Assembly: GCA_948466335.1 (NCBI GenBank)
Contig: CAOKAE010000014.1
Location: forward strand, 1 to 45,301
Source of the DNA: an uncultured Coriobacteriia bacterium
GTDB taxonomy: Bacteria > Actinomycetota > Coriobacteriia > Coriobacteriales > QAMH01
Length of the DNA stretch: 45,301 nucleotides
Direction: 5' to 3'
The position numbers and the translations under genes were made by a program. The notes under the pieces are model-generated. The model did not search any database, was not told the DNA's origin, and saw only the letters and a program-made list of their open reading frames with translations. This document shows positions 1-45,301 of this stretch, in pieces; the first letter of the stretch is position 1, and each line of letters opens with the position of its first letter.

Positions 1-52
1 CGCCGGGCTCATAACCCGGAGGTCGTAGGTTCAAATCCTGCCCCCGCGACCA
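1..52 (+). tRNA. Initiator tRNA-fMet(CAT), 5' part outside window
   Basis: The window opens inside a tRNA. The anticodon stem pairs positions 3-7 with 15-19 around the loop CTCATAA, giving anticodon CAT at 10-12. Three G:C pairs next to the anticodon loop (GGG/CCC) are the hallmark of initiator tRNA, so this is fMet rather than elongator Met. The T arm (25-41), the 3' acceptor strand (42-48), discriminator A49 and an encoded CCA (50-52) follow. The D arm and 5' acceptor strand are missing because of the window edge. Confidence 0.95.
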
Positions 53-60
53 AACGCACA

Positions 61-90
61 CGGGCCAGCCAATCGGCTGGCCCGTTTTTT
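61..90 (+). terminator. Rho-independent terminator of tRNA-fMet
   Basis: A perfect 10-bp GC-rich stem (61-70 with 75-84), an AATC loop and a run of six T (85-90) lie 8 bases after the encoded CCA. This is a textbook intrinsic terminator for the tRNA transcript. Confidence 0.93.
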
Positions 91-123
91 GTTCCATCAA
101 TGCCATGCAGCATGCTGCGCGCG

Positions 124-160
124 AAACGAAAGCGGGCCGTCGAGCATATCGACGACCCGC
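124..160 (-). terminator. Intrinsic terminator of the 40-residue protein gene
   Basis: Positions 132-143 and 149-160 form a 12-bp stem. Read as minus-strand RNA the single irregular pair is a U-G wobble, whereas the plus-strand RNA would have a C-A mismatch, so the structure favours the minus strand. A T-rich tail (TTTCGTTT) follows on that strand. It lies 39 bases beyond the stop codon of the small gene. Confidence 0.6.
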
Positions 161-198
161 TTCCCGCTCAGGCCCGAGCGGTAGGATATTCTGCAAGC

Positions 199-321
199 TT
201 ACTTATCGCGAAGCTCCTCGGCCTTCTTCTCCTGCTCCTTGGCCTTGTCAACGGAGACGTCCTCCATGGCATCGCTCTCGAAGCTTTCGAATTCCTCGCT
301 CTTGCCCTTTTCTTCTGCCAT
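199..321 (-). CDS. Small acidic protein, 40 residues, unknown function
   Basis: Unrecognised small protein. The ATG at 321 is preceded by a purine-rich AAAGGGTG site about 8 bases upstream, a good ribosome site, so I take this start over a GTG at 438 that would give 79 residues. The product is almost entirely charged (Glu, Asp, Lys) with a helical, coiled-coil-like C-terminus rich in KAKEQEKKAEELRDK; it has no Cys, signal peptide or membrane segment. It stands alone between the fMet tRNA and the MFS gene, with its own -10 box (446-451) and terminator (124-160), which supports a real transcript. The composition resembles small cytosolic stress or chaperone-like peptides, but no function can be assigned. 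Confidence 0.65.
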   Translation of the reverse strand: MAEEKGKSEEFESFESDAMEDVSVDKAKEQEKKAEELRDK

Positions 322-445
322 GACAATCACCCTTTCCAATCGACGCATGTCCGTATGATGCCGTGATTGGGTGCTCTGGCTGTCTGCGAGCCGGATTGAC
401 GACTCCTGCAGGCTGCCTCGGCGCTCATTACCCTGCACCGAGAAT

Positions 446-451
446 ATTATA
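446..451 (-). promoter_or_regulatory. -10 box for the 40-residue protein gene
   Basis: A perfect TATAAT on the minus strand in an AT-rich stretch between two genes. No strong -35 is visible. Transcription would begin near 438-440, giving a leader of about 117 bases before the ATG at 321. Confidence 0.5.
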
Positions 452-557
452 CCGCTTACGGAATATTTGAGAACAAATATATTGAAACAGTCTTTCTAAT
501 CCGATTCGTCTTTTGTGTGACGGGGCGGATGTTGCCGCATCCGTCCTCCTGTGCGGC

Positions 558-1772
558 CTATGGCATCTTGCACAGGGCGAGGCACGCCGTGCCGATAAGC
601 CCGAGCGTCATCAGGACCAAGCCCGCGAACATCCAGTTCTCGAGCGTGGGGCCCAGCAGCATCTGGACGACGAAGGTGCCGAGGAACTGGCCGATTCCCT
701 GGAAGGTCACGAGAACGCCCATGCCGATGGACGCGAGTTCGGGACGGGGCAGCAGCTTGGCGAAGGCCGTCAGGAACATCGCGACGGCTCCCACGCTCAG
801 ACAGCCCATGACGATGACACCGACCCAAAGAAGCCAGCCCGTCTGCGTGTACATGAGGAAGGTGCATGGCCCCATGGTCAGCATGCCGATCAGCACGAGC
901 GGTTTGCACCGTCGCGTCTTGTCGGAGATGATGCCGAACAAGGGCGACGAGACAATCGAGATTAGCATAGGGGCCGTGCTGATGAAACCGGAGAAGGTTT
1001 GGTCGAAGCCCTGGAGCTGCAAGATGGTGGGAACGAACGATAGGACCGCGAGCAAGAGCATCTGGTAGATGACGAAGGCCACGAAGAAAAGCCCCGTGTT
1101 CCTGTTGAAGAGCTCGCGATAGCGGGGCTTTTCCATTGCCCCGTCGTGGGTTACGGGCGCCGAGGGCGGCTTGCGAATCACCACGAGCACGAGGACGGCC
1201 GCCGCTGCGGCGACGCCGGCGAAGATGAACCAGACGCCCGCAAAGCCGAGGTTCTCGAAGATCGTCGGCGTGATGATTGCCGCGGCACCTGACCCGAGGC
1301 ATCCCCATATGCCCCAGATGCCCATGGACGTCCCGATGTTTTCGGGGCGGACGTTTTGCTGGACGATGATGGGAGCGCAGGTCGTGAGCACGGTGAGTGC
1401 CACGCCCTCGACCGCACGCGAGAGAATGAGCACGGCGGAGACCTGGGCGAACGCCCCTATTAGCGAACCAAGGATCGCGATGCAGGATGCAACGATCATC
1501 ATGGTCTTCGCGCCAAAGCGCTGTGCGAGCGCACCCGAGGGGATGGCGGTAAAGATGGCCACGAGCGTGAATATCGACATGAGCCACGAGGCGGATTCGG
1601 CCGTCATGGAGAACATGCCCATGAGGTTTGTCATGATGGTCGGCACCTTGTACTGGACCATTCCGACCGAGATGCCGGCAACGAGCAGGACGATGCCGAC
1701 GATGAGGGGGTTCTGGTACGTGCGCGATGACTTCGCGTGGTCCTTCGAAGACGGGTTTGCCTCTGCGTTCAT
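558..1772 (-). CDS. MFS transporter (about 12 TM)
   Basis: Major facilitator superfamily membrane carrier of 404 residues. It begins with a short hydrophilic tail, then twelve predicted membrane segments starting near residue 25. The MFS loop 2-3 signature is visible as GALAQRFGAKTMM and the matching half-repeat loop as FGIISDKTRRCKP. The ATG at 1772 is chosen because AAGGAGG sits about 10 bases upstream; an in-frame TTG at 1778 is too close to that site. The overall look is that of the CynX/NimT or sugar-phosphate-like MFS porters, but the substrate cannot be read from sequence. It is transcribed in the same direction as the ABC operon upstream (2007-4982), 234 bases away, so read-through is possible. 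Family confident, substrate unknown. Confidence 0.85.
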   Translation of the reverse strand: MNAEANPSSKDHAKSSRTYQNPLIVGIVLLVAGISVGMVQYKVPTIMTNLMGMFSMTAESASWLMSIFTLVAIFTAIPSGALAQRFGAKTMMIVASCIAILGSLIGAFAQVSAVLILSRAVEGVALTVLTTCAPIIVQQNVRPENIGTSMGIWGIWGCLGSGAAAIITPTIFENLGFAGVWFIFAGVAAAAAVLVLVVIRKPPSAPVTHDGAMEKPRYRELFNRNTGLFFVAFVIYQMLLLAVLSFVPTILQLQGFDQTFSGFISTAPMLISIVSSPLFGIISDKTRRCKPLVLIGMLTMGPCTFLMYTQTGWLLWVGVIVMGCLSVGAVAMFLTAFAKLLPRPELASIGMGVLVTFQGIGQFLGTFVVQMLLGPTLENWMFAGLVLMTLGLIGTACLALCKMP

Positions 1773-1948
1773 GTTCAATGCTCCTCCTTGTCAAAGCGCC
1801 CCGCGGTCAGCAATGGCCGCGGGACGTTTCGTGCAATGCCCCAGACACGGTACGTGGCATGTGCCCGTGGGCAGCTTACGCGCGCGGACACGGCGCATCG
1901 CCCACCTTGGGAGGTGGTTGTGGGGATTAAACAGGAGGGTGAGGGTTA

Positions 1949-1981
1949 CGCCACCCGCAGGCGAGGACCTGGCGGGTGGCG
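1949..1981 (-). terminator. Hairpin after the ABC uptake operon
   Basis: A 10-bp perfect stem (1949-1958 with 1972-1981), extendable inward by AGG/CCT past one bulge, lies 26 bases beyond the stop codon of the lipoprotein gene. There is no T-run after it, so it may stabilise the 3' end or act as a weak terminator rather than a classical one. Confidence 0.4.
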
Positions 1982-2006
1982 GGGTTCGGGTCTACGCGCC
2001 CTTTGG

Positions 2007-3125
2007 CTACTTCGGCAGTGCCCCCGTGAGCAATTCGCTCAGTTCCGCATCTGTCAGGTCGTAGTCGTACATCGTCTTGTAATAGTCCATCGTGACATCC
2101 TCGATGCTGGTCTTGAAGGCGTCCGGGTACAGGAGTCTCGGCAGCCACTGCATGCCCATGAGCTGGTTCACGGTTGGGGGATTGTTCATCCAGCACCACG
2201 GGTCGTCCGGAACCTGATAGTAGTTGTCGTTGACGATGGCGGCGATGCCCTGCCAGGCGGGGTCGTCTCCCACGCTGTCGTAGATGCTGCCTTTCTGGAA
2301 GATGATGAGCTCGGGATTCCAAACCGCAATCTGCTCGAGGCTGATCTCGTTTCCGTTGCCCTTGCCCGACACGTCATCGACGACGACCACATTGTTCGCG
2401 ACCATGTCGATAACCTGGGCTTGGAATGATGTCTTTGCTATTGCGTTGAGACCGTTATTGCCGAGCAGGTACGCCATGTTGACGCGTTGCGACTCCGGAA
2501 TCGTCTTCATGGTGTCTTCGACTTCCGAGTACACCCGTGTGCAGTATTCGGAGAGCTTGTTACCGCGATCTTCCATGCTCAGGAGTTCGCCAAGGTTCTC
2601 ATAGGCCGCTCCGTAATCGGAGAGCTTCGCCTCGATGAAGATGCAGGGGATGCCCAATTGCTCCTGCAACGCATCCAGGCTTTCCGCCGTGTCCTTCTTC
2701 GCCTCGCCCGTATCTATGATGACCTGCGGCTTGGCGGCTGCCACGGCCTCGCGATTGAAATCATCCTTGGCCCCTAATACGGCACCGAAAATTGGCATGT
2801 CTTTGAATTTCTCGCCGAATATCGCGAGCTGGTCGTCGTTGAGCTCCTGGGAGAGACCGACCATCTTGTCGGGTGCCATCGTGAGCAACACTTGTTGCGC
2901 CGTGTGCCCGGACGGGCAGATCCTCTCCAAGTTGACGGGAATTTCGACCTCGCGCCCGAGCGAATCCGTGAAGACCCTTGTCTTTTCCGAGGCCTTGTCA
3001 GAGCCGCCGCTACCCGACGAGCATCCAGCAAGTGCCACGACTCCCAGACTCAGCGCTGCGACGCACATGAGCGTGAGCATGACCTTTCCAAAGCCCTTGA
3101 CGAGCTTCCCCTTATCGCGTTTCAT
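2007..3125 (-). CDS. Metal-chelate ABC transporter substrate-binding lipoprotein
   Basis: Binding protein of a FecCD-type importer, 372 residues, anchored outside the membrane. A lipoprotein signal ends in the lipobox LAGC with Cys35, followed by a Ser/Gly linker. The mature part shows the two-lobe periplasmic-binding (BtuF/FepB-like) fold: a start with FTDSLGREVEIP, typical of the family, the sequence RICPSGHTAQQVLL, then a middle helix region and WNPELIIFQKGS, which matches the usual 'NPDLII' motif of the second lobe. It is the last gene of the operon permease-ATPase-binding protein and overlaps the ATPase gene by 14 bases, so they are translationally coupled. The ligand could be a siderophore, haem or a corrinoid; the adjacent DUF364 and NTPase genes favour a metal chelate. 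Confidence 0.9.
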   Translation of the reverse strand: MKRDKGKLVKGFGKVMLTLMCVAALSLGVVALAGCSSGSGGSDKASEKTRVFTDSLGREVEIPVNLERICPSGHTAQQVLLTMAPDKMVGLSQELNDDQLAIFGEKFKDMPIFGAVLGAKDDFNREAVAAAKPQVIIDTGEAKKDTAESLDALQEQLGIPCIFIEAKLSDYGAAYENLGELLSMEDRGNKLSEYCTRVYSEVEDTMKTIPESQRVNMAYLLGNNGLNAIAKTSFQAQVIDMVANNVVVVDDVSGKGNGNEISLEQIAVWNPELIIFQKGSIYDSVGDDPAWQGIAAIVNDNYYQVPDDPWCWMNNPPTVNQLMGMQWLPRLLYPDAFKTSIEDVTMDYYKTMYDYDLTDAELSELLTGALPK

Positions 3126-3924
3126 AGTCCATCCTTTCCTGCCGTGCTTCTATTTCGTGCTTGGGCACGCAGATGCGCACCTTATCGCCATAGAGGGAGT
3201 TGACCTCGACATCGACGCTGTAGAGCCCGCTGATGAGCTCGGAGGTGATTACCTCATGAGGGGTGCCATAGGCATCGATGCGCCCGTCTTTGAGGACGAG
3301 GGTTCTGTCGGAGTACAAAAACGCATGGTCGGGGTTATGCGTGGACTGGATGATGGAGAGTCCCTCGTGCGCAAGCTGGCGCACGCAAGAGAGTACGCGC
3401 ACGGTGTTACCGTAGTCGAGTGCGCTCGTGGGTTCGTCCATGACAATGGTGCGGGCGTTTTGGGCAAGCGCACGGGCGATGAGAACGAGTTGTTGTTCAC
3501 CGCCCGAAATCTGCGTGTACATGCGATGGGCGAAGTCGGCGATTCCGATGCGCTCGAGCGCACCGTAGGCCCGTTGCCGCTGCGCTTCGCCGGGATTGGT
3601 CAGCATCTTGAGGTCGCTGCCCGTTGCCATGAGCACGACGTCGACAACCTCGTAGTCGTAGACGGAGGCGTGCGTCTGCGGAATATACGATATCTCGCGG
3701 GCCCGTTCCCTGATTGAAAGCGACTTGATGTCCTTGTCGTTGACGAGGACGCGCCCCGTATAGTGTTGGTTGAGGCCGAGTATGCAGCGAAACAGCGTCG
3801 ACTTTCCCACTCCGTTGGGGCCGAGGACGTTTACGAGCATTCCGTCTGGGATGTCGAAGCTCAGGTCGTGGAGAACCTGCTTGCTGCCGTACGAGAAGCT
3901 CAGGTTTTCGATGGAGATGCTCAT
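3112..3924 (-). CDS. Metal-chelate ABC transporter ATP-binding protein
   Basis: ATPase subunit of a FecCD-type importer, 270 residues, cytoplasmic. Walker A is GPNGVGKS (35-42), the ABC signature SGGEQ (140-144), Walker B VMDEP (161-165) and the H-loop His196; the Q-loop lies in IPQTHA. This is the usual length for the FepC/BtuD class. The ATG at 3924 overlaps the permease stop codon as ATGA, and a purine-rich AAGAAGAAG precedes it. A much longer upstream extension of the frame only covers permease coding sequence and is rejected. The protein should power transport through the permease encoded just before it. Confidence 0.95.
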   Translation of the reverse strand: MSISIENLSFSYGSKQVLHDLSFDIPDGMLVNVLGPNGVGKSTLFRCILGLNQHYTGRVLVNDKDIKSLSIRERAREISYIPQTHASVYDYEVVDVVLMATGSDLKMLTNPGEAQRQRAYGALERIGIADFAHRMYTQISGGEQQLVLIARALAQNARTIVMDEPTSALDYGNTVRVLSCVRQLAHEGLSIIQSTHNPDHAFLYSDRTLVLKDGRIDAYGTPHEVITSELISGLYSVDVEVNSLYGDKVRICVPKHEIEARQERMDYETR

Positions 3925-4982
3925 ATCTTCTTCTTCCGCGTGATGAGGTACAGGAAGAAGGGTGCGCCGACGAAGGCGGTGAGTATGCCGATGGGAATCT
4001 CGGCCGTGGTTGCCAGACGGGCGATATCGTCCACGACTAGCAGAAAGCCGGCGCCCATGAGCATCGATGCGGGGATGAGCTTGCGGTAGTCTGCGCCGAT
4101 GAGCATGCGGCATAGATGCGGAATGACAAGGCCCACCCAGCCGATCATACCGGTGACGGACACGCAAGCTGCCGTAACGAACGTTGCTGCCACGATGACG
4201 ATGACGCGGATGACCCGAGCGTTCACACCCATGGTGGAGGCCTCGTCATCGCCCATGGTCAGGATGTTGATGCGCCAGCGCAGCGCGAACAACACGGCGC
4301 AGCCTATCAGCAGGATGGGGAACACGATGCCCACCTGGCTCATCTTCGCGCCGGTCAGGCTGCCCATGAGCCAGTAGGTGATGTCAGCCAGCTCGTCGTT
4401 GTTAGGGTCGGCGATGAGCTTGGTATAGGAGACGCCGGCTTGGAAGAGGGAGCTGACCATGACGCCGGCAAGCACCACCACCATCATGTGGTTTCCCTTG
4501 GCCCGCGAGCTGATGAGTAGCACGAGGAACACCGTGAACAGGGACATGAAGAACGCCGACACCGACACCATGGCGCCAGTAAATCCTGCCAGGATGGCCA
4601 GGGCGGCTCCAAAGGCGGCTCCTTGGCTGGCGCCCAGTATATCGGGTGAGACGAGCGGGTTCTGGAACGTGCCCTGGTAGGCGGCGCCGGCTACGGACAG
4701 GCAACAACCTACCATCAGGGCCAGCAGAATGCGCGGTAGTCGCACGTTGAAGAACAGGGTGGCCTGCTGGTCGGTCCAGGATTGCTCGATAGGCACGACG
4801 CAGTTTACGAGCATCTCGATGGCCTGGATTGGGTCGATGGGGTAGCGACCAAGCAGGAGCGAGATGCCGACGATCACGACAACGCCGATGGCGAGGCCGG
4901 TGATGATGGCATTGGCGCGTCGTGCCGAATGTGACAGGCTCTTGTGAGACAAGCCTGTTCCTGAGTGGGAAATCTCATTCAT
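3921..4982 (-). CDS. FecCD-family ABC transporter permease
   Basis: Membrane subunit of the importer, 353 residues, about ten predicted membrane helices, matching BtuC/FepD length. Typical family segments are visible: RLPRILLALMVGCCLSVAGAAYQGTFQNPLVSPDILG split over residues 84-120, and near the end GLVIPHLCRMLIGADYRKLIP, which carries the ATPase-coupling loop, then a terminal EIPIGILTAFVGAPFF. AAGGAT lies 7 bases before the ATG at 4982. It is the first gene of the operon. Its upstream region is short and AT-rich with a TATAAT box and holds no B12 box, so this transporter is not under the cobalamin riboswitch type seen at 15.5 kb. Confidence 0.93.
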   Translation of the reverse strand: MNEISHSGTGLSHKSLSHSARRANAIITGLAIGVVVIVGISLLLGRYPIDPIQAIEMLVNCVVPIEQSWTDQQATLFFNVRLPRILLALMVGCCLSVAGAAYQGTFQNPLVSPDILGASQGAAFGAALAILAGFTGAMVSVSAFFMSLFTVFLVLLISSRAKGNHMMVVVLAGVMVSSLFQAGVSYTKLIADPNNDELADITYWLMGSLTGAKMSQVGIVFPILLIGCAVLFALRWRINILTMGDDEASTMGVNARVIRVIVIVAATFVTAACVSVTGMIGWVGLVIPHLCRMLIGADYRKLIPASMLMGAGFLLVVDDIARLATTAEIPIGILTAFVGAPFFLYLITRKKKI

Positions 4983-5016
4983 AATTATCCTTATAAAAGA
5001 ATAGTAACGATGAAGA

Positions 5017-5022
5017 ATTATA
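5017..5022 (-). promoter_or_regulatory. -10 box of the metal-chelate ABC operon
   Basis: TATAAT on the minus strand, preceded by TGTA, in an 82-base AT-rich gap between the NTPase gene and the permease gene. The leader would be only about 30 bases. No clear -35 is present, which fits an activated or repressed promoter. Confidence 0.5.
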
Positions 5023-5064
5023 TACAGCTAAGAATAAAAATGCGCGGAAATTTTCTTTTCAGGA

Positions 5065-5679
5065 TTATTTGTTCGCCAAGTGGTGCATGATTGCCGACGC
5101 GCTCTCCGCGCAAGGCGAAACGCACATCGCTCCGCCCCACGTCTTGCCAAAGCGACGTTCGACTTCCTCGGCAAATCGCTGTCTCGTCACGACAAGAGCG
5201 TTCTCGATTCCCTTTTGCGGCCCTGCTTCAAGGAGCCTGATGGCCTCGATAAGACCACCGTCGTACTCGAGTTCGAGACGCCCGAGCTCGTCGATGACGA
5301 GGAGCGCGGGGCACGCGTCGACCATGGCGTGGCGGGGAAGTCCTGCAAGATGACGATTCACGTGCGCGAGCGCTCCTTCGTCGATATGCCAGGCAAGGCC
5401 CACGCGCCCCGCTTGGCTTTCCTCGACATACGCCCCGCTCTCTCGCGCGAGGTCAACGCGTTGGGCAAAAGGGATGCGAATACGGTCGGGGAGGAGAAGG
5501 TTCTCTATTCCGAGTTTCTCGTATCCCTGGTCGTTTGCCGCGTCGCTATCTGACTCGATCCAGACACCGGGGGCGATAACGCCAAGGCAGGTAGTTCCGG
5601 TTTGCCCAAGCTTGTCGACGAGCTGCTCGAGCCAGCGGCTTTTGCCGATTTGCACTTCGCCTGTGAGGATGAACAGCAT
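5065..5679 (-). CDS. THEP1-like P-loop nucleoside triphosphatase
   Basis: Small P-loop NTPase of 204 residues related to the NTPase_1/THEP1 family. Walker A is GEVQIGKS (7-14) at the very N-terminus, and Walker B is LLVIDE (126-131) followed by LGRLEL, as in this family where the sequence 'DEiGkmEl' is usual. The C-terminus is rich in Cys/His (CVSPCAES, IMHHLANK). The family hydrolyses ATP/GTP in vitro; its biological role is not settled. It sits between a metal-chelate ABC operon (same strand, downstream) and a divergent DUF364 gene; similar NTPases occur next to metal or cofactor loci. A role in that pathway is an inference. The ATG at 5679 lies close to the divergent promoter. Confidence 0.8.
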   Translation of the reverse strand: MLFILTGEVQIGKSRWLEQLVDKLGQTGTTCLGVIAPGVWIESDSDAANDQGYEKLGIENLLLPDRIRIPFAQRVDLARESGAYVEESQAGRVGLAWHIDEGALAHVNRHLAGLPRHAMVDACPALLVIDELGRLELEYDGGLIEAIRLLEAGPQKGIENALVVTRQRFAEEVERRFGKTWGGAMCVSPCAESASAIMHHLANK

Positions 5680-5705
5680 CTGCCGAACCTTCCGCCGATT
5701 CCATT

Positions 5706-5744
5706 ATTATACTTAGATAAATATTATAGTATTAAAAGTATAGT
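5706..5744. promoter_or_regulatory. Divergent promoter island (NTPase / DUF364)
   Basis: A strongly AT-rich island between two divergent genes. It contains a minus-strand TATAAT (5706-5711) for the NTPase gene and two plus-strand TATAGT boxes (5725-5730 and 5739-5744) for the DUF364 gene. The inverted pair ATACT/AGTAT and the repeated AGTAT spacing make it a plausible site for a shared regulator, but no known operator can be named. Confidence 0.45.
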
Positions 5745-5781
5745 TAGCTGCAAATGTTATCTCGTGTGCGGAGGAGCTGAT

Positions 5782-6555
5782 ATGCCTTGGTCTTTGTATG
5801 ATGAGCTTATCGAAGGAGTTTCCGAGGATGTTCTCGTTACTGACTATTGTCTAGGGACAAACTGGAGCTACGTGGAGGCAGAAAGCGGGCTTGGCATCTC
5901 GTTCACCTGTCGCGGCGGAGCACGTAAGCCGGGCGACAGTCGTAACTTTTGTGGATTGCCCTTGCGTGAATTGGCGGGCCTCAGCAAATCCTGGCGTTTC
6001 GAGGAAGCGACACTGGGCATTGCGGCACTGAATGCCTGGTATGCGCGTAAGCCCATGATCGACAAGTTCAACGTTGCATATGACGAGCCGGTAGAACTTC
6101 CCGATGGGTTGATTCGCGAGAAGGACGCGTTCGAGATGCTGCGCCCGCGCATTGAGGCCAAGAAGGATGCCCATGTTGTCGTGGTGGGGCACTTCCCCCA
6201 TGTAGACAGGATTGCGGAATATGCAAAGCTCACGGTGCTCGAGCGCAATTGCCGCGATGAACTCGATATGCCCGATCCGGCTTGCGAGTATATCATGCCC
6301 CAAGCCGACTATGCCTTCATCACGGGCGTGACGTTGGAGAACAAGACGGCTCCGCGCTTGCTTGAGCTTGCGAATAATGCGTTCGTGACCATGGTTGGCC
6401 CGTCTGTCGTCATGGCGCAGCCGCTCTTTGATGCGGGAGTCGACATGGCCGCTGGTAGCATCGTTTTCGATGCCGAACTTGCGAAGCACTCCGTGAAAGC
6501 GGGTGGTAGAATGCCCTTTGGCAGTGCATTGCAGATGGTGGCGATTACGGAGTAG
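5782..6555 (+). CDS. DUF4213/DUF364 putative metal-chelation protein
   Basis: Cytoplasmic protein of 257 residues with an N-terminal DUF4213 (enolase N-terminal-like) part and a C-terminal DUF364 (Rossmann-like) part. Visible family segments are GGARKPGDSRNF in the first part and VVVGHFPHVDR, ADYAFITGVTLENKT and TMVGPSVVM in the second; GGRMPFGSALQ near the end is also typical. The family is described as putative heavy-metal chelation and is often found beside metal or siderophore ABC transporters, which agrees with the FecCD operon here. The ATG at 5782 is selected because GGAGGAG lies 5 bases upstream; the frame is open further upstream but that part overlaps the divergent gene. Biochemical role unknown. 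Confidence 0.85.
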   Translation: MPWSLYDELIEGVSEDVLVTDYCLGTNWSYVEAESGLGISFTCRGGARKPGDSRNFCGLPLRELAGLSKSWRFEEATLGIAALNAWYARKPMIDKFNVAYDEPVELPDGLIREKDAFEMLRPRIEAKKDAHVVVVGHFPHVDRIAEYAKLTVLERNCRDELDMPDPACEYIMPQADYAFITGVTLENKTAPRLLELANNAFVTMVGPSVVMAQPLFDAGVDMAAGSIVFDAELAKHSVKAGGRMPFGSALQMVAITE

Positions 6556-6561
6556 GGGGAT

Positions 6562-6586
6562 GTGACAGGTGTCAGGCACCTGTCAC
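6562..6586. repeat. Hairpin repeat A (loop TCAGG)
   Basis: Perfect 10-bp inverted repeat (6562-6571 with 6577-6586) with the five-base loop TCAGG, between convergent genes. It contains the GGTGTCAGGCACC core seen in several other hairpins of this window. No T-tail, so it is not a classical terminator. Confidence 0.85.
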
Positions 6587-6587
6587 T

Positions 6588-7814
6588 TTACGCGCCTACC
6601 GTTATCTCGGCGGCGCGGTTGCCGCCGGCCTCGGATGTCTGCAAGCGTTTGCGGCCGGCCACGAGCGACACGCAGGCGAGCGCCAACGCGAAGAGCAGCA
6701 GTACGCCGATGTGCCCGAAGACGGTCTGGAAGGCTGCGGCATCTGACGCATGCGCGGCAATGGAGCATGCCGTCGCGTACCAGTAGCCCGGAAGCCCATG
6801 GGCGAGCGTGGCGACTTCGGGCGAGAGCAGGTCGAGGGATATCCATGCGCCGCCGAAGAACGAGATGACCATGCCGACGATGTTACCCGCCGCATTGCAG
6901 ACGATGGAGCTTGCGCCGAGCTGGCCGAGCAACAGGCCGAATGTGAGCGGCACGCAGCAGAACGCGAGCATGCTCAGCGCGCAGAGGACGAGCCCGACGG
7001 GGCCGATTTGGGCGGCGGCCTCGGAGAACACCACGAGTCCCAGGCAGAAGGTCCACGCCCAGGCGACGAGCGTCACGACCGCGCATGCGGCGGCAAGCTG
7101 CACGTTGTAGGCGACGAAGCTCAAGGGCGACGAGAGGTTGCGTCGCCGCACGTCGACGCGGCCCAGGGTCGTGACGAGCAGTCCTACACACACAGTGATG
7201 CCGGCAAAGAGCGTGTAGGTACTCCATTGCAGGTAGAACACGAAGCGGTCGGCTTCGGAAACGGACGCGCTGCTTTCGACCACGCTTACGTCGGCGCGTT
7301 CGTCTGCAAACGTCGATGCCTCTTCCACTGCCTGCGCGATCGAGGCGTCCGGCTTGGCAACCAGCAGCGTGCGCACCATGCCCAGAAAGCCGTTCACTCC
7401 CTGGTCGACGAACTCTCCCTCCATGGAGTAGAAGCTGAACACGGTTTCCATGACGGGGCTTTCCTCGCCATCACGTGCCGCCTCGACGAAGGCGTTCTCG
7501 AAGCCCTCGGGGATGATGAGCAGGTAGTCGACCTGTCCCTTCGCCACGGCATCTTGGATCTGGCGCGTGTTGTCTTCGATGGCGATGGCGTTGCCTTCGG
7601 CATGCAGGCGGTCTTCGACGGCGGCGGATAGCTCGCTTTGGTCACGGTCGATGACGGCGAAGTCATAGGCGGGGCGCTCGAAATCGCCACCGGGATTTCC
7701 GAAGCTGAATGACATCGCCATGAACAGGCCCATGAAGCTCAAGCCCACGATGTAAATCAAGGGGAAGGCGATGTTGCCGCGGATGATGCGCATGGCGCAC
7801 TTAAAGACTTGCAT
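6588..7814 (-). CDS. ABC-2 type transporter permease (second)
   Basis: Membrane subunit of an ABC exporter, 408 residues. One N-terminal membrane helix (about 13-35) is followed by a roughly 170-residue extracytoplasmic domain with FAVIDRDQSELSAAVEDRL, then about five C-terminal helices from residue 205. This is the ABC-2/YhgE-like topology used for exporting drugs, peptides or glycans. ATG at 7814 has GAGGAGG 5 bases upstream. It overlaps the first permease gene by 14 bases and should pair with it as a heterodimer. The stop codon lies 1 base from hairpin repeat A. Substrate unknown. Confidence 0.88.
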   Translation of the reverse strand: MQVFKCAMRIIRGNIAFPLIYIVGLSFMGLFMAMSFSFGNPGGDFERPAYDFAVIDRDQSELSAAVEDRLHAEGNAIAIEDNTRQIQDAVAKGQVDYLLIIPEGFENAFVEAARDGEESPVMETVFSFYSMEGEFVDQGVNGFLGMVRTLLVAKPDASIAQAVEEASTFADERADVSVVESSASVSEADRFVFYLQWSTYTLFAGITVCVGLLVTTLGRVDVRRRNLSSPLSFVAYNVQLAAACAVVTLVAWAWTFCLGLVVFSEAAAQIGPVGLVLCALSMLAFCCVPLTFGLLLGQLGASSIVCNAAGNIVGMVISFFGGAWISLDLLSPEVATLAHGLPGYWYATACSIAAHASDAAAFQTVFGHIGVLLLFALALACVSLVAGRKRLQTSEAGGNRAAEITVGA

Positions 7815-9012
7815 AGCGCCTCCTCTTCAGCGAGCGGGCGGACAGGGCAAAGAGGATGAGCGCCATGACGAGCAAGATGCCCAGGTGCTCCATGAGGGGT
7901 AGGAGCGTGTCATAGTACATGACGCTGTAGAAGGCCTGCGCGATCTGCGCGGCGGGGTTCACGAGTTCGACCACGGGGAAGTCGCGCGCGATCATGTCGG
8001 CGAGTTCCATCGTCGGCTGGCCGTAGAGACCGGCAAACAACGATGCGAAGCAGACGACGCCCGTGAGTATGCCGCTCTTGCCGCTTTCGGGAACGTGGGG
8101 TATGGCCGAGATGGCGCTTCCGAGTGCAGTCGCGGTGAGGGCCGCGAAGGCTGCTACCAACAGGCATTCGAAGTCATGATCTCCAAAGCTCACGTTGGCC
8201 ACGTAACGGATGTAGAGATAGGTGATGAAGAGGCACGCGAAGGTGATGATCCAGCTTCCGAGAATGGTCGCCGCGACCGCGCGCCCGTGGGGCGTGGCGC
8301 CGACGGCGCGCCGCGCGCCAAGGGCGGAGGTGTTGGGCTTCATCCTCTGGAGGGCCACGAGGCCGAGCGAGCCGCCGAAGAGTGCCGCCATGCCGAGCAG
8401 CGCGAAGTAGAAGCGCACGCTCTCCTTGGGCTGGTTGGGCGTGACCGTGGTCTGCACGGTGGCTTGCAGCGGCTCGAGCATCGTGTCCATGATGCGAGCG
8501 CCCGCGGGGCCGGCAAGCATCATGGGGTCTTCTGCCACGAGCTCCTTGATCATGGCGCTGTTGGCAACGTAGGTGTCCATCGCCATGACGAGAATGGAGG
8601 AGTTGATTTTCTCGACCCCGCCCGTGGATGCGGCGCCGACCACATGCACCTCGGGTTCGCCGTCTACGAGCTCGATATAGCCGACGCACGGGTTTTCGCC
8701 GTTGGCCGTATCCTCTATGAGCTGCATGGCCTCCGTGGGGCTCGCGACGGTCGTGATTGCGAACAAGGTATCTTGGCCGTCCTCGTCTTTGCTCATGGCT
8801 TGCAAGAAGGCGTCGAACGCCTGGTCATCGGCGGTCTCTCCGGACTGCACGACCGCGACCGGAATGGGGTCGAGCTGGTTTCCCATCTCGTCGATTGGGC
8901 CGAACATCATCATGAAGACGGTCGAGAGGATGAGGGGAAAGCCGAGCGCCCACACGAGCACGCCAGGCATGCGCAGCAGGTCGAGCACCGTGTATTTGAA
9001 AGTGTTCCACAT
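7801..9012 (-). CDS. ABC-2 type transporter permease (first)
   Basis: Membrane subunit of 403 residues with the same layout as its downstream partner: one N-terminal helix (about 14-36), a large extracytoplasmic part (DPIPVAVVQSGE onward, to about residue 205), then five helices and a basic end KRRRYASL. The two permeases are clearly related paralogs, which supports a heterodimeric exporter. It lies 12 bases after the ATPase gene. Substrate is not readable; neighbouring LuxR regulation suggests an inducible export function. Confidence 0.88.
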   Translation of the reverse strand: MWNTFKYTVLDLLRMPGVLVWALGFPLILSTVFMMMFGPIDEMGNQLDPIPVAVVQSGETADDQAFDAFLQAMSKDEDGQDTLFAITTVASPTEAMQLIEDTANGENPCVGYIELVDGEPEVHVVGAASTGGVEKINSSILVMAMDTYVANSAMIKELVAEDPMMLAGPAGARIMDTMLEPLQATVQTTVTPNQPKESVRFYFALLGMAALFGGSLGLVALQRMKPNTSALGARRAVGATPHGRAVAATILGSWIITFACLFITYLYIRYVANVSFGDHDFECLLVAAFAALTATALGSAISAIPHVPESGKSGILTGVVCFASLFAGLYGQPTMELADMIARDFPVVELVNPAAQIAQAFYSVMYYDTLLPLMEHLGILLVMALILFALSARSLKRRRYASL

Positions 9013-9024
9013 GGACGTTGCCCC

Positions 9025-9960
9025 CTAGTCGCGCAGCTCGCGGCCGGTGATTTCGAGGAACACGTCGTTGAGCGTCGGTGGCTCTGCCCAGATGCGACCG
9101 GGGCGAATGCGCGCCTTCGTAAGCTCGTCGAGCACATCGGCGACGTTATGCTCGCCGTTTTCGCAGGTGATGGAGAGGCTGCCGTCGTCATAGGTTGCGG
9201 TGAGCACGTGGGGGAGTGACCGGATGCGCAGAAGCGCGGCTTCGGGCACGTCGGCTTCGATGATGATCTTCTCGCCGGCGGCGACGAGCTGCTTGAGCTC
9301 TTCGTTCGTGCCGCATGCGAGCGTGCGCCCCTTGTCCATGATCATGATGCGCGTGCAGATCTCCTCGACTTCCTCCATGTAGTGACTCGTGTAGACGATG
9401 GTCGAGCCGTCGGCGTTCATTTGCTTGATGCCGTCGAGGATGGAGGCGCGGCTCTGCGGGTCGACCGCCACCGTGGGCTCGTCGAAGAAGACGAGCTCGG
9501 GCTTGTGGGCGATGCCGCAGGCGATGTTGAGGCGGCGCAGCAAGCCGCCCGAGAGCTTCTTGGGAACCGCCTTCTCGTAATCCTCGAGGCCGACGAATTC
9601 GATGGCCTCGCGCACGAGCTTCTTGCGGCTTGCGCTGTCGCTCACGTACAGGCCACAGAAGTAGTCGATGTTCTCGCGTACGGTGAGCTCTTCGAACACG
9701 GCGACGTTTTGCGGGACGACGCCGATGCGGCGCTTGAGATCGTAGCTCGTCTGGGTCATGGGCTGGCCGAAGAGGCGGATTTCGCCACGGTCGTAGGTGA
9801 GGAGTTGCAAGATGCAATTGATGGCGGTGGTCTTGCCACTGCCGTTGGGGCCGAGCAGGCCGAAGACCTCTCCGCGCTCTATTTCCATGTTGAAGTGGTC
9901 GAGGGCGAGAGCGCTTCCATAGCGCTTGACCAGATCGACTACCGAAACGATGTCGTGCAT
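9025..9960 (-). CDS. ABC exporter ATP-binding protein
   Basis: Cytoplasmic ATPase of 311 residues for the two ABC-2 permeases encoded downstream. Walker [10 protein letters not shown] (37-45), signature LSGGLLRRL, Walker B LVFFDEP and a switch His in TSHYMEE are all present. The signature's [10 protein letters not shown] form and a C-terminal domain of about 90 residues are typical of the CcmA/DrrA-like class that drives ABC-2 exporters. The ATG at 9960 is preferred because GGGAG lies 6 bases upstream; an in-frame ATG at 9966 would be too close to it. It is the first gene of a three-gene operon divergent from the membrane LuxR gene. Confidence 0.93.
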
Positions 9961-10032
9961 GTTCATCTCCCGATGCGTCCTTGGGTGTTCGCGAGCAGCC
10001 CCATTTAAGCTTGCGGGGCGCGGAGTGTAAAC

Positions 10033-10046
10033 ATGACATTTGTCAT
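10033..10046. promoter_or_regulatory. Dyad ATGACA-TT-TGTCAT, candidate operator
   Basis: Perfect 6-bp arms with a two-base spacer lie in the 168-base gap between the ABC exporter operon and the LuxR gene. On the minus strand it stands just upstream of a TACACT box (10024-10029). It is a plausible binding site for the adjacent LuxR protein. Confidence 0.4.
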
Positions 10047-10116
10047 TGATGAACATATCCGCTGGTCAGAGCGCTTCCGAATGCGAACGTGTTGCATGGC
10101 GTCGTCTTCGGGACGG

Positions 10117-10122
10117 TATAAT
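10117..10122 (+). promoter_or_regulatory. -10 box, leaderless start of the LuxR gene
   Basis: TATAAT ends six bases before the ATG at 10129, so transcription would begin at or next to the start codon. A TTGCAT at 10092-10097 could be a -35, with a long spacer of 19. Confidence 0.5.
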
Positions 10123-10128
10123 CACGGC

Positions 10129-10848
10129 ATGGAAGAATACGTCGACGAAATCATCTTGCTCGTCGCCTGCGTGGCGGCATCGGTCCTCTTTGCCGATGCG
10201 AATCTCATAGTCGTTGGCGTGCTGCTCTCCATATCGCTCGTGTGCGCGTGCGGCATGGCAGGGCCCCCGTACCGCATCGCCGCACAGATCGCCTTTCTTG
10301 TCTGCGCACTCGTTCTCGTTCCCGCCTTCTTCTTTCTGCCGGTCTGCGTGTATGTCATGCTGCATGAGCGCCACTGGGCGCTACGCCTTCTCTGGCTCGT
10401 TCCGCTTGTGGTCATGCCCTTTCTGGGCATGGTCTCGTCGCCGGGATATGCAGTCGTCGCCCTTACCTGCGTGCTTTCGGTGTTGCTGGGTATCAAGGAT
10501 GCGCGCATGCGGGCAGAGCGCGCGGGCATGCAGTTCGCGTTCGACGATTTGCGCGAACGCAACCTCAAATTGCTTGCCGAGTGCGAGGAAGCGGGCGCAT
10601 CGGGTGTGAAGACGAACGCTGGATCGCGTTCAGACGATAATCGTGCCCAGGCCGTAGGCCCGTTCTGCAATCTCACGGATCGCGAGTATGCCGTGGCCAA
10701 GCTTGTGGCCGAGGGCATGGACAATCGTGATATCGCGGCGACGCTCTTTCTCTCGGAAGGCACCGTACGCAATCACATCAGCTCGATTCTGAACAAGCTC
10801 GAACTGGGCAATCGCACCCAGATTGCGGTGCTGTACTACAAGGGCTGA
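10129..10848 (+). CDS. Membrane-anchored LuxR-family regulator
   Basis: Transcription regulator of 239 residues. The N-terminal 120 residues form about five hydrophobic membrane segments (8-23, 25-41, 48-77, 83-100, 105-121); a charged linker of about 55 residues follows, then a GerE/LuxR helix-turn-helix (180-236) with LTDREYAVAKLVAEGMDNRD and the recognition helix SEGTVRNHISSILNKL. Membrane LuxR regulators of this design are abundant in Coriobacteriia. It probably senses a membrane or hydrophobic signal and controls the divergent ABC exporter; the dyad at 10033-10046 is a candidate site. There is no Shine-Dalgarno before the ATG, but a -10 box lies right before it. Confidence 0.88.
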   Translation: MEEYVDEIILLVACVAASVLFADANLIVVGVLLSISLVCACGMAGPPYRIAAQIAFLVCALVLVPAFFFLPVCVYVMLHERHWALRLLWLVPLVVMPFLGMVSSPGYAVVALTCVLSVLLGIKDARMRAERAGMQFAFDDLRERNLKLLAECEEAGASGVKTNAGSRSDDNRAQAVGPFCNLTDREYAVAKLVAEGMDNRDIAATLFLSEGTVRNHISSILNKLELGNRTQIAVLYYKG

Positions 10849-10853
10849 GCCAG

Positions 10854-10874
10854 GGCGCTACGTAACGTAGCGCC
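10854..10874. terminator. Hairpin between convergent LuxR and DUF4430 genes
   Basis: A 9-bp GC-rich perfect stem (10854-10862 with 10866-10874) and a TAA loop lie between convergent genes and overlap the last codons of the minus-strand gene. It has no T-tail; it may act on both strands. Confidence 0.4.
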
Positions 10875-11481
10875 ACACCAGCGAATCGCCGGAACTCAAC
10901 ACGTAGCTCGACGCGCCCGTCATGGGCATCGTGCCGTTGACGGTGTAGGTCCATCCGCTCGATCCGCCCATCACCTTCTCGGCCAGGCCGTTGACCGCCG
11001 ACACGTAGGACGGTGAACCGGAAAGCGAGAGGCCCGTGGCGACCAGGGCATCGTAGGCGCTCGAGCCCGTGGGTAGTTCCATGGTGCCCGTGGCCATGGC
11101 GGCAGGGTAGCCCAGGCTCTGGGCCGCCGAGCTGTCCACGAGGATGCTTATGCGTACGGTGGAGCTCGACGCATCCGTCGCGGGGTCGGCATCGGCATGG
11201 GCGGCATTGCCTTGCTGTGGCTCGGTCGCGGTGCCCGCGCTGGCCGACGGGTTGGCGTTTGCGCCGCTCTGGGAGCCGCCTTCCCCTGGTAGTGCGGTCG
11301 ATGTGCTCGGGTCCTGCGCCGTGGCGGAAGAGACGACGCTGGTGCTCGGCTCCTGCGCGTCCGGCTGCGGCGCCTGCGGGGCGCCGGTGAGCGCGAAGAC
11401 CAGGCAGCAGATCGAGACGACGCCCAGGACGACGCCGGTGACGATGCGCTTCTTGGCGGCGCTTGTTCGGCGTCTAGTCAT
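10858..11481 (-). CDS. Membrane-anchored DUF4430 protein, putative corrinoid binding
   Basis: Surface protein of 207 residues. A basic N-terminus (TRRRTSAAKKR) and one hydrophobic segment (14-32) anchor or export it; a Ser/Thr/Pro/Gln-rich flexible linker of about 70 residues follows. The C-terminal 100 residues form a DUF4430 domain with the typical order: VRISILVDSS, ELPTGSSAYDALVATG, SYVSAVNGLAEK, SGWTYTVNG and a final LSSGDSLVWRYV. DUF4430 resembles the C-terminal domain of transcobalamin. Its gene overlaps the large surface protein gene by 8 bases with GGAGGAGG just before the ATG, so both are made from the cobalamin-riboswitch transcript. Binding of cobalamin or another corrinoid outside the cell is my inference. 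Confidence 0.88.
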   Translation of the reverse strand: MTRRRTSAAKKRIVTGVVLGVVSICCLVFALTGAPQAPQPDAQEPSTSVVSSATAQDPSTSTALPGEGGSQSGANANPSASAGTATEPQQGNAAHADADPATDASSSTVRISILVDSSAAQSLGYPAAMATGTMELPTGSSAYDALVATGLSLSGSPSYVSAVNGLAEKVMGGSSGWTYTVNGTMPMTGASSYVLSSGDSLVWRYVT

Positions 11482-14400
11482 GGGACCTCCTCCTCAACCC
11501 CGAGATGACGAGCGCCAGGGCAATGACGAGGCCGATGATCGAGATCCAGAGGAGGGCGGAATTGGTTGCCCCGGCTGGCATGTCGTCCTTCTCGGTACTG
11601 CCGTCCGTAGCTGCGTCCTGTGCCGGGCTGGCAGCTGGCACGGCTTGCTGGGCGGTGGCAGGAGGCGCCGTGAGGACGATGGTTCCCATGGCGGGTGCCT
11701 GGGGCAGGCTCGTCTGGGTTCTGGACGCCATGGGCGTGTCGTCACTCGGCGAAAGAAGCTCTTCGGGCGGATTCGCCGGGGTGTTGGGGTTATTCGGGAC
11801 GACCGGCTTGGCGGGATCGTCGGGTTCGATGGGGTCAATCGGCTTTGGGTCATCCGATGCGGTGGCAAGCTTCAGGGCAAACAGGTTTCCCGAATCGTTG
11901 ACATAGTAGAAACGGCCGTTTGCGTAGGCCAGCGATGCCATGGAGTAGTTGTGCATCCCCGCGGGCGGGTCGAAGGCAAGGGAGGCGTGGGTGTCGCCCA
12001 GGCGATAGGCGTACACGCCGCCACCGCCCGTGTAATCGGGGTAGGTGCCGGTGGCTCCGTTGCAGGTGAACAGCGCCATCACGCCGTTTTGGTCGCGCAC
12101 GAGGATGGGCGTGCTCTTGACCTCGCCGGGAAACGCCGCATCCTGCGTCGCGTCGACGACGCTCAGCGGCTTCATGGTGCTGGCGTCGATGACGGCGAGG
12201 ATTCCGCGGCCGTCCTTGCTGCCGCCCACGTAGATGATTCCGTCGGCTATGGAGGGGCTGGAGGTCGAGTAGTCGCCGAAGGCGAGCGAGGCCACCTCGC
12301 GCGGCTGCCCGTCGCTTCCGACGGCAATCTTGTGCAGGACGCCGTTGGTGGTGACGACGTAGGCGTATCCGTCGGCCGAGACGACGGTGGAGCGCACGGC
12401 GCAGCCAAGGTCGAGCGCGCCTGCCGCGATGCCAGCGGGGGAGTCAGTGGAGATCGACTCCACGCGACCGTCATCGCCCGCGACGAGCATGAAGCCGTTG
12501 AGTTGCGCCGCACCGGCCCAATAGTAGCCGGCTGTCTTGTTCTCGCGAACCCAGCGGATTGCACCCGTGTTCACGTCCACGCACAGCGCATAGCCGCCAT
12601 AGGTCTGCGACCAATCGGCCTCGGCGGTGAACGCGTAGAGGTTGTCGCCGCTCACGGTGATGGTGGAGAGCGATTGCTGGGAGTACGAGACGAGCTGGCC
12701 GCCACCGGGGCTCTCTATCGTCCGGTCGGGCAATGCGGCGGTGAGCCACCGGGTCTGCAAGCCTAGGGCCGAGACGGCCTGCAGGCGGCCGTTATCGAGG
12801 GGCACGATTACCATGCCCCGGGCATAGACGGGACGGCACCCATAGGCGGTGGAGGCGGCAAGGGTGGTGGAGCCAATGACGCTACCCGTCTGGGCATCGA
12901 GCTTCAGTAGCTTGTTGCCCGATGTCAAAAAGACGAAGCCACCCGCGACGACGGGCTCCGACCAGGACGCGAACGCGCCTCGCGCGTAATCGTAGGTCCA
13001 GCTGCCCTCGAGTCCGGCAACGGACGTCTCGACCTCGACGGGCTTGCCAGTACCCGAGCCAAAGGTGGCCCAGTCCGCCTCCCAATCCGCCACGGGCGCG
13101 TCGGGATCCACGGGAATCACCGGCTTTTCCAGCGTGCCCGAGGCATCGACGTAGACCAGTTCGAGCACGTCGCCGTCCTTGGGGTAGTAGCCGCTGGGCA
13201 TCGAGCTCGCGTATTCCCCGTTGATGAGGAAGGACCAGTACGACCAGGGTGCGCTCGAGCTCATCGCCAAGGTCTGGGTCCGGTCGGGAGAGGTGATGGA
13301 GTAGGGGCATCCGCCGTTGAGGTTGTAGAAGTACCCGGCAGCATCAAGCTGCGCGGCAAAGAGGTCCCAGGCCGAGAGGCGCGCCGAAGAGCTCACGCTG
13401 CGACTGGTGAGGGGGATCCAATCCATCTGCTGGTAGGCCGCACCGGGCCCATGGGGCGTGACGCCCACGACGCGCAGGGAGACGTCCAGCATGACGGGTT
13501 GCTCCGGGCCGACGGGATCCACGGGCTCGACTGGCTGGGTGCCCTCGCCCAGGGCGATGGCCTTTCGCATGGGGCCGGCCTCCATGACATTGAAGCCCGC
13601 GTCCACGCGGCATTTGAGGTACTTGCCGGCGTAGGAATCGGGAATGACGAAGGAGGTTTTGTGAGCGTTGCCATCGGCGAGCTCGGTGTAGGTGCCGTCG
13701 AAGCTGTCCGAGACGAGCCAGGTGCAGTTGAGCTGGCTGGCGTCAAGGTAGGCGCCGGCCGTGCCCGCCGCGGTCGCCTCGCGGGCCGTGACGCCAATGG
13801 TGCGACCGGTCCAGAACGTGAACGTGTCATCCTCGGGCGTCTGGCTTAGGGCAGCGTATATGAGTTCGTGGGAGCCGGGCTTTCTAAAGGGCCCCGCCGC
13901 GGAGCTATTCGAGGAGGCGACGGTGTTGTCGCCGGCATAGGCGGTGACGCTTATCCAGCAGCCTTCCAGGTAATCGGGCACGACGAGCTCGGGGCCCGTC
14001 ACGCCCTCGATGACGTGCCACCGGGAATCGTCGAAGCTGGACGTGGGCTTTTCGCTCGTCCAGCGCCAGGTATAGGTGACGTCGTTGGTGACGGGGGAGT
14101 TGTCCCAATAGTCGCCCTTATAGGCCTGGGCCACGAGCTTGGAGCCCAGGGTCTTCACGGACGAGGCGTTGAGAATCTCGACGCGATAGAGGTTGGTGAC
14201 GCCTGCGGGAAGCACGGTCCCCACGGGCGATTCGCAGGTGTCGTGTCCCTCGACGCCACTCTTGGCCGTGGCGACGACCTTCAGGAACTTGCCCGAGAGA
14301 CTTTCGCCCACCGTGAGCGTCGCCCCCGTGGCCACTTCGGCAAAGGGACCGTCAGCCGAGCTGGCGGCCTGCCAGGAGAAGTCGACCTTGGTGGCGTCGT

Positions 14401-15439
14401 AGAGCGTGTAGGGGTCGTCCATGTCGTAGGCCGCCGCCTCGAGGGTATCGCCGACGTTGCAATCGGGCGCGTCCTCGAGGGAATCCCCAAAGCCAGCGCC
14501 GTTCTTGGATATGAGGACGTGGTCGAGTTTTATTTGCTCGGGCGTGACGATGGGCGCGACGATGAACCCACAGGCTGTCAGGGTTGTGTACTTGGTGGCT
14601 GCCTTGGGACCTTCCACAGACGTATCCGCATTGCTTATGCAAACGCGCAAGTATTTACCATCGAACTGCGTTCTGAAACTATCGGTTAACTGCAAGGTTG
14701 AACTTGTCTGCCCTGCTATGGGCTGGAAGTCATTAGCCTTTTTGCCCGATCCATATAACCACTGGTAGGACCATGTACCATCATCATCTACATGTTCCTT
14801 GCCCGAAGTCCACGCATGGGCATAGAGCGTCTCGTCCTTATCGAGCATGGTTGCCGAATAGGGTGCGGGAGAGGACGGGGTCTGATGTTGCGAGATGCTG
14901 GCGAAGCTCGCATCGGCTAAGGTCAGGCCTGTCGCCTGGGGCGCGATTTGGGCATCAGGCTCCTGCGCTGCCTTTGCCACGCTCTCGCGTACCATCTGAA
15001 GCAGGCTCTGGGTTGCATCGTCCTGCCCCGAGGCATCCTCAGTCGCCTCGTCCTTATCGACGGGGTCGGCCTGCGTGTCATCCTCGTCCTTGGTGGCGCT
15101 GGGAGCAGGGGGCTCATCTTTCGGCTCGTTTTCTGTGAGCGCAGCATCCTTGGATGTGGAGGCGTCATCAACATCGACATCGGGGTTCGGCGATGCGGGA
15201 GCCTCCTCTTCCTGTGCCGGAGTGTCGGGTGCCTCGGGGACGGTTGGCGTCACCACTTCTTTGTCAGCGGGCATCTCCTCGGCAATGGACGTTACCTCGT
15301 TTGCTTCGGGCGGCTCTGATGCCCAGATTGACATGGGCGCAAGGGAGCTCACCAACGCGAAGCTCAGCAGGAGGGAGAGGAGCGTCATGGGACGCGAGGA
15401 GCGCACGCCTTTGCGGCGCGCATAAAACCGTCTGCTCAT
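11474..15439 (-). CDS. Large surface protein: Ig-like modules, DUF4430, PQQ-like propeller
   Basis: Exported protein of 1321 residues (ATG at 15439; an in-frame GTG at 15448 is less well placed for AGGTG). Order of parts: signal peptide (1-40), acidic Pro-rich low-complexity stretch (41-165), about four Ig-like modules (170-630) with recurring GKYLRV, GKFLKV and GKYLKC strands, a DUF4430 domain (about 650-767) with WSFLINGEYAS and YPKDGDVLELVYV, a PQQ-like beta-propeller (about 800-1195) with repeated GGFVFLTSGNKLLKLDAQTG-type blades, a Pro-rich linker (1197-1290), one membrane helix (about 1294-1315) and a basic tail RRRSHD. It is therefore anchored at its C-terminus and faces outside. The cobalamin riboswitch in its leader indicates production under corrinoid shortage; capture of corrinoids, perhaps from a macromolecular carrier, is inferred. 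An alternative is an adhesin. Confidence 0.9.
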   Translation of the reverse strand: MSRRFYARRKGVRSSRPMTLLSLLLSFALVSSLAPMSIWASEPPEANEVTSIAEEMPADKEVVTPTVPEAPDTPAQEEEAPASPNPDVDVDDASTSKDAALTENEPKDEPPAPSATKDEDDTQADPVDKDEATEDASGQDDATQSLLQMVRESVAKAAQEPDAQIAPQATGLTLADASFASISQHQTPSSPAPYSATMLDKDETLYAHAWTSGKEHVDDDGTWSYQWLYGSGKKANDFQPIAGQTSSTLQLTDSFRTQFDGKYLRVCISNADTSVEGPKAATKYTTLTACGFIVAPIVTPEQIKLDHVLISKNGAGFGDSLEDAPDCNVGDTLEAAAYDMDDPYTLYDATKVDFSWQAASSADGPFAEVATGATLTVGESLSGKFLKVVATAKSGVEGHDTCESPVGTVLPAGVTNLYRVEILNASSVKTLGSKLVAQAYKGDYWDNSPVTNDVTYTWRWTSEKPTSSFDDSRWHVIEGVTGPELVVPDYLEGCWISVTAYAGDNTVASSNSSAAGPFRKPGSHELIYAALSQTPEDDTFTFWTGRTIGVTAREATAAGTAGAYLDASQLNCTWLVSDSFDGTYTELADGNAHKTSFVIPDSYAGKYLKCRVDAGFNVMEAGPMRKAIALGEGTQPVEPVDPVGPEQPVMLDVSLRVVGVTPHGPGAAYQQMDWIPLTSRSVSSSARLSAWDLFAAQLDAAGYFYNLNGGCPYSITSPDRTQTLAMSSSAPWSYWSFLINGEYASSMPSGYYPKDGDVLELVYVDASGTLEKPVIPVDPDAPVADWEADWATFGSGTGKPVEVETSVAGLEGSWTYDYARGAFASWSEPVVAGGFVFLTSGNKLLKLDAQTGSVIGSTTLAASTAYGCRPVYARGMVIVPLDNGRLQAVSALGLQTRWLTAALPDRTIESPGGGQLVSYSQQSLSTITVSGDNLYAFTAEADWSQTYGGYALCVDVNTGAIRWVRENKTAGYYWAGAAQLNGFMLVAGDDGRVESISTDSPAGIAAGALDLGCAVRSTVVSADGYAYVVTTNGVLHKIAVGSDGQPREVASLAFGDYSTSSPSIADGIIYVGGSKDGRGILAVIDASTMKPLSVVDATQDAAFPGEVKSTPILVRDQNGVMALFTCNGATGTYPDYTGGGGVYAYRLGDTHASLAFDPPAGMHNYSMASLAYANGRFYYVNDSGNLFALKLATASDDPKPIDPIEPDDPAKPVVPNNPNTPANPPEELLSPSDDTPMASRTQTSLPQAPAMGTIVLTAPPATAQQAVPAASPAQDAATDGSTEKDDMPAGATNSALLWISIIGLVIALALVISGLRRRSHD

Positions 15440-15469
15440 GCAGAACACCTACTTCCAGGGCTATCGTGC

Positions 15470-15663
15470 AACGGGCAGGTATTCCGACTTTGCCTCGTCT
15501 GAGGTGCCTGACGCGCAACCGTCATCGAGCGTATCGCCCGAGACGGCACCCCATCGGCTCATACGGTTCCTGGTAGAGCGGGGGATTCGCACCCCCATTC
15601 CCCTCAGTCGAAAAGCGCCCTGCTCTTCGACCGGCGCGATGCCTCGCGCAACCCATCAAGGCC
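15470..15663 (-). promoter_or_regulatory. Cobalamin riboswitch
   Basis: The leader of the large surface-protein gene holds a good B12 box on the minus strand, AGTCGGAATACCTGCC (15474-15489), preceded by AA and a GAGGC segment. About 100 bases upstream in the RNA is the conserved core GGGGAATGGGGGTGCGAATC with its pairing CCCCC, the usual GGGAA...GGTG...AATCCC element of this riboswitch class, and a GAGCCGATGGGG region lies between. The B12 box sits 35 bases before the ATG at 15439, close enough to the weak ribosome site that control of translation is likely. The 5' limit is estimated from a -10 box at 15673-15678. Confidence 0.87.
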
Positions 15664-15672
15664 AATGAGGGG

Positions 15673-15678
15673 AGTATA
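15673..15678 (-). promoter_or_regulatory. -10 box of the riboswitch transcript
   Basis: TATACT on the minus strand just upstream of the riboswitch. Transcription would start near 15666, which gives the RNA the full aptamer. The -35 is not clear. Confidence 0.45.
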
Positions 15679-15748
15679 GCATTGAGGGCAGATGACGGCT
15701 TTCGTGCCAGCCGATTCCAGTGAGATAATGCCTTCCAAAGGAGGTCAT

Positions 15749-16351
15749 ATGTTCGGACGCAGAAAGAAGGACGACGCCTTGCTCGATGGCGTCAGGCGCT
15801 ATGTGGATAGCGTCTACGTTGGCGAGCTCCGGGAAAGCGACCCTAGCGGGATGTTCTGCGGGCAGATGCCGCAGGCATCCGCGCCCGCGCCGATGGCGGT
15901 ACGGACCGGGCAAGCTTCCGACGAGCTGGCAGATTTCGAGACCACCGGTTCTTTCGAGGCCATCACGCTCGAGACGGCCGCACCTCCGGGCCTGGTCGAG
16001 CAGCTGTACCAACTCGACGAGTCCTTCGCGCAGACGGTGCTGCGTCTCATCGACGAGCGCGGCATGCGCGACGCCCAGGTCTACAAGCGGGCCAACATGA
16101 GCCGGCAGCTCTTCGCCAAGATTCGCAAGGATGACGGCTATCGTCCCACCAAGAAAACCGCATGTGTCCTGGCCTTTGCGCTGCAGCTGAATTACGAGGA
16201 TGCGATTATGCTGCTCAGGCGCGCGGGCTTCGCGCTTTCGCATAGCTCGAAGTTCGACGTCATTGTCGAGTATTGCCTTTTGAACGGCATTCACGACGTG
16301 AACCAGGTGAACATGGTGCTCTACGAGTTCGACCAGCCGCTTCTGGGATGA
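15749..16351 (+). CDS. HTH protein of the macrodomain/TerY-associated type
   Basis: Protein of 200 residues. The first 90 residues are a basic start (FGRRKKDD) and a low-complexity Ala/Pro linker; the C-terminal half (95-200) is a compact helical HTH module with QTVLRLIDERGMRDAQVYKR, SRQLFAKIRKDDGYRPTKKT, then LRRAGFALSHSSKFDVIVEY and a final FDQPLLG. I recognise this module from many Firmicutes and Actinobacteria, where it occurs alone or fused to macrodomains and near VWA/TerY proteins. The ATG at 15749 has AAAGGAGG 6 bases upstream, an excellent site. A VWA gene follows in the same direction. A regulatory or adaptor role is inferred; DNA binding is not shown. Confidence 0.75.
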   Translation: MFGRRKKDDALLDGVRRYVDSVYVGELRESDPSGMFCGQMPQASAPAPMAVRTGQASDELADFETTGSFEAITLETAAPPGLVEQLYQLDESFAQTVLRLIDERGMRDAQVYKRANMSRQLFAKIRKDDGYRPTKKTACVLAFALQLNYEDAIMLLRRAGFALSHSSKFDVIVEYCLLNGIHDVNQVNMVLYEFDQPLLG

Positions 16352-16380
16352 GACAAATTACACAGGGTAATTTGTCTCAT
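16348..16380. repeat. Hairpin repeat B (loop ACAGG)
   Basis: Perfect 14-bp inverted repeat (16348-16361 with 16367-16380) around ACAGG, overlapping the stop codon of the HTH gene. The arm contains GAGACAAA, shared with repeats C and H. Confidence 0.88.
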
Positions 16381-16383
16381 CGG

Positions 16384-16418
16384 GCGTGTGCCACGGTGCC
16401 TGACCCCCTGACACACGC
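16384..16418. repeat. Short inverted repeat with GGTGCCTGACCCC core
   Basis: Seven-base arms GCGTGTG/CACACGC (16384-16390, 16412-16418) enclose a 21-base segment holding GGTGCCTGACCCC (16395-16407), a core resembling the other repeats. It directly follows repeat B and looks like a degenerate or partial copy. Confidence 0.5.
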
Positions 16419-16501
16419 AATGTCGCTTCGCGGTTTACCTATGCGTGTGCGCAGCGGCGTAGAGTCCTTCTCGTCAGGTAACGGCGAAGAAGGGGCAAGC
16501 C

Positions 16502-17146
16502 ATGAAAAACATGAAGGACTATACCGAGATCGTGTTCATCCTCGACCGCAGCGGGTCCATGGGCGGCCTGGAAGACGACACCATCGGCGGATTCAATTCC
16601 GTGCTGCAGAAGAACAGGGAGCAGGATGGCGATGCCATCGTTTCCACGGTGCTCTTCGACGATCGCATCGAGGTGATATGCGACCGTGAGGACATCGTTG
16701 ACGTCGAGCCCATCACGAGCAAGGAATACTACGTGCGTGGTTGCACGGCACTGCTCGATGCGGTGGGTGGTGCCATCAACCACGTGGGCAAGGTGCAGAA
16801 GAACCTGCCCAAGCATCATCGTGCCAAGAACGTCATGTTCGTCATCACCACCGACGGCTACGAGAACGCGAGCCGGGAGTTCACGTACCCGCAGGTGAAG
16901 AAGCTCATCGAGAAGAAGCGCAAGAAGGGCTGGGAATTCATCTTCATGGGGGCCAACATCGACGCGGCGGCGGAGGCGGCTCGCATGGGCATAGCCGCGG
17001 ACCGGGCGGCCACCTATTGCGCCGACAAGCGCGGGACCGGGGCCGTGTACGGTGCCATGGCCGATGCCTGCTGTCAGATGAGAAGCGGCGCGGGCATCAC
17101 CGGCTCATGGAAGCTCAATATCGAGGACGACATGGCGCGTCGGTAA
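16502..17146 (+). CDS. VWA-domain protein (TerY-like)
   Basis: Cytoplasmic von Willebrand factor A domain protein, 214 residues, essentially the domain alone. The metal-ion-dependent adhesion site is intact: DRSGS (15-19) as DxSxS, a Thr in RGCTALLDAV and an Asp in ITTDGYEN. No signal peptide. The C-terminus has GAGITGSWK. This matches the TerY-like VWA proteins that in tellurite-resistance-type loci act with kinases, phosphatases or TerD proteins; none of those is next to it here. The HTH gene lies 150 bases upstream with a hairpin between them. Partner binding is inferred. Confidence 0.88.
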   Translation: MKNMKDYTEIVFILDRSGSMGGLEDDTIGGFNSVLQKNREQDGDAIVSTVLFDDRIEVICDREDIVDVEPITSKEYYVRGCTALLDAVGGAINHVGKVQKNLPKHHRAKNVMFVITTDGYENASREFTYPQVKKLIEKKRKKGWEFIFMGANIDAAAEAARMGIAADRAATYCADKRGTGAVYGAMADACCQMRSGAGITGSWKLNIEDDMARR

Positions 17147-17163
17147 AGCAGGTACCGGCATAT

Positions 17164-17198
17164 AATGAGACAAACGTGTCAGACACGTTTGTCTCATT
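17164..17198. repeat. Hairpin repeat C (loop TCAGA)
   Basis: Perfect 15-bp inverted repeat (17164-17178 with 17184-17198) around the loop TCAGA. The arms carry GAGACAAA and end in GTG/CAC next to the loop, as in repeats A and H. It stands between the VWA gene and the small unknown gene. Confidence 0.9.
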
Positions 17199-17223
17199 TC
17201 GCAGGTCGGGGGAGTTGGACATT

Positions 17224-17550
17224 ATGGATTATCGTGAGGCCATCGAGGCAGAGATCGAGAGGCTCAAGGGCGAATGTCACACCCCTTCCGGATACGACAC
17301 CTGGGATCACGAAAAGATCTGGTACCTTGAGACAGTGCGCGACCGTCTTGCGAGCAACGCCACTCCGAAGCTGGTTTACGAGCAGCTCAAGAGCGATTAT
17401 TCCGAGCTCAAGGAAACGGTCGCTGCTGAAGAGGCACACCAGACCTTTGACTGGTACGACGACCACTACTACGCGAAGCTCTGCTCCGGCAGACTGCAAG
17501 CATGCGAGATAGCAATAAAGCTCTACGAAGACCACGGAAAATCGCTCTGA
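17224..17550 (+). CDS. Small hydrophilic protein, 108 residues, unknown function
   Basis: I do not recognise a family. The product is hydrophilic and mostly helical, with no Cys-rich motif beyond two single cysteines, no signal and no membrane segment. It begins DYREAIEAEIERLKGECHTP, continues through an acidic, Tyr-rich middle (FDWYDDHYYAKLCSGR) and ends EDHGKSL. The ATG at 17224 has a GGGGGAG site about 7 bases upstream. It follows the VWA gene on the same strand but hairpin C separates them. It could be a small cytosolic adaptor. Codon use looks native. Confidence 0.7.
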   Translation: MDYREAIEAEIERLKGECHTPSGYDTWDHEKIWYLETVRDRLASNATPKLVYEQLKSDYSELKETVAAEEAHQTFDWYDDHYYAKLCSGRLQACEIAIKLYEDHGKSL

Positions 17551-17555
17551 CCGGG

Positions 17556-17595
17556 TAACCCAGACAAAACGTGCCCGGCACCTTTTGTCTGGTTA
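17556..17595. repeat. Hairpin repeat D (loop CCCGG), imperfect
   Basis: Arms of about 17 bases (17556-17573 and 17579-17595) with one bulge and one mismatch around the loop CCCGG. The arms carry AGACAAAA and GTG/CAC, as in the other copies. It lies between convergent genes and includes the stop codon of the CLC gene. Confidence 0.8.
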
Positions 17596-18852
17596 TTCGT
17601 GGGCTGCAAACGCCTTGGGCACGGGAATCACCGAGCCGAGGCAGGCGGCGATGAGCATGAACACCACGCCCTTGACGGGGAAGCACAGGATGAGCAGCAG
17701 CGCGACCATGAGCGGCTGGCGCATGACGACGCCCAGCAACGCGGCCGTGCACACGCAGAGCGCGAAGACCGGGTCGACGCCCATGAGGCCCGCGCAGGCG
17801 TAGCCAATGGAGATGCCCGCGAAGATGATGGGAAAGAAGTGGCCGCCGCGCCAGCCCAGCCCCAGGCACACTTGCGTCGAGAGCACCTTGAGAAAGCCCG
17901 TGGCCAGCAGCACGAGGGCGCTCATCCCCGTCCACTGCGCGGCGAGCATCTCGGTTTGCGCCTCGCCGGCAAACATCGTGAACGGCAGGAAGATGCCGAT
18001 GCCTCCCAGCACGAGGCCGGCGATGAGGGCCTTGAGGACGGGGCGTTGGCCCAGACGCGCCGAGGCCCAGTGCACGGCTGCGCCGAAGGCGTGAAACAGC
18101 CAGCCCGCGCAGATGCCGACGACCATGAGGGGAATCATCCACATGAGCTCGTGGGCCGAAACGCTCATCTGGGAGAAGTGCGGCAGACCGCCTCCGCTGC
18201 CAACGAGGCTCCCGAGCAACATGAAGGCCCCGAGCGCGCCGGCGATAGACAGGATGTAGACGACAACCTTGAGGGGTTTGGGAACCTCGAGGTGCGGAAC
18301 GTCATCCGCGTGCGCCTTGCCATCGGACTCGTCTGCATAGCCGAAGAGCGGTGCCGCCAGGCCGAAAAGCGGTGCGGCGAATATGGTCGAGATGATGGCG
18401 GCCGTGCCCGCGCTGGCAAGCTCGCGCATCTCGCTGCCGACGAACTTGAGCCTGTCTCCCACCCAGGTGCATAGCCCTGCGATGACGCCCGTGAGGCCGG
18501 CCTCCGGGCCGATGCTTCCGCCAAAGAGCAGCGGTAGCAACGCGCCGACGAACATCGCCTTGATGTGCTTGTACTCGTAGCGTCCGGTTTTCTTGACCTC
18601 GGCGAGCACCGTGTTCATGTCATCGGGATAGGCGCCGACGCGCTTCTGGAACAGCCCGATGGCAAGACCGCCCAGCGCGCAAAAGAGAATCGGATAGAAA
18701 ACCGCTGGCAGGCCAAGTTGCTCGAGAAACGCAGGTGCCTTGTTCCAGAGCAGGTCTATCCCCAAGTTCATGAGGAAGAAGAACGCCCAGCAAAAGGCCC
18801 CGGCAAAAGCGCCGAAGGCAATGGTCAGGACCACGAAGAGCAGGCGCCTCAT
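17593..18852 (-). CDS. CLC-family chloride channel or Cl-/H+ antiporter
   Basis: Integral membrane protein of 419 residues with about ten to twelve helices. The first selectivity region reads GGSIGPEAGLTG (about 111-122), in which Glu of GPE takes the gating position, and the second is GLGWRGGHFFPIIFAG; both belong to the bacterial CLC subgroup with GSxGPEA. An acidic loop (DESDGKAHADD) divides the two halves. The ATG overlaps the stop codon of the K+ channel gene as ATGA, so this is the last gene of a three-gene ion-transport operon. CLC proteins exchange Cl- for H+ or conduct Cl-; a role in acid or volume balance together with its partners is inferred. Confidence 0.9.
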   Translation of the reverse strand: MRRLLFVVLTIAFGAFAGAFCWAFFFLMNLGIDLLWNKAPAFLEQLGLPAVFYPILFCALGGLAIGLFQKRVGAYPDDMNTVLAEVKKTGRYEYKHIKAMFVGALLPLLFGGSIGPEAGLTGVIAGLCTWVGDRLKFVGSEMRELASAGTAAIISTIFAAPLFGLAAPLFGYADESDGKAHADDVPHLEVPKPLKVVVYILSIAGALGAFMLLGSLVGSGGGLPHFSQMSVSAHELMWMIPLMVVGICAGWLFHAFGAAVHWASARLGQRPVLKALIAGLVLGGIGIFLPFTMFAGEAQTEMLAAQWTGMSALVLLATGFLKVLSTQVCLGLGWRGGHFFPIIFAGISIGYACAGLMGVDPVFALCVCTAALLGVVMRQPLMVALLLILCFPVKGVVFMLIAACLGSVIPVPKAFAAHE

Positions 18853-19679
18853 GCATCCTCCCCATCGTCCTCGTCTGCATGGCGTCGAATGTGCAGGCCC
18901 TTGTGGCGCTGGTTGCGAAACTCCTCGACGAAGCCCGCCGAGAAGATGCCGGCGGGAATGGCGACGATGGCGATGGAGAGCACCATGACGACGAAGCCGA
19001 TCACGCGACCGAGCGCGGTGATGGGGACGAGGTCGCCGTAGCCGGTTGTGGTGATCGTGGTCATGGCCCAGTAGATGCCGGTGAGGATGCTGTCGAAGGC
19101 TTCGGGCTGGGCGGCATGCTCGGCCTCGTACATGAGCACGCTCGCCGCCACCGTGAGCAATCCCAGCACCATGAACGCCGCGATGATCTCCTGGCGGCGG
19201 TTTCTGATGACCGCACCGATGGTATGCAGGCCACGCATGTAGCGCGAGATCTTGAACAGGCGAATGAGACGGATGATGCTGATCGCATCACGCAGCGCAG
19301 GTGACATCGGAGTGAAGAGCATGATCCAGGAGGGAAGGAACGAGAGCAGGTCGACGATGCCCATGGGTGACATCATGTAGCTCAGGCGCGCCTTGACCGG
19401 GGTCACCTTTGGCCGCACCTTGTCGGAGATCCAGATACGCGCGATATACTCGCAGGTAAAGACGGGAGCGGATATGAGGTTGAACACGAACACGAAGTCA
19501 TCGTAGGCGAGCGATCCCCAGTCGTCCGGGACGCATACCAGGATCGCGTTTCCGATGATGCACGCGTAGATGATGCCGCAGAGCACCTTGCCACCCCTCG
19601 TGGCGTCGGCGGGGTACTCGAGCGCGAGGAGAAGCCAGCGCTTCAGGGAGTTCGTCTGACCGTCCGGCGCGTCACTCAT
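18849..19679 (-). CDS. Voltage-gated potassium channel (Kv type)
   Basis: Six-helix ion channel of 276 residues. Helices S1-S3 occupy about 30-120, S4 carries spaced Arg/Lys residues in RLIRLFKISRYMRG (136-149), and the pore loop has the K+ filter TTGYGD (211-216) followed by S6 ending in AIPAGIFSAGF. The length equals that of small bacterial Kv channels. The ATG at 19679 overlaps the antiporter stop by 8 bases; longer in-frame starts lie within the antiporter gene and are rejected. The acidic tail ADEDDGEDA is unusual. It is placed between an antiporter and a CLC gene; the three may balance charge and pH together. Confidence 0.92.
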   Translation of the reverse strand: MSDAPDGQTNSLKRWLLLALEYPADATRGGKVLCGIIYACIIGNAILVCVPDDWGSLAYDDFVFVFNLISAPVFTCEYIARIWISDKVRPKVTPVKARLSYMMSPMGIVDLLSFLPSWIMLFTPMSPALRDAISIIRLIRLFKISRYMRGLHTIGAVIRNRRQEIIAAFMVLGLLTVAASVLMYEAEHAAQPEAFDSILTGIYWAMTTITTTGYGDLVPITALGRVIGFVVMVLSIAIVAIPAGIFSAGFVEEFRNQRHKGLHIRRHADEDDGEDA

Positions 19680-20895
19680 CGGCGTCCTCCTCGATGGGGC
19701 AGGCGTTGGCATGTGAAGCGTTTTTGATGCGCTTGAGCGCGATCGAGGCGAGAAGGGGCATGAGGAAGACGGTGATACCTCCCGCGGCGACAAGCACGGA
19801 TGCGATGTCAGCCGTCATGGCACCTGCGTTGACCGCGATGTTCGTGATCGCCACGACGAGCGGCAGAGCCGCCGTGCAATAGAGCGCAATGGTGGCGCGG
19901 CTATGCGGGTCCATGTCACGCGTCTCGCGCGAGACGTGCAGGGCAACGTATATGGGCGTCGCGCGCACGACCAGGAGCGCGACGATGAACACCACGAGTA
20001 GCAAGGGATATTCGGTCACGGCCACGGGGTTGATTGCCATGCCGCTGACGACGAAGAACAGCGGCACGAAGAAGCCGTAGCCGATTCCGTTGAGCTTGTG
20101 CTCGAGTCCCGCGTTGCCATCGGGCACGAGGAACCTGAGCACGAAGCCAGCCGCGAAGGCGCCGAGCACGATGTCGAGGTCGAAGAGGGCCGAGACCGTG
20201 ACGAGCCCGACGAGCAGCACCATGACGAAGCGCACGACGATCTGGGCGTTCGTGTCGCGATTGCTCTTGAAGAACTTGGGAAGGTGGATGCCGTTTTCCC
20301 AGATGCGCTTGGGTATCACCGCAGCGGCGATGGCGATGAGCGTGAACGCCGCGAGGATTGCCAGCGTGATCCAGGTCTTGCGTGTCGACAGGATGAGCGC
20401 GATGACAATGATCGGCCCGATTTCGCCCCAGGTCCCATAGGCGAAGATTGCCTTGCCGATACGCGTGCCCACGAGCCCGCGCTCGTGCAAGATGGGAACG
20501 AGCGTGCCAAATGCCGTGGTCGTGAGCGCAATTGCCGCAGCAAGCCAGCCAATCTGGTTCGATTGGAAATCGGGCATCGCGATGCAGATCGCCATTGCGA
20601 TGACAAAGGTGATGACCCAGGTCAGCAAACCGTGGCGGCCCTGCTTGCCCGTGAGTTCCTGCGGGTTAATCTCGTAGCCCGCAAGAAGGAAGAGGAAGCC
20701 GAGGCCAAGATCCGAAAGTAGCGTGATTGCCGCATCCGGTTGTGCGATGGCGAGCGCGTTCGGGCCAAGTACCATGCCGGCGATGAGCAGGAAAACGGTC
20801 TCGGGAATCATCCTGTTGGGGACGAGCGCCGAGATAATCGGGGCAAAAAGCGCAACCGCGACTATGCAGAACAACGATATGAGATCGGTCTCCAA
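19672..20895 (-). CDS. CPA2 cation:proton antiporter (KefB-like, membrane part only)
   Basis: Monovalent cation:H+ antiporter of 407 residues with about twelve helices and no TrkA-N or TrkA-C domain after them. Family segments seen are MIPETVFLLIAGMVLGPNAL at the start, LGLGFLFLLAGYEINP (typical CPA2 'LFLAGLE'), FGTLVPILHERGL, and FDLDIVLGAFAAGF, the position of the ion-binding Asp. The ATG at 20895 lies about 35 bases from a likely start point set by TATAAT at 20936-20941. It is the first gene of the operon antiporter-Kv-CLC. K+ or Na+ specificity is not decidable. Confidence 0.9.
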   Translation of the reverse strand: METDLISLFCIVAVALFAPIISALVPNRMIPETVFLLIAGMVLGPNALAIAQPDAAITLLSDLGLGFLFLLAGYEINPQELTGKQGRHGLLTWVITFVIAMAICIAMPDFQSNQIGWLAAAIALTTTAFGTLVPILHERGLVGTRIGKAIFAYGTWGEIGPIIVIALILSTRKTWITLAILAAFTLIAIAAAVIPKRIWENGIHLPKFFKSNRDTNAQIVVRFVMVLLVGLVTVSALFDLDIVLGAFAAGFVLRFLVPDGNAGLEHKLNGIGYGFFVPLFFVVSGMAINPVAVTEYPLLLVVFIVALLVVRATPIYVALHVSRETRDMDPHSRATIALYCTAALPLVVAITNIAVNAGAMTADIASVLVAAGGITVFLMPLLASIALKRIKNASHANACPIEEDADE

Positions 20896-20935
20896 ATCGG
20901 GGCTCCCGGATGAATCGGCGATGTGACCGAGGGAG

Positions 20936-20941
20936 ATTATA
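20936..20941 (-). promoter_or_regulatory. -10 box of the ion-transport operon
   Basis: TATAAT on the minus strand, 41 bases before the antiporter start codon. The -35 region is GC-rich and does not match consensus. Confidence 0.45.
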
Positions 20942-20989
20942 ACAACCCGAAGATGACAGGGGCGCGCGGCCGTGGTAGAGTGTCAAATG

Positions 20990-21003
20990 CTTTGATATCA
21001 AAG
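20990..21003. promoter_or_regulatory. Perfect palindrome, candidate MarR operator
   Basis: CTTTGATATCAAAG is a perfect 14-bp palindrome 20 bases before the GTG start of the ATP-grasp gene, with a further TATCAA right after it. TTGATATCAA-type sites are usual for MarR-family repressors, and a MarR gene is the third gene of this operon. Placement over the promoter fits autorepression. Confidence 0.65.
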
Positions 21004-21023
21004 TATCAACGAAAGGCGACCTC

Positions 21024-21911
21024 GTGCCATGTGACATTTGCGACATAGCCGTGCTCTACGAGTCCGACGAATGGTCCGACCACAAACTCGCCGCCGAGCT
21101 CGCGCGCTCCTTTCCGGGTGCTTGCGTCGAGATGATCGACATGACGGTCCCCGATGCTGTCGAGCGGGCCCTCAGCTGCGATTTGCTCGTGAGCCGCGTG
21201 TTCGCGAGCGCGCTCTTTCGCGGTCACGAGGACGCCCATCGCAATATGGCCCGCCTCATCGACGAGCTTGAGCAGGACGACGCGGGGCTTGTCAATCCCG
21301 CCGCTGCGCACTTCTATGAGATAGACAAGGTATGTGCCCTGGACGCTCTGGACCATGCGGGCATCGCCGTGCCGCTGCTGTATGCGCGTGGCAAGTACGG
21401 CACGCTTGACGCGGCGGCCGTTGAATATCCCGCCATCGTCAAGCCGGTATGCGGTGGGCGCACCACGCATACGAGCATCGTCGAGACGCCGGAAGAGCTC
21501 GAAGCGCACCTGGCGGCGTCGCCGGACATGGAGTTCATGGTGCAGCGCTACGTGCGGCCCGAACGGGGCTTTATCACGCGGGTGGAAGTCGTTGTCGGCA
21601 AGCCGCTGTTCGCCGTCAAGCGCAGCGTGGCGCATAACGGGCTCTCCGCCTACCGCTTTGGTTCGACTTACGAGATGTACGATGATTGCCCCGCCGCGAT
21701 TCTCGAGGATGTCACGAAGGCGGCTGCCGAGTTGGACTTCTTTTTCGGCAGCTTCGACATCATCGAAACCGGCGACGGTGCGTTCTTCATCGACGCCAAC
21801 AGCGTATCCAACGTGTCCGAGGATTGCACCGAGCTTTTCGGTGTCGACCTCATGCGCTGCTACGCCGAGGCATTAGCCAACAGGTATGGTCAAGAGAAGG
21901 AGGAGGATTGA
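21024..21911 (+). CDS. ATP-grasp domain protein (RimK-like)
   Basis: Protein of 295 residues with an ATP-grasp ligase fold. The N-terminal 100 residues are a pre-ATP-grasp part (DIAVLYESDEWSDHKLAAEL); the central lobe has YPAIVKPVCGGRTTHTSIVE, with the ATP-binding Lys, then EFMVQRYV; and the metal site is GDGAFFIDANSVSNVSED, with the Asp and Asn expected for Mg2+. Such enzymes join a carboxylate to an amine or thiol. GTG at 21024 is the start, with GAAAGG about 7 bases upstream; an out-of-frame ATG nearby runs straight into a stop. It is the first gene of a five-gene operon and ends one base before the next gene. Substrate unknown. Confidence 0.82.
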   Translation: MPCDICDIAVLYESDEWSDHKLAAELARSFPGACVEMIDMTVPDAVERALSCDLLVSRVFASALFRGHEDAHRNMARLIDELEQDDAGLVNPAAAHFYEIDKVCALDALDHAGIAVPLLYARGKYGTLDAAAVEYPAIVKPVCGGRTTHTSIVETPEELEAHLAASPDMEFMVQRYVRPERGFITRVEVVVGKPLFAVKRSVAHNGLSAYRFGSTYEMYDDCPAAILEDVTKAAAELDFFFGSFDIIETGDGAFFIDANSVSNVSEDCTELFGVDLMRCYAEALANRYGQEKEED

Positions 21912-21912
21912 C

Positions 21913-22593
21913 ATGCTGTCAATACGGGAGGTCTACGAGCTATTCGAGGACGTGGGATGCTGTGCCTTCGCCACGCCTGACGGCAACGGAGGTGTGGATG
22001 CGCGCATCGCGCACTTCTTCGCCTACGACGCGGATGGCCTGTACTTGCGCACGATGAGTGGCAAACCGTTCTACCGGCAGTTGGCCCTCAGCGGGCAACT
22101 CGCGGTGAGCGGCGAGAAGACTGAAGGACCCTGTACCTGGGACGAGGACAAAATGCCGCACTTCCAACCCGGCTTCATGGTACGCGTGAGCGGCCACGTG
22201 CGTGAGCTTTCGCGCGAGGAAGTCGACGCCAAGGCCTCGGCAAGCCCGCTTTTCAACGTCGCCATCTATGATATCAACAAGTACCCCGAGACCGTCGTGT
22301 TCGTGCTCGACAGCGCATGGGGCGAGCTCTACAACTACGATTTCAACTGCGTGCACATGGACCATAAGATTGAGCGCGAGCGCTTCTGCTGGGGCGGCGC
22401 GACATTCGTGGATGCGGGCTTTCACATTACCGATGACTGCACCGAATGCGGCGCATGCGCAGCGGCATGCACGCACAAGGCCATTGTCCCCGGTACGCCC
22501 TATGCCATCAGGGGCAATCGCTGCGACGAATGCGGCAATTGCCATAGCGTGTGCCCCGTCGGCGCCGTGGTGGAGAAGGGGCTTGCCTCGTGA
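21913..22593 (+). CDS. Flavin split-barrel (PNPOx-like) protein fused to 2[4Fe-4S] ferredoxin
   Basis: Redox protein of 226 residues, cytoplasmic. The N-terminal 145 residues form a pyridoxamine-5'-phosphate-oxidase-like FMN-binding split barrel (FATPDGNGGVDARIAHFFAY; LYLRTMSGKPFYRQL). The C-terminus is a bacterial ferredoxin domain with two CxxCxxCxxxC sets: Cys176, 179, 182, 186 and Cys204, 207, 210, 214. The fusion suggests electron transfer between FMN and ferredoxin-type clusters, with reduction of a small substrate as the likely outcome. AGGAGG lies 6 bases before ATG 21913. Its stop codon overlaps the MarR start as TGATG. Confidence 0.88.
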   Translation: MLSIREVYELFEDVGCCAFATPDGNGGVDARIAHFFAYDADGLYLRTMSGKPFYRQLALSGQLAVSGEKTEGPCTWDEDKMPHFQPGFMVRVSGHVRELSREEVDAKASASPLFNVAIYDINKYPETVVFVLDSAWGELYNYDFNCVHMDHKIERERFCWGGATFVDAGFHITDDCTECGACAAACTHKAIVPGTPYAIRGNRCDECGNCHSVCPVGAVVEKGLAS

Positions 22594-23060
22594 TGCAGCA
22601 GGCACAGCCCTTCTCGACGCTCGTGAGCGCGCTCTCGCGTACGCTCAGGGCAGCGAACGCCTGTCTCATCGACCTGCTTGCCCAGGAAGGCGTCACGGGG
22701 ATCGTCCCCTCGCATGGTGACATCCTCATGTGCCTGTTTGGTGGCGAGCCGGTGCCGATGCAACAGCTGGCGCAGGCGTGCAGGCGCGATCCGTCCACGG
22801 TGACGGCTCTCGTGAAGAAGCTCGTGGCCCTTGGCTACGTGGAGGTCAGTCGTTGTCCCAGCGACGGACGCAGCAGGCGCGTGTCGCTCACGGACAAGGG
22901 GAGGGCGCTCAAGCCGCGCTTCGAGCGCATTTCGCAGTGTCTCCTCGAGGTGCAGTCTCAGGGAATTGATGTGAGGGAACAGGAAGTGGTCATGGATGTC
23001 CTCGGCAGAGTCGAGGCAAACTTCAGGAAGGAAGATCATGAAGATGAAGACAACGCATAG
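22593..23060 (+). CDS. MarR-family transcription regulator
   Basis: Winged-helix regulator of 155 residues. The domain runs from about 40 to 125: SHGDILMCLFGGEPVPMQQL, a recognition helix DPSTVTALVKKLVALGYVEV and the wing RCPSDGRSRRVSLTDKG. It has the MarR length and likely dimerises through its N- and C-terminal helices. Start ATG at 22593 overlaps the previous stop, and the last 23 bases overlap the lipoprotein gene, so it is embedded in the operon. The palindrome at 20990-21003 in the operon's promoter is the likely operator. The ligand is unknown, possibly the compound handled by the ATP-grasp or flavin enzyme. Confidence 0.92.
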   Translation: MQQAQPFSTLVSALSRTLRAANACLIDLLAQEGVTGIVPSHGDILMCLFGGEPVPMQQLAQACRRDPSTVTALVKKLVALGYVEVSRCPSDGRSRRVSLTDKGRALKPRFERISQCLLEVQSQGIDVREQEVVMDVLGRVEANFRKEDHEDEDNA

Positions 23061-23907
23061 GATGCACTTTGCAAGGTTGGCAATCGCCATGGCGTGCGCT
23101 CTGGCGGCGACAGTTTTCGCGCTCGTGGGCTGCGGGAGTGGGGAGAGCTCGTCGCAGGCAGGCAGTGCGACAGGGAATGCCAAGCCAACGCTCACGGTGG
23201 CGATGGAGCTCGCCTATCCGCCGTTCGAGACGAAGGATGAGGCAGGAAATCCCGAGGGTATTGCCGTGGACTTCATGCGCGACTTCGCGAATCAGTACGG
23301 CTATGACCTGGTGGTGGAGAACACCGCCTGGGATGGCCTCATTCCATCCCTGCAGACCGACAAGGCCGACTGCGTCATCAGCTCCATGACCATCACCGAC
23401 GAGCGTGCCGAAGTCGTGGACTTTAGCGAGCCGTACGCCATGGCGCAGCTCGCGATTCTCGCCAACGCGAATTCTGGCATCACCCAAGCGGCGGACCTCA
23501 ACCAGCCCGGCAAGAAGGTCGCCGTGAAGACGGGATCGACGGGCGATGTCTATGCTACGAAGAATTTTACCGAGGCAGAAATCGTGCGTCTGGCCGACGA
23601 GAGCGCCTGCGTGACCGAGGTGGTGCAGGGCAAGGCCGACGGCTTCATCTACGACCAGCTCACCATCTACCGCAACAACCAGGCCAACCCAGACACCACT
23701 GAGGCGGTCTTCATCCCCTTCCAAGATCCGGAATCCTGGGGCATCGCGGTGAAGAAGGGCAACACCGAACTGCTCGACCAGCTCAACGAGTTCATCGCGC
23801 AGTCGAAGAGCGATGGCGAATTCGATACACTGACGCAGAAGTACCTCGCCGAGGAGAAGAAAGCCTTTGACGACCATGGATTCAAGTGGTTCTTCGACTT
23901 CGAGTGA
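23038..23907 (+). CDS. Amino-acid-type ABC transporter substrate-binding lipoprotein
   Basis: Binding protein of 289 residues. The signal ends in lipobox LVGC with Cys32, followed by a Ser-rich linker. The mature domain is SBP family 3: LTVAMELAYPPFETKD, GIAVDFMRDFANQYG, the ligand-binding region SSMTITDERAEVVDFSEPY, VAVKTGSTGDVYATKN, then FIPFQDPESWGIAVKKGN. These motifs are those of polar amino-acid or opine binding proteins. ATG at 23038 has GGAAGGAAG upstream and overlaps the MarR gene by 23 bases. It works with the permease 34 bases downstream. Confidence 0.93.
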   Translation: MKMKTTHRMHFARLAIAMACALAATVFALVGCGSGESSSQAGSATGNAKPTLTVAMELAYPPFETKDEAGNPEGIAVDFMRDFANQYGYDLVVENTAWDGLIPSLQTDKADCVISSMTITDERAEVVDFSEPYAMAQLAILANANSGITQAADLNQPGKKVAVKTGSTGDVYATKNFTEAEIVRLADESACVTEVVQGKADGFIYDQLTIYRNNQANPDTTEAVFIPFQDPESWGIAVKKGNTELLDQLNEFIAQSKSDGEFDTLTQKYLAEEKKAFDDHGFKWFFDFE

Positions 23908-23941
23908 GGCATGCGACAGTTGACGAGCTAGAACAGGGAGT

Positions 23942-24727
23942 ATGACCGTGCGCAATCCCTTCATCGCCAATCCCGGAGAGACACCCGGGCTTGCCATACG
24001 CGCGCTCAACTACGTGCTCGTGTGCGTCGTGGTTATCGCGGTTGCGGCCGTCTCCCTCATGGCCGCGGGCATCACGCTCTCCTTCGATTTCGTCATTCAA
24101 TATCGCGAGCGCATCTGGTCGGGCTTCCTCATGACGGTGGGGCTCTCGGTCGCGAGCCTTATTGCCAGCCTCATCCTTGGCGTGCTCGTGGCGCTCGGAC
24201 AGCGCTGCCGCTTTCTGCCGGTGCGCAGCCTCTGTGACCTCTACGTCAAGATTATTCGCGGCACTCCGCTCATCGCGCAGATCTACTTCTTCTACTACAT
24301 CATCGGCACTGCCTGGGGTGTGAGCAACAAGGTGGTGGCGGGCATCATCATCCTGTCGCTCTTCGCGGGTGCCTACATCGCCGAAATCATCCGCGCCGCC
24401 TATGAGTCGCTGCCCACCGGTCCGCTGGAAGCGGCGCGAGCGCTGGGGTTTTCCACGTGGCAAATGGGCATCTGGGTCGCGTTGCCGCAGATGGTGACGC
24501 GCACGTTGCCGGCGCTTACCGGGCAGTTCGCGAGCATCATCAAGGACTCGTCGCTGCTTTCGGTCATCGCGGTCATCGAGCTCACGCAGACGATGCGCGA
24601 GATAAGTGCAACGAACTACAACTTCTTCGGCTGCTTTCTCCTGCTGGGTGCGCTCTACCTATGCCTCACGCTGCCGGTCATGTTCGTGAGCCGCATCTTC
24701 GAGCGCAAGCTCGCCTACGACGCGTAA
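23942..24727 (+). CDS. Amino-acid-type ABC transporter permease
   Basis: HisM/GlnP-type permease of 261 residues. The long N-terminal region has one helix (25-50), then five core helices. The EAA loop for ATPase contact reads EAARALGFSTWQMGIWVALP, and the first-helix signature RGTPLIAQIYFFYY is present, both typical of polar amino-acid uptake. GGGAG lies just before ATG 23942. No ATP-binding gene of the glutamine type lies beside it; the operon ends at hairpin E. The partner ATPase must be encoded elsewhere or shared. Confidence 0.93.
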   Translation: MTVRNPFIANPGETPGLAIRALNYVLVCVVVIAVAAVSLMAAGITLSFDFVIQYRERIWSGFLMTVGLSVASLIASLILGVLVALGQRCRFLPVRSLCDLYVKIIRGTPLIAQIYFFYYIIGTAWGVSNKVVAGIIILSLFAGAYIAEIIRAAYESLPTGPLEAARALGFSTWQMGIWVALPQMVTRTLPALTGQFASIIKDSSLLSVIAVIELTQTMREISATNYNFFGCFLLLGALYLCLTLPVMFVSRIFERKLAYDA

Positions 24728-24744
24728 GAGCCGCTGGGTCTGCA

Positions 24745-24785
24745 CGCTGGGTCAATCGGCACGAAAGTTGCCGATTGACCCAGCG
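24745..24785. repeat. Hairpin repeat E (17-bp arms)
   Basis: Perfect 17-bp inverted repeat (24745-24761 with 24769-24785) with a seven-base loop that includes GAAA, a possible GNRA tetraloop closed by C-G. It lies between convergent genes. It lacks the shared five-base loop and T-tail. Confidence 0.85.
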
Positions 24786-24802
24786 CTATGCCTATCGTGT
24801 GG

Positions 24803-25846
24803 CTAGCCGATGTCAGCTTCGCTTACCCTGCCCCTGAAGGTGCGATAGATGATGACATGGTAGACGAGCACGAGGGGCAGGCCGATGCACAGAATGACCG
24901 TCATGCAGAACAGCGAGAGCTCGCTCGACCCGGCGCTCATGATCGTGATGGCTGCACCCACGCTATCTGCGCTTGCGTTGACGAGCACGGGAAAGAGGCT
25001 TGCCGCACCGAGGAAGACGAGGAACAGCGCAGCAGAGCTCTGCGTGAGGAAAGCCCATAGGTCGCCCTTTGTGGACGAGGCATCTTTGCGTCCGATAACG
25101 AGCGACGCGATGACGCCGACCAGGAAGAGCGCGGCGAGTATCCACTGCAGGGCAGCGAGGTGCTCGGGCGGGGTGTTCACGCTGCCGAAGCCCGTCAGGA
25201 CGCAAATCGTGAGCAGGACGAACAGGACGATCGAGACAACCTGGGCAGGCATGCGGATGGCCTGCACGCGGGTACGCAGCTCGGAGTTCAAGGGCGCCTT
25301 GAGGGAGAGCCAGCATGCACCTGCAGCGATGAACATGCTCAAGCCGAGCACGCCGGTGAGCAGCGTGAACGGCGTGATGAGCCCGAGCAGGGGCACGCCC
25401 GCATAATTGCCGGCCATGTCCATGGGGATGCCAGCGACCACGTTGCCCGCGGCAACGCCGAAGAGCAGCGCGGGCAAGAGCGAGCCCAGGAAGAAGCAGA
25501 CGTTCCAGACAGGGCGCCATTTGGAGTCGGCAGCCCAGAACTCGAAGCTGACGGCGCGCACGATGAGCGCGAAGAGCACGAGCATGATGGCGAGATAGAA
25601 GCCGCTGAACGTGGTGGCGTACGCATCGGGGAAGGCGGCGAACAAGGCACCACCTGCGGTGAGCAGCCAGACTTCGTTGCCGTCCCATACGGGTCCGAGC
25701 GCACGGCGGACAATCGCCTGTTCACGCTCGTTCTTGGCGACGAACGGATACAGCGTGCCTGCGCCGAGGTCAAAGCCATCGAGCACGAAATAGCCCGCGA
25801 TGAGCAGGAATACCAGGAAGTACCAGAGAGTCGAGAGGATAGTCAT
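24803..25846 (-). CDS. cydB: Cytochrome bd oxidase subunit II
   Basis: Integral membrane subunit of cytochrome bd quinol oxidase, 347 residues, about eight or nine helices. Family segments are LWYFLVFLLIAGYFVLDGFDLG at the N-terminus, with the DGFDLG motif, and GPVWDGNEVWLLTAGGALFAAFP, the most conserved stretch of CydB. It starts 2 bases after cydA ends, and its ribosome site GAGGAGG lies inside the last codons of cydA. Together with CydA it reduces oxygen to water using menaquinol, giving low-oxygen respiration or oxygen protection to an otherwise anaerobic cell. Confidence 0.96.
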   Translation of the reverse strand: MTILSTLWYFLVFLLIAGYFVLDGFDLGAGTLYPFVAKNEREQAIVRRALGPVWDGNEVWLLTAGGALFAAFPDAYATTFSGFYLAIMLVLFALIVRAVSFEFWAADSKWRPVWNVCFFLGSLLPALLFGVAAGNVVAGIPMDMAGNYAGVPLLGLITPFTLLTGVLGLSMFIAAGACWLSLKAPLNSELRTRVQAIRMPAQVVSIVLFVLLTICVLTGFGSVNTPPEHLAALQWILAALFLVGVIASLVIGRKDASSTKGDLWAFLTQSSAALFLVFLGAASLFPVLVNASADSVGAAITIMSAGSSELSLFCMTVILCIGLPLVLVYHVIIYRTFRGRVSEADIG

Positions 25847-25848
25847 GT

Positions 25849-27264
25849 TTACTCAACCTCCTCAGCGTCGACGCGCGTCTCCGCCTTGGCGGGCTCAACG
25901 GGGCCCTCCTTCACGAAGCGCCTGATGACGCGTGCCCAGCCCACGAACAGGAGCAGGTAGACGGCAAAGAACAGAACGAGCGAGATGAGGACCTCGAAGG
26001 ACTGCACCGAGGCGCTCACGCCATCGCTCGTGAGCATGAACACGCCGTCAGGGCCAGTCGTTGACGGATACACGACATAGGGCTGACGACCGACCTCTGC
26101 CGTGAGCCAACCGGTTTGGATGGCCAGAAACGGGAACAGGGGTGAGATGACGAGCAGCCACTGCAGGAAGCGGCTCTTGGCAAGGCCCTTGCCCTCTGCG
26201 ACCAGCTTCTTGCGCCCGAAGATGAGCGCAAGGATGAGCACGAGGCATATGACGCCGAACATGGCGACCATGATGTGATAGACCTGGAACACGAAGTTCA
26301 CGGGCATTTCGTCGACGTTGATGTCCGCATACTTCTCGCTTGCGACGAGGTCATTGAGGCCCGGATATTCGGCATCGAAATTGCCTTCGGCGAGAAAGCC
26401 CGTGCCTCCGGGTATGCCGAGCGCAAACGTCTCCTGCGTTGCCTCATCGACGAAACCGATGGCGGCAAGCTCGACCGTGCCCGTCTCGTACTGACCTTCC
26501 ATCATGGCCATTTTGGTGGGCTGCTCTTCCCATACCTCGACTGCCGAAGAGTGCGCTGCAACGAGCAGCAGGGCCACGGAGATGACACCCACGATGGAAC
26601 CTATGCGCAGCATCTTTTGCGCGGCGTCGGCATAGGTGCCCTTGTGCATGTACCACGCGGCAACGGCGATGGTCACGAACGATCCCATGACAAGCAGGCT
26701 GAAGACGGTGTGCGCATAGCGCGGCAGGGTGGAGGGATTGAAGGCGGCCGCGAAGAAATCGGTGATGACGGCACTTGAGCCATCGGCGGAAAGCACGGCG
26801 CCCGCGGGAGTCTGCATCCAGCTGTTGGCGATGATGATCCACAGCGCGCTGAGCGCAGAACCCGCAAAGACGAGCCACGCGCTTGCCACATAGAGCGACG
26901 GTTTTATCTTGTTACGGCCAAAGAGCAGCATTCCGAGGAAGATCGACTCCAAGAAGAAGGCGAAAAGTGCCTCGGCCGCAAGCGGCGCGCCGAAGATGTC
27001 GCCCACGAAACGCGAATACGCCGCCCAGTTGGTGCCGAACGAGAATTCCATCGTGATGCCGGTGGCAACGCCGATGGCAAAGGTTCCGGTGAAGATCTTC
27101 ACCCACATACGCGCGAGCGCGTCGTCCTCAGGTAGCTTGGAGCGATAGGCCTTCGTCACGAAGATCGCCATGATGAGACCTATGCCGATGGTTATGGGTA
27201 CGAAAATGAAATGGTACCCGGCCGTGAAGGCGAACTGCATACGCGCCAACAATACTTGGTCCAC
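25849..27264 (-). CDS. cydA: Cytochrome bd oxidase subunit I
   Basis: Haem-bearing subunit, 471 residues, about nine helices. Key residues visible: His of AGYHFIF (position 18, haem b595 ligand region), RMQFAF start, EFSFGTNW with the conserved Glu, PTKMAMMEGQYET as the Q-loop, and GRQPYVVYP in place of the usual GRQPW. The Q-loop is the short type found in Gram-positives. Start GTG at 27264 has GAGAGGAG 5-6 bases upstream. Haem b558, b595 and d sites are expected; I do not verify each ligand. It is divergent from cydDC, the assembly transporter genes. Confidence 0.96.
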   Translation of the reverse strand: MDQVLLARMQFAFTAGYHFIFVPITIGIGLIMAIFVTKAYRSKLPEDDALARMWVKIFTGTFAIGVATGITMEFSFGTNWAAYSRFVGDIFGAPLAAEALFAFFLESIFLGMLLFGRNKIKPSLYVASAWLVFAGSALSALWIIIANSWMQTPAGAVLSADGSSAVITDFFAAAFNPSTLPRYAHTVFSLLVMGSFVTIAVAAWYMHKGTYADAAQKMLRIGSIVGVISVALLLVAAHSSAVEVWEEQPTKMAMMEGQYETGTVELAAIGFVDEATQETFALGIPGGTGFLAEGNFDAEYPGLNDLVASEKYADINVDEMPVNFVFQVYHIMVAMFGVICLVLILALIFGRKKLVAEGKGLAKSRFLQWLLVISPLFPFLAIQTGWLTAEVGRQPYVVYPSTTGPDGVFMLTSDGVSASVQSFEVLISLVLFFAVYLLLFVGWARVIRRFVKEGPVEPAKAETRVDAEEVE

Positions 27265-27399
27265 TGTATCTCCTCTCTTTCGTTACAGCGCCAGCATCAT
27301 AGGCATGACCATGTAAGTATAAGTCCATGGAAAATGTTTGTGTAGGGTGACAATCGCCTGAACAAACGGTTTGCGCAGGGTGATGATATAGTTTCCGAT
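27265..27399. promoter_or_regulatory. Divergent cydAB / cydDC promoter region
   Basis: A 135-base gap. A minus-strand TATACT (27316-27321) is the probable -10 of cydAB. A plus-strand TATAGT (27387-27392) ends seven bases before the cydD ATG. The palindrome CAAAC-G-GTTTG (27363-27373) lies between them and could bind a shared regulator. No FNR or Rex consensus was seen. Confidence 0.45.
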
Positions 27400-29010
27400 A
27401 TGAGGGCGATGTTTGACAGACAGCTTCTTCAGGTCGAGGGAATGCGGCGCTTGGTGGCCCTGTGCATCGCATGCGCGCTCGCAAAGGCAGCGGCGATACT
27501 CGGGCAGGCGCTGTTCTTGAGCCGTGCGATCGTGATGCTTTGGGAGGGCTCCCCATTTGAGGCGGCCGTACCGTGTGTTGCCTTCTTTGTGCTCTGCTTC
27601 ATGGCGAGGCACGGCATCAGCACCGGTCAGGAAGCTTATATCGACTCGTTCGCGGCACGGGCGAGCAATGCCATGCTCTACAGGCTCTTGAATGCCGCCT
27701 TCGATGCGGGCCCCGTGCTCGTGCGCCAGGCGGGATCTGCTGCCGTCGTGGCGAACGCCGTCGACGGCATGACCGATATCGAGGAGTATCTGCGGCTGGT
27801 CGTCGCGCGAGGCGTCGACATGGTCGTGATACCCATCGTCTTGCTCGTCGCCATCTTCGCTCTCGACATAGTGAGCGGCATCATCGCGCTGGTGTGCTAT
27901 CCCTTCGCCATCATCTTCATGCGCCTCATCGGGCTCACGGCCAAAGAGCGCGCAAATCGCCAGCATGCACATTTCGAGCGCATGTCGAATGCCTTCGTGA
28001 ACATAGCCGGCGGCGTGGCCACGCTCAAGGCCTTTGGGGCGGCGCGCCGCTTTGCCTCGCGCATCAACGAGGTGAGCGAACGATTCCGCGTGGCGACCAT
28101 GAAGACGCTTTCCGTCGCCATGCTCTCGAGCGCCGTGCTCGACCTGTTTGCCACGCTTGCACTTGCCGCTGTCGCCATCATGCTGGGTTTTCGCATGGTG
28201 GAGGAGTCGGTCATGTTCTTTCCCGCGTTGGCAGTGCTGGTCTTGGTGCCCGAGTACTTCAAGCCCATACGCGATTTTGGCGGCGACTATCACTCCACGC
28301 TCAACGGGCGTACCGCCCTTGCCGCAGTGAACGCGTTCATGGAGCAGGCCTGTGACCCCTGCGTGCATGCAAGCTCGTTTTGGCCCGAAGGCGTTTCATG
28401 GGCCAAGCGCCTGGATATCGACACGCGGGTTCCCGGGACGACCGTCATCTTCGGCCCCAGCGGCGCGGGAAAGACCACGCTGCTGAACGTGATCGCAGGG
28501 TTCAACGACCCACCCCAAGATGTCGAGGTCGCAGTCGATGGTGTGGCGGTTCCCACCTTGCGCACCAGGGAGTGGCAGCGCCGTGTCGCCTACATTCCGC
28601 AGGCTCCGTACCTGTTTTGCGCCACCTTGCGCGAGAACCTCGCCTTCTACAACCATGAGGCAAATGATGAGGATATGGCTCGTGCGCTTGCCGCCGTCGG
28701 GCTCGAGGGCCTGATGGCGACCTTGCCCGAGGGTCTGGATACGCGCTTGGGCGAGGGGGGACGCGCGGTGTCCGGTGGACAGGCCCAGCGCATCGCCCTG
28801 TGTCGCGCGCTGCTCGACCCCGCGCGCGATGTCTGGGTGCTCGACGAGCCGACGGCCCACCTCGACGAGCAAACCGAACGCGACGTGCGTGAGCTGCTGT
28901 GCTCGCTCATGCAAGGCAAGACAGCGTTTGTCGCCACCCATGGCACCGTGTGGGAAGAGGGCGCGGACGTGATCGTGCGCATTGACGCGGCCGGGGGCGA
29001 GGCCTCATGA
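27400..29010 (+). CDS. cydD: CydD-type ABC transporter for cytochrome bd assembly
   Basis: Fused membrane/ATPase half-transporter of 536 residues. Six helices make up the first 300 residues; the ATPase part has Walker A GPSGAGKTT (352-360), Q-loop IPQAPYLF, signature VSGGQAQRIALCRALL and Walker B VWVLDEP, with the H-loop in VATHGT. CydDC exports thiols or handles haem, and is needed for assembly of cytochrome bd. It overlaps cydC by 4 bases (ATGA). The ATG at 27400 has no ribosome site and a -10 box lies just upstream, so translation may be leaderless; a Met three codons later is an alternative. Confidence 0.92.
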   Translation: MRAMFDRQLLQVEGMRRLVALCIACALAKAAAILGQALFLSRAIVMLWEGSPFEAAVPCVAFFVLCFMARHGISTGQEAYIDSFAARASNAMLYRLLNAAFDAGPVLVRQAGSAAVVANAVDGMTDIEEYLRLVVARGVDMVVIPIVLLVAIFALDIVSGIIALVCYPFAIIFMRLIGLTAKERANRQHAHFERMSNAFVNIAGGVATLKAFGAARRFASRINEVSERFRVATMKTLSVAMLSSAVLDLFATLALAAVAIMLGFRMVEESVMFFPALAVLVLVPEYFKPIRDFGGDYHSTLNGRTALAAVNAFMEQACDPCVHASSFWPEGVSWAKRLDIDTRVPGTTVIFGPSGAGKTTLLNVIAGFNDPPQDVEVAVDGVAVPTLRTREWQRRVAYIPQAPYLFCATLRENLAFYNHEANDEDMARALAAVGLEGLMATLPEGLDTRLGEGGRAVSGGQAQRIALCRALLDPARDVWVLDEPTAHLDEQTERDVRELLCSLMQGKTAFVATHGTVWEEGADVIVRIDAAGGEAS

Positions 29011-30722
29011 GACTGCTTTTACAGGGAAATACGGCACGCCTTGTCTTCGCGCTCGTGTTGAGTGTCGTCGCCTTCGTGTTCGCGGGCGGGCTCATGTTCA
29101 CGTCGGGCTTCATGATCTCGCTTGCCGCCGCACTGCCCCTCACCGTCCTCGCGTTGCACGTGCCTTCGTTGTTCGTGCGCATCTTCGGCATCGGCAAGCC
29201 CATCTTGCAGTATTTCCATCGCCTGTCGAGTCATGATTGGGTGCTCAAGCTCACGAGCAGGCTGCGTGTCACGCTGTACCGGGCGTTGTGCGCCCGGACC
29301 TCGGCCTTGAGCGAGCGCGAGGGGACGGGGCGCATCCTGGCGCTGCTTGCCGATGACATCGGGCATGCCCAGAACCTCGTGCTGCGCGGCGTGCTGCCCG
29401 TCGCGGGGGCCTGGATGCTCGCTTTGGTGGTCATCGCGCTCGCAGGCGTTCTGTCGCCAATGCTTTGTTGCGCGCTCGCCGTGCTGCTCGCCGTCTCGAC
29501 GCTCCTCGTGCCGGCGGTTTGCGCACGTGCGAACGCCCGACGTGCCGACGAGCTCAAGCGCATCGATCACGAGCTGTACGAAGTGCTCTCCGATGACGTG
29601 CTCGGCATCACCGACTGGCTGCTTTCGGGCAGGCGCGATGCCTGCGTTTCCCGCGCGGTGCACATGCGCGAGAAGCGGCATGCATGCGAGGGCGCGATGC
29701 GTCGCCTGCGGCGCGCGAACAACCTGATAGCCCAGATGCTCTTCTGCGCCTGCGTCGTCGCGCTCGTGGCCTGGGCGGCTTGCGTCTTTGCCGATGCAGG
29801 CGAGCTGGGCGGCCTTGCGGGCATCATCGCGCATGCGTCCAGCATCAATGCGCCGGCGTACGCCCCCAACTGGATAGCCGCGTTCGCCTTGTGCTTCTTC
29901 CCGCTCATCGAGGCGTTCGCCCCTGCCGAGCTCGCGCTCGAAGACGTGCGCATGCAGCACAAGGTATTGGAGCGTCTGGACGGGTACGTGACCGAGGCCG
30001 AGCGCGAGAAACCGACGACGGCGACTGATGGCCAGGACGAGAGCCAAGCACGGGCGCTTGCAAACTTCGATATCGTCGCGCGTTCGCTTGGTTTCTCGTA
30101 TCCCGGCGCAACGCCGCTGTTCGAGGGCCTCGACCTCGTGATTTCCCAGGGTACCACCGTTGCCGTCATCGGGCCGAGCGGTGCGGGCAAGACCACGCTC
30201 GCCAAGCTCATCCACGGTGACCTCGAGCCCACGAGCGGGCAGGTCACCATAGGCGGCATGCCGGCATGCGCGTTCGGAGATGCCATATCGCAGGTGGTCG
30301 GCATCGTCGAGCAAGATCCCTATCTCTTCGACATGTCCCTACGCGAGAACCTTCTCGTAGCCAAACCCGATGCGAGCGATGAAGAACTGACGGCTGTCCT
30401 GCAGGCCGTCGAGCTGGGAGGACTGCTCGAATCGCTGCCCGAGGGGCTTGGCACGCGCGTTCAAGAACGCGGCATGCGCTTTTCCGGTGGCGAGCGTCAT
30501 AGGATAGCGCTCGCGCGCATCTTGCTGGCCGACCAGCCCATCGTCATCCTCGACGAGCCCTTCGCAAGCCTCGACATGCAGACCGAGGAAAGGCTGCTCG
30601 ATACCATGCTCGCCACCCTGGCGGGCAAGACCGTCATCGCCATCACGCATCATAGCCGTGACATCGACAGCTTTGACGAGGCCATCGTCCTCGGTTCGGA
30701 TGGTGCGTTTCCTACGACTTGA
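29007..30722 (+). CDS. cydC: CydC-type ABC transporter for cytochrome bd assembly
   Basis: Partner half-transporter of 571 residues. Six membrane helices span about 10-320, then a linker with low complexity (EREKPTTATDGQDESQ), then the ATPase part with Walker A GPSGAGKTT (389-397), Q-loop EQDPYLF, signature FSGGERHRIALARILL and Walker B IVILDEP; the H-loop is ITHHSRD. With CydD it forms a heterodimer in the membrane. Its start overlaps the cydD stop codon. The 3' end overlaps the convergent MFS gene by 11 bases, so the two transcripts overlap. Confidence 0.92.
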   Translation: MRLLLQGNTARLVFALVLSVVAFVFAGGLMFTSGFMISLAAALPLTVLALHVPSLFVRIFGIGKPILQYFHRLSSHDWVLKLTSRLRVTLYRALCARTSALSEREGTGRILALLADDIGHAQNLVLRGVLPVAGAWMLALVVIALAGVLSPMLCCALAVLLAVSTLLVPAVCARANARRADELKRIDHELYEVLSDDVLGITDWLLSGRRDACVSRAVHMREKRHACEGAMRRLRRANNLIAQMLFCACVVALVAWAACVFADAGELGGLAGIIAHASSINAPAYAPNWIAAFALCFFPLIEAFAPAELALEDVRMQHKVLERLDGYVTEAEREKPTTATDGQDESQARALANFDIVARSLGFSYPGATPLFEGLDLVISQGTTVAVIGPSGAGKTTLAKLIHGDLEPTSGQVTIGGMPACAFGDAISQVVGIVEQDPYLFDMSLRENLLVAKPDASDEELTAVLQAVELGGLLESLPEGLGTRVQERGMRFSGGERHRIALARILLADQPIVILDEPFASLDMQTEERLLDTMLATLAGKTVIAITHHSRDIDSFDEAIVLGSDGAFPTT

Positions 30723-32061
30723 GGTCACGCACGAAGAAGACGGCGCAGATGAGCACTCCCAGGGCGAAGAGGGCGGAGAGTCCGAGCGCGAGGTTATAGC
30801 CAAGCGCACCGCCTACCACCGAGATGAGCAACATCATGAGCGCCGTGCCAAACGACGCGCATGCCTGACGCACCGTCGTGAAGAACGCCGAGCCGTCGAT
30901 CATGTTGTCCATGGGCAGCTTGTGCATGCCCCAGGAGTTGATCGGGCCGATAATCGAGCTCACGCCGATGCCGCGCAGCATCTGAAGCACGGTGATGAGC
31001 CAGAACGGCGTGTCGGCGGTGATGAAGGCCATGGCGCCGCTGCCGGCCACGAGGAGCACGGCGGAGCTCACGACGACGGGACGTGCGCCGATTCTGTCGC
31101 TCAGAATGCCCGCGAGCGGGTTGAACACCGCCGCGAGTATGGTCGTGGGTAGGAAGACGAGACCTGCGGCAACCGGGGTCATGCCGGCGACATTCACGAT
31201 GAAGAGCGGCAGGATGAGCGTGATGCCCATGAACGAGGCGTTGAGCAGGTTCTGCGTGATGAAGCTCACGATGTACGTATGCGATTTGAAAATCGTCATG
31301 TGGATGAGCGGATGCGCGATGTGATGCTGGCGCAGGATGAACCAGACCACGCAAATGACGCCCACGGCAAGGCCAACCCAGATGGTCGGGTCGGTGACGG
31401 GGCGATAGGCAGCGGTCGAGAACGAGAGAAGCACGCATCCGAAGCCGACGGTCGAGAGCAGGGCCGAGAGATAGTCGAGATGCGCGTCATGCACCTCGTG
31501 CTCGCGCTTGGGCACGAGAACGAGCGTGACGATGGTCAGCGCGATGATGACGATGAGGAGAATCCAGAAGAAGCTTCTCCAGCCCCACGAATCGACGAGC
31601 AGACCGCCGCAAAGTGGGCCCACGTTGGGGGCGAAGCCGAGCGCAATGCCGGCGACACCCATGGCCGTGGCGTTCTGGCCGCGCGGGAAGCGCGTCATGG
31701 CGATGGTCTGTATGACGGGCAGCATGATGCCGGTGCTGACGCCCTGCAGCACGCGCGCGAAGAGGAGCACGTAGAAGTTCGGGGAGAGCGCGGCGATGAC
31801 CGCGCCGACGAACATGAACGCGAGCGCGACGAAGATGAGCGTGCGCACGGCATAACGCCTGGCAAGGTGCGTGACGAGTGGCACGGTGATGCCGATGACG
31901 AGCATGTAGATGGTGGTGAGCCATTGGCTGACGCTTTCCGGGGTGCCAAAGGTTGCCTGGACGCCCCCGAGCATGGAGTTCATCGAGGTCTGCGTGAGCG
32001 CGCCAAACGCCGCGGTCAGCGTGACGATGGCGAACATCGCGTATGTGCGACGGCGATCCAT
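30712..32061 (-). CDS. DHA2-type MFS exporter
   Basis: Drug:H+ antiporter-like MFS protein of 449 residues with about fourteen helices (EmrB/QacA class). Segments seen: SQWLTTIYMLVIGITVPLVT, LARRYAVRTLIF as the loop motif, FARVLQGVSTGIMLPVIQTI, and GPLCGGLLVDSWGWRSFFW, the antiporter motif C region. The ATG at 32061 lies 4 bases after the activase gene on the same strand, so it belongs to the operon 35.3-30.7 kb and may export a product or substrate of that pathway. Longer upstream reading overlaps the activase gene and is not used. Confidence 0.9.
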   Translation of the reverse strand: MDRRRTYAMFAIVTLTAAFGALTQTSMNSMLGGVQATFGTPESVSQWLTTIYMLVIGITVPLVTHLARRYAVRTLIFVALAFMFVGAVIAALSPNFYVLLFARVLQGVSTGIMLPVIQTIAMTRFPRGQNATAMGVAGIALGFAPNVGPLCGGLLVDSWGWRSFFWILLIVIIALTIVTLVLVPKREHEVHDAHLDYLSALLSTVGFGCVLLSFSTAAYRPVTDPTIWVGLAVGVICVVWFILRQHHIAHPLIHMTIFKSHTYIVSFITQNLLNASFMGITLILPLFIVNVAGMTPVAAGLVFLPTTILAAVFNPLAGILSDRIGARPVVVSSAVLLVAGSGAMAFITADTPFWLITVLQMLRGIGVSSIIGPINSWGMHKLPMDNMIDGSAFFTTVRQACASFGTALMMLLISVVGGALGYNLALGLSALFALGVLICAVFFVRDLKS

Positions 32062-32065
32062 GGGC

Positions 32066-33049
32066 TTACTTGGTGGCGATGGCACCGCGTTCGCAGCGGT
32101 TGCCCCAGGAGTCGATGAGTTCGTTGTCGCGATAGACGCAGATGATCTCGCAGTGATTTGCGCACTTGCCGCATTCGACCTCACGCGTGACGAACTCGAA
32201 GTCGAGTGCCGCATCGAAGTCAAAGGCCCCGCTGGCAAAGGGACCCTCGCCCGTCGCCGGGGCGGGACTGGCATCGGCTGCGAGCAAGGCGACACCGTAG
32301 GCACCCATAAGGTGGCCGTCCGGGTCGACGAGCACGGGCATGCCCAACAGCTCCTCGAAGGCATGCACGACGCCGACGTTCTTGCTCACGCCGCCCTGGA
32401 AAACGGCAGGCCCCTCGATTTTCTTGCCCTTGCCCACGTTGTTGAGGTAATTGGAGGCGACCGCATGGCACAGGCCGGCGATGATGTCCTCGCGCGAGTA
32501 GCCCACCTGAATCTTGTGGACGAGGTCGCTTTCGGCGAACACCGTGCAGCGTGCGGCGATGTTGGCGGGCTTCTTGGACGTGAGCGCGATTTCGCCGAAG
32601 TCCTCGACCTCGACGCCCAGGCGATGGGCCTGGCTCGAGAGGAACGAGCCCGTGCCGGCCGCGCATAGGGTGTTCATCGCGTAGTCGACGGCAATGCCGT
32701 CGGAGACGATGATGATCTTGGAGTCCTGGCCGCCGATCTCGAAGATCGTGCGGACGTCTGGATGCAGGTGCGTGGTGCCCACGGCATGGGCCGTGATTTC
32801 GTTCTTTATGACGGAGGCACCGAGCATCGAGCCCACCAGGCGGCGTGCGCTGCCCGTGGTGCCCGCGCTGACGATGCGCATATCGTCCTCGTCGATTTGG
32901 TCGCGCAGCTCGGCGACCACGCGCTTGGAGGCCTTTGCCGGGTCACCCTCCGTCCACAGGTAGGAGCGCGCGACGATGTCGCGGTTCTCGTCGATGACGA
33001 CGCCCTTCGTGGAAATGGAGCCGATGTCGATTCCGATGGTGCAATTCAT
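32066..33049 (-). CDS. BcrAD/BadF/HgdC-type ATPase (dehydratase activase)
   Basis: ASKHA-fold ATPase of 327 residues related to the activator of 2-hydroxyacyl-CoA dehydratase. The phosphate loops are GIDIGSISTKG (6-16) and EIGGQDSKII (104-113). The cysteines for the shared [4Fe-4S] cluster are both present: Cys129 in TLCAAGTGSF and Cys168 in ARCTVFAESD. The C-terminus carries an extra Cys-rich end (ECGKCANHCEIIC, GNRCERG), which is not in plain HgdC and could bind metal. It transfers electrons to a dehydratase using ATP. It overlaps the preceding gene by 4 bases (ATGA) and is third in the operon. Confidence 0.92.
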   Translation of the reverse strand: MNCTIGIDIGSISTKGVVIDENRDIVARSYLWTEGDPAKASKRVVAELRDQIDEDDMRIVSAGTTGSARRLVGSMLGASVIKNEITAHAVGTTHLHPDVRTIFEIGGQDSKIIIVSDGIAVDYAMNTLCAAGTGSFLSSQAHRLGVEVEDFGEIALTSKKPANIAARCTVFAESDLVHKIQVGYSREDIIAGLCHAVASNYLNNVGKGKKIEGPAVFQGGVSKNVGVVHAFEELLGMPVLVDPDGHLMGAYGVALLAADASPAPATGEGPFASGAFDFDAALDFEFVTREVECGKCANHCEIICVYRDNELIDSWGNRCERGAIATK

Positions 33050-34245
33050 GAGCGGGACTCCTTCTTCATGGCGAGCATGTCGTAGAACGCTTCGAGACGC
33101 GTGTCCAGGCCGGTGTCGCTGGTCTGGGCGTCGTAGGTGAGGTAGAGGGTGGGGATGCGAAAATCGGAGCTGATGCGCTGGAGTACGGGCTCGCAGTCGA
33201 TTTCGGGCGTGCAGCCAGCCGACTTGGCGTGGATGATGCCGTCGAAGCCCCGCTCGGCGTAGCGGCGGGCAGCACCGACGGTCATCGTCGATGTGGGGCC
33301 CATGTCGTAGAGCAGGTACTCGCCCGCGCTCACGCGCAGGTTCGGCTCGTTGTAGTGGATGAAGCGATGGGTGAGGTTGAGGTAGCGGTAAATCTCCACG
33401 TGCATCTTCAGCAGCTTTTCGTCGAGGTTGAGGTTGGAGCGCTCGTCGAAGGCGGTGAAGAGCTCGCCGACGATGCCGATGCGAATGGGGTTCGCGGGCT
33501 TGTCGATGGGCAGATCGCGCATCGCCTCCATGCAGCGGTTATACGCCTCGTTGATGTCGGCATCGCAGGTCGCGGCATTCAGGTCGTCCATGTAGCAATC
33601 CCAGACGCGCGCAAACGAACCGTGCTCGACCTCGAATCCGGCGTTTGCCAGGTAGTAGTCGCGGGCGCCGTCGAGCTTGGTCGCCATGTTGGCGGTGGCC
33701 ATGAGCTGCATGACTGCGTGGGGGATGTTGATGTCGGGGTTGACCTTCTTGAGGCAGTCCTTCGCCCAGCCAAGCGGGCCCTGGTCGTTGTGCTCGGAGA
33801 AGTTGAGCATGACGAAGTCGTAGCCGGCATCGCGCAAGATGGACTCTTGGAGCTCGCCGTAATAGCCCAGGCGACACGGCCCGGCAAACTGCACGAGCAC
33901 GTTCGCGCCCTGGTCAAGCGCCTCGATGTAGTCGCCTAGGATGTGCTTGAACGGCGTGCACACGTAATCGGTCGAGAGGCGCTCGCCCAGCTCGATGGTC
34001 TGCCGCGTCGCCATGGGCAGCGGCAGGAACTCGGCGTCAAGCACGCGCTCGGTGAAGAACCTGAAGGCAGGCTCGTAATAGCCGTAGCGGAAGAACGCGA
34101 CCTTCGTCGCCTTGTGGCGGTTCTTCTTGAGGGCCTTGCGCTGGCGCTTCTCGCGCGATTTGTCGGCGATGAGGCGGGAGGGGTGTGTCGCGTCGGTTTC
34201 GATGGCGACCCTGGAGCGCACGCCATCGTTTTGGGTGCTAGTCAC
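33046..34245 (-). CDS. Dehydratase-like protein (HgdB/DUF2229 type)
   Basis: Cytoplasmic protein of 399 residues of the dehydratase-associated family. After a basic head (KSREKRQRKALKKNRHK) come STDYVCTPFKHILGDYIEAL, QFAGPCRLGYYGELQE, NFSEHNDQGPLGWAKD, and near the end HAKSAGCTPEIDCEP and LTYDAQTSDTGLDTRLEAF, the usual end of this family. The cysteines in VCTP, GPCR and AGCTP could hold an iron-sulphur cluster. In other genomes these parts are often fused into one large protein; here they are separate. The GTG at 34245 lies inside the stop region of the upstream gene. Confidence 0.83.
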   Translation of the reverse strand: MTSTQNDGVRSRVAIETDATHPSRLIADKSREKRQRKALKKNRHKATKVAFFRYGYYEPAFRFFTERVLDAEFLPLPMATRQTIELGERLSTDYVCTPFKHILGDYIEALDQGANVLVQFAGPCRLGYYGELQESILRDAGYDFVMLNFSEHNDQGPLGWAKDCLKKVNPDINIPHAVMQLMATANMATKLDGARDYYLANAGFEVEHGSFARVWDCYMDDLNAATCDADINEAYNRCMEAMRDLPIDKPANPIRIGIVGELFTAFDERSNLNLDEKLLKMHVEIYRYLNLTHRFIHYNEPNLRVSAGEYLLYDMGPTSTMTVGAARRYAERGFDGIIHAKSAGCTPEIDCEPVLQRISSDFRIPTLYLTYDAQTSDTGLDTRLEAFYDMLAMKKESRS

Positions 34246-35251
34246 GGATGTACCCTCCCTTGCGTTGGAATTGCAGGATGTCGATGAAGCTCTCGAGACG
34301 TGTCTGGACGCCGGCGGTGCCCGTCTGCGCGTCGATCATGAGGTTGAGGATGGGCACGCCCTGGATGCAGCGCATGATCGCGTCGTCGGTCATGGAATCG
34401 GGGCCGCAGGGAAACGCGCTGATGAGGATGATGCCGTCAACCTAGTCCTTGAGCATGAGGATGGACCCGATGAGTTCGCGGCTGATGACCCAGGGCATGG
34501 TAGAGGAGAAGTCGAGGCTCGCCTTGTACGCCTTGGCGTGGTCGGTGTCACAGGCGAAGAGCACGGTGCAGTCGAGCTGCTTGAGCGAGCGGATGATGTC
34601 TCCGGCCATGTACTGGTCAAACACGATGTATGGATGCGCGACGACGAGGATGGAAAGCGGCGCCTGCTCGTTCTTGCTCGGATCGCTCTCCACGACGCGT
34701 CGGAACTCCTCCATGAGCTTGAGGATTTCCTCCTGGTTGCGTGCGCGTTGCTCATCGACTTCCTTCTGCGCTCGCAGTGCCTCCTTGTAGGCGGCTTTGG
34801 CGTCCTTGCGCGTGACGCCGAGGCGCTGGCCGAGCTCGACGAAGGCGGCCTGCATTGCCTTGGCGTCACTGATGTTCTCCACGAGTAGCGAGATAACGCG
34901 TGTCTCGGCGCGAAAGGTGTTGCGCACGAGGTCCGTCATGGACTGGAACTTGGTGCAAAAGCCGCGATGCATGTCGCAGCTGGCGTAGCAGGGAACGAAC
35001 ACGGCATCGCAGCGTCCGATGAGGCTGACCACATGGCCCATGAAGATTTTCGACGCCAGGCAGGTCTCGTCCACCGAGCGCGCGATGCCGGCATCGACGA
35101 TGGCCTTGTCGGTCTGGTCGCTCAGGACGACCTCCTTGCCGAGCTTCTCGAAGAAGGTCTGCCACAACACGCCGTAGCGGTACTGCAACAGCGCGTGCGG
35201 AATGCCGATGACGTGCACGTCTGCCAGGTCGGCGAAGACTGAGGTTTTCAT
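34238..35251 (-). pseudogene. DUF2229-like dehydratase-associated gene with in-frame amber codon
   Basis: First gene of the operon. The frame from ATG 35251 (AAGGAGC upstream) encodes HVIGIPHALLQYRYGVLWQTF, VPCYASCDMHRGFC and VVAHPYIVFDQYM, as in DUF2229-type proteins, then meets TAG at 34442-34444 (codon 270). The same frame stays open for 67 more codons and clearly continues the family: VDGIILISAFPCGPDSM, then LMIDAQTGTAGVQTRLESF, ending at a TAG (34238-34240) that overlaps the start of the next gene by 8 bases. So the intact gene has 337 codons and one amber stop. A single CAG to TAG change would explain it. The 269-residue product lacks the conserved FPCGPDS region. Whether it is a real mutation, an error or read through is open. 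Confidence 0.85.
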
Positions 35252-35276
35252 GCTAGCTCCTTGTTGTTGTCAGGAG

Positions 35277-35305
35277 ATATTAGGCCATCGGGCCTCGTGG
35301 GGCAA
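35277..35305 (-). promoter_or_regulatory. Promoter of the dehydratase operon
   Basis: On the minus strand TTGCCC (35300-35305) and TAATAT (35277-35282) are spaced by 17 bases. Transcription would start near 35270, giving a leader of about 20 bases that includes AAGGAGC. Confidence 0.6.
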
Positions 35306-35339
35306 CGAATCCCATGGGGGCATCGGGCCCTTCCCATGT

Positions 35340-35368
35340 TTGGCCATTCGTTCTTTTAAGAATATAAT
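35340..35368 (+). promoter_or_regulatory. Promoter of the AGCS symporter gene
   Basis: TTGGCC (35340-35345) and a perfect TATAAT (35363-35368) are spaced by 17 bases. The leader is about 37 bases and contains GGAGGGG before the ATG at 35412. It diverges from the dehydratase operon promoter. Confidence 0.65.
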
Positions 35369-35411
35369 AGAGCGCCATACACGGTATGAACTGGGGAAAC
35401 GGAGGGGCCGT

Positions 35412-37046
35412 ATGGCAGAGATCAACGATGCGTTGGTGGCCTTCACGGGAACCATCGACGATTTCATGTATACCTACATCCTGGTGATCTTGCTGGTGGC
35501 AACGGGTATCTGGTTCACCATCCGCACGCGTTTCGTGCAGATTCGATACATCAAGGACATGTTCACCAATCTCGTGGGCAAGAGCGTCACGGCCGATACG
35601 CAGTTTTCCGATGATGTCGAGAACAGCGTCGACACGGGCAAGCTCCCCAAGGCGCCCGGTGCCGCCAACGAGCACGGCAGCACGGCCTACGCCGACATTT
35701 CGAAGCCCAAGAAGAAGCGTCGCATATCGTCGTTCCAGGCTCTCATGGTCTCGACGGCCTCGCGCGTGGGTACGGGCAACATCGTCGGTATCGCGACGGC
35801 CATTGCCATAGGCGGTCCCGGTGCCGTCTTCTGGATGTGGCTCATGGCCATCATCGGTGCGGCGTCGGCGTTCGTCGAGTCGACGCTCGCCCAGATCTGG
35901 AAGGTGCGCAATCCCGACGGCACGTTCCGTGGTGGACCCGCCTACTACATCCAGCTCGCCCTCGGTAAACGCTGGCTCGGCATCGTCTTCGCCGTGGCGC
36001 TCATTCTCTGTTTCGGTCTGGGATTCAACGGCCTGCAGACGTACAACATGGCCTCGGCCATTGACTACTACGTGATAGAGGGACACGAGACCGTGGTCAA
36101 CGCGATCATCGGCCTCCTTGTCGTCGTGGCGGTCGCCCTCGTGATCTTTGGCGGCGTGCATCGCATCTCGATTATCACCTCCTGGATGGTCCCCATCATG
36201 GCGGGTGCCTATATCCTCATCTCCATCTGGACCTGTGTCTCCAATCTGGGCGATGTCCCCGCGGCGCTGGGGCTCGTCTTCGGCCAGGCATTCGACTTCT
36301 CATCGCTTGCCGGTGGATTCACGGGCTCGATGATTATGTGGGGTATCAAGCGCGGCCTGTTCTCGAACGAGGCGGGCATGGGCTCGGCCCCCAATGCCGC
36401 GGCGACCGCGGACGTGTCGCATCCCGTCAAGCAGGGCCTCGTGCAGAGCCTCTCCGTCTACATCGACACCCTTGTGATTTGCACGTGCTCGGCGCTCATG
36501 ATGCTCATCTTCTGCGTGCAGCAACCCGAGACGGTCGCCGCCCTCGTCGCCTCCGACAGCTTCAACGGCATCGATTTCGTGCAGATGGCCATGGCCAATT
36601 CGATCGGGCCTCTTGGCATTCACTTCATGACCGCGTGCATCATCTTGTTCGCGTTCTCCTCGCTCGTGGGCAACTACTTCTACGCCGAGGGCAATATCCT
36701 GTTCATCAAGGACAGCAAGTCCGTGCTCGTCGTGTTCCGCCTCTTCTGCCTCGCGGCGATCTTCTTCGGCGCCGTGAACAACTTCAGCCTGGCATGGAAC
36801 CTCGCCGATATCTTCATGGGCTTCATGGCCATCATCAACCTGGTGGCGATTCTGCTGCTGGGCAAATGGGCCCTCAAGGCACTTGACGATTACGCCGCCC
36901 AGCGCAAACGGGGAGTGAATCCCGTGTTCTGCGCGCAGAACATTCCGGGCATGCCCAAGACCATCTGGTGGACCCACGACACCACTTGTGGTTGCGAGCC
37001 TCCCGGTGCATCCGATGATGAGAGCGCTGCTCCCACGACACAATAG
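35412..37046 (+). CDS. AGCS-family alanine/glycine:cation symporter
   Basis: Membrane symporter of 544 residues, about eleven helices, of the alanine or glycine:Na+/H+ family. Family motifs are SSFQALMVSTASRVGTGNIVGIATAI, with the conserved GTGNI, then GGPAYYIQLAL and MWGIKRGLFSNEAGMGSAPNAAA, the AGCS signature. A hydrophilic insert at about 55-100 (NSVDTGKLPKAPGAANEH) is longer than usual. The C-terminus is a cytosolic tail with Cys residues (TTCGCEPP). The ATG at 35412 has GGAGGGG upstream; an earlier start in the gap has no site. It stands alone in transcription with its own promoter. Confidence 0.93.
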   Translation: MAEINDALVAFTGTIDDFMYTYILVILLVATGIWFTIRTRFVQIRYIKDMFTNLVGKSVTADTQFSDDVENSVDTGKLPKAPGAANEHGSTAYADISKPKKKRRISSFQALMVSTASRVGTGNIVGIATAIAIGGPGAVFWMWLMAIIGAASAFVESTLAQIWKVRNPDGTFRGGPAYYIQLALGKRWLGIVFAVALILCFGLGFNGLQTYNMASAIDYYVIEGHETVVNAIIGLLVVVAVALVIFGGVHRISIITSWMVPIMAGAYILISIWTCVSNLGDVPAALGLVFGQAFDFSSLAGGFTGSMIMWGIKRGLFSNEAGMGSAPNAAATADVSHPVKQGLVQSLSVYIDTLVICTCSALMMLIFCVQQPETVAALVASDSFNGIDFVQMAMANSIGPLGIHFMTACIILFAFSSLVGNYFYAEGNILFIKDSKSVLVVFRLFCLAAIFFGAVNNFSLAWNLADIFMGFMAIINLVAILLLGKWALKALDDYAAQRKRGVNPVFCAQNIPGMPKTIWWTHDTTCGCEPPGASDDESAAPTTQ

Positions 37047-37070
37047 CCCTGGGATCGCAAAGCATCGCAG

Positions 37071-37119
37071 GGGGACGGTCCTAACGCGTCGTTAGAAACG
37101 AGACGTTAGGACCGTCCCC
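37071..37119. repeat. Hairpin repeat F (GGGGACGG arms)
   Basis: Perfect 16-bp inverted repeat (37071-37086 with 37104-37119) with a 17-base centre, 24 bases after the AGCS stop codon. The GGGGACGGTCCT end is a sequence I know from dispersed REP-like repeats in other bacteria. Confidence 0.88.
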
Positions 37120-37201
37120 TCGTGTCTCGCTCTGCCGTTCTCCGCGTGTAAAAGTTAGCGTTATTTAATCTCTTGCCAGAATAAAAAATCGGCCAGATGT
37201 C

Positions 37202-37230
37202 TTGAAACTCACTTCGAGGCGGAGTATTTT
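37202..37230 (+). promoter_or_regulatory. Promoter of the DUF5692 gene
   Basis: TTGAAA (37202-37207), a 17-base spacer, and TATTTT (37225-37230). Transcription would begin near 37237. Confidence 0.6.
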
Positions 37231-37236
37231 ATGTCG

Positions 37237-37375
37237 TGTCAAGGAAAATCTGTGAACGGTATCAGATTCTTGGTGAAAGGACTTCGACGATCATGTGCTC
37301 GTGATGAGGCACGTTCCGGCCGGGATGATTGCCGAAAGGCCCGCAAGGGGAGACCGGAGTAAAGGAGGGATTGAA
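37237..37375 (+). other. 139-base leader of the DUF5692 gene, possibly structured
   Basis: The stretch from the predicted start to the ATG at 37376 carries no gene. It holds a six-base stem (ATCATG with CGTGAT, one wobble) and a GGCCGGG/CCCGC-rich part followed by GGGGAGACCGG. I cannot match it to a known riboswitch. The rest of the 329-base gap holds hairpin F and the promoter. Confidence 0.35.
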
Positions 37376-38497
37376 ATGTTGTTTGACGTTTACGGTCCAA
37401 ATGCCGCCTTTCAATGGTCAGGACTTTTCATGGTGCTCATTGCACTCATCCTGCTCAACGAGGTGGCGCGCCGCTGGAAAGCCGGAGGAATTTTCTTCTT
37501 CTTCGGCGTGTGCGGTGCCATGACCATCTATTGCATTTCCGTCGAGGTGGGCGCCGCCATGGGCGCCGAATGGGCGCTCAACAACCCCACCTACCAGACC
37601 ATGGGCGGCTGGTTCCACTACGCCAAGGTGTACGCCGCGACGGCGGGATGCATCGGCTTCATGGCCCTCAAGTACAGTTGGGGCAAGGTCGGCAGGTCCC
37701 ACTGGTTCAAGGCGTTCCCGTTCGTGATCGTGGCCATCAACATCCTGATCGCGGTCGCGAGCGACTTCGAGAGCGCCGTCGTGGCCTGGGACTCCAGCTT
37801 CGTCACCGACGAGGGCGTGCTGCTCAACGGCGGCATCTTCAACGTCCTCAACGGCTGCGCGGGCCTGCTCAACATCCTGTGCATGACCGGCTGGTTCGGC
37901 ATCTACATCTCCAAGAAGCGCCAGGACATGCTGTGGCCCGACATGACGTGGGTCTTCATCATCGCCTACGACCTCTGGAACTTCTGCTACACCTACAACT
38001 GCCTGCCCACCCACTCCTGGTACGCCGGTGTCGCCCTTCTGCTTGCGCCGACCATCGCCGGCCTCATCTGGAACAAGGGCGGTTGGATCCAGAACCGCGC
38101 GTTCACGCTGGCTATCTGGTGCATGTTCTGCCAGATGGTTCCCATGTTCGCCAACGACTCCATCTTCGCGGTGCAGTCGGTGAACGACCCGGCGGTCAAC
38201 ACCGTGGTCGCCTCCATCGCCTTGATTGCCAACATCCTGGCACTCGGCTACATCATCTACCGTGCCAAGAAGCTGCACGTCAACCCGTACAAGCATGAGG
38301 TCTTCGTGGGCACCAAGGAGTACCGTGAGGCCATGGAGCGCCGCGCTCCCGTTGCTTACCTGCTCGAGACCGAGCCCAAGAGCGCCACGCCGGCCGAGAT
38401 TGCCGAGATGGTCGAGTATGCGGAGAGGCCCATCCTCCCCGATCCGGCCAAGACCGAGATGGAAGTCGACGTTATCACGTACGTGAAGCGCGAATAG
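37376..38497 (+). CDS. DUF5692-family membrane protein
   Basis: Polytopic membrane protein of 373 residues with about nine or ten helices, starting at residue 15 (SGLFMVLIALILLNEVARRW). I identify it as DUF5692, a family of unknown function known from Coriobacteriia and Clostridia. Visible features: GWFHYAKVYAATAGCIGFMALKYSWG, IIAYDLWNFCYTYNCLPTHSWY, and NGGIFNVLNGCAG. The many Trp and Cys residues in helices are notable. The last 75 residues are cytoplasmic and charged (YRAKKLHVNPYKHEVF onward). AAAGGAGG lies 7 bases before ATG 37376. It has its own promoter and a strong terminator, so it is a single-gene unit. Confidence 0.75.
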   Translation: MLFDVYGPNAAFQWSGLFMVLIALILLNEVARRWKAGGIFFFFGVCGAMTIYCISVEVGAAMGAEWALNNPTYQTMGGWFHYAKVYAATAGCIGFMALKYSWGKVGRSHWFKAFPFVIVAINILIAVASDFESAVVAWDSSFVTDEGVLLNGGIFNVLNGCAGLLNILCMTGWFGIYISKKRQDMLWPDMTWVFIIAYDLWNFCYTYNCLPTHSWYAGVALLLAPTIAGLIWNKGGWIQNRAFTLAIWCMFCQMVPMFANDSIFAVQSVNDPAVNTVVASIALIANILALGYIIYRAKKLHVNPYKHEVFVGTKEYREAMERRAPVAYLLETEPKSATPAEIAEMVEYAERPILPDPAKTEMEVDVITYVKRE

Positions 38498-38537
38498 GAA
38501 CTCAACAGTTCGAGGGCCCCACTTCCCCCTCTTTCTG

Positions 38538-38578
38538 GGGAGCCGGCATGAGCGTTGATGCCGGCTCCCTTTTTGTTT
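38538..38578 (+). terminator. Rho-independent terminator of the DUF5692 gene
   Basis: A perfect 12-bp stem (38538-38549 with 38558-38569) and the tail TTTTTGTTT lie 40 bases after the stop codon. Confidence 0.93.
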
Positions 38579-38588
38579 ATGAGTAATT

Positions 38589-38628
38589 GCGGACGTTACG
38601 CGCGTCGTCCGACGCGCGTAACGTCCGC
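38589..38628. repeat. Hairpin repeat G (18-bp perfect arms)
   Basis: Perfect 18-bp inverted repeat (38589-38606 with 38611-38628) around GTCC, 10 bases after the terminator and directly before repeat H, between convergent genes. Confidence 0.9.
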
Positions 38629-38631
38629 TTC

Positions 38632-38664
38632 TGAGACAAAAGGTGCTGGGCACCTTTTGTCTCA
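38632..38664. repeat. Hairpin repeat H (loop CTGGG)
   Basis: Perfect 14-bp inverted repeat (38632-38645 with 38651-38664) around CTGGG. Arms carry GAGACAAAAGGTG, closely matching repeats C and D. It precedes the end of the FtsX-like permease gene. Confidence 0.92.
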
Positions 38665-38673
38665 TTGCGCAGG

Positions 38674-40731
38674 TCAGGACATTGCCTGCTTGACGGTGCT
38701 CCTGCTCGTCAGGTAGGTGATGAGCATGTAGCCGCCGTAGATGGCGATGACGAGGCAGGCCGCCATGGCGATGGAGGAGAGCGGGTTTACCCCCAAGGCG
38801 GAGAAGAGCGATTCGGAGAGCACCGCGATGGCGCAGGCCGAGTGGCAGACGGCCAGGGCAAGCGGCGCGATGAAGTAGATGAGCACCTGCTCGAGGAGCG
38901 AGCGGGTGAGCATGGAGCTGTCGCAACCGAGCTTGCCGAGCAGTCTGTAGCGTCCGAGCGAGTCGATGGTGAGGGAGAGCAGCTGGATGGCGAGCACGGC
39001 GGCCGTGGCAACGAGCAACACGAGGCCGATGTAGACCGCAAGGTAGGTGATCATGACGCGCATGCCGCTGGCTTGCTCCATCATGTCGCTTCGCGCGATG
39101 ATGTTGGTGAGACCCGGCACGTTCGCGTCATGGACGCGGGCGTCGAACAGGTCATCGGCGTTTGAGCCCGGTACGTAGTTCACGTTCACGTACACCATGG
39201 AGGGCCGTTCCTGGGAGGCGAGCGATGCGACGACCTCATCGGGCACGACCATGTTGAGTCCGTTGCTCGCCATGCTGAAGTCGCCGAGCTGTACCTGCTC
39301 CACATGAGAGGCGGGTGCGAGGTCGCCCAGGGGCGTGGGAAGCAGCATGGATTGGGTGACGATGGCATGGGCGACTGGCTCGGAGGCCGCCATGTTGTTG
39401 GTGACGAGGTACTGGTCATCGGCGAGCGTCACAGTGGGCTTGCCAGCCAACGCGAGTGCGTCGTTGAACTGCGTGAGACCTATGACCTGCACGGACGAGT
39501 TTGCTATGGATTCGCTGCTCATGGCATCGGCAAGACCGGTGTCGACCGCGTCCATGACCTCGCCGTAGGTAATCGTGGGCAGGTCATAGATGTCGAGCTG
39601 GGCAGACTGGCTGACGAGGTCATTCCAGCCAGCGACGTGCTGGCGCAGGAAGGCGCCCGTTTGGGCCGTGTCGGCGTCCACGGGCTCCCTGACCGCCTTC
39701 CCCCCTTCGTAGGAGGTGGTGTGGTCAGCCACGAGAACGGTGGCGTCATAAGGGTTGGATTCCTCGATGTCGCCCGTGAACGCGTCGATGAGCCCCAGTC
39801 CCGTGGCAAAGGTGGTGATGGCGAAGAACAGCAGCACGCACACGACCCAAATCGAGACGAACGAGGTGTTGAACTTCGAGGCGACCTGGCGCGTGGTGAA
39901 GGGGCGCAGACGCTTGAGGTACACGCCGCGCAGGCGCGTGAGCACGGCGATGGCAAAGCCCGAAAGCGAGAAGAAGAACAGCAGCGTTCCCACGAGCATG
40001 AAGACGGTGGCGCGCTGGAACTCCGCATCGAACATCAAGACCATGCCATTGACGTCGAGCTGCCAGTACGCGATGGCGATGAGCGCGATGGAGACGACGA
40101 AGAGCGCGAGACAGACCCAGGGGTTGCGGATGACGATCTTCTGCTCCTTGGCCTTGGCGCCCATGAGGTCGATGAGCTTGCAGTGGCGCACGGTGATGAC
40201 GTTGAAGATGGCGACTACCACGTAGATGGCGGCAAAGCAGGCGAGCGTCGCGATGCACGCATTGGGCGAGAAGCTGAACTGGTAGCCTGGCATGGGTATG
40301 CCGAAGAGCGCCGCCGTGGCAAAGGAGAGCAGCTGTGATATGAGGATGCCGAGGGCCAGGCCGAGCACGAGCGATCCCAGGCCGACGAAGACCGTCTCGT
40401 AGAGCAGGATGCGCGATACCTGGCCGGGCTTCATGCCCAGCACGAGGTAGATGCCGAATTCGCGCTTGCGCCTGCTGATGAGCAACTGGTTTGCGTAGAT
40501 GACCAGGAAGCCCAGGACAAGCGCGACGATGACGGAGAAGATGTTCATCATGTAACCGGTGAATTCGATGATGTTCGTCTTGCCGGAAGCCGCGATGTCG
40601 TGCATGACCTGCTGGTCGCCCACGGAGTTGAACGCGTAGAAGATGGTGACGGCGATGAGCAGCGTGACGAAGTAGATGGCATAGTCACGAAACGATCGCC
40701 GCATGTTGCGCGCGGCGAGCTTAAGCAGCAT
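38674..40731 (-). CDS. BceB-type FtsX-like ABC permease
   Basis: Permease of 685 residues with the ten-helix layout of BceB: four helices by residue 180, more by 330, then a large extracytoplasmic domain (about 335-560) that recognises the antimicrobial peptide or lipid II cycle intermediate, then the last helices (about 575-675). FtsX-like segments: LLISRRKREFGIYLVLGMKP and LLSLTIDSLGRYRLLGKLGCD. The module removes peptide antibiotics from their lipid target and signals to the adjoining kinase. It overlaps the ATPase gene by 11 bases. No BceB-specific substrate can be read. Confidence 0.9.
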   Translation of the reverse strand: MLLKLAARNMRRSFRDYAIYFVTLLIAVTIFYAFNSVGDQQVMHDIAASGKTNIIEFTGYMMNIFSVIVALVLGFLVIYANQLLISRRKREFGIYLVLGMKPGQVSRILLYETVFVGLGSLVLGLALGILISQLLSFATAALFGIPMPGYQFSFSPNACIATLACFAAIYVVVAIFNVITVRHCKLIDLMGAKAKEQKIVIRNPWVCLALFVVSIALIAIAYWQLDVNGMVLMFDAEFQRATVFMLVGTLLFFFSLSGFAIAVLTRLRGVYLKRLRPFTTRQVASKFNTSFVSIWVVCVLLFFAITTFATGLGLIDAFTGDIEESNPYDATVLVADHTTSYEGGKAVREPVDADTAQTGAFLRQHVAGWNDLVSQSAQLDIYDLPTITYGEVMDAVDTGLADAMSSESIANSSVQVIGLTQFNDALALAGKPTVTLADDQYLVTNNMAASEPVAHAIVTQSMLLPTPLGDLAPASHVEQVQLGDFSMASNGLNMVVPDEVVASLASQERPSMVYVNVNYVPGSNADDLFDARVHDANVPGLTNIIARSDMMEQASGMRVMITYLAVYIGLVLLVATAAVLAIQLLSLTIDSLGRYRLLGKLGCDSSMLTRSLLEQVLIYFIAPLALAVCHSACAIAVLSESLFSALGVNPLSSIAMAACLVIAIYGGYMLITYLTSRSTVKQAMS

Positions 40732-41545
40732 GGTACGCCTCCCCGCCGAGGAAGGTCACGACCTCCATGATGCGGGCGAAGTACTCCTCGCGCGTAAGCG
40801 AACCCTGACGGATCTCGTTGAAGAGCTTGCCGTCCGAGAGGAAGAGCACGCGATCGGAGAACGACGCGGCGTAGGCGTCGTGCGTGACCATGAGGATGGT
40901 TGCGTTGAGCGACTTGTTGAGCATCGAGAGCGTCTCGAGCATGATCGTCGCGTTGCGCGAGTCGAGCGCGCCGGTGGGCTCGTCGGCCAGGATGAGGGAG
41001 GGATCGGCGACGATGGCGCGCGCCGCGGCGACGCGCTGCTTCTGGCCGCCGGACATCTGGCCGGGATACTGCTTGAGCGAATCGGTGACGTTGAGCGTGC
41101 GGGCGATGTCCTCGATGCGCTGGGTGATGATCGCGGGACGCGCCCCTTTGATGGTGAGTGCGAGCGCGATGTTCTCCATGCCCGTCAGGGTGTCGAGTAG
41201 ATTGGAATCCTGGAAGATGAAGCCGAGCTCGTCACGGCGAAAGGCGCTGAGCTTGCTCTTCGACATCGTGGTGATATCGCTGTCATTGATGAGGATGCGT
41301 CCGGACGAGGGACGGTCGATGGTGGAGATGCAGTTGAGCAGCGTCGTCTTGCCCGATCCCGACGGGCCCATGATGGCGACGAATTCGCCACGGGCGACAT
41401 CGAAGCCCACGCCGGCAAGTGCGTACATGAGATTCTGGCGACCTCCGAACACCTTCTCGACGTTGCGCACGCTCAGGATAGGGGAGGAGGCGGAACGGAC
41501 CGATCCCGTCACGTTGGCGGACGGCGTCGTGATCACCTCAGGCAT
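40721..41545 (-). CDS. BceA-type ABC transporter ATP-binding protein
   Basis: ATPase of 274 residues. Walker A is GPSGSGKTT (60-68), Q-loop FIFQDSNL, signature MSGGQKQRVAAARAI, Walker B LILADEPTGALD and H-loop VTHD; the FIFQ and ADEPTGALD forms are those of the MacB/LolD/BceA group. The N-terminal 24 residues are an extra Ser/Thr-rich extension. The ATG at 41545 with GGAAGGAG upstream overlaps the end of the small membrane peptide by 8 bases. It energises the permease downstream. Confidence 0.95.
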   Translation of the reverse strand: MPEVITTPSANVTGSVRSASSPILSVRNVEKVFGGRQNLMYALAGVGFDVARGEFVAIMGPSGSGKTTLLNCISTIDRPSSGRILINDSDITTMSKSKLSAFRRDELGFIFQDSNLLDTLTGMENIALALTIKGARPAIITQRIEDIARTLNVTDSLKQYPGQMSGGQKQRVAAARAIVADPSLILADEPTGALDSRNATIMLETLSMLNKSLNATILMVTHDAYAASFSDRVLFLSDGKLFNEIRQGSLTREEYFARIMEVVTFLGGEAYHAA

Positions 41546-41675
41546 GGATGCTCCTTCCCGTGCGAGGCACTTTGATCGAGGCGTAGGCGAGCATGCCCGC
41601 GACAAGCGCTGCCGCCACGAGTGTAGCGGCACCCACGCCCTTCGTCACCGTGGATAGAACTTTCGTTGCCTTCAT
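41538..41675 (-). CDS. Small single-span membrane peptide, 45 residues
   Basis: Small protein in front of the Bce ATPase gene. It has a basic N-terminus (MKATKVLSTVTKG), one hydrophobic span (about 14-34, GAATLVAAALVAGMLAYAS) and a basic tail (KVPRTGRSIHA). AAAGG lies 9 bases before ATG 41675 and the end overlaps the ATPase start by 8 bases, so it is translated together with it. The same frame extends upstream to 41894 but only through a palindromic repeat, so that extension is rejected. It could be a regulatory micropeptide for the transporter or kinase, or simply a coupling leader; I know no family for it. Confidence 0.7.
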   Translation of the reverse strand: MKATKVLSTVTKGVGAATLVAAALVAGMLAYASIKVPRTGRSIHA

Positions 41676-41732
41676 GGATTTGACCTTTCGTGTGGATGGT
41701 TTTCCGAACGTCATCCATGATGGAACGCGGTT

Positions 41733-41781
41733 CTTACACTCGCCATCGAAGTGGCTTACCCGTGACTTACAAGTTCGTAAG
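41733..41781. promoter_or_regulatory. Phased CTTAC/GTAAG boxes, candidate response-regulator sites
   Basis: CTTAC occurs at 41733, 41755 and 41766 and its inverse GTAAG at 41777, all at multiples of 11 bases. The last two form CTTAC-N6-GTAAG (41766-41781). They lie upstream of the small-peptide/ATPase/permease genes. The spacing of about one helical turn is what OmpR-type regulators use. Confidence 0.6.
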
Positions 41782-41785
41782 AGAG

Positions 41786-41954
41786 GGGAGACGAGAGCAT
41801 CCCGGCAGGCTTGCTCTCGCACCCGACTCACAGTTCGCGCGATGCCGCTGCGGAACTCGCGTGCACAGAACGCACGCTCAAACAGTCCTCGCAAGACCGC
41901 ATCGCGCTCACAGCGAGTCTGCTCGAGATGCCTGCCGGGATGCTCTCGTCTCCC
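41786..41954. repeat. Long palindromic element, MITE-like
   Basis: Perfect 25-bp inverted repeats (41786-41810 and 41930-41954) bracket 119 bases that are themselves imperfectly self-complementary (for example GACTC and GCGATGC segments pair with mirror copies). A further hairpin GGGGC-TTC-GCCCC (41977-41989) and the sequence CCGGTCGAAATGACA (41992-42006) follow, the latter resembling ends of common dispersed intergenic repeats. The 360-base gap between kinase and small-peptide genes otherwise holds the phased boxes and no gene. Confidence 0.7.
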
Positions 41955-42035
41955 TGGTTAATTCGCTTCTGTAATCGGGGCTTCGCCCCTCCGGTCGAAA
42001 TGACATGGGGGAGGCGTACTGATCGCTCGTCTGCT

Positions 42036-43109
42036 CTACGCTTCGCCGCGTATCAGGCGGGCGCGGCGGCGGTCATGGGGAAAGCCCAGCACGACACGCG
42101 AGCCGATGCCCTGGTCGCTGGCAAACATGATGCCGATGCCCATTTGGGCGCACAGGCGGGCGACAAGATAGAGCCCCATGCCCGTGGCCGAACCATGGGA
42201 GCGGCCCACCTCGCCGGTAAACCCGCGGTCGAATACCCGGGGCACGTCGGCGGCGGGAACGCCGCAGCCATCGTCGCGCACCTCGAGCATGGTGCAGGCG
42301 TTCGGCCCCTCCTCGTCGGGGATGCACACCGAAAACGTGATGGTGGTGGCATCGTACTTGGCCGCGTTGACGATGAGCTGGGAGAGGATGAACGCGAGCC
42401 AGGTCTTGTCCGCCATGACCGTGGTCTGCGGGTCTACCTGGATGTCGATCTTGACGTCGCGGGCGGTGAGGTAGCGCATGTTGGCCTTGCAGGCCTCGGT
42501 CACCACGTCCGTGAGGACGATTTCGCGGATGAGGTAATCGTTGACGAGGGTATCGGAACGGGCGGCGAAGAGCGCCTGCTCGACGAGGTTCTCGACACGT
42601 TCGAGCTCGAGCTTGAGCTTGCCGGCATCCTCGCCGTGCATCTTGCTCAACAACAGCTTTGCTGCCGCCAGGGGCGTCTTCACCTCGTGCACCCAGAGCT
42701 CCGTGTACTGCGCGCGGTCATGGCTTTGCGCCCTCAGCTCGTTGAGCTCGGATGCCGTCTGGTCGACGATTGCCTGCGTCGCCTCAAGGGCAATCTTGCC
42801 TTCGGTGAAGTTGGACTCGTCCACGAGGTCGGTGAAGTACCGTGCGCGGTCAAGCGAGCCCATCGCGTCCTCGATGCTTTTCCAGAAACGCCTTCGATGA
42901 TGGTATTCCAGGATCAGGGCGATAGCCACCGATGCGACGAGCACGAAGTCGATGAGGACGATTGCGTCGACGATGACGCCGAGGATGACGAGCAAGAAGG
43001 TGACGAAGACGATGGTGGCGATGGCGATTGCCAAGGTCGCGGCCTTGTCGCGTAGGAAGGCGCCCGGCGTGAAGTGGGTCGTGTCATCGGAGTGCGCCAC
43101 GGGCCTCAC
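42036..43109 (-). CDS. Intramembrane-sensing histidine kinase (BceS-like)
   Basis: Sensor kinase of 357 residues. Two adjoining helices (about 24-46 and 49-68) are separated by only a few residues, so there is no external sensor domain; this is the BceS design, in which the ABC transporter senses the drug. The H-box is WVHEVKTPLAAAKL with His141, the N-box LIVNAAKYDA, and the ATP lid has DDGCGVP and GSATGMGLYLVARL. Start GTG at 43109 overlaps the regulator stop as GTGA, with no strong ribosome site. It phosphorylates the regulator encoded before it. Confidence 0.92.
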   Translation of the reverse strand: MRPVAHSDDTTHFTPGAFLRDKAATLAIAIATIVFVTFLLVILGVIVDAIVLIDFVLVASVAIALILEYHHRRRFWKSIEDAMGSLDRARYFTDLVDESNFTEGKIALEATQAIVDQTASELNELRAQSHDRAQYTELWVHEVKTPLAAAKLLLSKMHGEDAGKLKLELERVENLVEQALFAARSDTLVNDYLIREIVLTDVVTEACKANMRYLTARDVKIDIQVDPQTTVMADKTWLAFILSQLIVNAAKYDATTITFSVCIPDEEGPNACTMLEVRDDGCGVPAADVPRVFDRGFTGEVGRSHGSATGMGLYLVARLCAQMGIGIMFASDQGIGSRVVLGFPHDRRRARLIRGEA

Positions 43110-43783
43110 GCCTTGATGACGTAGCCCAGCGAGCGACGGGTCTGCAGGAAGTCGTCGGGAATGCCGATGCCCGCGAGCGTCTTGCGCAGGCGATTGATGT
43201 TGACCGTGAGCGTGTTGTCATCCACGAAGGCGTCGGATTCCCAGAGGTCGCACATGATTTCCTGGCGGGGGATGATGATGCCGGCGTTGCGCATGAGCAG
43301 GGCGAGGATGCGCTGCTCGTTTCTCGTGAGCTCGGCCGAGTTGCCTTGGTAGCGCACCTCCGAGGTGCTCAGGTCGAGCGTGACGCCGTCGTGCGTGATG
43401 GTGCTTGCCTCGGCCGAGGCGCTCTCGTGGCGCTTGATGAGCGATGCAATGCGGGCAAGGAGCACCGCCGGGCGATAGGGCTTGGCGATGAAGTCATGGG
43501 CACCCAGGTTGAGCGACATGACCTCGGTGAATTCGTCGTTCTTTGCTGTGAGGACGATGATGGGCACGTCGGCCTTCCCGCGTACGTCACGGCAGATGGA
43601 TTGGCCATCGGCTCCCGGCAGCCCGAGGTCGAGGATGACGCAGTCGGGGTTCGTGTCGACGATGTCGGATGCCGCACGGGAGAAGTCGGAACATAGGCGC
43701 GCCCCGTAGCCGTTGAGCTCGAGCAGATGCGCAAGTTCGTCGCGTAGGGTCGGGTCGTCTTCCACGATGTACACGGTGGGCAT
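43106..43783 (-). CDS. OmpR-family response regulator (BceR-like)
   Basis: Two-domain regulator of 225 residues. The receiver domain (1-120) has the acidic pocket EDD (8-10), phosphoacceptor Asp52 in VILDLGLPG and Lys in FIAKPYRP; the C-terminal winged helix (130-225) shows LTRNEQRILALLMRNAG, and DNTLTVNINRLRKTL, the recognition helix. The ATG at 43783 fits the start of the receiver; the frame runs further upstream without a good site. It is likely to bind the CTTAC-N6-GTAAG sites at 41766-41781 and 43861-43876. Confidence 0.93.
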   Translation of the reverse strand: MPTVYIVEDDPTLRDELAHLLELNGYGARLCSDFSRAASDIVDTNPDCVILDLGLPGADGQSICRDVRGKADVPIIVLTAKNDEFTEVMSLNLGAHDFIAKPYRPAVLLARIASLIKRHESASAEASTITHDGVTLDLSTSEVRYQGNSAELTRNEQRILALLMRNAGIIIPRQEIMCDLWESDAFVDDNTLTVNINRLRKTLAGIGIPDDFLQTRRSLGYVIKA

Positions 43784-43854
43784 GATGGCATTCCATTCGC
43801 TCGGATGTGCAATCCCTATTCTAGCCGCATCCGCTCTCGCAGGGTGCCGCACGC

Positions 43855-43882
43855 CGCTTTCTTACGCAGATGTAAGAAAGCG
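43855..43882. promoter_or_regulatory. 28-base inverted repeat with CTTAC-N6-GTAAG, candidate operator
   Basis: Perfect 11-bp arms (43855-43865 and 43872-43882) around GCAGAT, containing the CTTAC-N6-GTAAG motif found before the Bce transporter genes. It lies just upstream of a TAGAAT box (43818-43823) for the regulator gene and also before the divergent CLC gene. Confidence 0.65.
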
Positions 43883-43969
43883 ACGGCTTTATGAGGATGG
43901 ACGAATAATCTACGGGAAAAATAACCTGGGTGAGCGTATCATGGAAGGCGTATGGGAGAGGAGGGCGCT

Positions 43970-45295
43970 ATGCGGTACGCGATCGACAAAATCGAGCTTC
44001 TCAAGCACCTCGTCTTCATCGCATGCGTCGGCGTCGTGTCGGCCTTCACGTCCATCATTCTGTGCCTTTGCGTCAACTTCGCCTATCACCTCAACCAGAC
44101 CTTCGCTTGGACGCTGTTCTTCCTGCCGCTGCTCGGTGTCTTGTCGCTTGCCCTCTACCGGGCCTTCAAGTTGCCCTATGACTATTCGACGGACACGCTC
44201 GTCGAGCAGATGCGCAACAACGACGTGGTCTCGCCCGCCCTTGCGCCCGGCATCATCGTGGGTACCTGCCTCACCATCCTCGGCGGCGGCGCCGTGGGCA
44301 AGGAGTCGAGTGCCTTTCAGGCTGGTGCGTCGGTGAGCGAGACGCTGGGCAGGGCCTTCAAGCTCAAGAACTGCCTTGTGGACAAGGAGGACAGGGAGCT
44401 CTACGGATATGCGGCGCTCATGGGCATGAGCGCGACCTTCTCCGCCCTGTTCTTCGCGCCCTTGGGCGCCGTGTTCATGGTGCTCGAGCTCACGCGCTTC
44501 AGAAACCTCAGCCTCCCGCGTTTCATCGCGATGGTCACCGCCGCCGCCATTGCCGCCGCCATCGCCTACCCCTTTGGCATCGGCGACATCATTCCCCGCG
44601 TCGCCATTCCGGCCATCACGGGCGAACTCGTCCTCTACACCATCATCGCCGGCATGGTGTGCGGTGTGCTCGGCGGCCTTTTCGGTCGGGCCCTGCGTTT
44701 CACGCGCAAGCTGCTCAAGGCGCATTTCAACAGGCCCTACGTCACGGTCGTCGCCTCGAGCATCGTCATCGTCTGCCTCGTCTACTTCCTTGACCTGTAT
44801 AGCTTCGAGGGATCGGGCATGAACCTGCTCGAGCATGCGTTGGCGGGGTCCATCGGCACCTACGACTTCGCCATCAAGACGGGCCTCGTCTTCCTGGCGC
44901 TCGCCTTTGGCCTCAAGGGCGGCGAGATCATGCCCACGCTCGCCATCGGCGGCCTGACCGGGTGCACCTTGGGCCAGCTCATGGGCGTCGATCCCGCCTT
45001 CATGAGCGCGCTCGGCGTCATCGGCTTCTACGTTGGCATGTCGCGCTGCCCCGTTGCCGGCTTCTTTCTCGGCTGCGAGGTCTTTGGTTGGGCCATCGCG
45101 CCCTTCCTCGCCATCGTCGTGGTGTGCGCCGTCACGGGGAATTGGGATTACGGATACTACGGCCATGGCCTTCTCTTCGAGCTGCGCAAGGAAATAGCGC
45201 AAAGGCACGCGAATGCTCCTGCGGAAAAGGCGGATGACACGACGAAAACAGATGAAAATGTGGCAGATTCGGATAAAAGCAAGACAAAAATGTAG
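43970..45295 (+). CDS. CLC-family channel or antiporter, CLC-F-like
   Basis: Membrane protein of 441 residues, about ten to eleven helices. The first CLC motif reads GGGAVGKESSAFQAG, with Glu kept but Lys for Arg, and the later one GLKGGEIMPTLAIGG; this GxKGGE..P form recalls the fluoride-exporting CLC-F branch, where KGGEVTP is usual. FYVGMSRCPVAGFFLG follows. The C-terminus is a Lys/Asp-rich tail (KADDTTKTDENVADSD). The ATG at 43970 has GGAGGG upstream, so it is preferred to the ATG at 43952. No fluoride riboswitch is upstream. The second CLC gene of the window, it differs in motifs from the one at 17.6 kb. Assignment to CLC-F is a guess; CLC family is firm. Confidence 0.88.
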   Translation: MRYAIDKIELLKHLVFIACVGVVSAFTSIILCLCVNFAYHLNQTFAWTLFFLPLLGVLSLALYRAFKLPYDYSTDTLVEQMRNNDVVSPALAPGIIVGTCLTILGGGAVGKESSAFQAGASVSETLGRAFKLKNCLVDKEDRELYGYAALMGMSATFSALFFAPLGAVFMVLELTRFRNLSLPRFIAMVTAAAIAAAIAYPFGIGDIIPRVAIPAITGELVLYTIIAGMVCGVLGGLFGRALRFTRKLLKAHFNRPYVTVVASSIVIVCLVYFLDLYSFEGSGMNLLEHALAGSIGTYDFAIKTGLVFLALAFGLKGGEIMPTLAIGGLTGCTLGQLMGVDPAFMSALGVIGFYVGMSRCPVAGFFLGCEVFGWAIAPFLAIVVVCAVTGNWDYGYYGHGLLFELRKEIAQRHANAPAEKADDTTKTDENVADSDKSKTKM

Positions 45296-45301
45296 CGTTC
45301 G

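Follow-up and report, generated by a model that had tools for sequence, protein, structure and literature searches.

A two-gene operon on the minus strand of the 45,301-nucleotide stretch of Coriobacteriia DNA analysed here (the window) very probably encodes a vitamin B12 (corrinoid) scavenging system, in which proteins predicted from sequence and structural models to lie at the cell surface would capture corrinoids for an importer encoded elsewhere in the genome. At low intracellular cobalamin the leader RNA would allow translation, the long surface protein (protein 1) would catch corrinoid within the cell wall or outside it, and short-tethered DUF4430 proteins would deliver it to a CbrT-like S-component in the membrane; once imported, the corrinoid would serve at least methionine synthase and then shut the leader. 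The genome contains a MetH-like gene (B12-dependent methionine synthase) and CbiC was not found in it, which together fit a scavenger, although the assembly is 97% complete and the absence of CbiC alone is no proof of auxotrophy. Gut communities are shaped by competition for B12, and Bacteroides is the group in which surface capture is understood best. The locus and its relatives define a regulated group of candidate surface proteins for B12 binding in Gram-positive-type gut bacteria, and they point to a likely function for DUF4430, a domain still listed as unknown.

The operon spans positions 10858–15663, where the preliminary description had placed it, and is followed by a convergent LuxR-type gene (10033–10848), so that it consists of two genes. 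Protein 1 (P0001, 1321 aa; 11474–15439, minus strand, ATG at 15439) is composed of a signal-like N-terminus, a long N-terminal region with no Pfam match, a DUF4430 domain, a beta-propeller, a Pro-rich linker and, as read from the sequence, one transmembrane stretch at the C-terminus with an RRRSHD tail after it. Protein 2 (P0002, 207 aa; 10858–11481, minus strand) has an N-terminal transmembrane stretch, a low-complexity linker and a C-terminal DUF4430 domain. Its ATG at 11481 overlaps the stop codon of protein 1 by 8 nt, with GAGGAGGAGG just upstream. Both the C-terminal anchoring of a 1321-residue surface protein and the N-terminal anchoring and translational coupling of a second one, as proposed in the preliminary description, were therefore recovered. 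The proposal that both proteins carry DUF4430 held for protein 2 (55.4 bits, above the Pfam cut-off), while the corresponding match in protein 1 (residues ~650–765) stayed below threshold (16.2 bits, cut-off 23.8), with the same region passing the cut-off in most relatives.

The preliminary description overlooked the beta-propeller of protein 1, an 8-bladed propeller of the BamB type at residues ~790–1192 (PQQ_2, 32 bits; confident model). The core formed by DUF4430 and the propeller (11840–13489, minus strand) was modeled using AlphaFold2 with a mean pLDDT of 94.8 and a pTM of 0.91, and its best PDB folds were BamB and other 8-bladed PQQ-type propellers, with YxaL and quinoprotein dehydrogenases also among the top matches. 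Relatives of protein 1 reach 1700–2300 aa (e.g., L031, 6993–12062; L036, 7814–14719), and in several of them DUF4430 occurs in two or three copies ahead of the propeller. The comparison with BtuG drawn previously survives for the role, as both systems would be riboswitch-linked, surface-exposed beta-propellers capturing corrinoid for an importer. BtuG2 of Bacteroides is a 7-bladed lipoprotein propeller that works with the TonB-dependent BtuB at the outer membrane (PMC6143338), whereas the propeller described here is 8-bladed, BamB-type and transmembrane-anchored, and would be paired with an ECF transporter in a Gram-positive-type envelope. Homology to BtuG was rejected, as sequence and fold searches returned BamB/PQQ-type propellers and BtuG2 (3DSM) was not among the best 50 structural matches of the core.

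Corrinoid may be bound by DUF4430 alone, with the propeller and the N-terminal region merely tethering protein 1 to cell-wall or host glycans, a plausible version to which we assign somewhat less than an even chance and which is a refinement of the scavenging reading rather than its opposite. BamB/PQQ-type propellers have multiple roles, none of those matched best by the core (BamB, YxaL, quinoprotein dehydrogenases) binds corrinoids, and tethering by fused domains has been proposed before (Burroughs et al. 2007, PMC1796856). Nevertheless, conservation within protein 1 is highest in the propeller, where numerous glycine and aromatic positions are invariant (GYYW motif included), and DUF4430 and the propeller were modeled as one confident unit. 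For the scavenging system as a whole we can offer a tentative and rather doubtful mechanism, namely that the propeller replaces the alpha-toroid of transcobalamin, such that corrinoid would be held between DUF4430 and the propeller and then relayed via ever shorter-tethered DUF4430 proteins to the CbrT-like S-component. If both sandwich and relay were true, a Gram-positive counterpart of BtuG-BtuB would have evolved independently and spread across gut Coriobacteriia and Clostridia.

The PDB was searched with a structural model of the protein 2 DUF4430 domain (pLDDT 92.5). Transcobalamin, haptocorrin and intrinsic factor accounted for 17 of the 19 matches at E ≤ 0.001 (TM 0.65–0.74 by query length, E ~1e-4), and the remaining two were chains of 3u7z, a bacterial protein of the same fold that is annotated as a putative metal-binding protein. 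The protein 2 model thus has the fold of the transcobalamin beta domain, in agreement with the likeness to the C-terminal domain of transcobalamin claimed in the preliminary description. A profile of the protein 1 core matched transcobalamin-2 weakly (E 0.52), within its DUF4430 part. Compared with transcobalamin, intrinsic factor and haptocorrin, the predicted fold of DUF4430 corresponds to the beta domain of these carriers, while their alpha/alpha toroid is absent here; protein 1 has the 8-bladed propeller and protein 2 presents DUF4430 alone on a membrane tether. From the fold, the riboswitch and the transporter linkage, we infer that DUF4430 binds corrinoids. It is quite unlikely that the proteins bind not free corrinoid but the corrinoid carriers of a host (intrinsic factor, haptocorrin) or those made by other bacteria. 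The relatives belong to gut-type lineages (Collinsella, Eggerthella, Gordonibacter, Slackia, Adlercreutzia, Olsenella and Clostridia), and Bacteroides BtuG2 takes B12 from intrinsic factor (PMC6143338), but DUF4430 is similar to the half of the carriers that binds the ligand, and not to the receptors of the carriers.

The operon contains no transporter, as was pointed out previously, and a candidate partner was located elsewhere in the genome. Apart from the operon, the same genome has a single DUF4430 gene above threshold and a single convincing aptamer, both at the same place on contig C12, where the aptamer is followed by genes for a DUF4430 lipoprotein (lipobox LALAGC), EcfT (CbiQ family), a fused EcfAA' and EcfS, with CbiQ and ABC family matches for EcfT and EcfA. 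A profile of nine S-components (A6), representing the family of the C12 operon and its relatives, matched ECF-CbrT (6FNP) in the PDB with an E-value of 1e-15, compared to 0.41 for RibU. ECF-CbrT is a proven B12 importer of Lactobacillus delbrueckii with a solved structure (6FNP, PMC5997447). Contig C12 therefore encodes a CbrT-homologous S-component together with EcfT and EcfA, i.e., a CbrT-type ECF transporter under a second riboswitch. It differs from ECF-CbrT in having its own dedicated EcfT, a fused EcfAA' and DUF4430 proteins at the surface; the CbrT paper (PMC5997447) makes no mention of DUF4430. It is very unlikely that the proteins bind cobalt or a different tetrapyrrole or vitamin (heme, riboflavin), with the riboswitch link reflecting cross-regulation. 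The C12 EcfS does score 59 bits for the Pfam riboflavin S-component family, and 3u7z with its metal-binding annotation shares the fold, but the S-component profile prefers CbrT by far, a cobalamin riboswitch recurs at these loci across two phyla, and the fold is that of the B12 carriers.

The window itself also encodes a FecCD-type ABC importer set (binding protein, ATPase and permease; 2007–4982, minus strand), which may serve as a second importer, for corrinoids or siderophores; the best NCBIfam match of its permease was the BtuC model (239 bits, cut-off 461). It was rejected as partner of the operon, as only distance ties the two, RF01689 identified no aptamer at these genes and an unrelated exporter operon lies between them. 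The latter encodes an ABC-2 type exporter (DrrA-like ATPase and two permeases; 6588–10056, minus strand), divergent from the LuxR-type regulator at 10033–10848 (plus strand). Further away, cytochrome bd oxidase subunits I and II (24803–27264, minus strand) are located beside two divergent ABC transporter genes (27400–30722) that may be CydDC-like.

No loci were returned when whole protein 1 was used as query for relatives, and a profile of the conserved core identified 191 related loci in public genomes. Eighty of these were kept (mostly Coriobacteriia, some Clostridia), 70 of which had enough downstream sequence for neighbor counts. A small DUF4430 gene was present downstream in 69 of the 70 loci, and in 34 of the 70 the propeller gene, the small DUF4430 gene and a full EcfT-A-S set occurred in one stretch. 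Adjacent ECF genes were mostly absent in Collinsella. One further genome (G049) shows the same split as the genome of the window, with a separate stretch of aptamer, DUF4430 lipoprotein, EcfT and EcfA. When 60 genomes of the order were examined, that of the window included, the propeller-protein family was found in 25; EcfS was present in 22 of these 25 and in 19 of the 35 genomes lacking the propeller protein, counts that are uncorrected for kinship. Two genomes (G031 and G035; loci L049 and L050) encode a propeller protein without detectable DUF4430 or C12-type EcfS, which may reflect a switch to another ligand or partner.

A transcobalamin-like clade in bacteria was described by Burroughs et al. 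(2007, PMC1796856), who computationally predicted a role in B12 scavenging and noted a beta-propeller fusion in a Clostridium protein, as well as operons with a second paralogous SLBB protein and CbiO/CbiQ-type transporter genes. The present system shares with that prediction the secreted or anchored DUF4430/SLBB domains, the propeller fusion, the second paralogue and the CbiO/CbiQ-type genes. New here are the cobalamin riboswitch, the CbrT-like S-component and the occurrence in Actinomycetota (Coriobacteriia), and the transporter is split off to a separate locus that has a riboswitch and a DUF4430 lipoprotein of its own. The scavenger idea is thus not categorically new; what is added is the riboswitch, the link to CbrT, the actinobacterial spread and the split operon. 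The regulatory and transporter links make the 2007 prediction much firmer and, with candidate proteins that share the fold of the human B12 carriers, it becomes directly testable. No experimental follow-up on DUF4430 was found in the openly accessible papers searched.

The leader RNA (15427–15668, minus strand; fold z-score −3.4) comprises a cobalamin riboswitch aptamer and an expression platform, consistent with the riboswitch and B12 box that the preliminary description had placed before the large surface-protein gene. A covariance model (R1) built from 13 relatives, with both the window and the C12 locus left out, matched 15427–15674 (minus strand) with 68.1 bits (E 4.8e-17) and also recovered the C12 aptamer (E 1e-19). 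R1 matches of 11–13 bits (window position 30730, L148 and L146 minus strand) were regarded as noise. The Rfam check proposed previously gave a divided result. RF01689 (AdoCbl-II) matched at 15545–15603 (minus strand) with 32.1 bits (E 8e-6 in a 401-base scan; cut-off 36.5 bits) and RF00174 did not match the window leader, such that no member of Rfam clan CL00101 was assigned to the leader at its gathering score, formally the outcome that the preliminary description had named as evidence against a riboswitch; the leave-one-out match to R1 argues in its favor. RF00174 was also not found in the rest of the genome, and a third RF01689 candidate (C6:36761, 17.7 bits) was left as a chance match.

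R1 and the pair counts show a conserved core, a B12 box and covarying P2–P5 in the leader. Among 17 aligned aptamers, standard pairs occupied 275 of 289 P2–P5 cells with 25 extra pair types, compared to means of 233 paired cells and 15.8 extra pair types after column shuffling; none of 2000 shuffles reached either observed value, a figure that is not a probability because the P2, P3, P4 and P5 pairs were placed by hand and eye on the same 17 sequences and kinship was ignored. The leave-one-out match to R1 is the cleaner test. The 17 leaders have 29 invariant columns in common. The 5' arm of P2 (GAUGGG, 15652–15657) pairs with CCCGUU (15470–15475), with compensatory changes among the 17 aptamers, and this 3' arm together with the B12-box region AAGUCGGAAUACCUGCC (15470–15490) supplies the 3' strands of P6, P3 and P2; the B12-box region itself reads AAGTCGGAATACCTGCC (15490–15474, minus strand). 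The L5 loop region (ACCAG, 15570–15574) is complementary to an L13-like CUGG (15455–15458) that runs into the Shine-Dalgarno stretch (GGAAGUAGGUG, 15446–15458), 6 nt before the start codon, and both CCAG and CUGG, the latter followed by a purine-rich stretch, were conserved in all 17 aptamers inspected. An L5-L13 kissing loop controls translation in this riboswitch class, and complementarity suggests that L5 and CUGG form such a contact here. Overlap of the cobalamin riboswitch with the ribosome-binding region was shown computationally. In the thermodynamic fold of the unliganded state, the Shine-Dalgarno region is paired to the B12 box, and the sole terminator-like site (15431–15444) overlaps the start codon. 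As folding gives no decision between OFF and ON, an OFF switch is assumed from knowledge of the class. Decay or loss of function of the aptamer is very unlikely, since the sub-threshold RF01689 score, a long P6 extension and the pairing of Shine-Dalgarno region and B12 box are offset by intact core columns that are invariant in relatives, a fully paired P2 and a P5 altered on both sides (UCU/GGA for UAU/GUA) with pairing preserved.

The aptamer family recurs in relatives of the operon. R1 identified an aptamer at E ≤ 1e-12 in 50 of the 80 relatives, in all 50 upstream of the gene and on its strand. RF01689 was found at 12 places in the other 24 genomes with the propeller-protein family; nine of these sites immediately precede the propeller gene, one (G002) precedes a DUF4430 reading frame adjacent to that gene, and two precede cbi genes. 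Aptamers in four relatives' genomes passed the RF01689 cut-off and five related loci passed that of RF00174; clostridial relatives and one Atopobiaceae relative carry a canonical RF00174 upstream (74–88 bits). An Rfam scan of two Atopobiaceae-type relatives (L108 and L139) recognized no aptamer. These two loci count against the capture reading, as do the sub-threshold DUF4430 of protein 1, the weak core match to transcobalamin-2 and the two genomes with a propeller protein but no detectable DUF4430 or C12-type EcfS. In one genome (G014, L064) the same aptamer family is located at ~1436–1690, directly before cbiL and cbiD, i.e., a B12-biosynthesis operon. In another (G009, L060) it occurs at ~1454–1664 before a gene for the cobalt chelatase CbiK, whose lipoprotein-like signal suggests an extracytoplasmic chelatase or binder. 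The positions before cbiL-cbiD and cbiK tie the aptamer family to corrin metabolism.
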